The position numbers and the translations under genes were made by a program. Positions 1 through 64,000 of a stretch of 64,000 bases of DNA are shown here, piece after piece. The notes under the pieces were generated by a model, which saw only the letters and a program-made list of their open reading frames with translations, had not been told where the DNA came from and did no database searches. Every line of letters starts with the position of its first letter. Positions within the stretch are counted from its first letter, which is position 1. The DNA is from Bugula neritina (lineage: Eukaryota > Bryozoa > Gymnolaemata > Cheilostomatida > Bugulidae): contig OZ037765.1 of assembly GCA_964035545.1 (NCBI GenBank), positions 32,859,004-32,923,003 on the forward strand, written 5' to 3'.

Positions 1-2
1 AT

Positions 3-899
3 AGCGTGTGGTGGCCTTCTATGTCAAAGGCTATTGAGGCTATGATCAGCAATTGTGCTGAATGCAAAATCCATGCAGCTAAAATTACAGAGCCATTACG
101 TCCTTCTGCAACTCCAGATAGACCTTGGCAACACCTTAGCACTGATTTGTTGACTTATAAAGGCCAAGTATACCTTCTGGTTATTGATAATTATTCAAGG
201 TATCCTGAACTTGCCTTGCTGGGAAACTCTGACTTTTCTTCAAGTAAAGTAATAACACACCTAAAATTTATTTTTTCACGACATGGCATACCTGAAATAC
301 TATTGTCAGATAACGGCCCGCAATATGCAAGTGCAGAATTTAAACATTTTTCTGTCGAGTATGGATTTACCCATGTGACTAGCAGTCCACATTATCACAG
401 AGCGAATGGAGCAGCTGAGCGAGGAGTAAGGACCATCAAAAGCATGCTTGCAAAAGAGAAAGATCCTTATTTGGCTTTGTTAGCCTATAGATCCTCACCG
501 CAGTTTAGCTCATACTCTCCAGCAGAATTGTTAATGGGTAGAAAATTGAGATCCACTGTACCCATCCATCCGGATAAGCTTAAACCTGAACTCCCTGACC
601 ATGACTTATTCAAAAGGAGCAACGATCAGTATAAAGAGAAAATGAAAGAAAATCATGACAAAAATCCTAAAGTGCGCCCTCTTTTGCCAGTAAATAAAGG
701 AGACAATATGATGGTGAGAGATATGCAAAGAGAAGGCTATGCTGCCTCTTCTTCAGATAATATTACTCGTCGAACAAATGTCATGACTGACACTGGACCT
801 TTAATACGTAACAGAGCTGATATAACTAATATCCCAACACGATGTTCTGAGCGAACCAGAAAAGTGCCACGCTACTTAACAGATTTTGATTGTACATAA
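3..899 (+). CDS. pol: Ty3/Gypsy integrase, 3' part of pol (partial)
   Basis: Integrase joins retroelement DNA into the host chromosome. The frame is open from the left edge, so the 5' end is cut by the window. The WWP motif and the Cys-X2-Cys (NCAEC) of the HHCC zinc module are visible at the start. The catalytic triad is complete, counting from the valine codon at 6: Asp47 (STDLL), Asp102 (SDNGPQ) and Glu138 (GAAERG), with 35 residues between the last two as in retroviral-type D,D35E integrases. The C-terminus is short, lacks a clear GPY/F module and ends in a basic stretch. Overall sequence suggests the Mag-like side of Ty3/Gypsy and differs clearly from the element at 38-46 kb. The frame is unbroken, so this copy is not very old. 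Confidence 0.85.
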   Translation, partial: SVWWPSMSKAIEAMISNCAECKIHAAKITEPLRPSATPDRPWQHLSTDLLTYKGQVYLLVIDNYSRYPELALLGNSDFSSSKVITHLKFIFSRHGIPEILLSDNGPQYASAEFKHFSVEYGFTHVTSSPHYHRANGAAERGVRTIKSMLAKEKDPYLALLAYRSSPQFSSYSPAELLMGRKLRSTVPIHPDKLKPELPDHDLFKRSNDQYKEKMKENHDKNPKVRPLLPVNKGDNMMVRDMQREGYAASSSDNITRRTNVMTDTGPLIRNRADITNIPTRCSERTRKVPRYLTDFDCT

Positions 900-1010
900 T
901 TTATTATCCACGCCTGTAATATAAGTTGCACTTGATTTAATTACTGTTGTCAAACCTTTTCTTTTGTGTGTTTTTTTTTTGGTTGTTGTAGCCTGAAACT
1001 AAAGAGGGGA

Positions 1011-1416
1011 TGTTGTAATATTTACACAGTTTATGTAAACTTGGAGTTACCTTTTCTTGATGTTTTAACTGATCAATTATTATTCTGTTTTTGAAAATAA
1101 TAGTCACTTCCTGTTTGACTAACTATAGTGCTTGATTAAAACAATTTGAAGATGAAAACTAATCCACTAATAATTGCTAGATAAATAGACATCAAGAGAA
1201 TAAAACACTCTCAACCCACTATAATTAGTTAGTCTCCTCATTGTTCACAGCGTACCTTGTTAGTATAGCAATGTAAACACTAGTAGGCCGAACATATTAG
1301 GGACGCTAAGCATTAGGATAATTGTCTTTCGATATACACAGGAGCACAACTCCTTACAATATTACTGACTCTAAGCATTACTATTGGTTACCATTAGCTG
1401 TAATGCTCTTGTTACA
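1011..1416 (+). repeat. 3' LTR of the left Ty3/Gypsy element
   Basis: The LTR begins TGTTGTAATA directly after the polypurine run. An AATAAA polyadenylation signal lies at 1199-1204, preceded by a TATA-like ATAAATA run near 1181. The start is well supported; the right end is set only approximately, because the matching 5' LTR is outside the window. Confidence 0.55.
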
Positions 1417-1420
1417 AGTG

Positions 1421-2167
1421 GTTCTTGCTTTATAGCAGTTGTAGGTGTTATTACAGTACTCTTTTATTAGAGATTAAATATTATCAAGCTGAGCTATATT
1501 ATTTTCCTGTAAAATTCGTTTGTAATAAAAACTTGTGTACAAGTGCCTCTCATTCTAAAAAGATAATTTCATTGTTTGAAAAGTTTCACTTTTTTATTTT
1601 TTAAAGGCTTACTTTAAAAAATTCAACTTTTTCTCAAAAATCTTTTGAGAATAATTTCTTATTAAATTCTCTATCTAACAAAAATTAGAAAAATAATTTG
1701 AGCTTGAAAATGTTGTATTTACTCAAAGAAACTCCGTTAAAGTTTCATGAATGCATGTTAGTCCACATCTTTCAAATATATATAATTTCAAACTTCTCAT
1801 GGTATTTCTAAAAATTGCAAGAAACTGGACAAGTTGTTTTGGCTGAGTTGTTTTGCCTTTTAGTTTAAGTAAGCCAGGAAAAGAATACATTTTGTAGTTA
1901 AGGTTTAATTGTTCAAAGTATTTGTAAGCTTCAAATAGAAATTGGTATTTCAATAATTTTTTATTTTGCTTTTCGTTCCAATTCTCTATTTCAACAAATA
2001 TGATGCGATGTAGGTCAAATAAATTTAAACGTTAAAAATTACATGCAATAGCTGATACATCCTAAAACATGCAGTTGTGACTTCCTGCCTATATCTGTAT
2101 TGCATAAAATACTTTTATTTGCATTTAATTTTAGTCTCTTCTCACTATGCATATCTTTATATTACAG
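1421..2167. other. AT-rich non-coding stretch, probably intron
   Basis: No exon, repeat array or RNA gene is visible. A 76-codon minus-strand reading frame at 1723-1953 has no recognisable features. The stretch ends in a clear splice acceptor (ttatattacag) for the first visible LRR exon, so at least its right part is intron. Confidence 0.5.
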
Positions 2168-2305
2168 TCTCAGTCAGCTGACTCAGTTAGAGAGACTAGA
2201 CATAGGAGATAATTCTTTCAACACAGTACCAGAAGTTGTGTCATCACTCACGTCACTTAAACAGTTGAATATGAGTAGATGTGATATAGCCAGTCTACCT
2301 GAGAG
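2168..2305 (+). CDS. LRR exon 1 of the ROC-COR-caspase gene
   Basis: This 138-bp exon lies between an acceptor (attacag) and a GAGAG/gtttct donor and is phase 2 at both ends, so it can be repeated or skipped without shifting frame. It encodes 46 residues, two leucine-rich repeats of 23 residues each (LSQLTQLERLDIGDN..., then LTSLKQLNMSRCDIASLP...). The consensus LxxLxxLxLxxN with a VP/LP end is that of short intracellular LRRs, as in ROCO and Shoc2-like proteins. Confidence 0.8.
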
Positions 2306-5300
2306 GTTTCTGTTTATTACTACTTTACAACATAGTTATTGCCTTCTTTTAATTTATATTTATACACAGCTTATAATATATAACATAATATGCAGTATAT
2401 AAAAGTTTAGCTCAAAATTTAGACTCAGTCTAAGTTTGTGGAAAAATACAATGGGATGTGAAGGGCGGAGTGTAATACGATATAAAAAGTTATCCTATAT
2501 CACTAGATAAAGGTGGATTATTATTTTGTGTCTACTGCAATATTAAAATACTACAGGATCTCAGCTATGCAAAAATTTATTACTGGGTATTCTGCTAAAG
2601 ATTTCATGGAAAAAGAATATCAGTTATAGAATATTATTAAGGAAAGCAATGACTTACATGAAGTACTGGTACCATCTCACAACTGTATTTTGTTACTCAC
2701 TATTATACATCGAGGGATGGTATTTATATTACTAAAAGAAAGAATTAGGGATGACAATATATCCTGACAATTTAAAATCCATTTACTGTTTCATTGATAA
2801 TTTTTTTACAAACTAGGAATCATTGTTATATAATTCTTTATTCTCTTGCTGTTGTATGCTTTGTATTACAGTTTCTCCCAGTTAACTCAGTTAGAGAAAC
2901 TAGACATAGGAAACAATCCTCTTAACACAGTACCAGATGTTGTGTCATCACTCACATCACTTAAACAGTTGAATATGAATAGTTGTGATATATCCAGTCT
3001 ACCTGAGAGGTTTGTGTTTATTACTATATTTTACAACATTGTTATTGCCTTCTTTTAACTTATATTTATACACAGCTTATAATATATATAACATAAGATG
3101 CAGCATATAAAAGTTTAGCTCAAACTTTAGACTCAGTCTAAGTTTGTGGAAAAATACAATGGGATGTGAAGGGCGGAGTGTAATATGATATAAAAAGTTA
3201 TCCTATATCACTAGATAAAGGTGGATTATTATTTTGTGTCTACTGCAATATTGAAATACTACAGGATCTCAGCTATGTACAATTTTATTACTGGGTATTC
3301 TGCTAAAGATTTCATGAAAAAAGAATATCAGTTATAGAATATTATTAAGGAAAGCAATGACTTACATGAAGTACTGGTACCATCTCACAACTGTATTTTG
3401 TTACTCACTATTATACATCGAGGGATGGTATTTATATTACTAAAAGAAAGAATTAGGGATGACAATATATCCTGACAATTTAAAATCCATTTACTGTTTC
3501 ATTGATAAATTTTTTACAAACTAGGAATCATTGTTGTATAATTCTTTATTTTCTTGCTGTTGTATGCTTTGTATTACAGTCTCTCCCAGTTGACTCAGTT
3601 AGAGGAACTAGACATAGGAGACAATGCTCTCAACACAGTACCAGATGTTGTGTCATCACTCACATCACTTAAACAGCTGAAGATGAATAGTTGTGGTATA
3701 TCCAGTCTACCTGAAAGGTTTGTGTGTCACATGTTTATTACTATTTCACAATATCATTATTAGTGATTTTTATACTATATTTAAATACAGCTTTTAGCAT
3801 AGTTAATAATAATATACAGGATACAGAGTGTAGCTATAATTTCAGCACTCAGCTGGAAATTCCTGTGTTATACAATGATATAGTTATAAGAGTAGAGTGT
3901 AATATAGAAATCCACCCTTAAGCATGGTCATGGATTAGAGCCAATGCCAGGATATTATAGTGATAAAATATTCAGTCATTTATAAAAAAACACAACATAT
4001 TTATTCTTGAAGTATCACGGTGCCGTATATAAAAGTTTATATTTATGCAAGTATTTTGTTAAGCATTTGATAAACATATATATTCCCTAGAGTTAGGGGT
4101 ACATGACTATGACTGTTGGTCACAGGTTAATAATGATGGAATAGTCATAAGAAGAGGTGTGAAATTAATACCTGCAGTAACAAATAGTTATAGCATCAAC
4201 TAGCTTTATTTGTCACCCATTTTAAAAATAAAAATAACAGCCGACTCCCTAATGTATATACTATGCATAGTAATGTATACTATGTATAGTGATGTATACT
4301 ATGTATAGTAATGTATACTGTGTATAGTAATGTATACTATGTATAGTAATGTACAATATGTATAGTTTGTTGTATACTATGTATAGTAATGTATGATATG
4401 TATAGTAGTGTATACTATGTACATATAGTAATGTATACTATGTATAGTGATGTATACTATGTATAGAAATGTATACTATGTATAGTAATGTATACTATGT
4501 ATATAGTAATGTATACTATGTATAGTAATGTATACTATGTATAGTAATGTATAATATGTATAGTAATGGATACTATGTATAGTAATGTATACTATGCATA
4601 GCAATGGATACTATGTATAGTAATGGATACTATGTATAGTAATGTATACTATGTATAGTGATATATACTATGTATAGTAATGTATACTATGTATAGTAAT
4701 GTATACTGTGTATAGTAATGTATACTATGTATAGTGATGTATGCTATGTATAGTAATGCATACTACGTATAGTAATGTATAATATGTATAGTTTATTGTA
4801 TACTATGTATAGTAATGTATGATATGTATAGTAGTGTATACTATGTACATATAGTAATGTATACTATGTATAGTAATGTATACTATGTATAGTAATGTAT
4901 ACTATGTATAGTAATGTATACTATGTATAGTGATGTATACTATGTATAGTAATGTATACTATGTATAGTAATGTATACTATGTATAGTAATGTATACTAT
5001 GTATAGTGGTGTATACTATGTTTAGTAATGTATACTATGTATAGTGGTGTATACTATGTATAGTAATGTATAATATGTATAGTAATGTATACTATGTATA
5101 GTAATGTATAATATGTATAGTAATGTATACTATGTATAGTGATGTATACTATATATAGTAATGTATATTATGTATAGTAATGTATACTATGTATAGTAAT
5201 GTATACTATGTATAATGGTGTATACTATGTATAGTAATGTATACTATGTTTAGTAATGTATACTATGTATAGTAATGTATAATATGTATAGTAATGTATA

Positions 5301-8300
5301 CTATGTATAGTGATGTATACTTATATATATAGTAATGTATATTATGTGTAGTAATGTATACTATGTATAGTGGTGTATACTATGTATTGTAATGTATACT
5401 ATGTATAGTGGTGTATACTATGTATAGTAATGTATACTATGTATAGTAATGGTATACTACGTATAGTAATGTATACTATGTATAGTTATGTATAGTAATG
5501 TATACTATGTATAGTGGTGTATACTATGTATAGTAATGTATAATATGTATAGTAATGTATAGTTTTCATGGTAATGTATAATATGTATAGTAATGTATAA
5601 TATGTATAGTAATGTATAATATGTATAGTAATGTGTACTATGTATAGTAATGTATACTAAGTATAGTAATGTATACTATGTATAGTAATGTATACTATGT
5701 ATAGTGGTGTATACTGTGTATAGTAATGTATACTATGTATAGTGGTGTATACTATGTATAGTAATGTATACTATGTATAGTAATGTATAATATGTATAGT
5801 AATGTATACTATGTATAGTGGTGTATGCTATGTATAGTAATGTATACTATGTATAGTAATGTATGTATGATATGTAAAGTGACAAAATGATCTACTAAGT
5901 CAGTAAACTATTTTATAAACTATGTGTATTTATATAAAGCTTTACCATTGCCTTTTTCTTAAATAGTATAATTGGCTGAATTGCAAGATTAGTTACTGGC
6001 GTATTTGTATTTATATTTATATAGTATTCTGAGCCTCTCAAACCTCCAACATCTGGACATCTCTAATGCAAGGATGACATGTTTACCTGATAACTTCCAC
6101 CAATTATCTAGCTTGTGGCGTCTTAACCTCAGTGGAAATGATACCCTAAAAGCTCTAACACCAGAGATAGCTGACATGCCTCCATTAATGTTAATAACTA
6201 CTCAGGGTTGTGAGTCATTGACTTCACCACCATATGAAGTTTGTCAACAAGGAGCAGGTGCCATCAAGCAATACTACACAGACATTAGAAACAGTGACAG
6301 TGTAGAGGTTTCCATGGTAACTTTTGCTGTCATTGGTCAGACTATGTCAGGGAAGACTAGTCTGATTAGGACACTACAGAGTACAGATAGAACCAGAGTT
6401 CTTACTCACAGAGTAGATGGTGGACTTGATGATGATACAACTCCTGTATTCAAAATGGAAGATGTTTGTGTAGATAATGATGTGCTGAGATTCATTGACT
6501 TTGGAGGTCATGAAATTTATCAGTCAACATATCGGTTTACTTTAAAGCCAAATTGTATCCCAGTTGTTGTTGTGAGTATTGAACAGTATGAAGACCTGCG
6601 GCATGATATTGGTGGTAATGAGGCAGTGAGGCGACTGTATTTTGATTGGTTGTCACATCTTTACCTGACCTATCCTAACCTTGGGCCTCCTAACTTGGTG
6701 TTGACCCATTTAGATAAAATTGATGAAAGCGAGCTCAAAGAGATTGAAGACAGTTTCTTTAGCCACACAAAGCATGTTTTTGAAATCGTCAGTCGCGATG
6801 AAAAGAGCAAGTGGAAGAATGGAGGTGCTTTTGCAAAAATTAAACATTTTGAAGCAAAGAATATGTTCAAAGCTGAAGATATTTATAAAGTTGGAAATTC
6901 TTACTGCGAAGCTTTCATACAGCTAAAACATAGACTGCTGAGAGAGAGTAAGCAGTTTGTAAAAGCAATACCAACAACCTGGGTGGAAGTTGAACAAGCC
7001 TTGAAGAAATTTGAAAAAGGTTACATGTCATTCCAAGATATCTTCAGCCAGTTGTCTAGCAGCATTTCATTAACCGAAAATCAACTTGACATCATCCTGA
7101 CATACATGCACAACTGTGGCATCTTGCTCTGGTACAAGAATGACAAGGATTTGCGTCTTTACATATTCTATCACATCCCCACAGTCACTTCACTCCTGCA
7201 AGTTCTGTTTACTCATGATGACACAGTTTGGCAGCGTCGTCTGTCAGATTTCGCTAATCCTACTTCTGCTGGTCAACAATTCCTCACACTAAATGAATAC
7301 AGTACGTTTGCTGAAAGATTTGCTTCAACAGGAATCATGCATGGTAAAATGTTCAAACATTTGTTAAGAACCGAAACAGACTTTCAAGAGAATGCTGCAA
7401 TGAGAGTTGCGGCTCAAATTTTGCTGTCATTCAGAATAATGTATCGCTCTACACTACAGAATGAAGAGAGCTCTTTCATTGTGCCATACTTCTGCAAGGA
7501 GTTCCTTAGTCACAGCTTACCTACCACAGGGAGTTGTGTCACCTTTCATGCTCAGCTACGTTTTGATGGTCTTCCACTTCCACAGTATGCCTACCACCAG
7601 CTTGCTGTGGACATAGTCAATTCTTTCTCTCAAGAGTCAGACTGCATAACAGCCAGAAATAATGGAGCTCGTGTGGTGAAGAAAGATGTAACCTATCAGC
7701 TGGTACATGACTACAAGTCAGGAATAGTAAACATGTGTGTTTCCTTTGACTCCAGACAAGTATGCAGAGCATGGGAAGTTCTGGTTGACATCACCAACTC
7801 CTCTATTGAATACATTGAGACCAGATGGTGTGCCTGTAAAATAGGATGTAAATTCTTCTGTGCTCACTGTGGGCTAGAACAAGACCACCACCCGTCTAGC
7901 CTCATGAATCCTTCCTGGGTCCAGTACCATGGCAAGAGATGGGCGCCCTTACTTCCTTCTTTCTTGCCTAATCAGCTCAGATGTAAGAACTTTTTTATTG
8001 TTTGCATTACTACTGCTAATTTAAGCAACTATCAACGTTAATTCTTTGAGCTGTGATGCTTCCTATTTACATTTATGTCGATTGTCCGACTTTAGCACAG
8101 CAGCTCAATGATTATGAAGATTTCAATGCAGAGCTTGACTACTTTAAATATAGACGTCTCTTCTCTAGCCACAGACATCACAATGTAAATTGGATTGCTG
8201 AATCAGCTGGTGGGAAGATATTCAGATGCAAGAAAGATTCTTCCACACCTTCATGTCTCCTCAACCCTTGTGAGTACTTTATACACTCATAATATAAAAA

Positions 8301-10864
8301 CGGTTTTGCAGTATCATTGCTTATACAAATTGTGTAGTGTTTCTGAACCTAGTTATTACATTTCTCAAAATTCACTAGTTTATTACCATAACATGTGTTG
8401 CAGGCTCCAGTTTGTCTGAAGAAGAGGGTGCATGTCTTTCAAGTTATCTCAGCAAATATCAAAGGACCAATTCTACAGGTACTGTATGTTCATCTTATTC
8501 TAGTAATTTTTGTTATAGTAACTATAGAAAGAATCTGAGTATGAAATAAACATATGCTCAGTGTGTGAATATTTAAAAACTCTGAATGTTTATGTATGTA
8601 CAACATATACCGTGATGTATTGCTATCAACAGTCTATAAAATGATGTAGCATACGATAATAATAAATTCAGGTGAGACTCATGTTGAATCTGATAATGAA
8701 GAAACTGATGCCGATAGTGATATCTCTGAACACGAAGACTTCAGCTCACCACAAGAAGCCGGTAACATCAAAATGGAAGTTTCTGAGACCAAGAAAAAAA
8801 AGATAAAACATCTGTTCTATTCTAATGAGGTACTTTAATAAATAGTTTATAGTTGTTAGGTATGAACTACATAGTTCAAATATTTTATTTATAAAGTATT
8901 ATTTGTGGTGAAATATCTTTCACTTATAAAAACATGTTGCTCTTTTGAGTATGGTAAATGCACAATAAGTTTTCTCTGCTTTCTACCAACCAGTTGAGCG
9001 CAGCTGAATTTAGTAAATTTAATTATAGAGTTCAGTTGCATTTATATTTTCATTGGTGCTGTAGAGTATTGCAGTGAAGGCTGTCTGCAAAATTCCATAA
9101 AATTATTCAATCTTATCAAACAAATAAGAGAATGATCACCAGTTGTTAAAAAAATTTTATAGGTGTATAAAATGAGTGAGACTGTGCGAGGAAGAGCTCT
9201 GATTATCAACAACAATGTTTTCCGTGATAGACCCGAGCTCTATAGAGAAGGATCTGCAGTGGATGTGTCTAATATTCGAGCAGTTTTGGCACATTTGAAC
9301 TTTGAAGTAGATGTGAGACGTGACAGAACTGCTGAGGTGCCCAAACATATAATGCCATATTTTGTTATACTTGTAAACATTAGACATTTCATATTATTCC
9401 TATATACTATATTTAATCTCATGATTTATTCACAGGAAATGCTGAAGGATATCAAAGATGAGACTCAAAACCCTGACAATGAAGACTATGGTATGCATGT
9501 CACTGTACTCATGTCTCATGGTGGAACATTTGGTGCTCATGGAGTTTTGTATGGAACTGATGTGAAACCAGTGAAGCTTCTCAATGTCTTTGATTTGTTG
9601 TCTTCCGACAACTTCAAGCACATGGCTGGGAAACCTAAAGTTGTGATCGTGGTAGCTTGTAGGAGTGGTGAGTTGTACATATATCTCAACGCTATACTCA
9701 TATATCATGTAAATTTTTATAACGCTTGAAAAGTTTACAGCTCTCCAAATGACATGTTTTATTGTCTTTCTATATGAATAAACTATTATTTTGCTTATTT
9801 TCATTTAAAATTTCTTGTATCTTATTTCTGTACTATAGAACACTAAACCTTGTATTTATCCCAGCAGACAGATACAATAGATAGAGTAGTGCTTCTTTTA
9901 CATTCATAAAATATATTTATTGGAATGTGTAGCTGCCACAGATGCCCTGATAGAGAGAGTAGAGGCTGAGTCTGGAGAGAGTTCCACCAGACAGGAAACT
10001 CAACAGGAAACTCAACGGAAAACTCAACAGGAAACTCAACAGGAAACTCAACAGGAAACTCAACAGGAAACTCAACAAGAAACTCAACAAGAAACTCACC
10101 AAACTACAAGCAGACGGAATGACTTGAATGTTGATGATCTGTTGATACTGCAGTCGTGCTTTGATGGTAAATCTTTGTGCTACTTGTAACTGATGATACT
10201 GTGTAGTATATGTATCTATATGTTGGTAGCTGTAGAAATTCTCTGATTAGCTGTTGAGGTTTAGACTATTATATAATTTTTCTTAAAATAGGAATACTGC
10301 AATATTACTTTCTACAAAACTCTTAATTTATAAATGCCTCATAATTTATGTTTTCTGTTGTTGCTGACCATTAAGGTTTATCATGTAGTTTAAGCCTAAA
10401 ATGTAGAGCGTGTGCAGTTATGTATCTGAAGTATATTAGTGTCAGGTCAACTCTTTCAAACAGAGAAGAAACTATTTTTTCAGGTCGAAACTCTATAAGA
10501 GATGCAAACTATGGAAGTCCATTTATCAGAGAGCTGGTTAAAACTCTGTACAAACATTCTTCTCATAGAGATCTTGTCACTCTGTTTGATATCGTAAGTG
10601 TGCAATATTAGTCTTTGGTACAGATACTGAGAAGTTTCCAGATGTCTCCTGGTATAAGAGATTCAGAGATGTACAGGTGTTCTATTAATCTGATAAACTG
10701 GTACCTTGTTACAGGTGCAAAAAAGAGTTAAGAGAGTCACTAAAAAGATCTCTGAGACACGTCCGGAATTTTCTGAGCAGGTGCCGATAACAACAAAGAC
10801 TCTCACAGACATGAGGAAGATTTTCTTATTTCCTAAACACAAGATCTCTTCTCCTGCCGAATAG
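2168..10864 (+). CDS. LRR-ROC-COR-caspase fusion protein gene (5' end outside or unresolved)
   Basis: Twelve exons can be joined with matching splice phase: 2168-2305, 2872-3009, 3580-3717, 6025-7982, 8096-8269, 8404-8478, 8672-8829, 9163-9336, 9436-9667, 9933-10166, 10484-10593 and 10715-10864. Together they encode about 1,226 residues without a stop. Domain order is six leucine-rich repeats in three exons, a further LRR pair, a ROC GTPase, a COR domain, an acidic then lysine-rich linker, and a whole caspase (p20, QETQ linker, p10). LRRs usually bind ligands, ROC-COR is a GTP-driven dimerisation switch, and caspases cut after aspartate, so the inferred role is an all-in-one sensor and death protease in the cytosol. 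No signal peptide or membrane segment is seen. The true start is not in view. A paralogue lies to the right on the same strand. The ROC, COR and caspase calls are strong; that one mRNA carries all of them is inferred from phase and spacing. Confidence 0.8.
2872..3009 (+). CDS. LRR exon 2 of the ROC-COR-caspase gene
   Basis: A second 138-bp, phase-2 exon encodes two 23-residue LRRs almost identical to those of the exon at 2168. The flanking intron is also nearly the same, so exon and intron arose together by tandem duplication. Confidence 0.8.
3580..3717 (+). CDS. LRR exon 3 of the ROC-COR-caspase gene
   Basis: A third 138-bp, phase-2 exon encodes two LRRs (LSQLTQLEELDIGDN..., LTSLKQLKMNSCGISSLP...). 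The donor is CTGAAAG/gttt. The following intron departs from the duplicated unit and contains the 19-bp minisatellite. Confidence 0.8.
4250..5873. repeat. 19-bp minisatellite, about 85 copies, intronic
   Basis: The unit is GTATAGTAATGTATACTAT with single-base variants (TAATATG, GTGGTG, GGATAC). It fills about 1.6 kb of the intron between the last 5' LRR exon and the ROC exon. Each unit holds the palindrome-like GTATAC, so strands can fold. No coding or regulatory role can be shown. Confidence 0.95.
6025..7982 (+). CDS. ROC-COR exon (last LRR pair, ROC GTPase, most of COR)
   Basis: This 1,958-bp exon starts after atttatatag, phase 2 in, and ends at AGAT/gtaaga, phase 1 out. It opens with one more LRR pair (LSNLQHLDIS..., LSSLWRLNLSGN) and the LRR-to-ROC bridge PPYEVCQQGAGAIKQYY. 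The ROC domain shows the P-loop GQTMSGKTSL (from about 6335, Lys-Thr intact), the G3 motif DFGGHE (about 6497) and a G4-like THLDK (about 6704) in place of NKxD, as is common in ROCO proteins. The COR domain follows from about 6960. ROC binds and hydrolyses GTP; COR dimerises and couples the cycle to the effector. An ATG-less 5' end shows it is an internal exon. Confidence 0.9.
8096..8269 (+). CDS. COR C-terminal exon
   Basis: This 174-bp exon uses the acceptor gactttag, whose phase (1 in, 1 out) exactly matches the ROC-COR exon before and the linker exon after. It encodes 57 residues with an acidic start (NDYEDFNAELDYF) and Cys/His-containing sequence. It is followed by the strong donor gtgagt. 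Confidence 0.75.
8404..8478 (+). CDS. Linker exon 1 between COR and caspase
   Basis: This 75-bp exon (acceptor tgttgcag, donor gtactg) is phase 1 in and out and encodes a serine- and glutamate-rich segment (SSLSEEEGACLSSYLSKYQ). No domain is recognised. Its phase and position support a transcript running from COR to caspase. Confidence 0.65.
8672..8829 (+). CDS. Linker exon 2, acidic then lysine-rich
   Basis: This 158-bp exon (acceptor aaattcag, donor gtactt) is phase 1 in and 0 out. It encodes a strongly acidic run (ESDNEETDADSDISEHED) followed by a basic KKKKIK patch just before the caspase. Several Asp residues could be caspase cleavage points that free the protease, but this is only an inference. 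Confidence 0.7.
9163..9336 (+). CDS. Caspase p20 exon 1
   Basis: This phase-0 exon of 58 codons begins VYKM and carries the caspase start RGRALIINNNVF. It is followed by REGSAVDVSNIRAVLAHLNFEV, in which the Arg codon at 9244-9246 matches the S1-pocket arginine of the RSGTDVD region of animal caspases. This is true caspase sequence, not metacaspase or paracaspase. Confidence 0.85.
9436..9667 (+). CDS. Caspase p20 exon 2 with catalytic His and Cys
   Basis: The exon encodes VLMSHGG, with the catalytic His at 9517-9519, and ends in VVIVVACRS, with the catalytic Cys at 9658-9660. The usual QACRG pentapeptide reads VACRS here. The glutamine that normally helps hold the P1 aspartate is thus valine, and the closing glycine is serine. 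The donor is gtgagt, phase 1 out. The dyad is intact, so activity is possible; substrate choice may differ. Confidence 0.85.
9933..10166 (+). CDS. Caspase inter-subunit linker (QETQ repeats) and start of p10
   Basis: This exon enters in phase 1 and encodes ATDALIERVEAESGESS, then nine QETQ-type tandem repeats, then NDLNVDDLLILQSCFD. The last segment corresponds to the start of p10. In caspases this inter-subunit loop is cut during activation. The Asp residues in ATD and NVDD are candidate cut sites. The long Gln/Glu/Thr repeat is unusual. Confidence 0.8.
9992..10099 (+). repeat. 12-bp in-frame coding minisatellite (QETQ x 9)
   Basis: Nine units of CAGGAAACTCAA with few changes keep the caspase reading frame. 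The near identity of the units suggests recent expansion or gene conversion, so length may differ between individuals. Confidence 0.9.
10484..10593 (+). CDS. Caspase p10 exon 1
   Basis: This 110-bp exon (acceptor tttttcag, donor gtaagt) is phase 1 in and 0 out. It encodes GRNSIRDANYGSPFIRELVK, the counterpart of the caspase WRN...GSWFI segment. The Arg at 10486-10488 matches the second S1 arginine, while the preceding Trp is Gly. Confidence 0.85.
10715..10864 (+). CDS. Caspase p10 terminal exon
   Basis: The phase-0 last exon encodes 49 residues and the stop TAG (10862-10864). VQKRVKRVTKKI followed by EQVPITTKTLTDMRKIFLFP matches the closing p10 helix and the usual final strand before the C-terminal KxxFF/YFF-like end of caspases. 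A short basic tail follows. Confidence 0.85.
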   Translation: MQKRVKRVTKKISETRPEFSEQVPITTKTLTDMRKIFLFPKHKISSPAE

Positions 10865-11091
10865 CTGGGATTCATGTTGCTGGGTTTAGCTTTCCCTTTG
10901 TGGCACTGGCCTACCATTATATAATCTTGCATGTTATAACTCAACTCTCTAATTTATAGCTTGTACGTTCAGTTAGCAATGAGCAGAGTACTGGTTATAT
11001 ATCACACTTATTATCTACTACTTTATCAAAACTAGTCTACGCTATTTTTATGTGATGGCTAATCTTTCTTAGAAGATTATTGATGTGTTTT

Positions 11092-11097
11092 AATAAA
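11092..11097 (+). terminator. AATAAA polyadenylation signal
   Basis: AATAAA lies 228 bases after the caspase stop codon and is followed by T-rich sequence, fitting the 3' end of the ROC-COR-caspase transcript. Confidence 0.5.
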
Positions 11098-11109
11098 TTT
11101 AACTTTTAC

Positions 11110-12170
11110 AGTTTGTTTATTTTCAACTAACGTTTTTATATATGCATGTTTTTTTTGTGATTTCATGCTATTTAGAGTTAACTATAGTAATACACAATAC
11201 TTTATATCATTTGATTGACTAAAGTTTTGTTTTACACCTGCACTTTTATTATAATAAATTATATTTAAAAAGTCATAGATGCTTGCTCTTCCCATTAGTT
11301 TTTTTAACAAGAGTAGAAAGTATTTATTGAAAATAGATTTGTCTATCTTTTCTGTCAATTTATCCAGCCAGGGATCTTTAAATCACAGTGTTATTAAGCA
11401 AGTTCTGCCAGCGAAAAATAGCTCAAACATAGCAGAGTAGTTGTGGTAATTAGTATTATATATCCTGCACAAGTTTGTTGGGAGAAGTGAAAAATGAGTA
11501 TTATAGCTGTTATGCAACTCTAAATAACTTCTTATCTTTTGTAAATTTATTAAAACCTATTATTATAATCCTCGTCATTTATGACAATGATTAGAATAAT
11601 CCCATGTGTGTATATGCTTGTGTACCAGGCACATATTTTTGGACCAAGTAGGGTTTTTTGGAATGTTGATTGCTACATCCCTCGAACAAGAGGCATATGG
11701 ATGGGCAATGCTTTATTCACTGCACTCTGATATTATATATGCATCACCCTGACCCACTTTAGTCATATGCATACACTACACTCTTACATTGACGCTTGCT
11801 GATTGATGTTTAATACACATTGTTATTTATAATTACCATCAGAAGTATAGTAGTGTGGTTGTTTGAGAATTTTTAGACTTCAGAATTGAAAAACAGCTAT
11901 TCTATTTTCAATGAATATACAATAGCATAACTTCCGGTTTAAGAAATGAAAGGAAACTGCTTGAAGCAGCACAGATTTGGAGGTGACTTAATGAGCAGGA
12001 GGTCAAGAAGGAGGTCTCAAGTTAGGGGTTGGGAGTTTAGCTTTCTTTAGTGTTATACCAAAGCATAAGGGGGCTCAGGCTAAAGTAGACTCTTGTCTGT
12101 GTATTCCAAGTCATGTGACCTAGGGGGCGACTAAAGAAACTGAAGTTAGTGGATCTAATGATAGGAGGGC
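11110..12170. other. AT-rich intergenic DNA
   Basis: No coding exon, RNA gene or repeat array is visible between the 3' end of the caspase gene and the MITE at 12171. Confidence 0.5.
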
Positions 12171-12474
12171 TTAGCCTAGGGCCACACTGTGTCCTCTGTT
12201 ATAGCGTCAGTGATGCAGGATAAATAAAGCTTTCATTTTTAAATCGCACTCGCTTTAAAAACGCAAATTACTGAAATATACAGTAGCACTAAAATAAAAG
12301 AATTGGGCTCGCTAAGTAACTACTGGCCAATTAGGTGACGAGACGATTCGCACTTGCGTTCAGAATGCTGAGCGACAAGTGCGAATGATTTCGCAACGCA
12401 TACAGTGGACACTTTTGCTACTTGTGGTTTTAATGTTCGCATGCGGTAATACGCACAGTGTGGCCCTAGGCTTA
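12171..12474. mobile_element. Harbinger-like MITE with 18-bp terminal inverted repeats
   Basis: GCCTAGGGCCACACTGTG (12174-12191) is matched perfectly in reverse complement at 12454-12471. Both ends are flanked by TTA (12171-12173 and 12472-12474). A 3-bp TTA duplication with GGGCC-type ends suggests a non-autonomous PIF/Harbinger element. A 5-bp CTTAG duplication with a one-base-shorter repeat would also fit. The 298-bp body has no coding frame. Confidence 0.75.
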
Positions 12475-14316
12475 GCGTTTAGAGAATCTGTGTAGACATG
12501 TTAGTCAAACTGTTCAGTGGAAATGCTGTACTTTATAGCAGACTGACTGTATTTATCATCATTGTCAGGTGTTAATATAAAATATAATACACTACATTAA
12601 ATTGTATACCTCAAAATATATTCAGTTCCTAAATATTCTCTTCTATTAGTAATTTTCTTGGAGTTGTCTGTGTAGTTTGAATATTTTAACAAACTGATTA
12701 ACTATGGCTTCCCTGTATCACCTATAAGCCTACGTGACAGATCCGTAATTATTTTTATTAAACACAACAATATAATTAACATTCCCCATTGTTTTGTATA
12801 ATTATAGGTAGTATACACAGTGTAGATTACATTGAGCTGGTTACTGCAGATACTGAAATTTGATTTTCTTTTACTTCAAAATTAGATGGAATTACATTAT
12901 AGCTATCACTGCAGGGTAGGAATTTAATAGCAGTCTTAGTATTTAAATTATATATGTCATGGGTCAATTTCTAACTGTAATTCTTACTCACTGAAGTATG
13001 CAGAATGAGTTTTAAGATATTTTGAAAAAGGAGCTGTGCATACTTGTGAGTGAAAAAGTCATTTTGGTGTGACTTCGTAACTTTTAGCACATAAAATTAT
13101 TGATTTTAAAAACATTTAGCATGATTGAAATACGCAGAATTCATGTTGACCTGCCATCACCAGTGTCAATGTAACAGTTCTTCATTACATTAATACTATT
13201 TTATGTTTATAAAATCTATATTTATTCAGTCCTTATATACTTATAATTTCTTCTGTCCTTTTGTCTTATGGAATAGAATATAAAGCTGGGAGAATAGAAA
13301 GTGTATATAGTTGATATTACTCTACTGTGTTGCTAAGGAAGTAGTGAAATTAGAAATTGACTAGTGAGAAGTCAGTAACCTACCAACTGCTAGTCAAATT
13401 ATTGATAAAATAAATATTTACTAGCTGGTGAATTCTAAGGTCCTGCTTTAGATCTTTAAGATCTTTTACCTCAATAAACATTGCAGAGTATTTGAACAGT
13501 ATTTTTATAAATAATGTGATTATTAATTAGTTTTATAATCTGGTCCACTTAACCCTGTCTATTTATAGTAATCATAAATCTAGCCTCAGTTAACATTTCA
13601 CCCATATATAACATGTATAATTATACACTGTAACTTCTGATCATATATATATATACATGTTTAATTTTATTTTAAAAAGATTGCTTGCTATGGTAACACA
13701 AAGGCATAATATAATAAACCACAATTATATTACCTATAATAAATCCACTCTTTGCCAAATTCTTTTTGTGATTTCTTCATAATCTATCAGTGCATTAGTG
13801 CATTAAATTCCTAAACACACTTCCAAAATTTATATTCAATTTTATTATGTATGTAAATAAGCATATTATTTCATAAGAAATGAACCAGCAAAAGCCATAA
13901 TGACATAAAAAAATTCAATGGTCATATCTATGAGTAACATTACGTAATAAGACTAAAACTAAACAGGGAAGAAAATATCATGTGGTTAGTTGAATCAATA
14001 TCACAGATACAGGAGAATTTAGTGAATAAACAATAATGGACTGTGAAATAAAACAAATATAAAAAGTAAGTAAATTAATTTAAATGCATAAAAATAAATT
14101 TTATTATATTATATTATATTAAAAGTAGTACTTATATATATTGAAGACAAATCTTGCATAAGAAAATAAACTGCATTTATAAATGGCTACAAAATTTTAT
14201 TAATTATAAATATCAATAATATCACAAATATTTAGAAGAATGTATCACTAATAAGACACAAAGTAATGTTGGGGGGGGGGGCTCTAAGATGCACACCTCT
14301 GGTTTAGGTTTTCAGT
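12475..14316. other. AT-rich intergenic DNA
   Basis: No exon, RNA gene or clear repeat is visible, apart from a run of eleven or more G at 14270-14281. Confidence 0.5.
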
Positions 14317-14660
14317 TTAACTATGAATAATGGTTAATTCACTTACAGCTTTCTGTTTCTTTTTCTTTCTGAAGCTGAGATAAGACAAAATGCCTCTTTT
14401 ACCAGAAACACTCTTTTTATCTCTGTTTCCATTTCTGGTTGATCCAAACGCCCAAACTTCTACCTTCCAGCTGTTGTTCTCATGACACTTTCTAATGACC
14501 AAGTCAAATATATGTTTACACTGAGCATTACTGGAGAGGTCTATGAATAGATGTTGACAAGTGTTTTCACTAGAAATACCAGGTGGTAGTTGGTACTTTG
14601 TAAAGTTCTCTTCTACTCCCCGCAAGTTTCCTATTACTATTACAGGTACTCCGTCACACT
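14317..14660 (-). CDS. Ras-like small GTPase, C-terminal exon
   Basis: On the minus strand this exon begins after ttttactag in phase 1 and runs 114 codons to a stop. VIVIGNLRG is in the place of the G4 NKxD motif. The guanine-binding Asp and Lys are not there, so nucleotide binding may be weak or altered. LFIDLSSNAQCKHIFDLVIRK corresponds to G5 and the last helix. The tail is rich in lysine (RKKKKQK) and has no CAAX box, so membrane binding would rest on charge. The upstream partner exon is 16351-16524. Confidence 0.65.
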
Positions 14661-14793
14661 CTAGTAAAATAAACAAAAACTGAAATAGTACATAACAATA
14701 ACAATATTAGTAACAGTAATAATAATAAATAACACAAAAAAATGATAAGTTAAACTGCACTGTGTTATGCGATGGAGTATACTATATCACTCT

Positions 14794-15569
14794 TTAAAGG
14801 ATTGCTCTATCTTAGTTTATTACAATCACATTATAATTATGAACTATAATCTAATGTGTATGCAAACAATTGTGACTTTGCAAAGGGATATGTGCCTAGA
14901 AAACAGCTTTTCAAAATTCCAATTTTGAGGGAGGTAAAATTTTCAGCCATGAAAAAGAATAGCCTAATACGTGACGTGTGAACGCCAGTAACTATGCTGC
15001 ACGTGCTAACTATAACGCTAGTATTCAAGGTTGCTGAGCGCAACATCAACCAATAACGCTCAAGCAGTTACAGTGCGCTATATAGGTCAGCTTTGGTGCG
15101 CCCGTAATATTGCGCAATCTGACCTAGTTTAGATCGATCGCAGGCATTCATCCTAAAGAATGCATGTTTTTGCAATGCTTTTTTCTATGTTTACAAGCAA
15201 AATAATGCCTAATGTTATCACATACATGTTATTTAACATGTCAAAAAACTATAGATTGAGATAATTCACATTTGCACTTCTATAAATATACAAATTACGA
15301 GCTGAAAGATCACATCTCACAGTCATATTTCTATAGTTATTCATTTGTATAGTCACGTGACCAGCAGGAATGCTGGCGCTGTTACGTCACATTTCCCAGC
15401 TCATTTCAAAATCGGCGTTTTGGCTGTTACCAATCTACACCCTCAACTTCAACTAACTTTTTCTACCTTTGGTCAAATGCTTTTTGTCAATGCATGCTTA
15501 GAAAAACACAATATTATGTGTGTTTGACCTAAATGGCTATTTATTAGACAAGATAGAGCAATCCTTTAA
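14794..15569. mobile_element. Non-autonomous DNA transposon with 20-bp terminal inverted repeats
   Basis: The sequence TTAAAGGATTGCTCTATCTT at 14794-14813 returns as a perfect reverse complement at 15550-15569, 776 bp outer length. The family is unclear: TTAA at both ends is compatible with a piggyBac-type target, but it may instead be part of the repeat. The interior has no transposase and lies in the intron of the Ras-like gene. Confidence 0.75.
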
Positions 15570-16350
15570 CTATGGCTATGCGAAATATATGTTACCTCCA
15601 CTAATTTGGACAACCTTAGCACAAAGTATTGTTACCATGATACTTGATATCCATAGAACAGCATTGTTTGCTAACTGCTATAAAAACTAGAGTCAAACTT
15701 AGATAAGAGTAATAAATAAATAAAATATAATAATATGTTTACAATTATTGAAATTTGGACATAATTTCATTTCCACTAATATACAATTATATAATATTAG
15801 TATATATATCACATGATCCCCTGGTAATATGAGTTTATATAAGTCATCAGTTCTATATATGTCATATCATCACTAATTCTGACTACATGGGCTATGCTAT
15901 AATCTCAATGCTGACTATTTTTATCTCATGTTATTTTTACACTCTGCCCTAATTATACTAAGAGAAAATATTGATCTTCTAATCAGAGATAAATTATCAA
16001 ATAATATCATGACAAAATCTCTGGTAGTTTCAGCAATATGTGGCTTTAAACACTTTTGTTGGATCTGTTGCATGTAAGTTAAATGTAAGTTGCTATACAG
16101 AACGGATATAAAAGATGTATATCTTTCCTATAATGACTTACAGTAACTTACATCAAACATGTTAATCACTGCTGAATATTTTTCACAGTCATACTTGGTC
16201 TAATATTTTCATTGATTATTATTTTGACATTTCATAAAAAACCAATGAAAAACCTTCCAATCAAATGGTGGCCACGCAATGATGATTCCATTAGCTTGAG
16301 AAAAAGTTTAACTAGATTTTCATGTAAGAAGGAAGGGGGTCAACACGTAC
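15570..16350. other. Intron of the Ras-like gene, no other feature seen
   Basis: AT-rich sequence between the TIR element and the minus-strand G3 exon, without another exon or repeat. Confidence 0.45.
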
Positions 16351-16524
16351 CTCTCATCTGCTGGACTTGTTTCATGAGGCTACTAGCTTTGACTATACTG
16401 CTAGCATTGCTCACATTGTACACAATAATGATGGCAGTTGCTGAACGAATCCTCAACTCCTTCATAGCCGGGAAGTCCATGGCACCCGCTGTATCCACCA
16501 GGTTGACAGTTTTATATTTACCAT
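16351..16524 (-). CDS. Ras-like small GTPase, G3 exon
   Basis: This 174-bp exon is phase 1 in and out and has the acceptor tatgttgcag and donor gtacgt. It encodes [47 protein letters not shown] is the G3 switch II motif of Ras-type GTPases and [11 protein letters not shown] matches the strand before G4. Its phase joins exactly to the exon at 14317-14660. The P-loop and switch I exon should lie at higher coordinates, but I could not find it before 24 kb. Confidence 0.65.
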
Positions 16525-16647
16525 CTGCAACATACAACCAGTGCTTATAATATACATGACAATATAGCTATGATATATACAGCAATATACGTTTAATATG
16601 TATGACAGTGTAACTATAGCATGTGACAATATATCTATAACATATAT

Positions 16648-16868
<221 letters not shown>

Positions 16869-16879
16869 TCATTAACTGG

Positions 16880-17420
16880 AGAACTCACTGCACACTGCCA
16901 ACAGTAAACTCTTGTTACACAGAATTATAAGAGTTTATTTGGTAAACAAAAACAATATGCAGACTGAATGATGATTCACATTTCACATGTCTAGGAATAA
17001 TTAGGTCAGGTTTGGCAACTTTTAGGAAGCACTGAGGCATGTCGTTGTAAGGAAGACCACGTCTTTGCGGATTTTTACAGAAAATATAATATAATTCACA
17101 GTATATTATCTAGTCTATTACACTGCAATAAAATAATTACAAATATAGTGTCGCTATAGCATTGGGTGTGTATCTATTTACAGGCAACATTAATTGTAAA
17201 TCATAATTATATATATTACATAATATAATTTATTATAATATAATAATATTATATAGTTTAAAGTCCAAGATATTTTCATCCTCTCAGAATCTGTTTAAAA
17301 GGAAAATGTAAAGGTTTGAAAATTATCAGTTAGTAAATGTTCTCTTTCCCAAATAATAACCCAAGTGTTAATAGCTGTTTCTCTATACACAATTCAACTC
17401 TCTCTCTTTCCTACCTCCAG
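16880..17420. other. AT-rich DNA, no gene seen
   Basis: Only the polypyrimidine tract (tctctctctttcctacctccag) ahead of the candidate exon at 17421 stands out. Confidence 0.4.
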
Positions 17421-17557
17421 ATAGCAAGTGTGAGCTGCTCTGTTTTCTCCCACGACTCATTTCTAAATTTGGCATGAATCCAGGACTTGCCTTTCTAGAC
17501 TGGTACGGCAGATGTCTGGCTGTGAAGACTCATGACCCTAATATTACATTCAAACAA
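17421..17557 (+). CDS. Candidate exon, unknown domain (possible 5' part of gene 2)
   Basis: A strong acceptor (cctacctccag) and donor (gtgagt) bound 137 bp that are open in the frame entering in phase 1 and leaving in phase 0. The encoded piece, SKCELLCFLPRLISKFGM... then LAFLDWYGRCLAVKTHD..., is compact and rich in Cys and aromatic residues, like a small helical domain. No family is recognised. It may be an early exon of the gene continuing at 22814, but linking exons are missing. Confidence 0.45.
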
Positions 17558-18185
17558 GTGAGTGGGTGACCAGGCGTGCCCCAAATTAATAACTCAAGAT
17601 ACACATAAACTAAGCTAACATAGCATTTGTTTGTAGATGGAACAACACTGCATAAAATTCATTTCTCTATAAATTCTTGGAGTTGCTTCCTTTGTAATTG
17701 CTACTAAATATCAGTGTTGACTTCCATAAAATATATTGCTGCTACAAGAAAGTCTCAAAACACGATAATCCAATATTCAGTCTCTTGACTAAACAAATTT
17801 TGAGGATTTGCTTGTCTCACATTTCTAGTCCAAAGGTGAAGGTGATTGAATCAGTGTAAGCTCATAACACACATAATATAATAATATTTATATTCAAAAT
17901 ACTAACTCTGTACTATTCCATGTCATGTGTAGATTATTAACTTATACAACTTTTACCACTTTGTCATGTAAGTTAGACATTTAATGTAATATAAGTGCTC
18001 TATTTCATTGCACTGGCTTATATCTCTCTTTCCATGATACCACTATAGGTAAGGATGCCCATTTCAGTCTCTTAAATATTTTCACTCAACAAAGCAAAAT
18101 GCTGATCATTCTAACTATAACTCAGTACAAGAAACTAACTATACTTTAGTACGTAAGACAAGCTATTGGGCAATTTTTTCATTTA

Positions 18186-18335
18186 TGAACTAGAACTATT
18201 ACTGCTTGCATCATTACACTCACTATGAATACTAACATGTTTATCAGTTGCTAGTGTAAACATGGGTGCACCATAAACTCTGATAAGGTAACTAACTATA
18301 TATATGGTGTGATGTTTTACCTGTATATATCATAA
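18186..18335. repeat. Direct repeat copy 1 (about 150 bp)
   Basis: This block matches 19301-19450, including ATCAGTTGCTAGTGTAAACA and the following ACTCTGATAAGGTAACTA and TGGTGTGATGTTTTACCTG. The two copies lie on either side of the 15-bp minisatellite. Confidence 0.75.
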
Positions 18336-18807
18336 TATTAAATATGCTCTTTCAATGCCATGCAACCACCGTAATCTGGATTTCATATACAAAATCGTTT
18401 CTATATATATATATGCATCATTATATAAAACAGTGCTGTCCAGTGAGGTGTATGCAGTAATAAACTACCTAGTAATATCTTAACTATCAGCAAGATACAG
18501 TTCTTGGCTATCTGCCATATAAAGCAAAACCTAAAGTTTTACTTAACATATTTGAAGATGTAATTCCTGGCCCATCACTGTATAGTTTCATTTATATTCA
18601 CTTAAATCTGCTACTTTGTTATGACGCAACTGAGTAAAGTGGGTGCAACTCCCACGGGGATAGCAGAGAATTCCCTGAGCAGTATTTACTGGTTCATTAA
18701 AATAGAGTTTCAGATTTTCAGTGAATTTAGACAATACAGCAAACTAAGGATGTATCTCACTTATATGTACCTTTGATCTAACACAAACTGTGACACAGAA
18801 TTTGTAT

Positions 18808-19262
18808 GGTAGGAGATGTCATGGTAGGAGATGTCATGGTATAGGAGATGTCATGGTAGGAGATGTCATGGTAAGATATGTCATGGTAAGAGATGTCATG
18901 GTAAGAGATGTCAAGGTAGGAGATCTCATGGTAAGAGATGTCATGGTAAGAGATGTCATGGTGGGAGATGTCATGGTAAGAGATGTCATGGTAAGAGATC
19001 TCATGGTAAGAGATGTCATGGTAAGAGATGTCATGGTAAGATATGTCATGGTAAGATATGTCATGGTAGGAGATGTCATGGTAGGAGATGCCATGGTAGG
19101 AGATGTCATGGTAAGATATGTCATGGTAAGAGATGTCATGGTTGGAGATGTCATGGTAGGAGATGTCATGGTAGGAGATGTCATGGTGAAAGATGTCATG
19201 GTAAGAGATGTCATGGTGACAGATGTCATGGTAAGAGATGTCATGGTGAAAGATGTTATGGT
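18808..19262. repeat. 15-bp minisatellite, about 30 copies
   Basis: The unit GTCATGGTAAGAGAT varies mainly at the AAG/AGG positions. Because 15 is a multiple of three, several frames stay open on both strands, giving long but meaningless reading frames (VMVRD-type repeats). No spacer or hairpin structure of the CRISPR kind is present. Confidence 0.95.
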
Positions 19263-19300
19263 GTTATACACATATAGCAGCTGCAAATATTCTCATGTAT

Positions 19301-19450
19301 AAACTAGAATTATCACTGCTTGTATATTTACATTTCTACGCCCCTCTATGAATAGTAACATCTCTATCAGTTGCTAGTGTAAACATGGGTGGACCCTAAA
19401 CTCTGATAAGGTAACTATATGGTGTGATGTTTTACCTGCATGTACCATCA
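19301..19450. repeat. Direct repeat copy 2 (about 150 bp)
   Basis: This second copy of the block at 18186-18335 differs by scattered substitutions and a few small gaps. It ends just before the candidate exon at 19470. Confidence 0.75.
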
Positions 19451-19469
19451 ATTTTTGTTCATTTTACAG

Positions 19470-19543
19470 TTAGCTATGATGGGACATACTTCAACTATAC
19501 CTGCTTCAATACACAGAGTGACACATGTGACACTTATTAGCAG
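19470..19543 (+). CDS. Candidate exon, unknown (possible 5' part of gene 2)
   Basis: This 74-bp exon (acceptor cattttacag, donor gtgagt) is phase 0 in and 2 out. Its entry phase matches the exit phase of the candidate exon at 17421-17557. It encodes LAMMGHTSTIPASIHRVTHV and a few more residues of no known family. An exon entering in phase 2 and leaving in phase 1 would be needed to reach 22814, and none was found. Confidence 0.4.
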
Positions 19544-19873
19544 GTGAGTGAATACGGCAGTTCTTACCTGCAGTAACTGTCATAATACTGACTGCATGGG
19601 TATAATATCAGCATCTTATAGGAATTATTTATCAAGTAGAGAAAATGCTGTTTGATTGCTTCAGGGAGTTTTGTTAAAGAAATTTCAGATTAAAAGTTGC
19701 ATAATATAGTTTAGGAGGTGAAAAGAGGTTTCTTTCAAATTCTATGCAGGAAAATAAATTGAGATGTGATGTTCAAGTCACATGACTTGACATAAAACTC
19801 AACTGCGGTAGTTGTTAGTAAAGCAGTGAGTAGCTCAGGAATGAAGTTAGGCTGTGAAATGCAGTTACGCTGA

Positions 19874-19874
<1 letters not shown>

Positions 19875-19970
<96 letters not shown>

Positions 19971-19981
19971 TATATATATAC
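19875..19981. repeat. (TA)n microsatellite
   Basis: About 105 bases of nearly pure TA with one AATT break near 19966. Confidence 0.95.
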
Positions 19982-22813
19982 TCGTCCAACAAGACCAATT
20001 TCTGGTCGAGGATCAGTAGACTTATATTCTGAAAGGAATAAATCCAGAGTAATTAAGGAGACAAGCTTGCGGTGTAGAATCAGTCTCAGGCTTGAGCTCG
20101 CCAGTTAAAACCCTACCTCGGATGCTTCTACTTACAATAAATATTCTTAGATATACCTTAAAAGACTCTCTCTGCTGCTCTATTAAACACAGGCAGTTAT
20201 ATTCTTCACTTGTTTATTTCTCTTACTTCGAAGTCAAAATTATTTAAGGTCAAGGTTGCAGATATAAATAATCAATGCAAGTACTTTCAATGCACATTAT
20301 AATTCTCTCAATATTAGCCTGTCATAAATCGGGCTACTTCTACACTCTATACTTCAATGAATTATATAATTATCTAAAATGTCTATAGATGCATATTTTA
20401 GTCAGTTTAAAAACTTGTAATATGGCAGTGGATATATACTGGTGTTGAGCCATTGCACAATTTTGCTCTGCTTTTATTATGCATAGATCTTTGCTTTCTG
20501 TTAATTTTTATATTGCTATTATAAATAATATATAGAGCTATATACACTCTGAAAATGTATAAAATTACAAGTTCGTTTAACTTGTTTCAGCTCTCTTGTT
20601 TGTCTTTGATTAAAAGAACAAAATCACATCAGCATTCTTTCGGGATTGTTTGGTTATTAGTTTCTACAGTGTTTTTTGAAATTTATACTATATTGTTTGT
20701 CTTAGCAACTATAATTAAATGCAATTCCTCTTTATTTTTCCTCTGCTGTAAATAGTAACTTGCATGCTTCAGTTTAAAGTTTATAACTCTGTCCAAATAG
20801 CTTTCTCATTTTACTGAAACAAACATATGTGAGTTGTCTATAATCAGGCCATTGTTTATGAGACAAAGTTTATTTTTTTATCCTCAGCTGGAGTGGTTAT
20901 ATAGCTGTCAATTGCTGCAGATATTTTGAAGCTGTTGAATCGCTGGAATTTCCATTGACAAATTTACTATAATTACATCTGATAGGACTAGAAAACTTTT
21001 CTCTATAGTCTTCTTATAGTTTTGTCAGGTGTAAAGTTTCTAATATTTGATTACTTCTTGTTAATTTCTCAACCCTTAGTACTTGTTCTATTAGGTTTAT
21101 GTTTTTGAGTTTATAAAGGTGTGCATGAGGGTGCTGGAAAATGTTTCGATCAGCGCTTTTAGTTTAAACCAGTTCATTCTGTAGTTCCTAATCTTAATGC
21201 TTTGAAGAGGAAGGCATATTTTATGAATGATCGAGTTGCTCAGTTTTTCTTTTATCTTGTTTTTGTTCTGTAACTGTACTGCAACATCTATATGATTTTT
21301 CATATGTTTTCTGGATGATGATGAAATATTTTTTCATAGCACTTTTATCTGTTGGTATTACAACTATAGTTTACAGACACTGCAATGTCTTATACAATGT
21401 AAATTTTGTGTTTACAGTATGTTGTATTATAATATACGTACTAAAAATATTCTCTTTTGTATATTTCTAGAATACAGTAAATGTTGAAAAGTGCACCCGC
21501 ACTGGTAACGGATAGCAGAAGCGAAGTTGAAGGTCTGACATGATTGGCTAATGATTTCTTCACCCGTTAAAAAAAACATCATGTCTTTAAGTAAGTAGCA
21601 TATTGGTCTTTTAAATACATTATAAAACTCCTTCTTCTTTGCAAAGTAAAATTTCTTTCATTTTGATTAGTTTGTGAAAGTGACAACATATGAAAAGCAC
21701 AAACCAGGTTTCACATTTTGTGCCAAATAATTGAAGTAAACATTGTTATAATGCATTCGTAGCATAGATTTTTACAAATTCAGTTTTTGCACAGATATTT
21801 AATTAAATTAGAAGACATTATATATACAGTATATCATTAAAAAATTCAGCACATGAAAAATATTCTCTAAACTCTGATGCCTCATTAATATATGTTATAT
21901 AAAGATTTTGCAAGTTTCATGAAGGGAAAAATTCATGCTTCAGGGAAATATTGCGCACTTGCATCTATATTTTAAATTTACAAATTTTGAAACTATTTTA
22001 TAGTTTTTAATTTAGAGGTGTGAGAGTAGCAGTTCAACATAACATGTCTGTAAAGACATGCTGGTAGAGCTGTACATATAGCATTGCCTGCTGTTGCTGC
22101 ATAAAACGATCTTTTTGGTTCATAAAATGAATGAGTTGGGTTTCAGCAGTTGGGCAGTGTTGACGCACCAAAGTTTGTATAATATAAAATATACTCTAAC
22201 CACTTTTGTCATAACATCAGCTGTTGCTTCAGGTTGAATATTGTCTTGTAAGTTTTGACTTTTACACACACCTGTCGATGAAAATATCTACAACTATGCA
22301 TTGTTAACAGGTAATTGATAATTGGATATCAATTAAACCATCATAGCCCATTTATTGAACACCTAACTTAAAGTTATTTGAAAATATAAATTTATATATT
22401 AAATAAATAAAAACTATTAAATCTATATAGAGGTGTATACTCTAACACAATTAATTTGCTGGGATGTAAGTTACCTAATTCCAATTTTTCGGAAACTTGA
22501 ATATTGACTTCACCGTTTTAGATACATTTTAACCAATTTTCGCCGTAGCTAAGCCATATAAGGGTGCTTATCAGAAAGGTTATAAGGCTAACGCTGTCGT
22601 AATCATAAGCCAATGACATCAAGTTAACACATTTGCTGGTAATATTAACTACATGTATAGTGCGTGAACTTGTTACAACTTAATCTCTACTGCTACAGAT
22701 GATACCTAAACCGTTTTTAGGGAATTACATCTAATGTATATATAAGGTTTAAAATTTTTTGTGGCATTTTCACGAATGCAGGCATTTACAATTTTTTTAT
22801 CTAATAATTTTAG
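19982..22813. other. AT-rich DNA, no supported gene
   Basis: No domain, RNA gene or repeat array is visible. A possible acceptor at 20887 opens a frame of about 30 codons (SWSGYIAVNCCRYFEAVESL), but it has no good donor and is not called. Confidence 0.4.
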
Positions 22814-23559
22814 CAAAAGATATAAAAAGTGGAATTCCTATATCTACCTTAATTATCAGTCGAAGCTCAAAGTTAGCAAAGCATGCCTTAGCTGTTCAGC
22901 TTGTTAGAAGCACCGGATATAACGTGACAAGTTTATTAGACAACATACTGGCAGCTTTCCCTACTGGTACTGGCAAAAACATTCTCGCTGAAATAAACAT
23001 TATTTGTAAAATTTTGTTAAAACTTTCAACCACAAAGCAAGATGCTCAACCTATTTTACCAACAATAGCTTGGGATCAGGAGCATAATGTCTTCACTGGA
23101 GTTCCAACGGGGTCCAGAGTTAGCCTGACAGATTTCTCACGAGATGAGCTCAACTCTGTCTGCTCAGGAATCTTGTCATTTGAAGATGTCATACTTCAAG
23201 CTCTACCTAATGTAGAAACACAAACACTGCTAGAACAATCTGGAACAAAACTGAGATCCAGTGAACCTACTGAGCAGAGAAAAGCAATAGAAGATTTAGT
23301 AGCTGGTTTTGTCAGAGAAATTTTAGAAAAATCAGAACTCCTCTTTGCAGAAATGGTGGAACTCCTAAACAGATATGGTTTGTCAGAGTCGGATAAAAAT
23401 AAATTGGAAAGTATCTGTCAAATGGAAAGCAATCTAAAGACAGGTACAGATCTTTTCCCTGGCGAACAAAAAAGACAAGAATTGGTGACAAGCTACAAAA
23501 TGTGTGTAGAAGTCTTGGTTAAAGAGCTGAGATGTCTCACATTTGCAGAACAAATCAAG
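22814..23559 (+). CDS. Gene 2 exon A (248 codons)
   Basis: The acceptor is taataattttag and the donor gtaatt. The open frame starts AKDIKSGIPISTLIISRSS and contains long amphipathic stretches (AIEDLVAGFVREILEKSELL, FAEMVELLNRYGLSESDKNK). It could be a helical bundle or death-fold-like domain, but no signature residue allows a family call. Confidence 0.7.
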
Positions 23560-24045
23560 GTAATTATTATAGATATACCTATTTCGATATGGATAAAAAG
23601 TGAAAAAAACAACACTATTAAAAAATTGAGTTAATAGCGCTTACTTTATGCACACAAGTAATAATTTAAAGCATGGTTTATTTTAAGATTATATCATACT
23701 AAATAAATGTTACACTTGACTTAATAATGACCCACTATAACTTGGCAGTTTTACTATGACTATAATATGCTCCTAACTATATTATCTTCTGTTTCAGATT
23801 ACTGATGACTACTTACAGCTGAACCCAACTGCTAATGAGCTCAAAATCATCATTTCACAATATGACAGGTACATAACAACATCACAACATAATACATAAA
23901 GAATATTATGATAGTCTAGTAAGGCAAGTTTTAGCAAGTGTATATTAATTTCTTTACAATGATTCATTTTGGCTGTTTGCAGACTGATCGAAAAAAACAA
24001 GTGTCACGATGAAGAGGGTAGAAAAAGGATAAATCTTCTAGCCAG
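22814..24045 (+). CDS. Gene 2: helical N-terminal region of an LRR(-ROC-COR?) paralogue, exons A-C
   Basis: Three exons, 22814-23559 (phase 1 in, 0 out), 23798-23868 (0 in, 2 out) and 23983-24045 (2 in, 2 out), join in frame to about 293 residues. The sequence is rich in leucine, glutamate and lysine, predicts mainly helix, and shows no known motif. Exon C can join the exon at 59700 in exact phase (AG/A), which leads on to LRR exons at 62130-63795. This region is therefore taken as the N-terminus of a second LRR gene lying head to tail with the ROC-COR-caspase gene. The transcript start lies upstream of 22814. Confidence 0.6.
23798..23868 (+). CDS. Gene 2 exon B
   Basis: This 71-bp exon (acceptor ctgtttcag, donor gtacat) encodes ITDDYLQLNPTANELKIIIS and a few more residues, phase 0 in and 2 out. 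Confidence 0.65.
23983..24045 (+). CDS. Gene 2 exon C
   Basis: This 63-bp exon (acceptor tgtttgcag, donor gtattt) encodes LIEKNKCHDEEGRKRINLLA, phase 2 in and out. The decayed Ty3 copy begins about 45 bases after its donor. Confidence 0.65.
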
Positions 24046-24092
24046 GTATTTTTTATTTGAGAACAAGACTTACTATATTTGTTGAATACAAG

Positions 24093-27000
24093 TCATTGTC
24101 TATCAGACAGCCATTTGTTGGTAAAATTCCAGATATGCTTATTAAGTAACTGAATCATTTTATCTGACAAATTTTTAAAAGCTACTTCAATTTTGTTAGC
24201 TGGTATACAAACGGCGTTGGTCCACCGAGTGAAGTGTCCATGAGTAACAGTATATAGGTATTTCTTTTGGTGAATAACCGCATAGGTCCAACTAGGTCCA
24301 CCACCACTATGTGCCATGACTGACCGGCGTACAGCTGGTGCCGACTCAAGGTCTCCGTAGGGCGGCCATGTTTACTAGCCTGGCAGACCTCGCACAGCCG
24401 TATTCACAGTCTTACGTCCCGAGTCAGTCCAGGCCAGTACCACTGCAGCCGTAGACATCTGATGACCCGACGAACCCCAGCATGGGCTTGTTTGTGGGTG
24501 TCCCTGATCAGGTCCCGTCGGAGGGCACACGGGCATACAACAAACTCCCTCTCCTAACGACGGTTGTCTGCTGCGAGTGATATGGTGAGTAGACCATCTT
24601 CGCTGACCTTGAGGGAATCTCAGCTGCTACAGAGGTGTCGGTGCTCGACGTCCCCCTGCTGCTGCTGCTCCTTGGTAGGTCGGCGGCCGTCCCTCTTGGC
24701 CCGGAATATGTCTGCTCTTGTTTCTGCCTGCGTCTGCTAGAGCTGGCTCAGCTCCTTGACGCTTTGATACTTTGTGGGGTTGGCTTGTAGAGCGTTGACG
24801 ATGTCCGGTAGGTGTTCTGACCGAAGGCGGCCGTGTTGCCAACTGTAGACATCGTCGTGTCCTGGCTGCTTCTTCTCGTCAAAGCGGGCTGGTCCTCTGT
24901 CCCGTCTCTTGATGTGTAACCACTGTTTGCAGTTTTGCTCCAACTGACGGCTCATCCCATCGACGTTTCCATGCTTCTTCCCAGCACAATGTTCTATCCT
25001 ATAGGAGAACTCAGCAAAAATCTCCAGCTAACTAGCCCCCTAGCTCAAAGGCTCTGTACAGTTATACAGCCATATCAGAGATGCATGGTCCATTCATAAC
25101 CTGAACATTCTCCCATACAGGTATGGCCAGAAGTGCTTGACCGCCTTGACTACTGCCAGGAGCTGCTTCTTGGTAGTGCAGTAGTTCTTCTTGGCAGTCG
25201 AGAGAGTCTTGCTGTAGAAGGCCACTACCACCTGAGTCTCACCCTGGACTTGTGACATAGCAACTCTCACATTGTGGTCACTGGCGTCGATGTCCAGGAT
25301 GTACTCTTTGGCTGAGTCGGAGTATGCCAGGATAGGCGCCTCTATCAGCCGACTCTTGAGGTGGTCAAACGCCTGCTGCTCCTTCTGTGTCTAATGCCAC
25401 TGGACTCCCTTGGCGGTTAGACGATTCAACAGCTGTGCCACCCTTGCAAACCCGGGAATATACTGCCTGTAATACCTCACCAGGCCCAGGAATGCTCGCA
25501 ACTCAGAGAGATCTTGGGGGACATTCTACTCTTCCACAACCTGCACCTTCTCTAGGTTGGTAGCAACCTCGTTACGGTAAACTACATGACCCAGGTACTT
25601 GACCTCTGGCTGTAAGAGTGCACACTTGGAGGACTTCAGGTTCAGCCCGGCAGTCCAAAGACAATTAACGAGCTCCCACAGACGACTGACATGAGTCACA
25701 AAGTCTGGGGAGATACATATGACATCACCTGAATAGATGAGCAGGATCTTCCTGTGCAATCCACTGAGGACCTGCTCTATGAGTCGTTGGAAGGTTGTCA
25801 GGGCAGTTGTTAGTCTGAATGGCAGTCAGTACGTTCCATTTCCAGAGCCCGGCGCGAGTGATAAATGCTGCCTTGTCCTGTGCATCAGGACTGAGGGACA
25901 CTTGCTAGTACCCACTCAGCATACTAAAAGTACTAAAGTACTTGCTTCCCATGAGGGCAGCTAGAGACTCATCTATCCGAGGAAGGGGCTAAGCATCCTG
26001 GGTGGAGTCACTGTTGAGTTTGCTGTAGTTTACGCAGAACCTCCAGCTACCATTTTTCTTCTTGACCAGAACTACTGGAGAACTCCACGCACCGTGGGCA
26101 GGCTCAATCAAGTCCACATTAAAAAATCCTGCACTTGTCTGCTTACTTCCTTCTTCTCCATTCCCAGTCGTCAAGTCGGCTGCCTGATGGGAGTGGTCCC
26201 AGCTGCCAAGGGTATCTCTTTACACACTGCCTTGGTCAGCTTCATACCCTCATCTCCATAGCTGAAGACATCACTGTAATCCAGGAGTAGTCAAGCCAGC
26301 TCCTGGAATTCGGCACTGCCATTACAGTCCCCGCAGGCTTCATCATACAGGTCAGCCACATACTCCGGTACCGTTGCCCGACTGGCCCAAGGGGGAATTC
26401 TTTGGGTGTCGGCTACTGTCTCCAGTGCCAGCCACAGATCCGCTTTAGGGATAGAGTGGTATTTCCCCATCAGGGCGCCAGCCGGTAGTTTGATCTGCTC
26501 AGACAAAGGGTTGATGCATTGTACAAGAGGTTTTCCCTGGCAGTCTAGCCGATTCAAACTGTTTGCCAATTGAATTTTCCCTGGCATCTTCTCCACCAGT
26601 CGCAGTGTGGCTATCTTCTTGCAGCTAGCTTTGCAGCACAGGGTAGCCTGGGATCTTCCGGATACCATGCAGTCCTGCACTACTTGGACTCCGCCCACCA
26701 AGGGCCTGCCAAACTTTTCAATGCAGACAAGTTCCTTTCTAGACATCACCAACTCCGGATTCTGGAAATTCATGCGACACTGGTGTTTCTTCAGAAACGG
26801 CTTGCCCAGAATAGCGTCCTCCTTCAGGTGACTGACTATGTCGAACAATATAGTTAACTCCGAGGAGGTTGGTGCAGGTTTAGCAACGGCGACTACTTGG
26901 GCCTCTTCCTTAGGTGTGTCCTCCACTTGACTCGCCGTAAAGTCTGCTCCATGGGAGGTGTCTACTCAATAGTAGGACCATCCCAACTCTAGAGCCTCTT

Positions 27001-27525
27001 CTATAGTAAAGTTCATGGCAACCAGGTAGTACTTCTGGAGTCCCTCATTGCTCACTGTCCTGAAGAAAGCCCCATAGACCAGCTCTCGCTGTGCCTCTGG
27101 ATCGGTTCAGCTGTATGCTATTAATGCCAGTTTTTCTATGGCCTTTGCATGGTCCTGTAGAGAGGTCCTTCTGTCTCTCCTCATGCTCTGTAGCTTGTCC
27201 CTAGCATCTCTGGTGGTCATATCAAATCGTGCTCAGAGCGCCTGAAAGATGTGGTAGATATCATCCCCGAGCGCATAGCTCTTAGCTTTTCCAGTCAGGC
27301 AGGACCGTAGCTGTAGAAGACGTACCGGTCCGACCATTTGGCGAAGGTAGCCACGTCTTTGATTTTCCTTATAAACTGTTTGACATTGCTGTCGCCTTCA
27401 AAAATCAGAGGCTGAAAGCGATACCTGTCACCAGGTGGCGCCGGGATGACCAAGCCGGCTTCTCGGAGGGCTGTTACTGGGTTCTCTAGTGTGAGAACCT
27501 CTCCTCCTTTTTCTATCCCCACCAT
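24093..27525 (-). pseudogene. pol: Broken gag-pol of the decayed Ty3 copy
   Basis: Pieces in several frames match the intact pol in order. They are a gag start (MVGIEKGG..., from 27525), the end of protease (LKEDAILGKPFL, near 26820), reverse transcriptase (near 26150-25520), RNase H (near 25380-25130) and integrase (24960-24093). The zinc-knuckle end of gag and the DSG active site of protease are deleted. The polymerase YxDD motif reads YSGD at about 25730, so the catalytic Asp pair is broken. The copy cannot be autonomous. Confidence 0.85.
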
Positions 27526-27570
27526 CTGGCATTTCTCACTATCTCTTGTAAGGCTTCCTGATTATTTGTG

Positions 27571-27588
27571 ATCCCACCGCTGCCACCA
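27571..27588 (-). other. tRNA-Leu-type primer binding site of the decayed copy
   Basis: The plus-strand ATCCCACCGCTGCCACCA equals the 3' end, with CCA, of animal tRNA-Leu (AAG/UAG type). On the element strand it reads TGGTGGCAGCGGTGGGAT, one base from its 5' LTR. Confidence 0.75.
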
Positions 27589-27589
27589 A

Positions 27590-27919
27590 TGTAGTAACTT
27601 GTGGGTTATTGAATTTTATTAGGCCGAGAACATAACTCCTCGTCAGAGAAGCGATAATAGAGTGTTGAGTAGTGTGTGCTGTATAGTATTTATTGGTGTA
27701 GTTGATTCTTCCAGTCTGAGCTCCTGTCTTCAGCTGACTGGAGCTCAAAATGTGCCTCCTCTTATACTTCCCAGACAAAGGGTTCTAGAACATTCGACCA
27801 ACAATCGGTCAAAGTTCGGAAATGTCGGGCTTAGTATTCCGACATTCAAAATGTCGGAGTTCGACATTCGGAATGTCGGCAAGCCAGCAAACCAAACTTC
27901 GGTCAACTGTCAGTTTACA
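27590..27919 (-). repeat. 5' LTR of the decayed Ty3 copy
   Basis: The 330-bp LTR is bounded by TG...CA (plus-strand TGTAGTAACT at 27590, TTTACA at 27919) and lies directly beside the primer site. Its U3 part (about 27790-27890) holds several palindromic CCGACAT/ATGTCGG motifs. Confidence 0.65.
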
Positions 27920-28969
27920 TGAATCAGCAAAATTTAACCCAGTCAAGTGCATTAAGATTGTAACGTGTATAAGGGGAAGTACTATTCAATAGTTAATAGT
28001 GATACTATTATGTTAAAATGTAAGTCATGTGTTCTTGTACTGGCGTGTCAAGGGGGTAACTCTAATATTTATCACACAGGTTCCTAAAACATGAAATCAT
28101 GATTTGACCTTTGTTTTTAAGCAAGTCAACCTAGGTATCCATGATTAGGTTTCAGCTGACAGTTTTTAACATTTAACTTTTAAGCCAGCAGCGCTGGCAC
28201 TTTGTAAAGTATAAACAAAGGCAGAGTTGATGAAGCGAGACTAACAAGCTCTCAAATACAATGTAATGAGATAATGTACAATATTAAGTCAAGAGTATTT
28301 TGTGTAGAACTAAAGCTGCCTTCCCACAAAAAGTTTGAAAGCCATGTCAATAGTTTCCATAAATAGAAAGCTAAATAATGAGATTAGATCAACCTTATTT
28401 TGAAAAGGAGTACAATTTAGGCTATCGGTTGAATACCCACTCTAGAAAATCTCCCACAAGTCACCTAAATTAAAAGAGTATAGGGCTTTTGTGATCCAAC
28501 TGGGTTAAACATATTAATTTAAATTGATATAATTTCCATCGCCTTTGTATTGCATGAAGTACAAAATTTAGATGTCACAGAGATCATGTGAAAATTGCAC
28601 TATTTTAAAATATTATTGAGCTACAACGTGAATGCGAAAAGGATGCCGTGTTGCAATACATGCAGCCTATGATGAATGCTATTCATTTACCACAGACGCT
28701 GAGTAGACCGTAAAGTTCAACATTGACTGCACTAAAAATTATAATGGAAACAGGTGCAGCCCTAGTAGATTAGCTGTTTATTGGTCATAGCTAAACCTTA
28801 TGCTATACCATAATTAGTAGGCAACATGCATACCACCCACAAAGAAATCTTAATAAAGAACTAAGACTACAAATTCATGATAGTCATGCAGAGGATGCCC
28901 TTAACTATCCTGTGTAAACATCGGCCACTACTCCAGGCAAAATTTCCTAGAGTTTACGTAGCTCATTGA
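27920..28969. other. AT-rich DNA, no gene seen
   Basis: The stretch lies between the decayed LTR and the RNase H fragment; no coding or repeat signal is supported. Confidence 0.45.
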
Positions 28970-29460
28970 CGTTTACGGCCATGACTGGGATAGTGTGGAG
29001 AGCACTAACAGCGTCAGCAGAATTGTCAGACACAAGTTGACCATGCTTCCAGCTGTAACCGCCTCTGGATTCAGACCGTACCTCCATGTCAGAAAGGCAG
29101 GGCCTCGTCTCTCTTTTTTAATATTTAGAGACTGTCTGCACCCTCCTTCCGACCGCTGGCTTAGCCCATCCGCATTGAGGTGTTTCTTCCTGTGGCGATG
29201 TTCAGTCTGGTAGGAAAACTTGGCCAGGATCTCAAGCCACCATGCAACCTGGCTGGAGGGTCCAGCTCTCTTGCACAACCAAATCAAAAAGGCATAGTCT
29301 ATCTGTAAGCAGAACATCCTTTCATGCAGATAAGGTGGAAGTGCTTCATGCACTGCCTTGATTACTGCTAGGAGCTCTTTTTTGGTGGTGCAGTATTTCG
29401 TCTTGGCGGCAGAAAGAACCTTGCTGAAGTAAGCGACGACCACCTCCCGGTCATCCAGGG
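28970..29460 (-). pseudogene. pol: Ty3/Gypsy RNase H fragment
   Basis: The minus-strand frame VVAYFSKVLSAAKTKYCTTK, then ELLAVIKAV, LIWLCKRAGPSSQVA and LNADGLSQRSEGGC follows the RNase H and connection region of the intact pol. It is a stand-alone piece without LTRs, from the same element group. Confidence 0.85.
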
Positions 29461-32400
29461 CATAATTTCACAGTATCTCGTCCTCAGACATAACACTTAT
29501 GTACCAATACGAGATACATTACATCATAAATAAATGTTGTCTATCGGCAAAAATTTTGCAGTAGCCAATCATAGTACTATAACAGGGCAGTCTGAGTGTA
29601 GTATCTCGTTTATCGGCATAATTATAATAGCCCGTAGTTGAAGATGGAGTTGGAAGCTTTTCAAATACCTCCCACATATAATAGCATTTATGCTGGTCCC
29701 TACAGCTAAATAAACATTATGGTAGACCAATAATCATGAAAGCTCTACTCATTTGCAACTGGAGGATTTGTAGCACCACAATACTAAATTTCTTGCATTG
29801 GAGGTGCTTAGGCTGTGTTGTCATAGTGATATGTACTTATTGGGGCTTGGTATAAAATTAAACCTGACAATTATAAGGATTAAAGTATTATTGCTGTGGT
29901 TTCAACTGACCAACTTTGGAGTTATTATCTCGATTCTTTGTCAGGAATGGTTAGATAATTTCATGCAATAATGAGTTTTAGCTTTATATCATTATAAATA
30001 ATGAGTTTTGGCTTTATATCATTATAAATATCTACATTGATGGCAGCACTGAGCTAGAATTCTAATATCTTTTCAAGCTCATTGGGTGGCAGATTATTGG
30101 CTAAATTTTATGCAGATATTGAATAAATAATGTGGTTTGATAGTTGTCCTATATTGTTAGGTTCACAAGCATCTTTAAAAAGTTATAATTATTGCGTTGA
30201 CCATAGGTCAAAAAATTACCTAAAGAGAGGGCAGACAACTCCAAAAGATTGTTTTCGCAGAAGCAAGTAAAATTCAGCTAAACTGAATACTCCAACTGAT
30301 CAACATTTTCATCTATTAAAATTGAAGAAAAGTTAAATATTATTATACTCTTCTAATCATGAATAGGCACAAGCTAAAAAGATATTTATTTCAAAAAATA
30401 TAAAAAGTAAAGTAACACAACAATGTTTGCAAACGCAGACCTAAAAATGTGAATATTCTAGCTTGAAATTAGGTCTGAAATTCAGACTTTTCGAGGTTGC
30501 ATTGACTCACCAGAAAAAACAATTAATAAAATTATAAAGACAAGCATGTAATGAAATATGTAATTCATTAGCAAAACTGGAGGAAAGCACTTTTTTTTCT
30601 AGAAATTGTTCGATTACATAATACATTTTGGGCAAATGATGTTTTTTAATAAAATGAAACTGTTGTATTGTTTGGCTAGATGAAGTTTCAAAAGTATTTT
30701 TAATATTTTCTCAAATAAAGTAGACATGCACTCCATTTTCACATTTTTTGGCAAAACATGATTGGGATTCAGTAGTCAATCAGTTAAGTTTGACACAAGG
30801 AGTTGTCACATCCATTCCAAAGAACAAGACCATCTACAATAACAAACATGGAAAGTACCTAAAATTACATTTAAGTTTACAACAGTCCTTAAAATAAATG
30901 TTGCCTTCTGCCAATGTTAAATAAGAACATGATGTAATGCTATGTTTACTTAGACTAAATCTTGCTGACTTACAATGAAATTCATTCATTTCAATTTGAA
31001 AATTCCTGTCAATAACTTGACTCTATGCTAACAACTGATTGTAATACCAAAATCACACTGCTACTTTTAGTTTAGGGAATTCGTTTTCATTATTAGTTCA
31101 ATATTCAGCAGAGGTTTTTCTTTAATGAACAAACAATAGGCATACATGCAGATGAAAGATTAGGTCTAGTGAATACTAACTTTGTGCCTAACAAAAGAAA
31201 ATGAAAGACTGCATGAAAAATTAACAACTCTAAAAACTTGCAATTTGAATGAGGCTCAGGCTTTTAGGTGAGCAAGAGTAACCAGAAGAGCTACTTTAAT
31301 GGAAGAAATTACTGACTGATTGTGTAGTTGCAGGCTGCATGATGTGTTTTGATTGTCACAACCACTTTTGAAAAGGGAAAATCCATTAAATTAAGACTAC
31401 TGGCAAACAACGGAACGATAAGGAAAAAATACCAAGTAGAAATTCACTTCTCAAAGCAAACTGTAGTTAATACATTATAGATGCTTAGAAGAAGCAGGCA
31501 ATAGTGAATGCTATATAGTGTAGATCAGGATTCTATACAATGACAAGTAAACTGAAATTCCAGTGCACTTTGAAACTACTTGTAAGAATGGGCTTAGTGC
31601 TTTATAGTGCCTTGAAATTTTTTCAAGTCTAATTGGCACCATGGTATTAGAATTCGCAGAGAGATGACCCTTTAAACTTTAACACCTTCACGATTTTCAG
31701 TAAGAAATTCAATTTATCTAGGTCTAAAATTTCACCGAATTGCATTGTAAAAGCCGCTGGTCAAAATGTTTAGTTTGTGATAACTTAATCAGCTGATTTC
31801 AGAATAACAATCATTGGGAATGACATCTTCATGTAGATATAGATATTTATGCTTATAATTATATCGACTGCCTTCATCAATCATCGATACTATGCTGCCA
31901 AATCAACTAATTAATTACAGTTGGAAACTTCAAAGGGCATTGAATAGCAATTTGGCAAGTTATACTTTTAATATTACAAAAAGAACTTATGCATCAATAT
32001 GATTTAAAACATAGGTGGGTACTCGGCAAGTGATATTAACTGAAACTGGAACTTTTTTCATGCAGGAAAAGCATCAACGCAACTCAACAGAAACTTAAAA
32101 ATGTCCGGCACACTTTATGCTTTGGCAACATGCACACAATAACTTCGTTTATGGTACAAACCTTTTTGTTGATTGTTTTCCAACATTTTCACTAGAGCAA
32201 ACCCGAAAGAAATTTGGAAACTGCATAATGACGCCAGCCACCGTGGCATCATCTTCTCTGGAAAAGTATCGACAAATCATCACCCAAAAACTTCAGCAAA
32301 GCCTCCATCAATAGTATGTAATACTTTAGGTGAAACTAAAAAGAAAGAGACAATATTTTCGTGTAATTTAACCCATCAATAAACGCATCAATAGTTAGTG

Positions 32401-33380
32401 TGGCCACGGTTTAAACCTCATTAATTTCATGCTATTTAAGGCTTTTACAACTTAAAAGATGTAATTCATCTGCAAGAAAAATGTTACGTATATGAAATGA
32501 GTAGAAGTGCAAAAGCAAGCAGGTATTAAGGAAGGACGAGTTAGTAGGTGTACTTTGACTTGCGATAGATCAATGTGATACCAGATGTGAATTTTGAGGT
32601 GTGTTTACTCCAATCTCACTGAAAAGGTATAAATAGCTAAATTTACGAGACACACAATATTCTATGAAATACTGCACATTCATTAAAACTTTATAAAACT
32701 CTAGTGTGAAGGGTGACTCACACTTTTAAACCGTAGATGAGCTAAGTTGTAAAAGTTTGATAAGAACCTTTTACTCTATAAATTTATGCAACATAAAATA
32801 CTCTCCACATATTCAACAGCTACGAAGTTTTGTTGAAGATAAACTTCCTCAACAAATATACAGAAAAAAGCTATTTGAAAGCCAAATTTCATTAGCATAT
32901 TATAAGATTATTTGTGTTTCATCTTTATAAACAGTGATTTAGTCATTTAACTGATAACTAATGATTTCACTTTGTTTTTCATTCAATAAAAACTAAGTGT
33001 AGTTGGTGTTAAAAACAGCTTTCATTTCTCACTTTTTTTTCTCACCCTAGTCTGCGTAGGCAAACAATTGGATTGTTTCAAACACCACGTCAGTAAAGCC
33101 TGACAGCATAGCCAGTGGAGAAAACAATCATCTATACTGCTGGATCAGTGGCAACTTGTGAGTGTGTCAGAGTAGTGTCTTGTTGTGTGACTCTACAAAT
33201 AAATTATGAATTTGAATATACTACAAAGTTGCAAACATTGTTTTAACAAAACACAGCATTTATTTGATATTATATGTAAAGCTCAAGTTGGTATAATATA
33301 TATTAAATACATTTTAGCTTTCCTTTTGGATACTCTGAAACAAAATAAAAAAATAAACCAAAATTGGGTAAAGCCATGCA
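29461..33380. other. AT-rich DNA, no supported gene
   Basis: No recognised exon or RNA gene. A 30-bp near-perfect tandem duplication (AATGAGTTTTAGCTTTATAT...) lies at about 29968-30030, and a short inverted pair TACGAGATAC/GTATCTCGT lies at about 29498 and 29601. Plus-strand frames near 32117-32382 are unrecognised. Confidence 0.4.
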
Positions 33381-33383
33381 AAC

Positions 33384-33672
33384 TAGAGAGAGAGAAAGAG
33401 AGTGGGAGAGGGGGGGTGGGAGAGAAAGGTTAGGAGAGAGGATGGAAGAGAGATGGGGTAGAAGAGAGAAAGGGAGAGAGTCAGAGAGATAGTGGAAAAG
33501 GGAGGAGAGTAAGGTTAGGAGAGAGAGAAGGTGGGAAAGACAGAGAGTGGGAGAGAGAGGGAGAAGGTGGGAGAGACAGAGGGTGGGAAAGAGGGAGGGT
33601 GGGAGAGAGGGAGAGAAAGAGAGAGAGGTTGACTGGAAGGTGTGGGAGAAAGAGACAGAGAGAGGAGTGAGA
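33384..33672. repeat. Polypurine (GA/GGGA)n tract
   Basis: About 290 bases, nearly all purine on the plus strand, in GAGAGAGGG- and GGTGGGAGA-type units. Such tracts can form triplex DNA. The antisense reading frame of Leu/Ser/Pro is an artefact of composition. Confidence 0.9.
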
Positions 33673-34700
33673 GAGCTTCCAAACTAACACCATTGACTTA
33701 AAAAATGTTGATAAAAACTGCAGCAAGTCTTTAAAAACGATGCTAGCAAGTTCAAAGCTCACTATAACTTTCAAAATCAATAAAATGTCAAGTTCAAAAA
33801 ACTCATCTGCGAGCAAAAAATAGTTACAGAGACAACCAGGTATTGGGCAAGAGCCAGCTAATAGGAGTACCTTTTTAGATAAGCTGCATGCAGGCACAGT
33901 GAGATAGCATCGGTGAGTTGTGTCTTCGTTTTAATTTCCTAAAAATGAACATAAACAAATGCTAGTAATGAAAGTTTTCAGGGTTATTAAGGGTGCAATT
34001 TTATCACTTAACATCATAGCCATAGCAAAAATTGCTCAGTACAAATTTAAGAAAAATTTCTTTCATCCATTACATAATATCCAAAATCAATTCCATTTAT
34101 TCAATTCATCAAGCTGAAAAACCAAGAATAATCAGAAAGACAGTAAAATCACTTTCTCGTAAAAAACAGCTTTAGATCAAAATTGTTGGGTTCAGCTCTT
34201 AAGCTAAGACACCGATGCATTGAAATACAAAAAAGATCAGCATACTTTTGACTGTCACAAAATTTATTTTACGTGCATCAGACATTTTAAGGTCACCCGC
34301 CAACCGCGCAGGACCACGGCGGTAAAAGGTGACCAGACATTTTAAGGTCAATCAAAATCAAGCAAAATTCATCGCCATTTCGCTTACTGCTTTATGCTGC
34401 AGCTTATTTTTGCTTACCAAGTTTCTTTCTGCAGAAGAATTGTAGCTAGCTTCTCGATTTGCCATCTTTATTCCAGTCCCGGTTCAAATGACACCTTGAT
34501 GGTATTAAATATCCATGCAAGCTAAAAAATATTTATCAATCAGTACAACAACAGAAACACTTACAATGATCCAAATATTACTATCACATTACGATAACAT
34601 TACACAGTAACACTATGATTAACATTGTAATATTGAAGCATGACTTTGTGGTAGTTTGATATGCTATAGCAAAAGGCAGAAAAACCAACTGAAAAACCAA
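33673..34700. other. AT-rich DNA with a small duplicated insertion
   Basis: No gene is seen. A 17-bp direct repeat CAGACATTTTAAGGTCA lies at 34279-34295 and 34334-34350, around a 38-bp GC-rich segment. Confidence 0.45.
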
Positions 34701-37700
34701 CAGAAATAATCAAGTACAATTAACTAAAGTAAATAAACTCACTGAATAGTAAATATTTTACTATACTTAGTGAATTGATTTACTTCCATTAGGTTTACTT
34801 TCATGATTAAATGCTTCTGTCTATTTTCCAGTTTATAGGAATATATTAAAAGTGAAACTAACTATAATTACTATTACCTTATCTAGTTTTGACTATATAT
34901 TTTTCACAAATATAAACATAGTTATATGCATATCCCTATTGTAACTGCAGATACCATTGCGGTAACTGAAATCAAACTTCATTCTACTTCAAGTTTCTAA
35001 CATTGTCCTAGTTCAAAGACTAACAAGTGAATAATTAATAACTGCGAAAGCTGCAAAAAGTTACTTTATTATTAAATAAGATACAACTGATTCTACCGTA
35101 TATGATACTATGGTATCTGTATTAAATTAAAACATAATTATGAAAATCAAAAGTTGCACTTTGGGCACTTATATTATAGTAATTAAATTGACAGCTTAAA
35201 ATAGGCACATTAAACTATGATTGCAATTTTTATCCATTTATCTTTATAATTGAAGAATTATGATTTATTCTTACACACTTTATCATTATATTTAATCATC
35301 CTGACTTTCAGTCTGTCATAGTGATTACTACTATATGAAAATGACTTTGACTTAGGAGTCATAATTATAGTCACAGTGTTGATAAGTCAACAGTGTAGGA
35401 TTAACACAGCACCAGACTAGTACTACCTCCAGCTTTTCAAGTTTATGTTAGGGTATCTCTAAGACTAAAGAGTAACCCTAATAATGTAAGCAAAAAGCAG
35501 TGAGTAATAAGCATGCTATTCAACTTCAAGTTTCACTATTACTATAACTAATACCACATGTATTTTAATAAAATTATGTAGCTGGTGAGTGAACTATAAA
35601 ATTAAGTGGGGATCAAACTTTGAGCAATAATAATAGAAATAATATTAGGACAGAGGTTTCCAATTATTAGTATGTGAAACCAAAGAAGAATGAATAACTA
35701 CTATTAGTATTATTACGTTTACTTTATATTTAGTTTTACCAGTTCGTATTATGATTATCTTACTTTGAATTGTAAAGTATAATAATTATAATATTCATAG
35801 TATTATATTTATATTATTAATTAATATTTGTATTAGTAAAAACATTTGCTTTAAGTTGCTTGTTTATTAAATTATTCTAAATCCTAATAACGATAATCTT
35901 AATATTAGTGATAATCATTATGCTCCTCACTATCCCCAAGTGCTATCAGTATGACCATCGCAATGTGAACCTAGACGTGAATGTAAAAAGGCACTGCAAA
36001 ATAGAACATGGGATGGAACATGGGATGGAGGCAGATATCCATATCATGATACAAATATCGATATTGAAGTTGATAATCATAATTATTATACAAATATAAT
36101 GATAATAACTACAATGATCAAAAATAAATAATAACAAAGAGTTTTCGAATTACTATTCATAAAATCAAAGATCACATTTATAAAGATACAATCATATCTA
36201 TTATTAAATTTAAGTCAACTATACTAATAGCAATAGTAATAGAAATAGAAAAAAAATCAATTTTAAGACAAAGAGTAAGAAAAATACTAAATCGATATTT
36301 AAAATTACTTATTTTTAATTTTAATCACTTACAGTCAGTCTTAGTTTAATTTTTACCACTGAGTGTTTAATTTCAAGTTCATTTTGACAATAAACTTGAA
36401 GACTTTAACTAAGAATATGTATAACTCAAAATTCCAAATTGGTACAAGTAAAAGTTACAAATGAAGCTTTGTAATACTATTTTAAATTATTGGTATGATA
36501 GCATTATATTTTGACTCATAGCAATACTGATGGTGACAATTTCAAACATACCCATACCATTACTGTTACAGTTTAAGTTACTATTGCCGTTGTGATTGCC
36601 AGTAATGAGTAAATATTATTTAAATTTATATTACTATTACTATTAGTATTACTATCACTATCAGTACCGGTACGAGTATAAGTATCACCATGATTCAAAA
36701 TCAATGTATATTTTATCGATTTACTTTTATATTATCATTTATCATTATGTTCATCACTATGATATTATCATGATATTAATTTTTAATTTAAACATAATAA
36801 AATCATAGGTATAATCATAAATAATCATAATGATGATCATAATCATAATGCTTAATTTTACTTTTAGTTCAGATTCAATGATTTAAGAGTAAGTGAAAGT
36901 TACTATAACTATTGCCATTGTGATTGCCAGTAATAAGTAAATATAATTTAAATTTATATGACTATTATTATTACCAACACTCAGACTTACTCGGAGTCAC
37001 TCTGTCTCTAAGTCTGAGTCTCACTCCACCAGTCCACGACCACTCACACTGACAGTGACAGAGTGAGAGTGACACTGAATTACTATTACTATAACTATTA
37101 GCAAAATATATCAACATTATGGTTATCTTATTAGTTATTACAATATGTTCGGCATTGATGTTGAACTAAAAATATTAATAGTTATTACAATCACAATGAC
37201 AATGCCATGATGATGATATCAATATGAATATGATCAAAGACAAATGATTCCAAGCAGTTGAGTAGTAATTTATAAGTTAAAGTAGTAACTGTAAGACTAA
37301 GTAACTGGTAGCTGATACTATCAGTGATAGGTCTATACTCCATACCAATTACCTCAATAATATTACCTATATTACCATAATTATATTACCTATAATATAT
37401 TTTTTTTCCAGCTCAGTGCTTTATACCCTCTACTAAGTCTTATGCCGCGCACGTGACAAGAATGTAAGGTGAAGGTCACTCACAGCTGAAATCGCCAAGG
37501 ATCTGTGATCCGTCACTGGTAGTAATATTTGTAGTAGTCGTACTACCAGTACCAGTGATCTGGATTTCTCTATGGCACTACGAATTGAATGTTGACAAGA
37601 CGCGTGCATGTTCGCTGTCGATAAACTAATTTTTACTGAATTTCAATCATGCTAAGCTGTAACTTATTTTCTAATGAAATAATATATTCAATAATAATAT

Positions 37701-38273
37701 TAATGAATATAATAAGAATATTTTATCATTTAATTTTATAACTTTTACTTTTAGTTTTAGTTTTAGTATCTCGGTTTTGCATCAAAATTTACATCAATAT
37801 GATTATCATTATGATTACAAAATGAAAATAATTATCATTAATCATTACCACTTATAGTTATATTATGATTATGATTAATGTTAGAATTACCAAAATTATA
37901 ATGACATAATGATAATGCCAATGATAATCACAATCGTAACACTAATACTAATAGTAATAGTAATACTAATACTAATAGTAATACTAATACTAAGACTAAT
38001 AGTCAAACTCAAGGATTGAGCCAAAGATTCAGATTGTCTAAATTTAAATAAATAAATTTCGGCCTCGGGTTTAACTTATTAGTTCACAATTTTATTTTAC
38101 ATTACGGCTGAGAGTCACAGTAAGACTAAGAAAAAGAGAAAAACTAAATCATACCTCTCTTACAATTATTTTCAAAGTTTGTAGTTGTACTAGTACAGTA
38201 GTAGACGTATTACTATTAGTAGTAATACTAGTAGTAGTAGTAGTAGTAGTACTAGTATTAGTACTAGTAGTAG
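34700..38273. repeat. Imperfect trinucleotide-like low-complexity zone, left of the young Ty3 element
   Basis: Over about 3.5 kb, short motifs such as ATTACTATTAGT, TAATACTAATAG, ATGATTATC and CACTGACAGTGACAGAGTG recur with constant drift between related words. Toward the right it becomes GTA/AGT microsatellite (about 38190-38273). There is no coding frame of note. The zone continues beyond the inserted element at 45782. Confidence 0.65.
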
Positions 38274-38578
38274 TGTTAAGATTTTCAGATTTAGGGTTGA
38301 TGTGCTATCCAGAGAGTCTATTTATTTGCTATAGAACTGCACCAGGATAAGTCGAGTGAACGAGTATATTTTACACACAATTATACATTATAAAAACGAT
38401 ACATTATATTCAAACAAGTTACACATCTAATCTATTTGACACTCTAGCTTCGACTGCCTTAGCAGCGGGAAACTATAATTGCTGCTAACTATCAAACACG
38501 CTAATTGGCTATCCATTGTTCCGGGTCAATTACGCGACCCTACATGTTGTGCTGCTGGCAGTTCCACGAACCACCACA
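38274..38578 (-). repeat. 3' LTR of the young Ty3 element
   Basis: 305 bp bounded TG...CA, identical to 45477-45781 apart from C at 38559. On the element strand an AATAAA lies near its 3' end (plus-strand TTTATTT at about 38327). Confidence 0.95.
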
Positions 38579-38590
38579 CCGCCCCCACCA
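38579..38590 (-). other. Polypurine tract of the young Ty3 element
   Basis: On the element strand a G-rich run GGTGGGGGCGG directly precedes the 3' LTR, the usual site for plus-strand DNA priming. Confidence 0.7.
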
Positions 38591-38869
38591 GCAGAAAGCC
38601 CTCTTTCTGATATATATATAAAAAAAACATTCATTAGTAATCGCATACATCAGTGGACAAAAATAATACATAATATACAGGAAGAGACATAATAATAGGC
38701 AGAGTCATTATAACGATCCGTTACATACAATTGACCAGCTGTAGATAGACGAGGAATACCAGCTAGCTGTGGTGTTAGACAGGGGATAACCTGTTAAGCA
38801 GTCAAACATTTACATGACATCTTGGTTTCCCCCAAGAGGCGAAGTTGTGGAGTATTCCGGGTAGCCTAA

Positions 38870-39691
38870 CTAGAGTCCTTGTTGGGCACGCCGGTGCTTG
38901 GCTTGGCATGTACGCAGTTTCCGTTTCATACGGCATACGGATCCCTTTAGCTGGAAGAGTCCTGTTGTAGTGTTAAGTAGATCTGGTGCCAGCTGGGTGA
39001 ATTCTTCTTGTAATCGCAGGAGGCGTTCTTCTACTGTGGCTAGGCGGACTGGGTCTGGGGACGGTGTCCGTCTGCGGCGCAAGGGGGGACTGGGGGACCT
39101 GGTTCGTCTCTTCGTCGGGGTAGGGGAGATCTCTCCTTCTTCTGGATATGTGAACTCCTCGGGGGTGTATGTAATCTGAGGGCGGTCAGACACCAACGGG
39201 GATTGCTGGCGGGCGTTGTCTAATACACGTTGGAACCCCGAGGACAGAACGGCTAACAGCATGGCCTTCTTCACCAGGGGTCGTATAAGTGTGAGGAACT
39301 CCGGGTATAGCTTAGCGTCGACCACGTAGTTTTCTCCAGGGAAACAGCCCGTCGCTCGATGTCGGGTGACGGGGTAGGGATACACATCATTGTACCCGCA
39401 GGGGCAGAATGTTAGTAGGAGATGAGCATTGACGTGTAGTTTAAGGGAGCGGTGAGAGGCGCATTCTTCACCACAGATCTGGCATCTCGTCCGTGCTCTG
39501 GACCCCCAGGCCGTTTCTATTTCTTCTTCTGTTTGTGGAGACACCCACCGCCAACGGCGGCGTAGTGGCTCAGGCCGGTCACCACTAGCATACTCCTCCG
39601 GATGCGGAGCGGGAAGTGTTCTATCCCGTACCCTGGTTGTAGCGGGTCGAGTGTAATCTGAAAAAGTTTCAACAGTGTTAATACAGTACAC
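38870..39691 (-). CDS. Third ORF of the young Ty3 element: C2H2-type zinc-finger protein
   Basis: This 273-residue frame lies where an env gene would sit but has no signal peptide or membrane segment. A classical C2H2 finger (Cys70, Cys73, His86, His90; spacing 2-12-3) is followed by a second finger-like set (Cys96, Cys98, His111, Cys116). Then come a Pro/Ser/Arg-rich stretch (residues about 185-215) and a C-terminal helix that may form a coiled coil, ending in a basic region. Nucleic-acid binding is likely; its use to the element is unknown. An AG splice acceptor (actttttcag) lies at 39658-39659 just inside the frame, so a spliced mRNA with a different N-terminus is possible. Confidence 0.75.
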   Translation of the reverse strand: MYCINTVETFSDYTRPATTRVRDRTLPAPHPEEYASGDRPEPLRRRWRWVSPQTEEEIETAWGSRARTRCQICGEECASHRSLKLHVNAHLLLTFCPCGYNDVYPYPVTRHRATGCFPGENYVVDAKLYPEFLTLIRPLVKKAMLLAVLSSGFQRVLDNARQQSPLVSDRPQITYTPEEFTYPEEGEISPTPTKRRTRSPSPPLRRRRTPSPDPVRLATVEERLLRLQEEFTQLAPDLLNTTTGLFQLKGSVCRMKRKLRTCQAKHRRAQQGL

Positions 39692-39971
39692 TGCCGTGTT
39701 GTCAGCTTGAATAGCTTGGCAACTCCTAATTCAGTTACCTCGTAGAGATTTATGGTAGTGAATAGTCAGATAGAACACGTAATGCAATGAGATTATAAAA
39801 ATCTCTAAGTCAAACTGAGTTCTTACTACGGTATTTCACTAACCTATCTCCAGCTCGATTGACTCAGTGAGTCAGAGCTGAGCGATGCAATCTAGTTTCG
39901 TATTAAGATATAGTTAACTCACCCCACGATCTGTTGTCGTAAGACATACTGAATGTGTGAAATGGTTTGAA

Positions 39972-42900
39972 CTACTGCTTAGAAACACGTCTACTCCTGA
40001 CTGCATCAGCGTATGAAAAGATCGAGCAACGTGGTTGGGGTGCGTGATTAAGACTTTGTGCACCCGGCGGATGAATTTTGTTTCCATTTCCGCCGATACA
40101 AAAGTTGATATTTCCGTGGTGTTGACAACTCCCACATTTGCTCGATACTTTTCTCGTACGGTTTTCCCCTAGACTTTCATACACGCCGCTTTTAACGCAG
40201 TCGCATATGAAGTCCTTCAAGTATGCGGGGGGTTGCCTCGTACGCTGTCCCCTTTCTAGGGGGGGTGACACGCTTGCTGGTTCGTTAGTAGGGGCCTCTA
40301 ATGGCGTCTCTACTTCACCGTTGGCGGTCACCTCTTCTTGTTCTCCGGATGGAGCCCCTCCCTCCGTGGGGGTTTGCACTTCCGGAACCGGTTCGGTTTC
40401 TGGAAGTGATGGAATTAGACTTGGCGGTGGCGGACACGCTTCTGTTGGTAAAAGCTGCCGCTCCTCTCTCACCAAGTTTTCTTCCTGCGGTATGACCACT
40501 TCGTATTCGGGTCCATTCCGCCGTCGCCCACGCGTTGTTGTCTGCCTCCTGGGCTCTAACAACGGGGGGGCTTCTCCCACTCCGTCGGGGCTAGCCCAAT
40601 ACGGTTTCAAGCGAGACTCATTCTGGATAGACACCTGTCCTGAGCGCTCAATCTTGTACGTATGATTGGGCATAGCCTCGACGACCACGTAGGGGCCTAC
40701 GAACTTAGGCTTCAGTTTATCAGCCTGTCCGCGACGCCTACGGTAATTGACCATCCACACCTTATCTCCCATTTGATAGAGAGGTGGTTCATCGGAATTT
40801 TCGTGCCGCACCTTCCACTGCTGTTGGCGCAGTATATCGTGTGCGGCCTTCATCCGTTCCACTAGTTCACTGGCATACTCGTGAACCGAGTTGTCTTGCT
40901 CTGGAACGTGATAGGTGAGATGGTCAGGGACACGAGTCTCTCTCTCGAGCATCAAGAGGTTTGGGGTCTCACCAGTACTGGTGTGTGGGGTGCTACGGTA
41001 TGCACGCATGACTTGCGGCAACACCGTATCCCATTCCTCTTGACCTCGTCCAAGGAGAAGACTCCGGAGTGCATCACCTAGCATCCGGTTGTTGCGCTCC
41101 ACCACCCCGTTACCTTGAGGGTGGTAGGGGGTGGTCCTGCTCTGATTTACCCCCCAGAGGTGACAAAGGTCGCTCATCAGTTGAGACTGGAATTGAGCGC
41201 CTTGGTCAGAGTGTATCTGTTCGGGGAGCCCAAAATAACAGAATACATGTTGGTCTAGCGCCCTGGCCACTGTTGGGGCTGACGCATCTGGAATAGCCAG
41301 AGCATCCGCCCACCTAGTAAAGTGGTCGGTTAGTACTAGGATCCAATTATTGCCTCTGGGGGTCAGGGGCATGGGTCCGACCAGGTCTACAGCGACTACT
41401 TGCCAGGGCCTACCAGCATATAGCCTCCGCCGTCCTGCTTCACCAGGGGGGCGGCTATGCTTACTGGCCTGGCAGATCTCACACTGTTTGACTCTGAGCC
41501 GGACGTCACGCTCCATTTGTGGCCAATACCACCGGAGTCGTAATTTGGACATCACTCGCTTGACCCCTGCGTGGGCCTGTTTGTGAGTATCCCAAATCAA
41601 CTCACGGCGGATGGCTGTGGGGCAGACTACCCTCTTCCTCTCCGGGTGTCTGCCGCTGGCGGCTAGAGAGATGGTTAGTAACCCATCCTGCCCGATCCGC
41701 AGCGAGTCCCAACGCTGACAGTATAGCCGGAACTCGGCGCATCCCTGTCGTATGCGTTCCTCGCTGGGTCGTCGCCCTTCCCTTTTGGCCCGGTATATGT
41801 CTGCCACGACTCCAGGCAGCTCTTCTTGGAGCTTCTTCAGCTCCCGAACATTACCGGCCAGTACAGGGTTGGCGCGGAGGTTTTGTACATCCTCCGGGGA
41901 CTCATCAACTCTTTGCCTGAGTTGACCTTGGTCCCAGTCAAACGGTGCTTCGTGGTGAACCAGCGTCTCCAACTCGCATCGCGGGGGACCTCCATCCCTC
42001 CTCTCGATGTTGAGACACTGTTTGCAACCTCCGTCAGGTCGGCGACTCAGCCCATCCGCATTGCTGTGTCTCTTGCCCGGTCGATGTTCGATCCGGTATG
42101 AGAATTCAGCTAGGATTTCGAGCCACCGGGCGACCTGACTAGAGGGCTCTGCTCTCTTGCACAACCAGATCAGCGAGGCATGATCCGTACGCAGCCGGAA
42201 CTTCCTGCCATATAGGTATGGTCTGAAGTGCTTCACTGACTTGATTACTGCCAGCAGCTCCTTGCGGGTAGTGCAGTAGTTTCGTTCAGTGGGTGAGAGA
42301 GACTTGCTGTAGTAGGCTACTACTACTTCTCGGCCTTCCTGCACTTGTGACAGCACAGCGCCAACATTTTGGTCACTGGCGTCCGTGTCGAGGATGTACT
42401 CCAGAGTGGGGTCTGGGTAGGCCAAGATGGGCGCCGTTAGTAGGCAGCCCTTGAGGCGGTCGAACGCTTCTTGTTCGACTGGGGTCCACTGCCACGTCAC
42501 TCCCTTTTCGGTGAGCTGGTTTAACGGCTGTGCTATGCCCGCAAAGTCTGGTATGTATTGCCTGTAATACCCTACCAGCCCCAAGAAAGCCCGGAGTCCG
42601 GTCAAGTCTTGGGGGGTGACCCAGTCTTCTACCGCCCGTACCTTTTCGGGATCCGTTGCCACGCCGTTTCGACCGACAACGTGCCCCAGGTACTTGACCT
42701 CCGGCTGCAATAGAGCGCACTTAGAAGGCTTGAGCTTAAGACCGGCACCTCGGAGTCTCTCAAAGACCTCCTGCAGACGACTGACATGTGTCTCGAAGTC
42801 TGGGGAGATCACGATGACATCATCGAGGTAGATCAGCAGTGTCTTCCAATGGAGCCCGCTGAGGACTTGCTCCATCAGCCTCTGGAAGGTGGCCGGGGCG

Positions 42901-44603
42901 GAGGTCAACCCGAAAGGCAGCACCTTCCACTTCCACAAACCGTCCCGTGTGATAAACGCCGCTTTCTCTTGGGCGTCGGGACTCAGAGGAACTTGCCAAT
43001 AGCCGCTTAGCAAGTCTAACGTACTGAAGTACTTGCTGCCGGCTAGGGCGTCCAATGACTCGTCAATACGAGGTAGAGGGTAGGCGTCCTGTATGGTTAC
43101 GCTATTGAGTTTGCGGTAATCCACACAGAACCGCCAACTGCCGTCTTTCTTCCGGACCAGTACGACTGGCGAGCTCCACGCGCTATGGGCGGGCTCTATC
43201 AGTCCCCGATCCAGAAGATCCCGTACTTGTCGGCTAACCTCCTTCTCTTTCTCCGGCCCCAGCCTGCGTGTGGGCTGCCGGACAGGGACTGTCCCTGCAG
43301 TCAGCGGTATTTCGTGTCTGACAATTCCAGTCAGTCCCACGTCATGCTCTCCGCTGCTGAACACATCACCGTAGTCGCGCAGTAACTTAGCCATAACTTG
43401 GCGTTCTCTGTTACTTGCGCAGCCGCTACAGGCTGTGTCATACAACTCCCGGAGATGTGTGGGGACTGCCCCTCGCCCTTGAGTCGGGCACTGAGGGAGT
43501 GCCTCTGTCGCATCACCCAGCGACGGGCCTACGTCTTCCTCCTGAACAGAGTGAAAACGGCCCAGCATCGACCCAGCCGGGAGCTTGATAGGCTCGGTAA
43601 AGGGGTTGACGCACTGCACTAAGATCTCCCCTTGTTCAGTCAGCTGATTCAGACTGCTGGCAAGTTGGATCTTTTCGTGCGCGCCTTCAACCACCCCGAG
43701 TCCAGAGATCCGGCTATTATTCACCCTGCAGTGAATGGTAGCCCGGGAGCGGCCTGGTATGATACGGTTGCGTACCACTTGCACACCTCCCACTAAAGGG
43801 CGGCCGAACTTGTCGACGCAGGCGAGTTCCCGCCCGGACATCATCATTGCAGATCTGCTAAAATCTATGTGACATCCGTGCCGTTTAAGGAACGGCATCC
43901 CGAGGATAGCATCCTCCTTGAGCTGACTGACGATGAACGTCTCTTGGATCGTTTGATCACGGACTCGTCCCGTCAGCTCAATTATACCATAGAAGGGAAG
44001 GCACGACCCGTCAGCTAGGGTGCCGTATTCCCCTTCATATGATTCCATCTCGCCCCTGACCTTAGCACTGAGGGTGTCGAAGAGTTGGCGGCTTAAGAGG
44101 TTTGTGGTACAGCCCGAATCAATGAGGAAAGTAACAGCTTTGCCTTCCAGTTTACCGGGCAAGAAATAGCTGTTCCCATGGGGCTGCACCTGAACTCTCT
44201 CTTCAGGCCCTACTCTCGCAGGGAGTACCTCCCTCGCTTTGGGTCGCGAAGGAGGTCTCTTGGGGCGGTGGTAGGTAGGCCTCGGGGGTGCCGAGGTTAG
44301 ATCCCCGGCTACCTTTGTGGGCTCCCATCCAGATTCTTGGACTCGTAGCCCTGTGAATCTGTTGTGAAGGGGCATAGAAAAGGCAGCCGCGGGGCGAAGC
44401 CCCTTGCCGGTCCGTCGTGGCTGTTGCCACTGTTGGTTGCCAGTACGCGGTACCCGTCTGGGTGACCTGCGTTTCTTCTTCCCTGGGGGTTTCATCGTCG
44501 GCCCGCAGGAGGTGGGAACATCTGCGGGCCGCGGTAGTTTAACCCCTGATTTAGGAAGGGACAGTATCGGCGGAAATGCCCTTGATTTCCGCACTCCCAG
44601 CAA
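39972..44603 (-). CDS. pol: Pol polyprotein (protease, reverse transcriptase, RNase H, integrase)
   Basis: An open frame of 1,543 codons. In order: aspartic protease (Asp162-Ser-Gly, with ILGMPFL at about 233), reverse transcriptase (YLDD at 592-595), RNase H (DTDAS at 739 to HSNADGLS at 846), integrase zinc module (His1007, His1011, Cys1041, Cys1044), and integrase core Asp1073, Asp1133, Glu1169 (D,D35E). A GPY-type module (KFVGPYVVVE) and a Pro/Glu-rich tail follow. All catalytic residues are present, so the element may be active. The frame overlaps the end of gag by 112 bases and is -1 relative to it; the upstream end of the frame, not the Met at 44603, is probably the true entry, via frameshift. 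Confidence 0.95.
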   Translation of the reverse strand: MLGVRKSRAFPPILSLPKSGVKLPRPADVPTSCGPTMKPPGKKKRRSPRRVPRTGNQQWQQPRRTGKGLRPAAAFSMPLHNRFTGLRVQESGWEPTKVAGDLTSAPPRPTYHRPKRPPSRPKAREVLPARVGPEERVQVQPHGNSYFLPGKLEGKAVTFLIDSGCTTNLLSRQLFDTLSAKVRGEMESYEGEYGTLADGSCLPFYGIIELTGRVRDQTIQETFIVSQLKEDAILGMPFLKRHGCHIDFSRSAMMMSGRELACVDKFGRPLVGGVQVVRNRIIPGRSRATIHCRVNNSRISGLGVVEGAHEKIQLASSLNQLTEQGEILVQCVNPFTEPIKLPAGSMLGRFHSVQEEDVGPSLGDATEALPQCPTQGRGAVPTHLRELYDTACSGCASNRERQVMAKLLRDYGDVFSSGEHDVGLTGIVRHEIPLTAGTVPVRQPTRRLGPEKEKEVSRQVRDLLDRGLIEPAHSAWSSPVVLVRKKDGSWRFCVDYRKLNSVTIQDAYPLPRIDESLDALAGSKYFSTLDLLSGYWQVPLSPDAQEKAAFITRDGLWKWKVLPFGLTSAPATFQRLMEQVLSGLHWKTLLIYLDDVIVISPDFETHVSRLQEVFERLRGAGLKLKPSKCALLQPEVKYLGHVVGRNGVATDPEKVRAVEDWVTPQDLTGLRAFLGLVGYYRQYIPDFAGIAQPLNQLTEKGVTWQWTPVEQEAFDRLKGCLLTAPILAYPDPTLEYILDTDASDQNVGAVLSQVQEGREVVVAYYSKSLSPTERNYCTTRKELLAVIKSVKHFRPYLYGRKFRLRTDHASLIWLCKRAEPSSQVARWLEILAEFSYRIEHRPGKRHSNADGLSRRPDGGCKQCLNIERRDGGPPRCELETLVHHEAPFDWDQGQLRQRVDESPEDVQNLRANPVLAGNVRELKKLQEELPGVVADIYRAKREGRRPSEERIRQGCAEFRLYCQRWDSLRIGQDGLLTISLAASGRHPERKRVVCPTAIRRELIWDTHKQAHAGVKRVMSKLRLRWYWPQMERDVRLRVKQCEICQASKHSRPPGEAGRRRLYAGRPWQVVAVDLVGPMPLTPRGNNWILVLTDHFTRWADALAIPDASAPTVARALDQHVFCYFGLPEQIHSDQGAQFQSQLMSDLCHLWGVNQSRTTPYHPQGNGVVERNNRMLGDALRSLLLGRGQEEWDTVLPQVMRAYRSTPHTSTGETPNLLMLERETRVPDHLTYHVPEQDNSVHEYASELVERMKAAHDILRQQQWKVRHENSDEPPLYQMGDKVWMVNYRRRRGQADKLKPKFVGPYVVVEAMPNHTYKIERSGQVSIQNESRLKPYWASPDGVGEAPPLLEPRRQTTTRGRRRNGPEYEVVIPQEENLVREERQLLPTEACPPPPSLIPSLPETEPVPEVQTPTEGGAPSGEQEEVTANGEVETPLEAPTNEPASVSPPLERGQRTRQPPAYLKDFICDCVKSGVYESLGENRTRKVSSKCGSCQHHGNINFCIGGNGNKIHPPGAQSLNHAPQPRCSIFSYADAVRSRRVSKQ

Positions 44604-45445
44604 AAACTGACTGTTTCTCCCTGTGGCGGCGCCGATGGCCGCATGGGCTCAGGGGCGGTACTCACTGGGTTTTGTGGTGTCAGTGTTGCTATCAGCTTGG
44701 CTAGCATGTCTGTCAGTTGAGTGACTTTCGATGCCGTCGCCAACTGGGACACGGCAGCCGCGGCGGGGGTTTCCTCCCCTTGTCCCGCGGCCGTGTCTGC
44801 GCGGTCTATCTCCACTTGACGGGAGCTTCCGCGATTTTTATGCATTTGATTAGCTAGGAGGTAAGCTTCCCCCTCAGTCAGAGCATCTTCAACGGTGGTG
44901 ACTCCCCTAGCTAGAAACTGGTGGTGGAGACCCAGATCGTCGACAGATGCTATGAAAGCGTCGAGGGTATACCTCTCGCGGTTGACTGGGGGCAAGTCGC
45001 TGTACGCGATCTGTGCCAGCTTCATGATCGCGGCGGCATGCTCCCGCAGCGGGGTGCGGGGATCACGCCGCAACCTCTGCAATCGGGCCCTGGCATCTGT
45101 AGCAGGGAGGCCGAAGCGGGCCCGCAGAGAAGCAAAGATATTATCAATGTCTACGCCCAGCCCATAAGGCTTGGCTTTGTCCATCAATGCCATTCTAAGC
45201 TTCAGCAAGGCCACCCTAGGGGGCCACTGGGCGACGTCCATTACGTCGCTAAACTCTTGGATAAATTGTTCCACCTCCTCTTCACCCGTGAAGGTGGGCG
45301 CCTTTAACCGGTAGCGGTCCTCAGCTAGTTCTCGCGGAACCCTTCGCTCTTCTACTACATGGTTAACAGGCATTGTCTCTACAGCATTGTCTCTACGCTC
45401 ACCTTCTATTGCCGGTGGTTGAGTTCCAGCATTTTCAGTCTCCAT
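44492..45445 (-). CDS. gag: Gag structural polyprotein
   Basis: 317 codons beginning shortly inside the primer site. The middle resembles the Ty3 capsid region (FTGEEEVEQFIQEFSDVM; LRRDPRTPLREHAAAIMKLA). Near the end is a CCHC zinc knuckle, CWECGNQGHFRRYC (Cys-X2-Cys-X4-His-X4-Cys), that would bind the RNA genome. The stop lies within the start of pol. Confidence 0.9.
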   Translation of the reverse strand: METENAGTQPPAIEGERRDNAVETMPVNHVVEERRVPRELAEDRYRLKAPTFTGEEEVEQFIQEFSDVMDVAQWPPRVALLKLRMALMDKAKPYGLGVDIDNIFASLRARFGLPATDARARLQRLRRDPRTPLREHAAAIMKLAQIAYSDLPPVNRERYTLDAFIASVDDLGLHHQFLARGVTTVEDALTEGEAYLLANQMHKNRGSSRQVEIDRADTAAGQGEETPAAAAVSQLATASKVTQLTDMLAKLIATLTPQNPVSTAPEPMRPSAPPQGETVSFCWECGNQGHFRRYCPFLNQGLNYRGPQMFPPPAGRR

Positions 45446-45457
45446 CTTGGATGCACT

Positions 45458-45475
45458 ATCCCACTGCTGCCACCA
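45458..45475 (-). other. tRNA-Leu-type primer binding site of the young Ty3 element
   Basis: The plus-strand ATCCCACTGCTGCCACCA matches the CCA-tailed 3' end of animal tRNA-Leu (AAG/UAG type) with one mismatch. It lies one base from the 5' LTR. The decayed copy has the exact match. Confidence 0.8.
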
Positions 45476-45476
45476 C

Positions 45477-45781
45477 TGTTAAGATTTTCAGATTTAGGGT
45501 TGATGTGCTATCCAGAGAGTCTATTTATTTGCTATAGAACTGCACCAGGATAAGTCGAGTGAACGAGTATATTTTACACACAATTATACATTATAAAAAC
45601 GATACATTATATTCAAACAAGTTACACATCTAATCTATTTGACACTCTAGCTTCGACTGCCTTAGCAGCGGGAAACTATAATTGCTGCTAACTATCAAAC
45701 ACGCTAATTGGCTATCCATTGTTCCGGGTCAATTACGCGACCCTACATGTTGTGCTGCTGGTAGTTCCACGAACCACCACA
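45477..45781 (-). repeat. 5' LTR of the young Ty3 element
   Basis: 305 bp, identical to the LTR at 38274-38578 except T at 45762. It carries the promoter of the element. Confidence 0.95.
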
Positions 45782-46700
45782 GTAGTACTAGTGTTAGTAG
45801 TAGTATTAGTGGTAATAGTAATGGGACTGCAATCTTAGATGTAAGTTCTAGCTGCTTTGCCTAACTGATTATAAGCACTTTACACCGACTCTGCTTTATA
45901 TCATCTGAAGCTGTGCGGTGTATATTTATTTATTTATTTGCTTTTTTTTTTTTTCCTTTTTTTCTTTCCTGGCAGTAACTAGCTATTGAGCTTTGAATCA
46001 AAGCATAATTAACTATATTCTTATCTCGTAGACAAAATGGTTTTCTTCCTTACTACTGATAATTTAAACAATTGTTCATACACCACTGCATCTCGATAAA
46101 GGAGCCAAAGCGCTCCGAGTGAGATTAATTAGATGAGATGAGATGAGATGAGATAATGAAATACTAATAGTAAAAGTATAAGTATAACTTTTGCATATTT
46201 AGTTTTACTATAAGTGTAAATATGATTAGTAATAGTAAAACTCAAAGTATATACATTAACTCAGTTTAGCATTAATGATAAAATATAATAATTATAATAA
46301 AGTAATATGATCACCATTGCGATTATAATTAAAATTCTTAGTAACACTTTTATGAGACTCAGTTTAATTTAATAATATTAAACATTAGTTTGGCTACTAC
46401 AAATAACTAATAAGTGCTACTATAGGTAACTGTAAGGATAAGTATAAATTTAACTATAACATAAACTATCAGCAATAATAATATATCATATTAGTATTAA
46501 ACTATATATAGATAATGCAAATCATAGATCATACCTCATGATAGTTATTCCTAATGATCACATTTTTATATGCTGATGCTAATAAGTAGTAATTTTAAAT
46601 TTGATAACTCATAAATGATGAATAAGGTAACAAGAATAATACTGGACCTAATAATACTATTAGTCCTACTACAAGGATTTTATTTTTTTATATGTGTAAT
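45782..46700. repeat. Low-complexity zone, right of the young Ty3 element
   Basis: The GTA/AGT microsatellite of the left flank resumes here (TAGTACTAGTGTTAGTAGTAGTATTAG), followed by drifting AT-rich motifs. A GAGAT pentamer run lies at about 46129-46155. Confidence 0.6.
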
Positions 46701-47504
46701 ACGCTTCTTTTATTAATACTGCTGCTCAAAGTTAGTGTTAATAAATTATATAGTTAAATGTTGTTGAAGGAATAAATTAGTTCATAACATAAACATTGCA
46801 CCATGTGAATATGAAATTTAATATGAATATCCCAGTTACACTTGCTGTTGCTCTTTAGAGACTAGAGTTATAACTTATAACTATGATATAATAATGCATA
46901 CCATTATTTTAACTAATCATATTACTCAGCTAATGTTAATGATAACTGTAAGTCTAAAAACCATTACGGTTATAGGTGTCACTGACTAATATTATTATTA
47001 ATATAATCATTCGTTTTATACTTGTACCTATATTTATATTTATACTTATACCTATTCTTATACCTATGCTCATATTTATAATTTCACGTATGCTTGTACA
47101 TTTTGCTCATAGTATCAGGGTGGCAATCGAAAAGTAATAATCGATATGTTAATCTAATATAATAGAACCAACTGCACTAATATAGTTGTATATTATTATT
47201 ATTGTTGATTGACCGCAGTTTTTCAGCTGGTGTAAACAAATATTTTTTGACAAGTAATATAGTATTTAATTATATTTTTTAGTCAAAGAAATTTGTTTGG
47301 TTTCTTGTGTCATCTTGAATAGCTTGTTATTCATTATCTTTTTCTTCGTGTTATGACTATGAGTGTATATAACCTTTTCTGACAGGTTTTTCCCCCCATC
47401 ACTATATGTTTCTCTGTTTACTCTCTAACAGTTTTATTTCCGTTCATTTTTTAGAGTTTACTAAAATGACATGGGTGTGCTTTGTTGTGGCTCCTAATTG
47501 AGCG

Positions 47505-49490
47505 CATCCGTAGAGATTATTGGAAGTTTTGTTGAAACTGAGCTGAGGCCTCTTACTCCTAAAGGCAAGAATTTGAGTAATCTTAGCTACTTGTAGCATA
47601 TCAACATCGAACAGCACCATTCCACTACTCTAAGCTTAAGGTTTTGGCTGCATTAGATCAACAGGTAAGTTTAATAGTTTGTATTCCGTACACTATTTCA
47701 TGATGTCTGTTCAGCATTTACTTGGTAGCACACATTTATAGATTTTGCATTCTTTTAGTTTTTTGCAGTACAACTTTTCTACGCAACTATTACACTGTTG
47801 TTGCTGTTAATTGTAGTTTATTCTGCTTGACCATGCAATTATTGAATTATGTTGCAGAGGTGATTGGGTCTTTTTATTTAATTTAGTACACACTGGAAAT
47901 CTGCAGTTTTTAGCCATGTTTACAATTTAGCTGCTAATGAACAATGCTTTTTGCTTAAAATTAGTGAGACATCAAAAAATACACCTAAATAATCAAGGTT
48001 CTTCTTAATTTTGCATGATTTCTCATGTTTTTTCATATTTATTCATTTCATTTGGATTGCCTACTGTTACAAACTAACCGTGGCGATCCGCAGTCAGAAG
48101 TTGCTGTAATTAGAAAAAAGCATAAGAAATCAAAGAAAATTAAAAAGAGCCTCGATTATTTAGGTGTATTCATTGATATTTTTTTTGTTTCGGGCCAAAA
48201 CTCATGTTCATTAGCAAAAACTTGAGATCTTCAGTATGTACTATAACTTAAGTAAAATGAACCAATTGCAGTAAATTTCTGCATTTTCTAATACTTCTTA
48301 AATTTACACCTAAAATAGTGCTGTCTTAAGAAAATGACACTAGCTGCTGTTTTCATGTATGTGCCCCAATTGTATATAATGCTGTTGATTTGTTTTGTGC
48401 TTTTTCTATTTGTTTGTTATATAACTTTTCTTTTAAGGTTGTTGCCAGCACCTAAAGCATGAAGTTGGTTTAAAAGAGAATATTTAGAAGAAGAAACTGA
48501 TGAACTTTATTGAAGGTGATCAAGCAGGTAATGCACATGATTAATAATAGAAAGCTCCTTTAAATTTATTTATGTTGGTAAAGTTTTATTTTGGTAATCT
48601 AAATATTGATTGTAACTATGTTATTTTCATTGCTAAAACATGCAAAAGTAAGTTTCGAAAGGTTTGTTAGTCACAATAACAAAAATCTAATATCCATTCC
48701 TAAGTAAGTCATGAAAAATATTTGCTTATGATCAATCTTTTTATTGAGGTAAAGTACTTGACTGCATGGAGAAATTTTTAAATCTACAATAATAATTATT
48801 CTGACCACCAAACATGGTTAACACAAAGAATTTCATATTTTGTTATTTAGGTAACATTGTTTCACAAGCCTTAGATATATTATTCTTGCTTCTTGGTAAG
48901 CATTGTACTAGGTAATGTGCATTTAGGCATTATTTGGGCTGACTTCAAAACCAAATCCTCCAGCATTCCTTTGCAATTTTGTTGCTAAATTATTATTTTT
49001 ATTTTTAGATTTAGCTGAGGGCAGCAGAGCAGTCAAGAGTCATCAACTATGTACTCAGTTTCATAACAGGTCTAAAGACTAGGTTAGTAATGTTGTCATT
49101 TTATGAGACTTGCATATATGCTGCACATGTATCTTTTGCCTTTAAATTCTATCTGAGTGAGTAAAAAAGTTATTCTCATTATTCATTAGTGTCAATTAAT
49201 TTCTACTCACAGTTTTACTGTTACATGGTTTATAAAGCCCTTGTGTCAACTTTTCTAGATATCCTGGTTAAAATTGTTCCACTTGATGAATGGCATAGGG
49301 CATATGCAATAGCAAAACAGTTGCAGGCTGTTTTGGAAAAAAAATTGTACATATAACCTTTATTTTATACATGTTATTTAGGCTTTGGTAGAACTGTTGG
49401 AGAGCCTTCCTCTTGAATAAAGCTACTCAACTTCCCGGATTCTACTTTATTGACATTAACCCACTACCTACAAAACGCCTTGAAATTTAG
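47505..49490 (+). pseudogene. Unrecognised multi-exon gene remnant
   Basis: Four exon-like pieces with splice-like borders appear in series, each coding only if stops or frame breaks are allowed. About 47505-47661 (GSFVETELRPLTPKGKNLSN, then after a break SKLKVLAALDQQ, donor gtaagt). About 48449-48527 (HLKHEVGLKENI, stop, KKKLMNFIEGDQA, donor gtaatg). About 49009-49070 (DLAEGSRAVKSHQLCTQFHN). About 49382-49488 (ALVELLESLPL, then after a break ATQLPGFYFIDINPLPTKRL). Phases between the middle pieces agree. The family is not recognised. It may be a dead host gene or transposon gene. Confidence 0.35.
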
Positions 49491-49499
49491 CTAATAGGT

Positions 49500-50431
49500 T
49501 ATGTATTTTGTGATTTTTTTTAAATGTACAATGTTATGTATAAATTACAATCAGTTTATATATATATATACATGTCTTCTACTACTTAGTATTACAATGT
49601 AAAAAGCATTTTAGGGTTAACAATTTAATTAATTGGCCCTAACAGTAATTATGTATAATACAGATTTGCAGATGCTTTAAATGAACCCAAAAAACTGATG
49701 TTGTTAAACCGTGTACAAAATAGTCACCTCATATCAGCCAGACATGCTTAGTCATTACCTAGCATTAAAATCATATTATGAATGCAGTCAAGTTTTGATA
49801 TGCATCCCTGTTATTGATAGTTTGTGAACCAGCAATTAAATATCAAGAAGCAATATTACTAACCAATGTGCTGGTTAAAGAGTTTCAAGTTGTAGTTATA
49901 GTATCAAACTATTATAATGGCATAAAAACTATCAGTTAAAACATCTTATTAATATTTACTACAGGAATACATATTATAGGTGTGCTAAAAATCTGGTAGA
50001 AGCATCAATTATTTTAGATGTTTTGGATTTAATATCTCTGTACTATAATGTAATATATACAGAACATCAGGTGCTGTCTCCACAGTGCATTGATGGCACT
50101 AATGAATATTAATACATGCAGGCAGTGTTGGTAATGATTTATTGAAATAGGAGTTTAAAAACTGTTTAAACAACAATGAAAAGCCTGAGATTAGTCCAAG
50201 GAGAGGGGTATTTCAAGCTAGCAGATGAGCAATATAGATGCGAAAGTCTTGCCTAAAAATCATTATTGTTATATCTAGTCATTAATTTCTTGCAATAGAT
50301 CTATTTCACTATTGAGAAGAACAAAATTAGCTAGTAAACACTGTAATAGAGTCAAGGCACTTTGGCAGTGCTAGTTAAAAATAAACCTGGGATAGTCAAA
50401 TAGCAGAAGTACTTTTTGATGCATAATATAA
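49500..50431. other. AT-rich DNA, no gene seen
   Basis: No coding or repeat signal is supported. Confidence 0.4.
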
Positions 50432-50710
50432 TTATGTACAGCTTAAGCTTTTGCAATACTGTGTTTTCAGTGAGATATTAATTTCAATAGCTACATTAAA
50501 ATAATGTACAATTCTAGCAAGTGATGCAAAATCTTCTAAGATGCTATGACTGAAGCAGTTTGCTACTAGTCTCAAGTAACAAACCAAATAGCCTTTCTTT
50601 GTACCATCATCCAAATGCCAAACAAATAACTCATTCATTCTGTAACAACAAGGTGGTCTCCCAAGTAGATTGTTAGACATTTCAGGCATTAATAACCAAA
50701 GGCTTTTCAC
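50432..50710 (-). CDS. Unrecognised minus-strand reading frame, 92 codons
   Basis: The frame has a protein-like composition, including RPPCCYRMNELFVWHLDDGT and FASLARIVHYFNVA, unlike the AT-driven frames around it. No family is recognised and no partner exon was found. It could be a transposon remnant or chance. Confidence 0.25.
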   Translation of the reverse strand: MKSLWLLMPEMSNNLLGRPPCCYRMNELFVWHLDDGTKKGYLVCYLRLVANCFSHSILEDFASLARIVHYFNVAIEINISLKTQYCKSLSCT

Positions 50711-51779
50711 TTTGGCATAATTGTATAGTTACCCAGCTAAATAAATAATGTATTCATGGTATTGTAATTGCAAGCCATGCATTTATCTGTGAATGCAGCT
50801 AAGTAGTTAATACGGCCATATATTTATGTACTATGTAGCAATGCCTAATGTAGCTGTCAAGCTTCTACTTATACTCATTTTACTGATGCTTTACTTCTGA
50901 TTACATGATTACAAACATATCAGTTCAAACAAAATTATTTTAGATAGGAATAAATATAATGCTCCTAGCAAATGTTGTAAAACTATTTTCCAAAAACATA
51001 TACTTTGCAAACAAACTTTTCAGAAAGTTATAATGCATTTATCATATTATTGTTTCATTTAAAAGTTATAATGATAGAATAATATAATTAAAACACACTC
51101 AAATTTTTAGATTCTTGTAATATTGTTAAACAAGAGTTAAACATCGTAGGCATCCAGGTTATTTTGATAAAATCAATTACTGTTAATTAAAAGATCATAC
51201 TTTTTTAGTTGCATTCACAAAATATATACAAAAAATCTCAACTCAATATACCAGAAAAAATGAATTAAAATATATGTGTTAATAGCACTGAGATTGACGT
51301 GACCGTGGCGCATGAAAAATCTGAAAGAAGAGTTGTCTTCTATTTTTCTATATTAATATATAGAGCTTGTCGTGAAAATGAAGATTTTTTAAAAAAAATA
51401 TTGTGATCCTCTGGTAACTTCCTGAATTTAGAAAATTAACTCATATATTTCTTTTCATGTGGACAACAGCTCACTTTTTTTTAAATTTATTTTGAAGCTC
51501 TTTTCGTAAAAAATAATCAAAAGTAAAAAATCCAAAATTTTTACAAATTGGTTCGGGGCTTGACGTGAAAGGCATTTGGACGAAGATGTCAAGGTCACCA
51601 TTAATAAATTTATTTTATCACAATTCACAATACTGCACAGAAAGTTAATGAAGTGGGCTGAAAATTAGGTTGCTAGCATATTCATATTGATATGCATTAT
51701 ATTGATTGTTACAGTATTATTTTTTAAATGTGTTTTGTTATCAGTTATGTTTAACTTCTTTATAGAGCTGCTGTTAGAC
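50711..51779. other. AT-rich DNA, no gene seen
   Basis: No coding or repeat signal is supported. Confidence 0.4.
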
Positions 51780-52420
51780 TAAGACTAAGAGTAAGACATA
51801 ATATTAGCAACAATGAATGATTCAATGATAATATTAATAATTAATATCACTTTAATATTAAATTAAAATTATTATTAAATTGAAATTCACGGTGACGTAT
51901 CACTATCACTATGAGTATGAGTATCGTACAAATTAATTATGAGTATGAGTATTACTATGACATTAACTCAATCAGTGATTGACTATTAGTATTACTATGA
52001 ATATGACTGTGCATAACTCAATCACAATGAGAATATCAATATGAATATGGCTTCTAATTCTTGTAACTTTTGACTATCACTATGATGATGCTGATAGTGA
52101 TAATCACTGCCAGCCCAAGTCTCATACTCATAGTGATACTATTACTATTGTCTATTAGTATTAATAACTAGTATTACTATTAGTACAACTACTAGTACTG
52201 TACTAGTATTACTCATAGTTCTGATAATGATGGAGATAATAGTTTTAAAAGTTCTACTTCTACTTTTATAGTAACTGTGAGCTAGATTGTATATGTTGAA
52301 CTCTACTCATTTTTTACTACTAATGCTAATACTAATAGTAATAGTAATACTAATAATAATTATAGTTGTTATAATGATAGTAATACTAATAGTAATAATA
52401 ACTATTTCAATTTGATAATT
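51780..52420. repeat. Imperfect trinucleotide-like low-complexity block
   Basis: Recurring words such as TATCACTATGAGTATGAG, TATTAGTATTACTATGA and TAATACTAATAATAAT match the style of the 34.7-38.3 kb zone. Confidence 0.6.
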
Positions 52421-53161
52421 TATGTTTTACAACAGCATTATCGCTTATCAATTACATTGGTTCATAATATGATTATTTTAATTTTGCTTTGTGTGTTTTT
52501 TCATGTTGTAAATTTAAGTTCGTATGGTTATTTAATGAACTAGAGAACTAGCCAAATGTTATGTACCGATTGCAATAATTTACTATAAACTCAGTGAAAT
52601 TTAAAACCTAATTGATATTACTATGACATTGATTGTACAGAGGTAGCTAAAATATACATTAAATTACCAATAATTTTAACTCGCCAATACACTATGAGTA
52701 GAACAGTCAAATGCAATGATAGAAAATTAATTAGTCATAGCAGCCCGTTGCTTGAGGAACATTGAGCTACAGGTCTAAAATGATTTAGTTTTGTGATCCC
52801 TTATATAACAAAATAATTTTTTTTAAACTGGTTTAATACTTTTATTATAAACACGCTTATCAAAGTAACATGTTTTTGATGTATATTCTATTAAAAAAGC
52901 AATCACATCAGGTTTTCAATTTGTATGTTGTACAAAGTTTATTATGGTGACAAGTTACTAAATTATATGGTTCAGCTTTGTAAAGTAAAGCTGATAAAAT
53001 AAATACAATTATGTGATTGTTTTACTGCTATATATTAAATTTAAATGAGTTGAATAATATCCTAGTGCATTGAATTAGATATTTTTTTTAGCTTTGGTAC
53101 ACCTGTTTGTTATAGGCTAACATTCCACCAATAGAAGAATGGTGCAAGTAGAAGAAATTTC
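52421..53161. other. AT-rich DNA, no gene seen
   Basis: No coding or repeat signal is supported, until splice-like sites near 53116 (ttgttatag) and 53161 (aatttcag). Confidence 0.4.
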
Positions 53162-53740
53162 AGGTGCAGAAAGCTAAGGAGCAGTCAGAATGCTGCCAGA
53201 GTTGTGAAGAGGCACTTGAAAAAGCTGAATTTCAATAATGACATGAAATTCGTAACAGATCACCCTGGTGTAATTGAACTGACATGGCCAGCAGAGTTCT
53301 CGAAGTCACATACAACAGCTATTTACATCATCATGGTTAGCTTAAATTTAATTCCTATATCAGTCTCTAATATATAGTTTGATATCTGCTGTAAATTCGC
53401 TTAAGGAGCATACACATAACCAAAACTGAGTTACACTATAGTATTTGTTCTTGAATATATTTACCAAGATAAGTAGATTTGCTAATTCATTAACAGTAAA
53501 ATTATAATGATACAACAATTTTTCTTTTAGATGATTCAATCAATAACACAAGACACTACAACATGGTTTTGCAGTTATAGAGTATTAATTTTCTGGCTCT
53601 TTCCAAATCTTCATAGAAGGCAAAGAAAACCACCGTCAGCTTGCCTTTATAACTGAGTGCACGCGTCTTCCACCTACAGATGATGGTTAACAATTTGCTG
53701 GTGTGGAACTTTCTAATTTTGTTTACAATGAAGATAGATT
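53162..53740 (+). pseudogene. Unrecognised exon-like pieces, possibly decayed gene
   Basis: After an aatttcag acceptor, 53162-53336 is open and encodes a basic start (RKLRSSQNAARVVKRHLKKL) and then FVTDHPGVIELTWPAEFSKS, with a possible donor ATG/gttagc. Near 53615-53690 a second piece encodes GKENHRQLAFITECTRLPPT and then meets a stop. The family is unknown. It may belong with the remnant at 47.5-49.5 kb. The phase does not fit insertion between gene 2 exons C and D. Confidence 0.35.
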
Positions 53741-54719
53741 ATAGGACATTATTCTTTATGTAAAGATTGTCAAGTTTTGTTATAATTAAGAACAGTTTTA
53801 GTTTCAATAAATCAGTTCAACATTATGGACATCATTGCACAAACATTTTAATCTTTACTATCTACAAAGGTATCTGATGGACTACTTAAAAATACAAAAC
53901 TATGCTCCAGATACACAATGCACTGACCAGCAAAGTTAAAATGAGTTGGAGATGTAAAACATAATATCTTGTTCAAGGCTTTTCCCTGCTGTTGGAACCT
54001 TCTACTTCAGAACACTGAATTGAACAAACATATGTAGATATATGAAACTTTGCAAAAAATAATAATGTGAAATTAGTTGCTAAGTATCACATTGCTAATA
54101 AATACAGCATTGTGTAATGTTTTATTTAATTTTTTTTTGAGCCATTGGATCTATAGGCCCGCATAGTATTTACTATATTATAACTAATAAATTGCAGACA
54201 CATTATGTCAGACCAGTTTCCATTTAAATAGAATAGTGTAGGCTATCAAATTTGTAGAAGTAAAAAACCGCATTCATATTTAGTAAAATACTTGCCTTTT
54301 TTTTCATGATGCCTCTACTGCTAAAAAGAGAAGTTTTTATCAATACAGCTCCATCAATCTGTATCCTGATGAAGCTAGTAGTTTAGGAACATTTGTGGGG
54401 GGGGGGGGAGTGTAGGCTGAGCTGCAGTATAGGAAAAACCCCAACATATGTAATCTATTCAGCACATTATATGTATATTTATTCAAAAAAGGATTTAGAA
54501 AATGCTTTATGAAGAGATGAACAAAGTAAAAATTAATGCTGGTGAAAGTAATATTATTACACCCATTAGAATTACTAGCAGCTATAGCATTAACATTATG
54601 TATTTTCATAAAAATGTGTCTAATTTATGCTACAAAGTTATTACTGCCAAAGGTTACAAAATTTACCAGTCACATTCATGCAGCTGGCGGAGAATAACTA
54701 ACTTTCACTTGCAATAAAT
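53741..54719. other. AT-rich DNA, no gene seen
   Basis: A run of eleven or more G lies near 54396-54408; otherwise nothing is supported. Confidence 0.4.
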
Positions 54720-55390
54720 ATTATATAATATATTGATAATTATTGGAATCATAATTATATTTATTGTTATGATCATTATGATTATAATTATTTAATATTA
54801 TCTTTATGTTTGTATTTAAAGTTGTTCCTTAAATTAAAAGTTGTTTAAGTTTTATAAATTTATTATAATTATATTTCTGTATAAGTATTAGTATAATTAA
54901 ATTATTATAATTTATATTTTATTATTTATATTTATTTCACTTTTTATTTCAAGACCAGCAGTTCAAATTGAAATTAATACTTGTGTCGTTTGCTTTATAT
55001 TATAACTTACAAGTATAACTATTAACATAATAATATTACATTTGCTATTAGTATTACTATGAATATAAATATTTATATTAATATAGCTATCGGTATAACT
55101 TATAGTTATAGTTATACTTATAGTTATAACTAATATAACTATAAGTATAAGTATTAGTTTCGAAACTGATCCTGCTCCGTAACATTAACATACTGATACT
55201 GTCATATGATTATCATTATGACTAATAATAGTATTAATAAATATAACCATTGAATATTATTAATAATAGTTCACCAATAGGCGATAGTCATAGACTTAGA
55301 GTGAGAGTCAATGTCATAGAAATAGAGTTAGACTAGTGACACTCATACTGATACTGATACTCATACTGTGATTCACTTTCAGTTACAAAT
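54720..55390. repeat. Imperfect trinucleotide-like low-complexity block
   Basis: AT-rich drifting motifs (AATTATAATTAT, ATAGTTATAGTTATACTTAT, ACTCATACTGATACTGATAC) are like those in the other low-complexity zones. Confidence 0.6.
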
Positions 55391-58300
55391 TTCAAAACTT
55401 GGTTTTACGTAGACAACTACTAACCTATAATTCATCACAAAACGGTTGAAAATCATCATTTACTGCATATTTAAGAGTAATTTTCTGGTAGTGTGGTCGA
55501 CATGATAATTGAAATTAAAATAGGGAAAATAATTATTTTGTGATTTACAGCAAGTTACAAACTAGCGAAATGAAATAGTCCATTTGAAAACAGTTAAATT
55601 AGTTACCTTTCTTGATGTTGCGTAGCTAACGTTAGTTATTAGTAGCCGCCCGAAGAGTAACATTCATGTGATTTGAGCTACGAATAACGAGAATCTGCGA
55701 CAAACCCGCTTCTTAATAACTTTACGCGATATAAACTCACGCTACAATTGGGCTATTTTGCCATCCCCACGTCACGGAGGGCACGCTCGCGGGCAAGTCT
55801 GGGCAAGTCTAAGACACCTAATATGACCACTTTTACTTACATTTTTGTAGTGTTTTCGTATAAGAAATTGGGTAAAATGCTGATAAAACAGTTGAAAAGC
55901 ATGCAAACTTTTGCTCAAATGTAATAAATAACCTGGAAGCTTACCGCCTTTAACAGTAAGATTGGCTGTAGAGTAGAATGTTTAGCTGTTTGTACTAAAG
56001 CTAACAAGTAACTGCATGGCATTAAAAAGAGTTGTAGATAAAAAGTGACAGAATAACAACTGGCTTGTATATTGGTAGTGCAAAAAGCTGTATATAACAG
56101 TTTAAACAAATACCCATTAGAATAAGTGGTAACCCAGTACATAAAATGTGGTATGTCATAATACATCTTTGTGGTGTATTGACTAGGCTAGATCAACACA
56201 TAGCACTATGTAATTGCTTTAGTATTTACAATTAGTTTGTGGTCTGGTGGGACTTGTTGATAGCCATTGTCTTTATTAACATAACAGTTTCATAAAATTA
56301 GCAGTTTTCCTTATTCACCTAGTTAATTTTTAAGATTTATGTACAATATTTACATATTTGGATATAAAAAATATCTTCAACCAGTGAATATCAAAATAAT
56401 GATTAAAGACATATTTTATGTCATATTTTTGTGGCAATCTAAATAATAAGCTGGTCTAAATTGTACTTGTGCAAACAGAACCAGCTCATGAATATATGTT
56501 GTCTTTTTTTAACTTGACAGTTAATCTAATATGGATGTGTATTTTATACTTGCTTTTGTGTTTAAGGTGATAAAATTGCACTGGTAAGGTAAATAAACAT
56601 TGCTTGTTTGGCATGCTTTTGCGTGGCATTGCATATTATGCTAAACTAATGGCCAGTTTTGCAGTAGCTTCACCATAACCTTCAAAAGAATGCAAATATC
56701 ATCTAATTATTGTAAGCTTTTTAAATTAATTTGTCTAGCTATAAACACATGTAAAACTATTAGGCTATTCCAGTTTCACGATATACATAGCTCTATAATT
56801 CTGAAAAACTGCTAGGTAGAGTGGAAATTAAACATGATCTATTCATTGCTAAAGTATTACAGCTATGAATAATATATATGTGATTACCTGAGTGATATCA
56901 CAATCTCCACTTGCTAAGTTAGTTTAAATACAGGAAAAAAAATTAATCTGGCGAAAGATTATATATGAGAAGCTGTTTTTGTAATAATTTCCTGCTCTAG
57001 GGTGATTCAAAAGAATTGTTTTAAAGCAAAACTTTTGCATACATGAGTTGAATAAAATCATTGAAAGTTTTATGAAGGTCTATTTGTGTATAGGTAGCCC
57101 TATGTCACAACTCAAGTTTTTAGATTTTATGCAATTTGTGGTGCAAAGTTGCAAATAAAAACCTTATTTTAATAATACTTAGACATATGCAAGCAATAAA
57201 GATAATGAAAAAAATGCTATAGTTGCTAATTAGCTAATATTACTTGCATATGATGCAAATATTTGTATGCATGCATGTTTAGTTTGTTAGCATTGGTTAG
57301 ATATAATTGAATATATAGATTTGATGTGGAGATTGAAGAAAATCAATATGTTGTGTTCTATATACAACAACAGTTTTTACATTGGTTTGTTAATTACTTC
57401 ATAAATCATTTATTACTTCATGCAATATTTGTTCCTGCAACTTTGCAGAGTGGCAAAATGCATTTCAAAGACATATATTAAGTGATTCTAATTATACTAG
57501 AATTTTCAAACTAAGAATTTTTGTGGAGTTTTCTTCTTCCTAAGACATATGTGGCAATTGAACACATAATAAGTTGTGGGCTACAACTCCTTTATACAAC
57601 CTTGCAAGAAATTATGCAGCTATCTAAATAGAAAAGGAATTATTGAATTTATTTATTCAACATTATTAGTATTTTATAAATATTTGTTGCATTTAATTAA
57701 TGAGCATAAAATTTGTTTTACAAATACTGTAATTAACAGCATGGTAAAAATATATTATATATACTGGTATATATTTTGTATTGTATTAGATTTAGGCTAC
57801 ATTGCAAGACATTTATAATTAAAATGAGTTAATGGCTAAGTTTAAATATCCTCGACTTATAGATTAAATTTTTATGTGCTATAAAAATTTAACTCGTTTG
57901 TTACGACATTTCTCCCTGCATAAAAGCAAAACTTACTGCAAGAAATCCTTAGCTAGAAAGATAAATAATAATTTACTTCAATTACATCAAAAGCTAATAT
58001 CAGCCAGCATTCTATAAATAATGGTAAATTACCTAGTGTAATTTTTCTTAAACTAGCTAAGCTTGCTTGGTACTTTAATAAGTTTATTGGCATAGTGTAT
58101 TATTTTATACTTATATATTTTTAAGACTTTAAGGAAAATGATGTTTTAGCTGCGTTATTCCTAATGCAAGCCTTATAAATTTACAATATATACTAAAATA
58201 TTATATTTGTAATTAGAAAGAAAACAAATTACTTTCATAAACTTATAATTATTGCATTCTGTTATTTTTAATGCTAGAATAACAAATTGAACACGGCATA

Positions 58301-58877
58301 TGCTTCCCTAACCAGATGCTTTTAAACGGATTAAAAATAATTTGTCAATTTCTAATTATGAGGAACAAACTCCTCGATAGTTTCTACATTTGCGCATGAT
58401 TTTATCAAGATAGGCTTGCTTTTGTGTCAACCTGTAGCCAGTGCAACTATACTTTATGTAACGAGTAAAACAGACTCATTTCAAAGTACACAGTCTAAAG
58501 GGTAGGAATTACTACAAAGAAAAGTGCCGGTTAAAAGTTAATTATAATTGGAAATAAGGTGAAATATCAGTCAGAAATTAAAAAGTGTCAACTAAAAAGG
58601 TGTATTGTTATTTCTTTTTGGCTTAATGAAAATGTTTTTTGTGGAAGAAGTACGAGAAACGTCTAGGAGGGGTTCATATCCACCACTGGCGACTACCTGT
58701 TTATTGATGAAGAACCATCCAATGATAGTACAGTATTATGGTCTTTTGCCTTATAATTGGCTTTGATTTTTTTATGTCTAATTACAAGATACTAAACAGA
58801 TGCAAAGTATGTTGTGCATAGGCAGTTTTTTTATGTCTCTAAACAACATTCTAGGAAAATATATACTGCGGTCATCC
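55391..58877. other. AT-rich DNA, no gene seen
   Basis: No recognised exon, RNA gene or element is visible. A short GC-richer patch lies near 55760-55810. Confidence 0.4.
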
Positions 58878-59290
58878 TAGACCTGTGACAGTGTGGCACC
58901 TACATTGTGGTCGCTGGCATCAGTGTCCAGGAGATACTCCATGGCATGGTCGAGATACGCCAAAACAGGTGCGCTTATCAAGCAACTTTTGAGGTGGTCA
59001 AATGCTTGCTGTTTAGCCTCGGTTCATTACCATTTGCGGAGGTGCCCTCAACTACCACATCCTGAGCAGATGGTAGTCCGTTCCAAAGGCGGTTCCAATC
59101 CTGACCTCTGGAGTAGTTTAGCGGGCCCTACCATCTGAGACTGTCACCACTTAAGAGATAGTAGGGGAACTGGCATTGGCGGTAGCTACGTGAGCAGCCA
59201 GGGGATGTTGTGGGATAGGGGATGTTTGGCTTATATAGGAGAAATTGGGGGCTATACTTTCCACAGCGACTGCAATAACAAATCAAAGTA
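58878..59290 (-). pseudogene. pol: Ty3/Gypsy gag-pol fragment with internal deletions
   Basis: The minus strand of 58878-59010 encodes SAPVLAYLDHAMEYLLDTDA and SDHNVGATLSQV, the RNase H start of the same Ty3 group. The adjacent 59110-59290 encodes a zinc-knuckle-like CYCSRCGKYSPQF, as at the end of gag. The protease and reverse transcriptase between them are missing. Confidence 0.7.
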
Positions 59291-59699
59291 AATAAATAAA
59301 TATCTATGCTATATAATATTCTTTGTTCTATCCATTTGGAGATGTTTATTTTTAAGCTTTTCAATTGGCAATATGAACATTTCTCAAATGTGTGATTTTT
59401 AGATGAAATTTTTAAGCAGTCACCCTATCCAATAAATGATGTCTTTCAACGGTGTTTAGGAAGTTTTGTCTAAGAGCTTCTGTTTTGATATAACTCATTA
59501 TAATAAGTCAAAGATTTGCTAAAGAAGTAAGCATCTAGATGGAAACATGCTCAAACTGCAATAATAAGTATACATTTTTATGGTTATGGTGACATAATCT
59601 CAATAGAAAAAAATTCTCTCTCAAAACAACTCAGATGTGCTCAGTTTAATGCTATACTGGTTATCAGTTTTACCTGAGTGATTATTTTCTGTATTAAAG

Positions 59700-59814
59700 A
59701 GAGCAGCATAGTCTGTGGGCAACAGCTAACCAGTTGTTAGAAGGTGTAGAAGTTTCAGGTTCTCCTGTTGACTTATCTCTGAATGAAGCATTGATTGACT
59801 TTGAAGAGCAAAAG
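59700..59814 (+). CDS. Gene 2 exon D
   Basis: This 115-bp exon (acceptor ctgtattaaag, donor gtaatt) enters in phase 2 and leaves in phase 0. It encodes EQHSLWATANQLLEGVEV, then SPVDLSLNEALIDFEEQK, helical and acidic. Confidence 0.6.
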
Positions 59815-62800
59815 GTAATTTTTTGTCAAAACATCTCAAAGATTTATCGAGTGAATGAATGCTTTAAACTTTAAAAAGCCATGATTTGTTGATGTGAATT
59901 GAGTATTTAAGGTTTGATATCAAAAAAATATCTAGTAGGTATAATGCAAACACTTGTGCTTTTGTTAGCAAGTAGAAAAGATATTCATGTGCGAATTGTT
60001 AATTTGTAATTTTAGACTGAAACACAGATTGCTGAAACTAAGGAAAAAGGTAATTTTACTAATATAATACAAAAGCTGTAATATATTCTCAAAAACTTAA
60101 TGGTTAAAGCCCCTGATTGCAATGCAAGCATAAATAGTTAAGTAATGCATGCACTTGCAAATAACCAAATAATATGTATAAATGATAATTGTATCTCTTA
60201 CAATTGTATATTGTATACAAATGTTTCTTCATCAGCTTCTTAATAGACAATATTACTAGAGCAAGGTATCTTCTGATGTCATACAACTACAGTTTGGATG
60301 CCTTCGAAGACACTGCCAGCTCACTAAGCTACACAGCAACTGCAATCAAATCAAAGTATATGTAACTTATAAAACTAAAAGTCCCAAAAAAGGACCTGCA
60401 TTGTGCTTTTCCTTTCGTCAGTTTTATTTAGTGTGTAATGTCACGTATCATGCTTTATTTGAGTATGATGACTCAGAAACAATCAACAGTTGATATTTCC
60501 TGTATGATAGTCTTTTTGGTCTTGGGTTTCTAAAATCTCAGACCAAGTCATTACAGGCAGGCTACTTGTTTGTAAGCGTTATTTTATTGACGATGCAGCG
60601 TTAGTTTCATTTAGTGAGTCAGCCTATCTTACAGTGACCAGTAAATTGCTTCGATAGTTCTGCAGTTAGTTAAGTGAGTCTGAGAATAAACTGAAGTTCT
60701 CTGTTAGCCAGTTTCGCAATAACTTTGTGATTAATTCCAATACATTCCTATTGAAGACACAGCAATAAATGCATCTTTGATCAGTGCTTCTAAATTTTTG
60801 TTGCATAATTTCTTCTGATGTGAACTTTCAAAAGAGATAGATTATAGACTTTTAGCTGCAAACATAGCAACTGTTATATTTCACAAAAAAATTTAGAAAA
60901 AACTTAGGGAGGGGGTGCTAAAATAAGCCCTTACAGAGCTGTAGATGCATACCTTAAGCTATATATAAGTTTGAATTTTTTTATCTGCCAAAATGGGGTG
61001 GCAATTAAAATGTGAAAACAGGATAGCATTGAAGCTCTGTTGATAAAATACCAACTACAGTGCTGGGTGGGTCATATCTTTAGGTTGGATTGGAACAAAA
61101 TGGCGCTGCTTGGTAAATTGTGTGACGCCTAACCAAGATTTGTTTACAGACCAACTTAAATGTTCTCTTTTGATTTAATTAGGTGTAACCTCGTATGTCT
61201 ATTTTCTCTCCTAGATCCCTTTGGCTACGAAGTGTTGCTAATTACAAATATTAGATAAAATATTACATAATTTTAAAGACAGTTATATAGATTAAAATAA
61301 TCATCACTGCGCAATTAAAAATATTCACTATAGCTGCCTGTTTAAAGCGCTGGTCATGTGTACAGAGTTGCATGACTATTATGAGTTTATCAAAGACTGG
61401 TAGGATATACTTTGTAATAATTACTTCAAATACCTATTCCAGCAGGCCATAAATTCTTTCAATGAATTTTAAAAATAATTGATAACTACTACTGCAACTA
61501 AATGGGTTTGACAAGTATTTAGATGTTGGTTATACATGGAGTAGAAGACATTGCGTTTCATCAACTATAATTATTTAACCTGCATTAACTGGCTGCAAGA
61601 AAGTTGTGCTGAAAAGAAATGATATATCCACAAATTTAGCTGCAGTATTTGTACATGCATGTCAATAATATTGTGTCTCTGTTGTTACAGAAATGATCAG
61701 AATCTGGTTCAGACATTCTGGACAGGATCCTGTAGACTTGGAAGATGTACGCCAAGCTACAACCAAATCATACACCTTGAGTAAAGTGAAGACTCAAGTT
61801 GGGAGTTATCAACTCACTCACCTCACGTTAGAGGAGATAATTCCTAAGAATATAGGAGAGATTGCTTCTCATGCTGTCTGTTTGGTACTCCGTAAGATAA
61901 CTGACAAGCAGAGTCTGAATAAGTGAGTATTTATAGTTGAGTATAACTGAGTCAGACAACTCACACATATTGTATGATTTCAATATGAATATGTTGATGA
62001 CTTTTAGAAAGTTGTACATGGTACGCTATATTAGGAGTTGAATACACAGCAGCGATGTGATGTATATTATTATGTTAATTTATATTCTTCTCCGATTGTA
62101 TGTTCTTATATTGTATCTTTATCTTACAGTCTCAGTCAGCTGACTCAGTTAGAGATACTAGACATAAAAGACAATACTCTCAACACAGTACCAGATGTTG
62201 TGTCATCACTCACATCACTTAAACAGTTAAATATGAGTGGATGTGGCATATCCAGTCTACCCGAGAGGTTTGTGTGTCACATGTTTATTACTACTTCACA
62301 ACATCATTATTACTACTCTGTAACCTATATTTATACACAACCTATATAGTATATAAAATAATATCCAGACTATAGGGTGTGGCTATAATCTCTGTACTCA
62401 GCTTGAGTTCCCTGTTTTATACAATTAAACAGTAAGGGTAGAGTATAATTATTTGGAGAGCCCTCCTCTCAAATGACCATGAATAAAACCTTTAGGACTC
62501 GTGAAAATTTCATAAGTAATTTGAGTATTTTTAATGTTGTGACATGCACAAAAAGCCAATGTGTTTTTAAGTGTCATATTAGGTGCTAAAGCCAGCTTTA
62601 CCCAGGATATATCTTTGACAAATAATCAATATAGTATTTACAAAATACAAGTCGTGATAACATGTATATCTCTGTGCTGTATAAAATACATATGTTATGT
62701 GTAATTTTATTCTCTTGTCATAGCATAAATTTATATTACAGTCTCTGTCAGCTGACTCAGTTAAAGATACTAGACATAGGAGGGAATCCTCTCAACACAG

Positions 62801-63795
62801 TACCAGATGTTGTGTCATCACTCACATCACTTAAACAGTTGAATATGAGTCACTGTAGAATATCCAGTCTACCTGAGAGGTTTGTGCTTCACACGCCTGT
62901 TACTACTTCACAACCTCATTATTACCTTGATCCCTTTAAAGTATATCTGTACACAATTTATATTATGCAAAATAATATAAAGGATATAAATGTGTAGGTG
63001 AATTTTGTACCCAGCTTAAAGTTTTGGTAAAACACAATGAGATGGGAAGGGTGGAGTGCATTATGATTTGAAAACCACCCTCTCTCATGAAAAGGTGGAT
63101 TATAATTTTGTTCTACTTCTATATTAAAATATCCCAGCTATAACGTAAAATTATATTGCTACTTAGCATTTTGCTAAAGTTTTCATGTGGAAAGAATACT
63201 AGATATAGGTTGTTACTAAAGAAAACAGTGGTCTAGGGGCTTGAACCCGACAAAGGCCATTAGTGATGTTAGGAAGACTACCCAGTACCCAGTCACAATT
63301 GCTCCTGTGCCCCATCTGAATAAGTCCTTAGCCCAGTTTAACGAAAAATCATTTCATCGGGGATTTTCTCACAGGGATGGTGATTATAAATTTTCGTCAG
63401 TTTTATTTTTAAATAAAGCGAACAAACCACTTGTTATATAAAGTACTAATACCTATTAGTGACATAATTTGTTACTGATCACTTATACATCAAATCTCAT
63501 TTATCTTATTAGATGAAACAATTTAAGGTAAAATATTGTGAAGATTGCAAAAAAAATATTTTGTTTTGTCGAGAGAACTTTTCGAAGCTATAAACTGCTG
63601 CATGATATTTCATTATCTTTCTGTTGTAAATTTTTATATTATATTCTTATATTACAGTTTCTCCCAGCTGACTCAGTTAGAGACACTAGACATGGTAGGG
63701 AATCCTCTCAACACAGTACCAGATGTTGTGTCATCACTCACATCACTTAAACAGTTGAATATGAGTAACTTTGGTATATTGAGTGTACTTGAGAG
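59700..63795 (+). CDS. Gene 2, continued: linker exons D-F and LRR exons (3' end outside)
   Basis: Six exons join in phase: 59700-59814, 60016-60049, 61691-61922, 62130-62267, 62742-62879 and 63658-63795. Exon D accepts exon C (24045) in phase 2. The first three encode a helical region, and the last three are 138-bp LRR exons of the same kind as at 2168-3717. By analogy, a ROC-COR exon and perhaps a caspase should follow to the right of the window. If C and D are truly joined, the intron is about 35.7 kb; unseen exons could lie between. Confidence 0.6.
60016..60049 (+). CDS. Gene 2 exon E (34 bp micro-exon)
   Basis: A 34-bp exon (acceptor aattttag, donor gtaatt) encodes TETQIAETKEK, phase 0 in and 1 out. 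It is short, but it fits exactly between exons D and F. Confidence 0.5.
60050..61690. other. Intron of gene 2, no other feature supported
   Basis: AT-rich sequence between exons E and F. A short CACAGCAACTGCAATC stretch at about 60336 resembles part of the Ty3 fragment at 59262. Confidence 0.4.
61691..61922 (+). CDS. Gene 2 exon F, domain before the LRRs
   Basis: This 232-bp exon (acceptor ttgttacag, donor gtgagt) is phase 1 in and 2 out. It encodes about 77 residues, including IRIWFRHSGQDPVDLEDVRQ and LTLEEIIPKNIGEIASHAV. It resembles a small helical, perhaps death-like, fold, but no family mark is clear. It is the last exon before the LRR array. Confidence 0.7.
62130..62267 (+). CDS. Gene 2 LRR exon 1
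   Basis: 138 bp, phase 2 both ends, two 23-residue LRRs (LSQLTQLEILDIKDN..., LTSLKQLNMSGCGISSLP). Confidence 0.8.
62742..62879 (+). CDS. Gene 2 LRR exon 2
   Basis: 138 bp, phase 2 both ends, two LRRs (LCQLTQLKILDIGGN..., LTSLKQLNMSHCRISSLP). Confidence 0.8.
63658..63795 (+). CDS. Gene 2 LRR exon 3
   Basis: 138 bp, phase 2 both ends, two LRRs (FSQLTQLETLDMVGN..., LTSLKQLNMSNFGILSVL). The usual SSLPER end is changed to LSVLER. The intron before it (63028-63180) is homologous to the introns at 2450-2600 and 3160-3300. Confidence 0.8.
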
Positions 63796-63884
63796 GTTTG
63801 TGTGTCACATGTTCATTACTACTTCACAACATCATTATTACTACTCTCTAACTTATATTTATACACAACTTATAGTGGGGCCAT

Positions 63885-63955
63885 TTTACTTAATTTAGTA
63901 GACACTCAAAATCTCCAGTTTTTAGCTACTTTTCACAATTTGGCTGCTAATTTAT
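63885..63955. repeat. Dispersed repeat, second copy at about 47875-47945
   Basis: TTAATTTAGTAGACACT... through CAGTTTTTAGC and TTGGCTGCTAAT matches TTAATTTAGTACACACT..., CAGTTTTTAGC and TTAGCTGCTAAT at 47875-47945. The family is unknown. Confidence 0.6.
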
Positions 63956-64000
63956 ATAGGTTTTTACCCAAAACTAACAAAATGTTAACAAAGACAACTA

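What the first reader, a model, noticed from the sequence alone, without database searches (positions are those of the whole stretch)
2168..10864. LRR-ROC-COR protein fused to a complete caspase
Seen: twelve exons joined in consistent splice phase link LRRs, a ROC GTPase (P-loop GQTMSGKTSL, DFGGHE, THLDK), COR, a charged linker and a caspase with p20, p10, catalytic His and Cys, ending in one stop. Known: animal ROCO proteins usually carry kinase or death domains, or none, after COR (LRRK, DAPK, MFHAS1), and caspases are usually recruited by death-fold domains. Inferred: a single-chain sensor, GTPase switch and protease, a self-contained death or immune module. I do not know of a described LRR-ROC-COR-caspase family.
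Basis: partly seen in the sequence, partly recalled or inferred. Interest (0 to 1): 0.93.

Follow-up and report, generated by a model that had tools for sequence, protein, structure and literature searches.

The report
Bryozoan LRR-GTPase-caspase single-chain gene family
A moss animal carries a large family of genes that seem to put a recognition domain, a GTPase switch and a cell-death-type protease into one protein, jobs that animals usually share out among several proteins.

Summary
Twelve exons (2168-10864) join through 11 of 11 GT-AG introns into one open frame of 1225 residues: LRRs, ROC, COR, linker, complete caspase. The genome is Bugula neritina (Bryozoa), chromosome 1. The layout recurs: of 68 scored ROC-COR exons, 66 have a same-strand caspase exon within 10 kb downstream, 0 upstream, against a mean of 2.7 with randomised positions; in a wider set 87 of 91. 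Another bryozoan, Watersipora subatra, has one annotated protein co-linear with nearly the whole window protein; aligned to the window it recovers 12 of 16 inner exon boundaries. The ATG at 9172 lies in a motif that caspase-3 shares. The gene starts outside the window, probably 77 kb upstream. The genome gave one NACHT and no NB-ARC match, so the family may stand in for NLRs; that is inference. LRR-ROC-COR-caspase is already stated in print for bacteria; ten searches of open papers showed no animal one. Transcription, activity and function were not tested.

The parts
2168..2305 (+). exon 1 of the part in the window: two LRRs, 138 bp, symmetric phase
   Evidence: GT-AG, open frame
2872..3009 (+). 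exon 2: two LRRs, 138 bp, same phase
   Evidence: 87.7% identical to exon 1
3580..3717 (+). exon 3: two LRRs, 138 bp, same phase
   Evidence: 92.8% identical to exon 2
6025..7982 (+). exon 4: last LRRs, ROC GTPase and COR (652 complete codons at 6026-7981)
   Evidence: fold matches CtRoco and LRRK2; the Watersipora alignment ends it at 7918
8096..8269 (+). exon 5: linker, first part
   Evidence: the Watersipora alignment starts it at 8120 and splits it
8404..8478 (+). exon 6: linker
   Evidence: the Watersipora alignment ends it at 8487
8672..8829 (+). exon 7: acidic and lysine-rich linker
   Evidence: same boundaries from the Watersipora protein
9163..9336 (+). exon 8: caspase p20, first half, begins VYKM
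9436..9667 (+). exon 9: caspase p20, second half with catalytic His and Cys
9933..10166 (+). exon 10: p20/p10 linker with an in-frame 12-bp minisatellite
   Evidence: the Watersipora alignment starts it at 9960
10484..10593 (+). exon 11: caspase p10, first part
10715..10864 (+). exon 12: caspase p10, end, with the stop codon
   Evidence: AATAAA at 11092
61691..61922 (+). N-terminal exon (candidate Met at 61693) of the NEXT gene of the family, whose ROC-COR exon lies beyond the window
   Evidence: weakly like the N-terminus of the Watersipora protein (E 0.008); splice sites read; eight such exons alternate with eight ROC-COR exons on chromosome 1 (by eye)
62130..62267 (+). LRR exon of the next gene, 138 bp
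62742..62879 (+). LRR exon of the next gene, 138 bp
63658..63795 (+). LRR exon of the next gene, 138 bp

Best explanation
The stretch is the 3' part of one gene of a large bryozoan family that encodes a single-chain LRR-ROC-COR-caspase. Shown by sequence: domain order, intact frame, splice sites, and that ROC-COR and caspase exons lie together throughout the family. Inferred mechanism: the LRRs sense a ligand; the ROC GTPase changes state; a COR-mediated change in dimerisation brings two caspase domains together, which activates them by proximity as for initiator caspases; they cut themselves in the p20/p10 linker and then cut targets, giving cell death or an immune signal. No CARD or death-fold domain was matched in the joined protein, so the switch would act on the protease in cis. 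Most likely role: recognition of microbes inside the cell, the place that NLRs hold in other animals.
For: Gene. Family: 66 of 68 ROC-COR exons (68 scored of 135 candidates) have a same-strand p20 exon within 10 kb downstream, 0 of 68 upstream; random-shift control mean 2.7, maximum 8 of 68 in 200 rounds; 87 of 91 in the union set. One chain: the Watersipora protein P0025 aligns over window residues 1-1216, 30% identity, E 3e-176; the Bugula gene model P0004 (EB796_002463) carries ROC, COR and part of the caspase. Co-inheritance: ROC-COR and p20 distances correlate, Mantel r 0.68, 0 of 2000 permutations as high, 20 sequences. Constraint: Ka/Ks of linker exons 5-7 is 0.34 and 0.35 against L004 and L005, over 92 and 96 codons with many gaps. 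Catalytic pair: His in 19 of 20 and Cys in 17 of 20 aligned sequences. NLR gap: NACHT 1 match of 49 candidates, NB-ARC 0 of 2, CARD 4 of 10. Roco monomer-dimer cycle: PMC6337361 passages. Proximity activation of apical caspases is general knowledge, seen here only as titles in a reference list.
Against: No transcript was seen. Against the near copy L003 the linker Ka/Ks is 0.95, on 15 changes. The nearest relative by ROC-COR and by p20 is the same in only 10 of 20 sequences, so some exchange between copies, or noise, is possible. P0004 as annotated lacks the first p20 exon and the p10 (by eye). The Gln before the catalytic Cys of caspase-3 is Val in the window copy and varies in the family, and 3 of 20 sequences have lost Cys or His, so activity and Asp specificity are open. 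A p10 exon was found in only 12 of 18 fetched loci. AATAAA motifs occur between COR and caspase at 8545, 8661 and 8837, so a short COR-only transcript is not excluded. The family could serve allorecognition or development instead of immunity.
Confidence: 0.65

Rival explanations
1. Two adjacent genes: an LRR-ROC-COR gene and a caspase gene, always duplicated together but transcribed apart.
For: No transcript was examined. AATAAA motifs lie between them. 44 of 131 p20 exon places have no listed ROC-COR exon within 10 kb upstream, so caspases without ROC-COR may exist; ROC-COR and p20 nearest relatives differ in 10 of 20 sequences.
Against: One annotated protein in Watersipora spans all, and its alignment recovers 12 of 16 inner boundaries, both sides of the exon 7 to exon 8 junction among them. 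The ATG at 9172 sits in the caspase core motif YKM. Linker exons look constrained against L004 and L005.
Confidence: 0.05
2. The protein senses self/non-self or takes part in the cyclic breakdown of zooids in a colonial animal, and is not an antimicrobial receptor; the caspase still acts by proximity.
For: Bugula is colonial and the family has at least 91 ROC-COR loci; cyclic polypide degeneration in bryozoans is recalled, from no call.
Against: Nothing here tests it; many copies with LRR exons and a single NACHT match fit a microbial sensor as well.
Confidence: 0.2
3. The caspase domain is mainly a scaffold or decoy: many copies are weak or dead proteases that regulate other caspases.
For: L017 has Cys to Tyr and L012 Cys to Ser; L008 has His to Gln and no Cys in the column, with an uncertain alignment there; the Gln before the Cys is kept in 5 of 20 sequences.
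Against: 17 of 20 keep Cys and 19 of 20 keep His; p20 of the window copy against L003 has Ka/Ks 0.09.
Confidence: 0.1

Closest known systems
Bacterial LRR-AP-GTPase(ROC)-COR conflict proteins (PMC8195603; passages and section 15 read)
   Same: N-terminal LRRs, ROC-COR in the middle, effector at the C-terminus; caspase is named among at least 24 effector domains; several paralogues in one genome.
   Different: Those are bacterial with many effector types. Here it is an animal family with spliced genes, a caspase whose best solved relatives are caspase-3 and other animal caspases, and the same effector at 87 of 91 loci. Kinship of the two was not tested.
Animal ROCO proteins LRRK1, LRRK2, DAPK1, MFHAS1
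   Same: ROC-COR fold; LRRK1 and LRRK2 structures are among the top fold matches.
   Different: Kinase, death domain or nothing after COR (PMC6337361 passages; MFHAS1 recalled); here a caspase.
Chlorobium tepidum Roco (6hlu)
   Different: The solved stretch holds no caspase; only 16% identical.
Caspase-3 and relatives
   Same: YKM start, Arg, His and Cys of the active site, p20 and p10.
   Different: No DED or CARD matched; ACRS in place of QACRG; a repeat-bearing p20/p10 linker.
NLR inflammasome with caspase-1 (recalled; PMC11121540 passage)
   Same: LRR sensor, NTPase switch, caspase output (function inferred here).
   Different: ROC in place of NACHT, and the caspase in the same chain.
Brown algal LRR-ROCO genes (PMC11378527, abstract and passages)
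   Same: LRRs in symmetric phase-2 exons, suited to exon shuffling.
   Different: 72-bp exons with one LRR there, 138-bp exons with two LRRs here; LRR-ROC-COR alone there.
Aplysia TIR-ROCO proteins (PMC9334734, passages)
   Same: ROCO domains joined to an immune domain in another lophotrochozoan.
   Different: TIR, not caspase.

Membership tests
ROCO | ROC GTPase domain | tested here: met
   Pfam Roc 20.1 bits in the window copy, under the cut-off of 27; P0004 29.7 and P0006 33.4. GKTSL P-loop in 19 of 19 Bugula models and in P0004. Fold match to Roc.
ROCO | COR directly after ROC | tested here: met
   COR-A 41.1 bits, cut-off 35.3; fold aligned to CtRoco over model residues 1-633. COR-B is not listed by Pfam for the window copy.
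ROCO | LRRs before ROC (most groups) | tested here: met
LRRK group | kinase after COR | tested here: not met
   Pfam lists the caspase and no kinase in the joined protein.
DAPK group | death domain after COR | tested here: not met
   none listed; whether anything but LRRs precedes ROC upstream of the window was not read.
Metazoan caspase (C14) | p20 and p10 with a His-Cys pair | tested here: met
   Peptidase_C14 135 bits, profile positions 1-229 of 233; H1012 and C1059 align with caspase-3.
Metazoan caspase (C14) | QACxG motif | tested here: not met
   VACRS in the window copy; Gln two before the Cys in 4 of 18 other Bugula models and in Watersipora (L008 uncertain).
Metazoan caspase (C14) | cleavage after Asp | not testable with these tools
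   needs an enzyme assay.
Initiator caspase | CARD or DED prodomain | tested here: not met
   none listed in the joined protein; the N-terminus outside the window was not read.
NLR | NACHT or NB-ARC domain | tested here: not met
   not listed; the NTPase is ROC.
Bacterial LRR-ROC-COR-effector systems | LRR-ROC-COR with an effector domain at the C-terminus | tested here: met
Bacterial LRR-ROC-COR-effector systems | many different effectors among paralogues | tested here: inconclusive
   a caspase at 87 of 91 loci; other effectors were not searched for.
Bacterial LRR-ROC-COR-effector systems | common descent of the fusion | not tested
   no bacterial sequence was aligned.

The most novel reading that the evidence does not exclude
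In cheilostome bryozoans the NLR-adaptor-caspase relay has been replaced by a family of about a hundred single-chain LRR-ROC-COR-caspases, each a complete receptor and executioner with modular LRR exons, in which the GTPase controls a protease directly.
Probability: 0.35. Interest if true: 0.93.

Novelty: new variant of a known kind. Interest (0 to 1): 0.82.

Why it matters
If right, an animal lineage put sensor, switch and caspase into one chain and expanded it to at least 91 ROC-COR loci, while NACHT and NB-ARC gave one match and none. That offers a one-protein system in which to ask how a ROC-COR switch drives an effector, an open question for LRRK2 and other Roco proteins, with a protease as read-out. 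It would also extend to animals a layout so far stated in print for bacteria.

Tried and rejected
First exon boundaries gave no open frame and were corrected. Diversifying selection on the LRR exons: not supported, Ka/Ks of the three exon pairs is 0.43 to 0.58, and 0.37 to 1.04 for the LRRs of exon 4 against L003-L005, although two introns are more alike than the exons beside them. Caspase-3 Arg207 in the paralogues: alignment too gapped to judge. Separate caspase start at 9172: judged unlikely.

Literature: ten searches listed no description of an animal LRR-ROC-COR-caspase that I recognised; they cover open-licence PMC papers only, and listings were cut to the best rows. Seen as passages by term search: PMC7159879, PMC8242945, PMC11378527, PMC6337361, PMC11480708, PMC7576161, PMC9334734, PMC11121540, PMC12902671; PMC8195603 as passages and section 15; no occurrence of the terms asked in PMC13326412 and PMC11508797; all others only as listings.

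Sampling: the 18 paralogue loci L003-L020 were picked from COR and Roc hits with the caspase list in view, so they are not an unbiased sample; the census is the test. The union of 91 holds the 68, further ones and three; its four misses have the next same-strand p20 place at 10.7, 11.7 and 15.4 kb, and L008, whose own p20 exons were seen. Searches scored 68 of 135 and 66 of 153 candidates, so 91 is a lower bound for ROC-COR loci, intact or not. The random-shift control was run on the 68 only. The 44 unpaired p20 places were not examined. The alternation of N-terminal and ROC-COR exons was worked out by eye.
Full report
What was checked. The finding claims twelve exons joining LRRs, ROC, COR and a caspase. 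I read 1-12000 and joined the exons. With corrected boundaries all 11 introns are GT-AG, the phases fit and the frame is open for 1225 residues to a TAG at 10862-10864. An aligner that I wrote, given residues 601-1225 and the DNA, returned all 16 boundaries from the end of exon 4 to the start of exon 12. Pfam sees LRRs, COR-A and a caspase over profile positions 1-229 of 233; Roc is below its cut-off in this copy.

Where it is. The contig lengths C1 35,640,107, C3 32,418,041, C5 17,720,077, C6 16,049,455 and C7 15,813,509 match chromosomes 1, 3, 5, 6 and 7 of Bugula neritina tzBugNeri2.1 (35.64, 32.42, 17.72, 16.05 and 15.81 Mb; PMC11480708 passages). The total is 215.8 Mb in 295 contigs against 216.00 Mb in 320 scaffolds. 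So the window is chromosome 1, 32,859,004-32,923,003. The species is inferred from these lengths and from the Bugula protein P0004, 88-89% identical to loci L006 and L007 over ROC-COR, not from a label.

It is a family. Exon 4 finds 68 scored places (of 135 candidates), all with E below 1e-140. Of these, 66 have a caspase p20 exon on the same strand within 10 kb downstream, 0 of 68 upstream; with randomly shifted positions and strands the count averages 2.7 and never exceeds 8 in 200 rounds. Adding a second query and three places gives 91 loci and 87 pairs. In 18 of 18 fetched loci both p20 exons lie downstream of ROC-COR on the same strand, and a p10 exon was found in 12 of 18; in some of the others the fetched stretch ends too soon. 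These 18 were chosen with caspase hits in view, so the coordinate census is the fair test.

It is one chain, as far as sequence can say. The protein search with the caspase part found one hit, an annotated Watersipora subatra protein of 1835 residues. It begins with Met, carries many LRRs, then ROC-COR, linker and caspase, and aligns with the window protein from residue 1 to 1216 at 30% identity, E 3e-176; Pfam scores its Roc (20.7 bits) and COR-B (17.6) below the cut-offs and its caspase at 113.9. Aligned with introns to the window it gives 8269, 8404, 8672-8829, 9163-9336, 9436-9667, 10166, 10484-10593 and 10715, that is 12 of 16 inner boundaries, with a score of 1266 against 180 for one shuffled control. 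It disagrees at the end of exon 4, the start of exon 5, the end of exon 6 and the start of exon 10, and adds an intron in exon 5. The Ensembl annotation of that species rests mainly on transcript alignments (PMC12902671 passages), but P0025 is an NCBI entry whose evidence I did not see. The Bugula model P0004 joins ROC, COR and part of the caspase; its genome paper used AUGUSTUS with transcriptome hints (PMC7576161 passages), and the model lacks the first p20 exon and the p10. The ATG at 9172 lies in VYKM, which caspase-3 has as SYKM. Linker exons 5-7 have Ka/Ks 0.34 and 0.35 against L004 and L005, but 0.95 against the near-identical L003 with 15 changes. ROC-COR and p20 distances among 20 sequences correlate at 0.68, above all 2000 permutations, yet the nearest relative is the same for both parts in only 10 of 20.

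The start lies outside. An exon at 61691-61922 weakly resembles the Watersipora N-terminus (E 0.008; splice sites). Genome-wide its close relatives (80-100% identical) number eight on chromosome 1, counting itself, and alternate with the eight close ROC-COR exons (by eye). By this order the window gene would begin near 32,788,404, 77 kb before its ROC-COR exon; LRR exons at 32.84 Mb (L002) lie between. This assignment is inferred. The exon at 61691 belongs to the next gene, that of L003.

How it may work. Roco proteins cycle between monomer and dimer with the nucleotide (PMC6337361 passages), and initiator caspases are activated by dimerisation (general knowledge). Joining the two in cis suggests that the switch sets the distance between caspase domains. 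This and the sensing role of the LRRs are inferred. The low counts of NACHT (1 match of 49 candidates), NB-ARC (0 of 2) and CARD (4 of 10) in the same genome suggest that the family holds the place of NLRs; exon-wise searches can miss diverged or split domains.

Compared with what is known. Bacterial LRR-AP-GTPase-COR proteins with a C-terminal caspase are stated in PMC8195603 (section 15). Described animal ROCO groups have a kinase, a death domain or nothing after COR; a mollusc has TIR-ROCO proteins (PMC9334734 passages). Ten searches of open PMC papers listed no animal LRR-ROC-COR-caspase that I recognised. I therefore call it a new variant of a known kind.

Noticed in passing
window 2306-2871 and 3010-3579: The two introns between LRR exons are 96.5% identical while the exons beside them are 87-93% identical; exchange of exons between genes is one possible reason.
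   Followed up: partly
window 4257-5864: A 19-bp AT-rich minisatellite of about 84 copies fills most of intron 3; the same repeat matches L003 upstream of its ROC-COR exon.
   Followed up: no
window 9991-10098: A 12-bp minisatellite inside exon 10 codes for QETQ-type repeats in the p20/p10 linker.
   Followed up: partly
window 3-896: ORF that looks like a retroelement integrase, upstream of the first LRR exon (by eye).
   Followed up: no
window 26294-29467 and 38873-45478, minus strand: Long ORFs that look like retroelement proteins, one of 1558 codons (by eye).
   Followed up: no
G000 C1:33884494-33886503: One ROC-COR copy lies in an open frame of 2363 codons, much longer than the others listed.
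   Followed up: no
G000, 44 places listed: p20 exons without a listed ROC-COR exon within 10 kb upstream, several of them on C2, C4, C8 and C9; they could be other caspase types.
   Followed up: no
L008, L012, L017: Family members whose caspase seems to have lost the catalytic Cys or His.
   Followed up: partly
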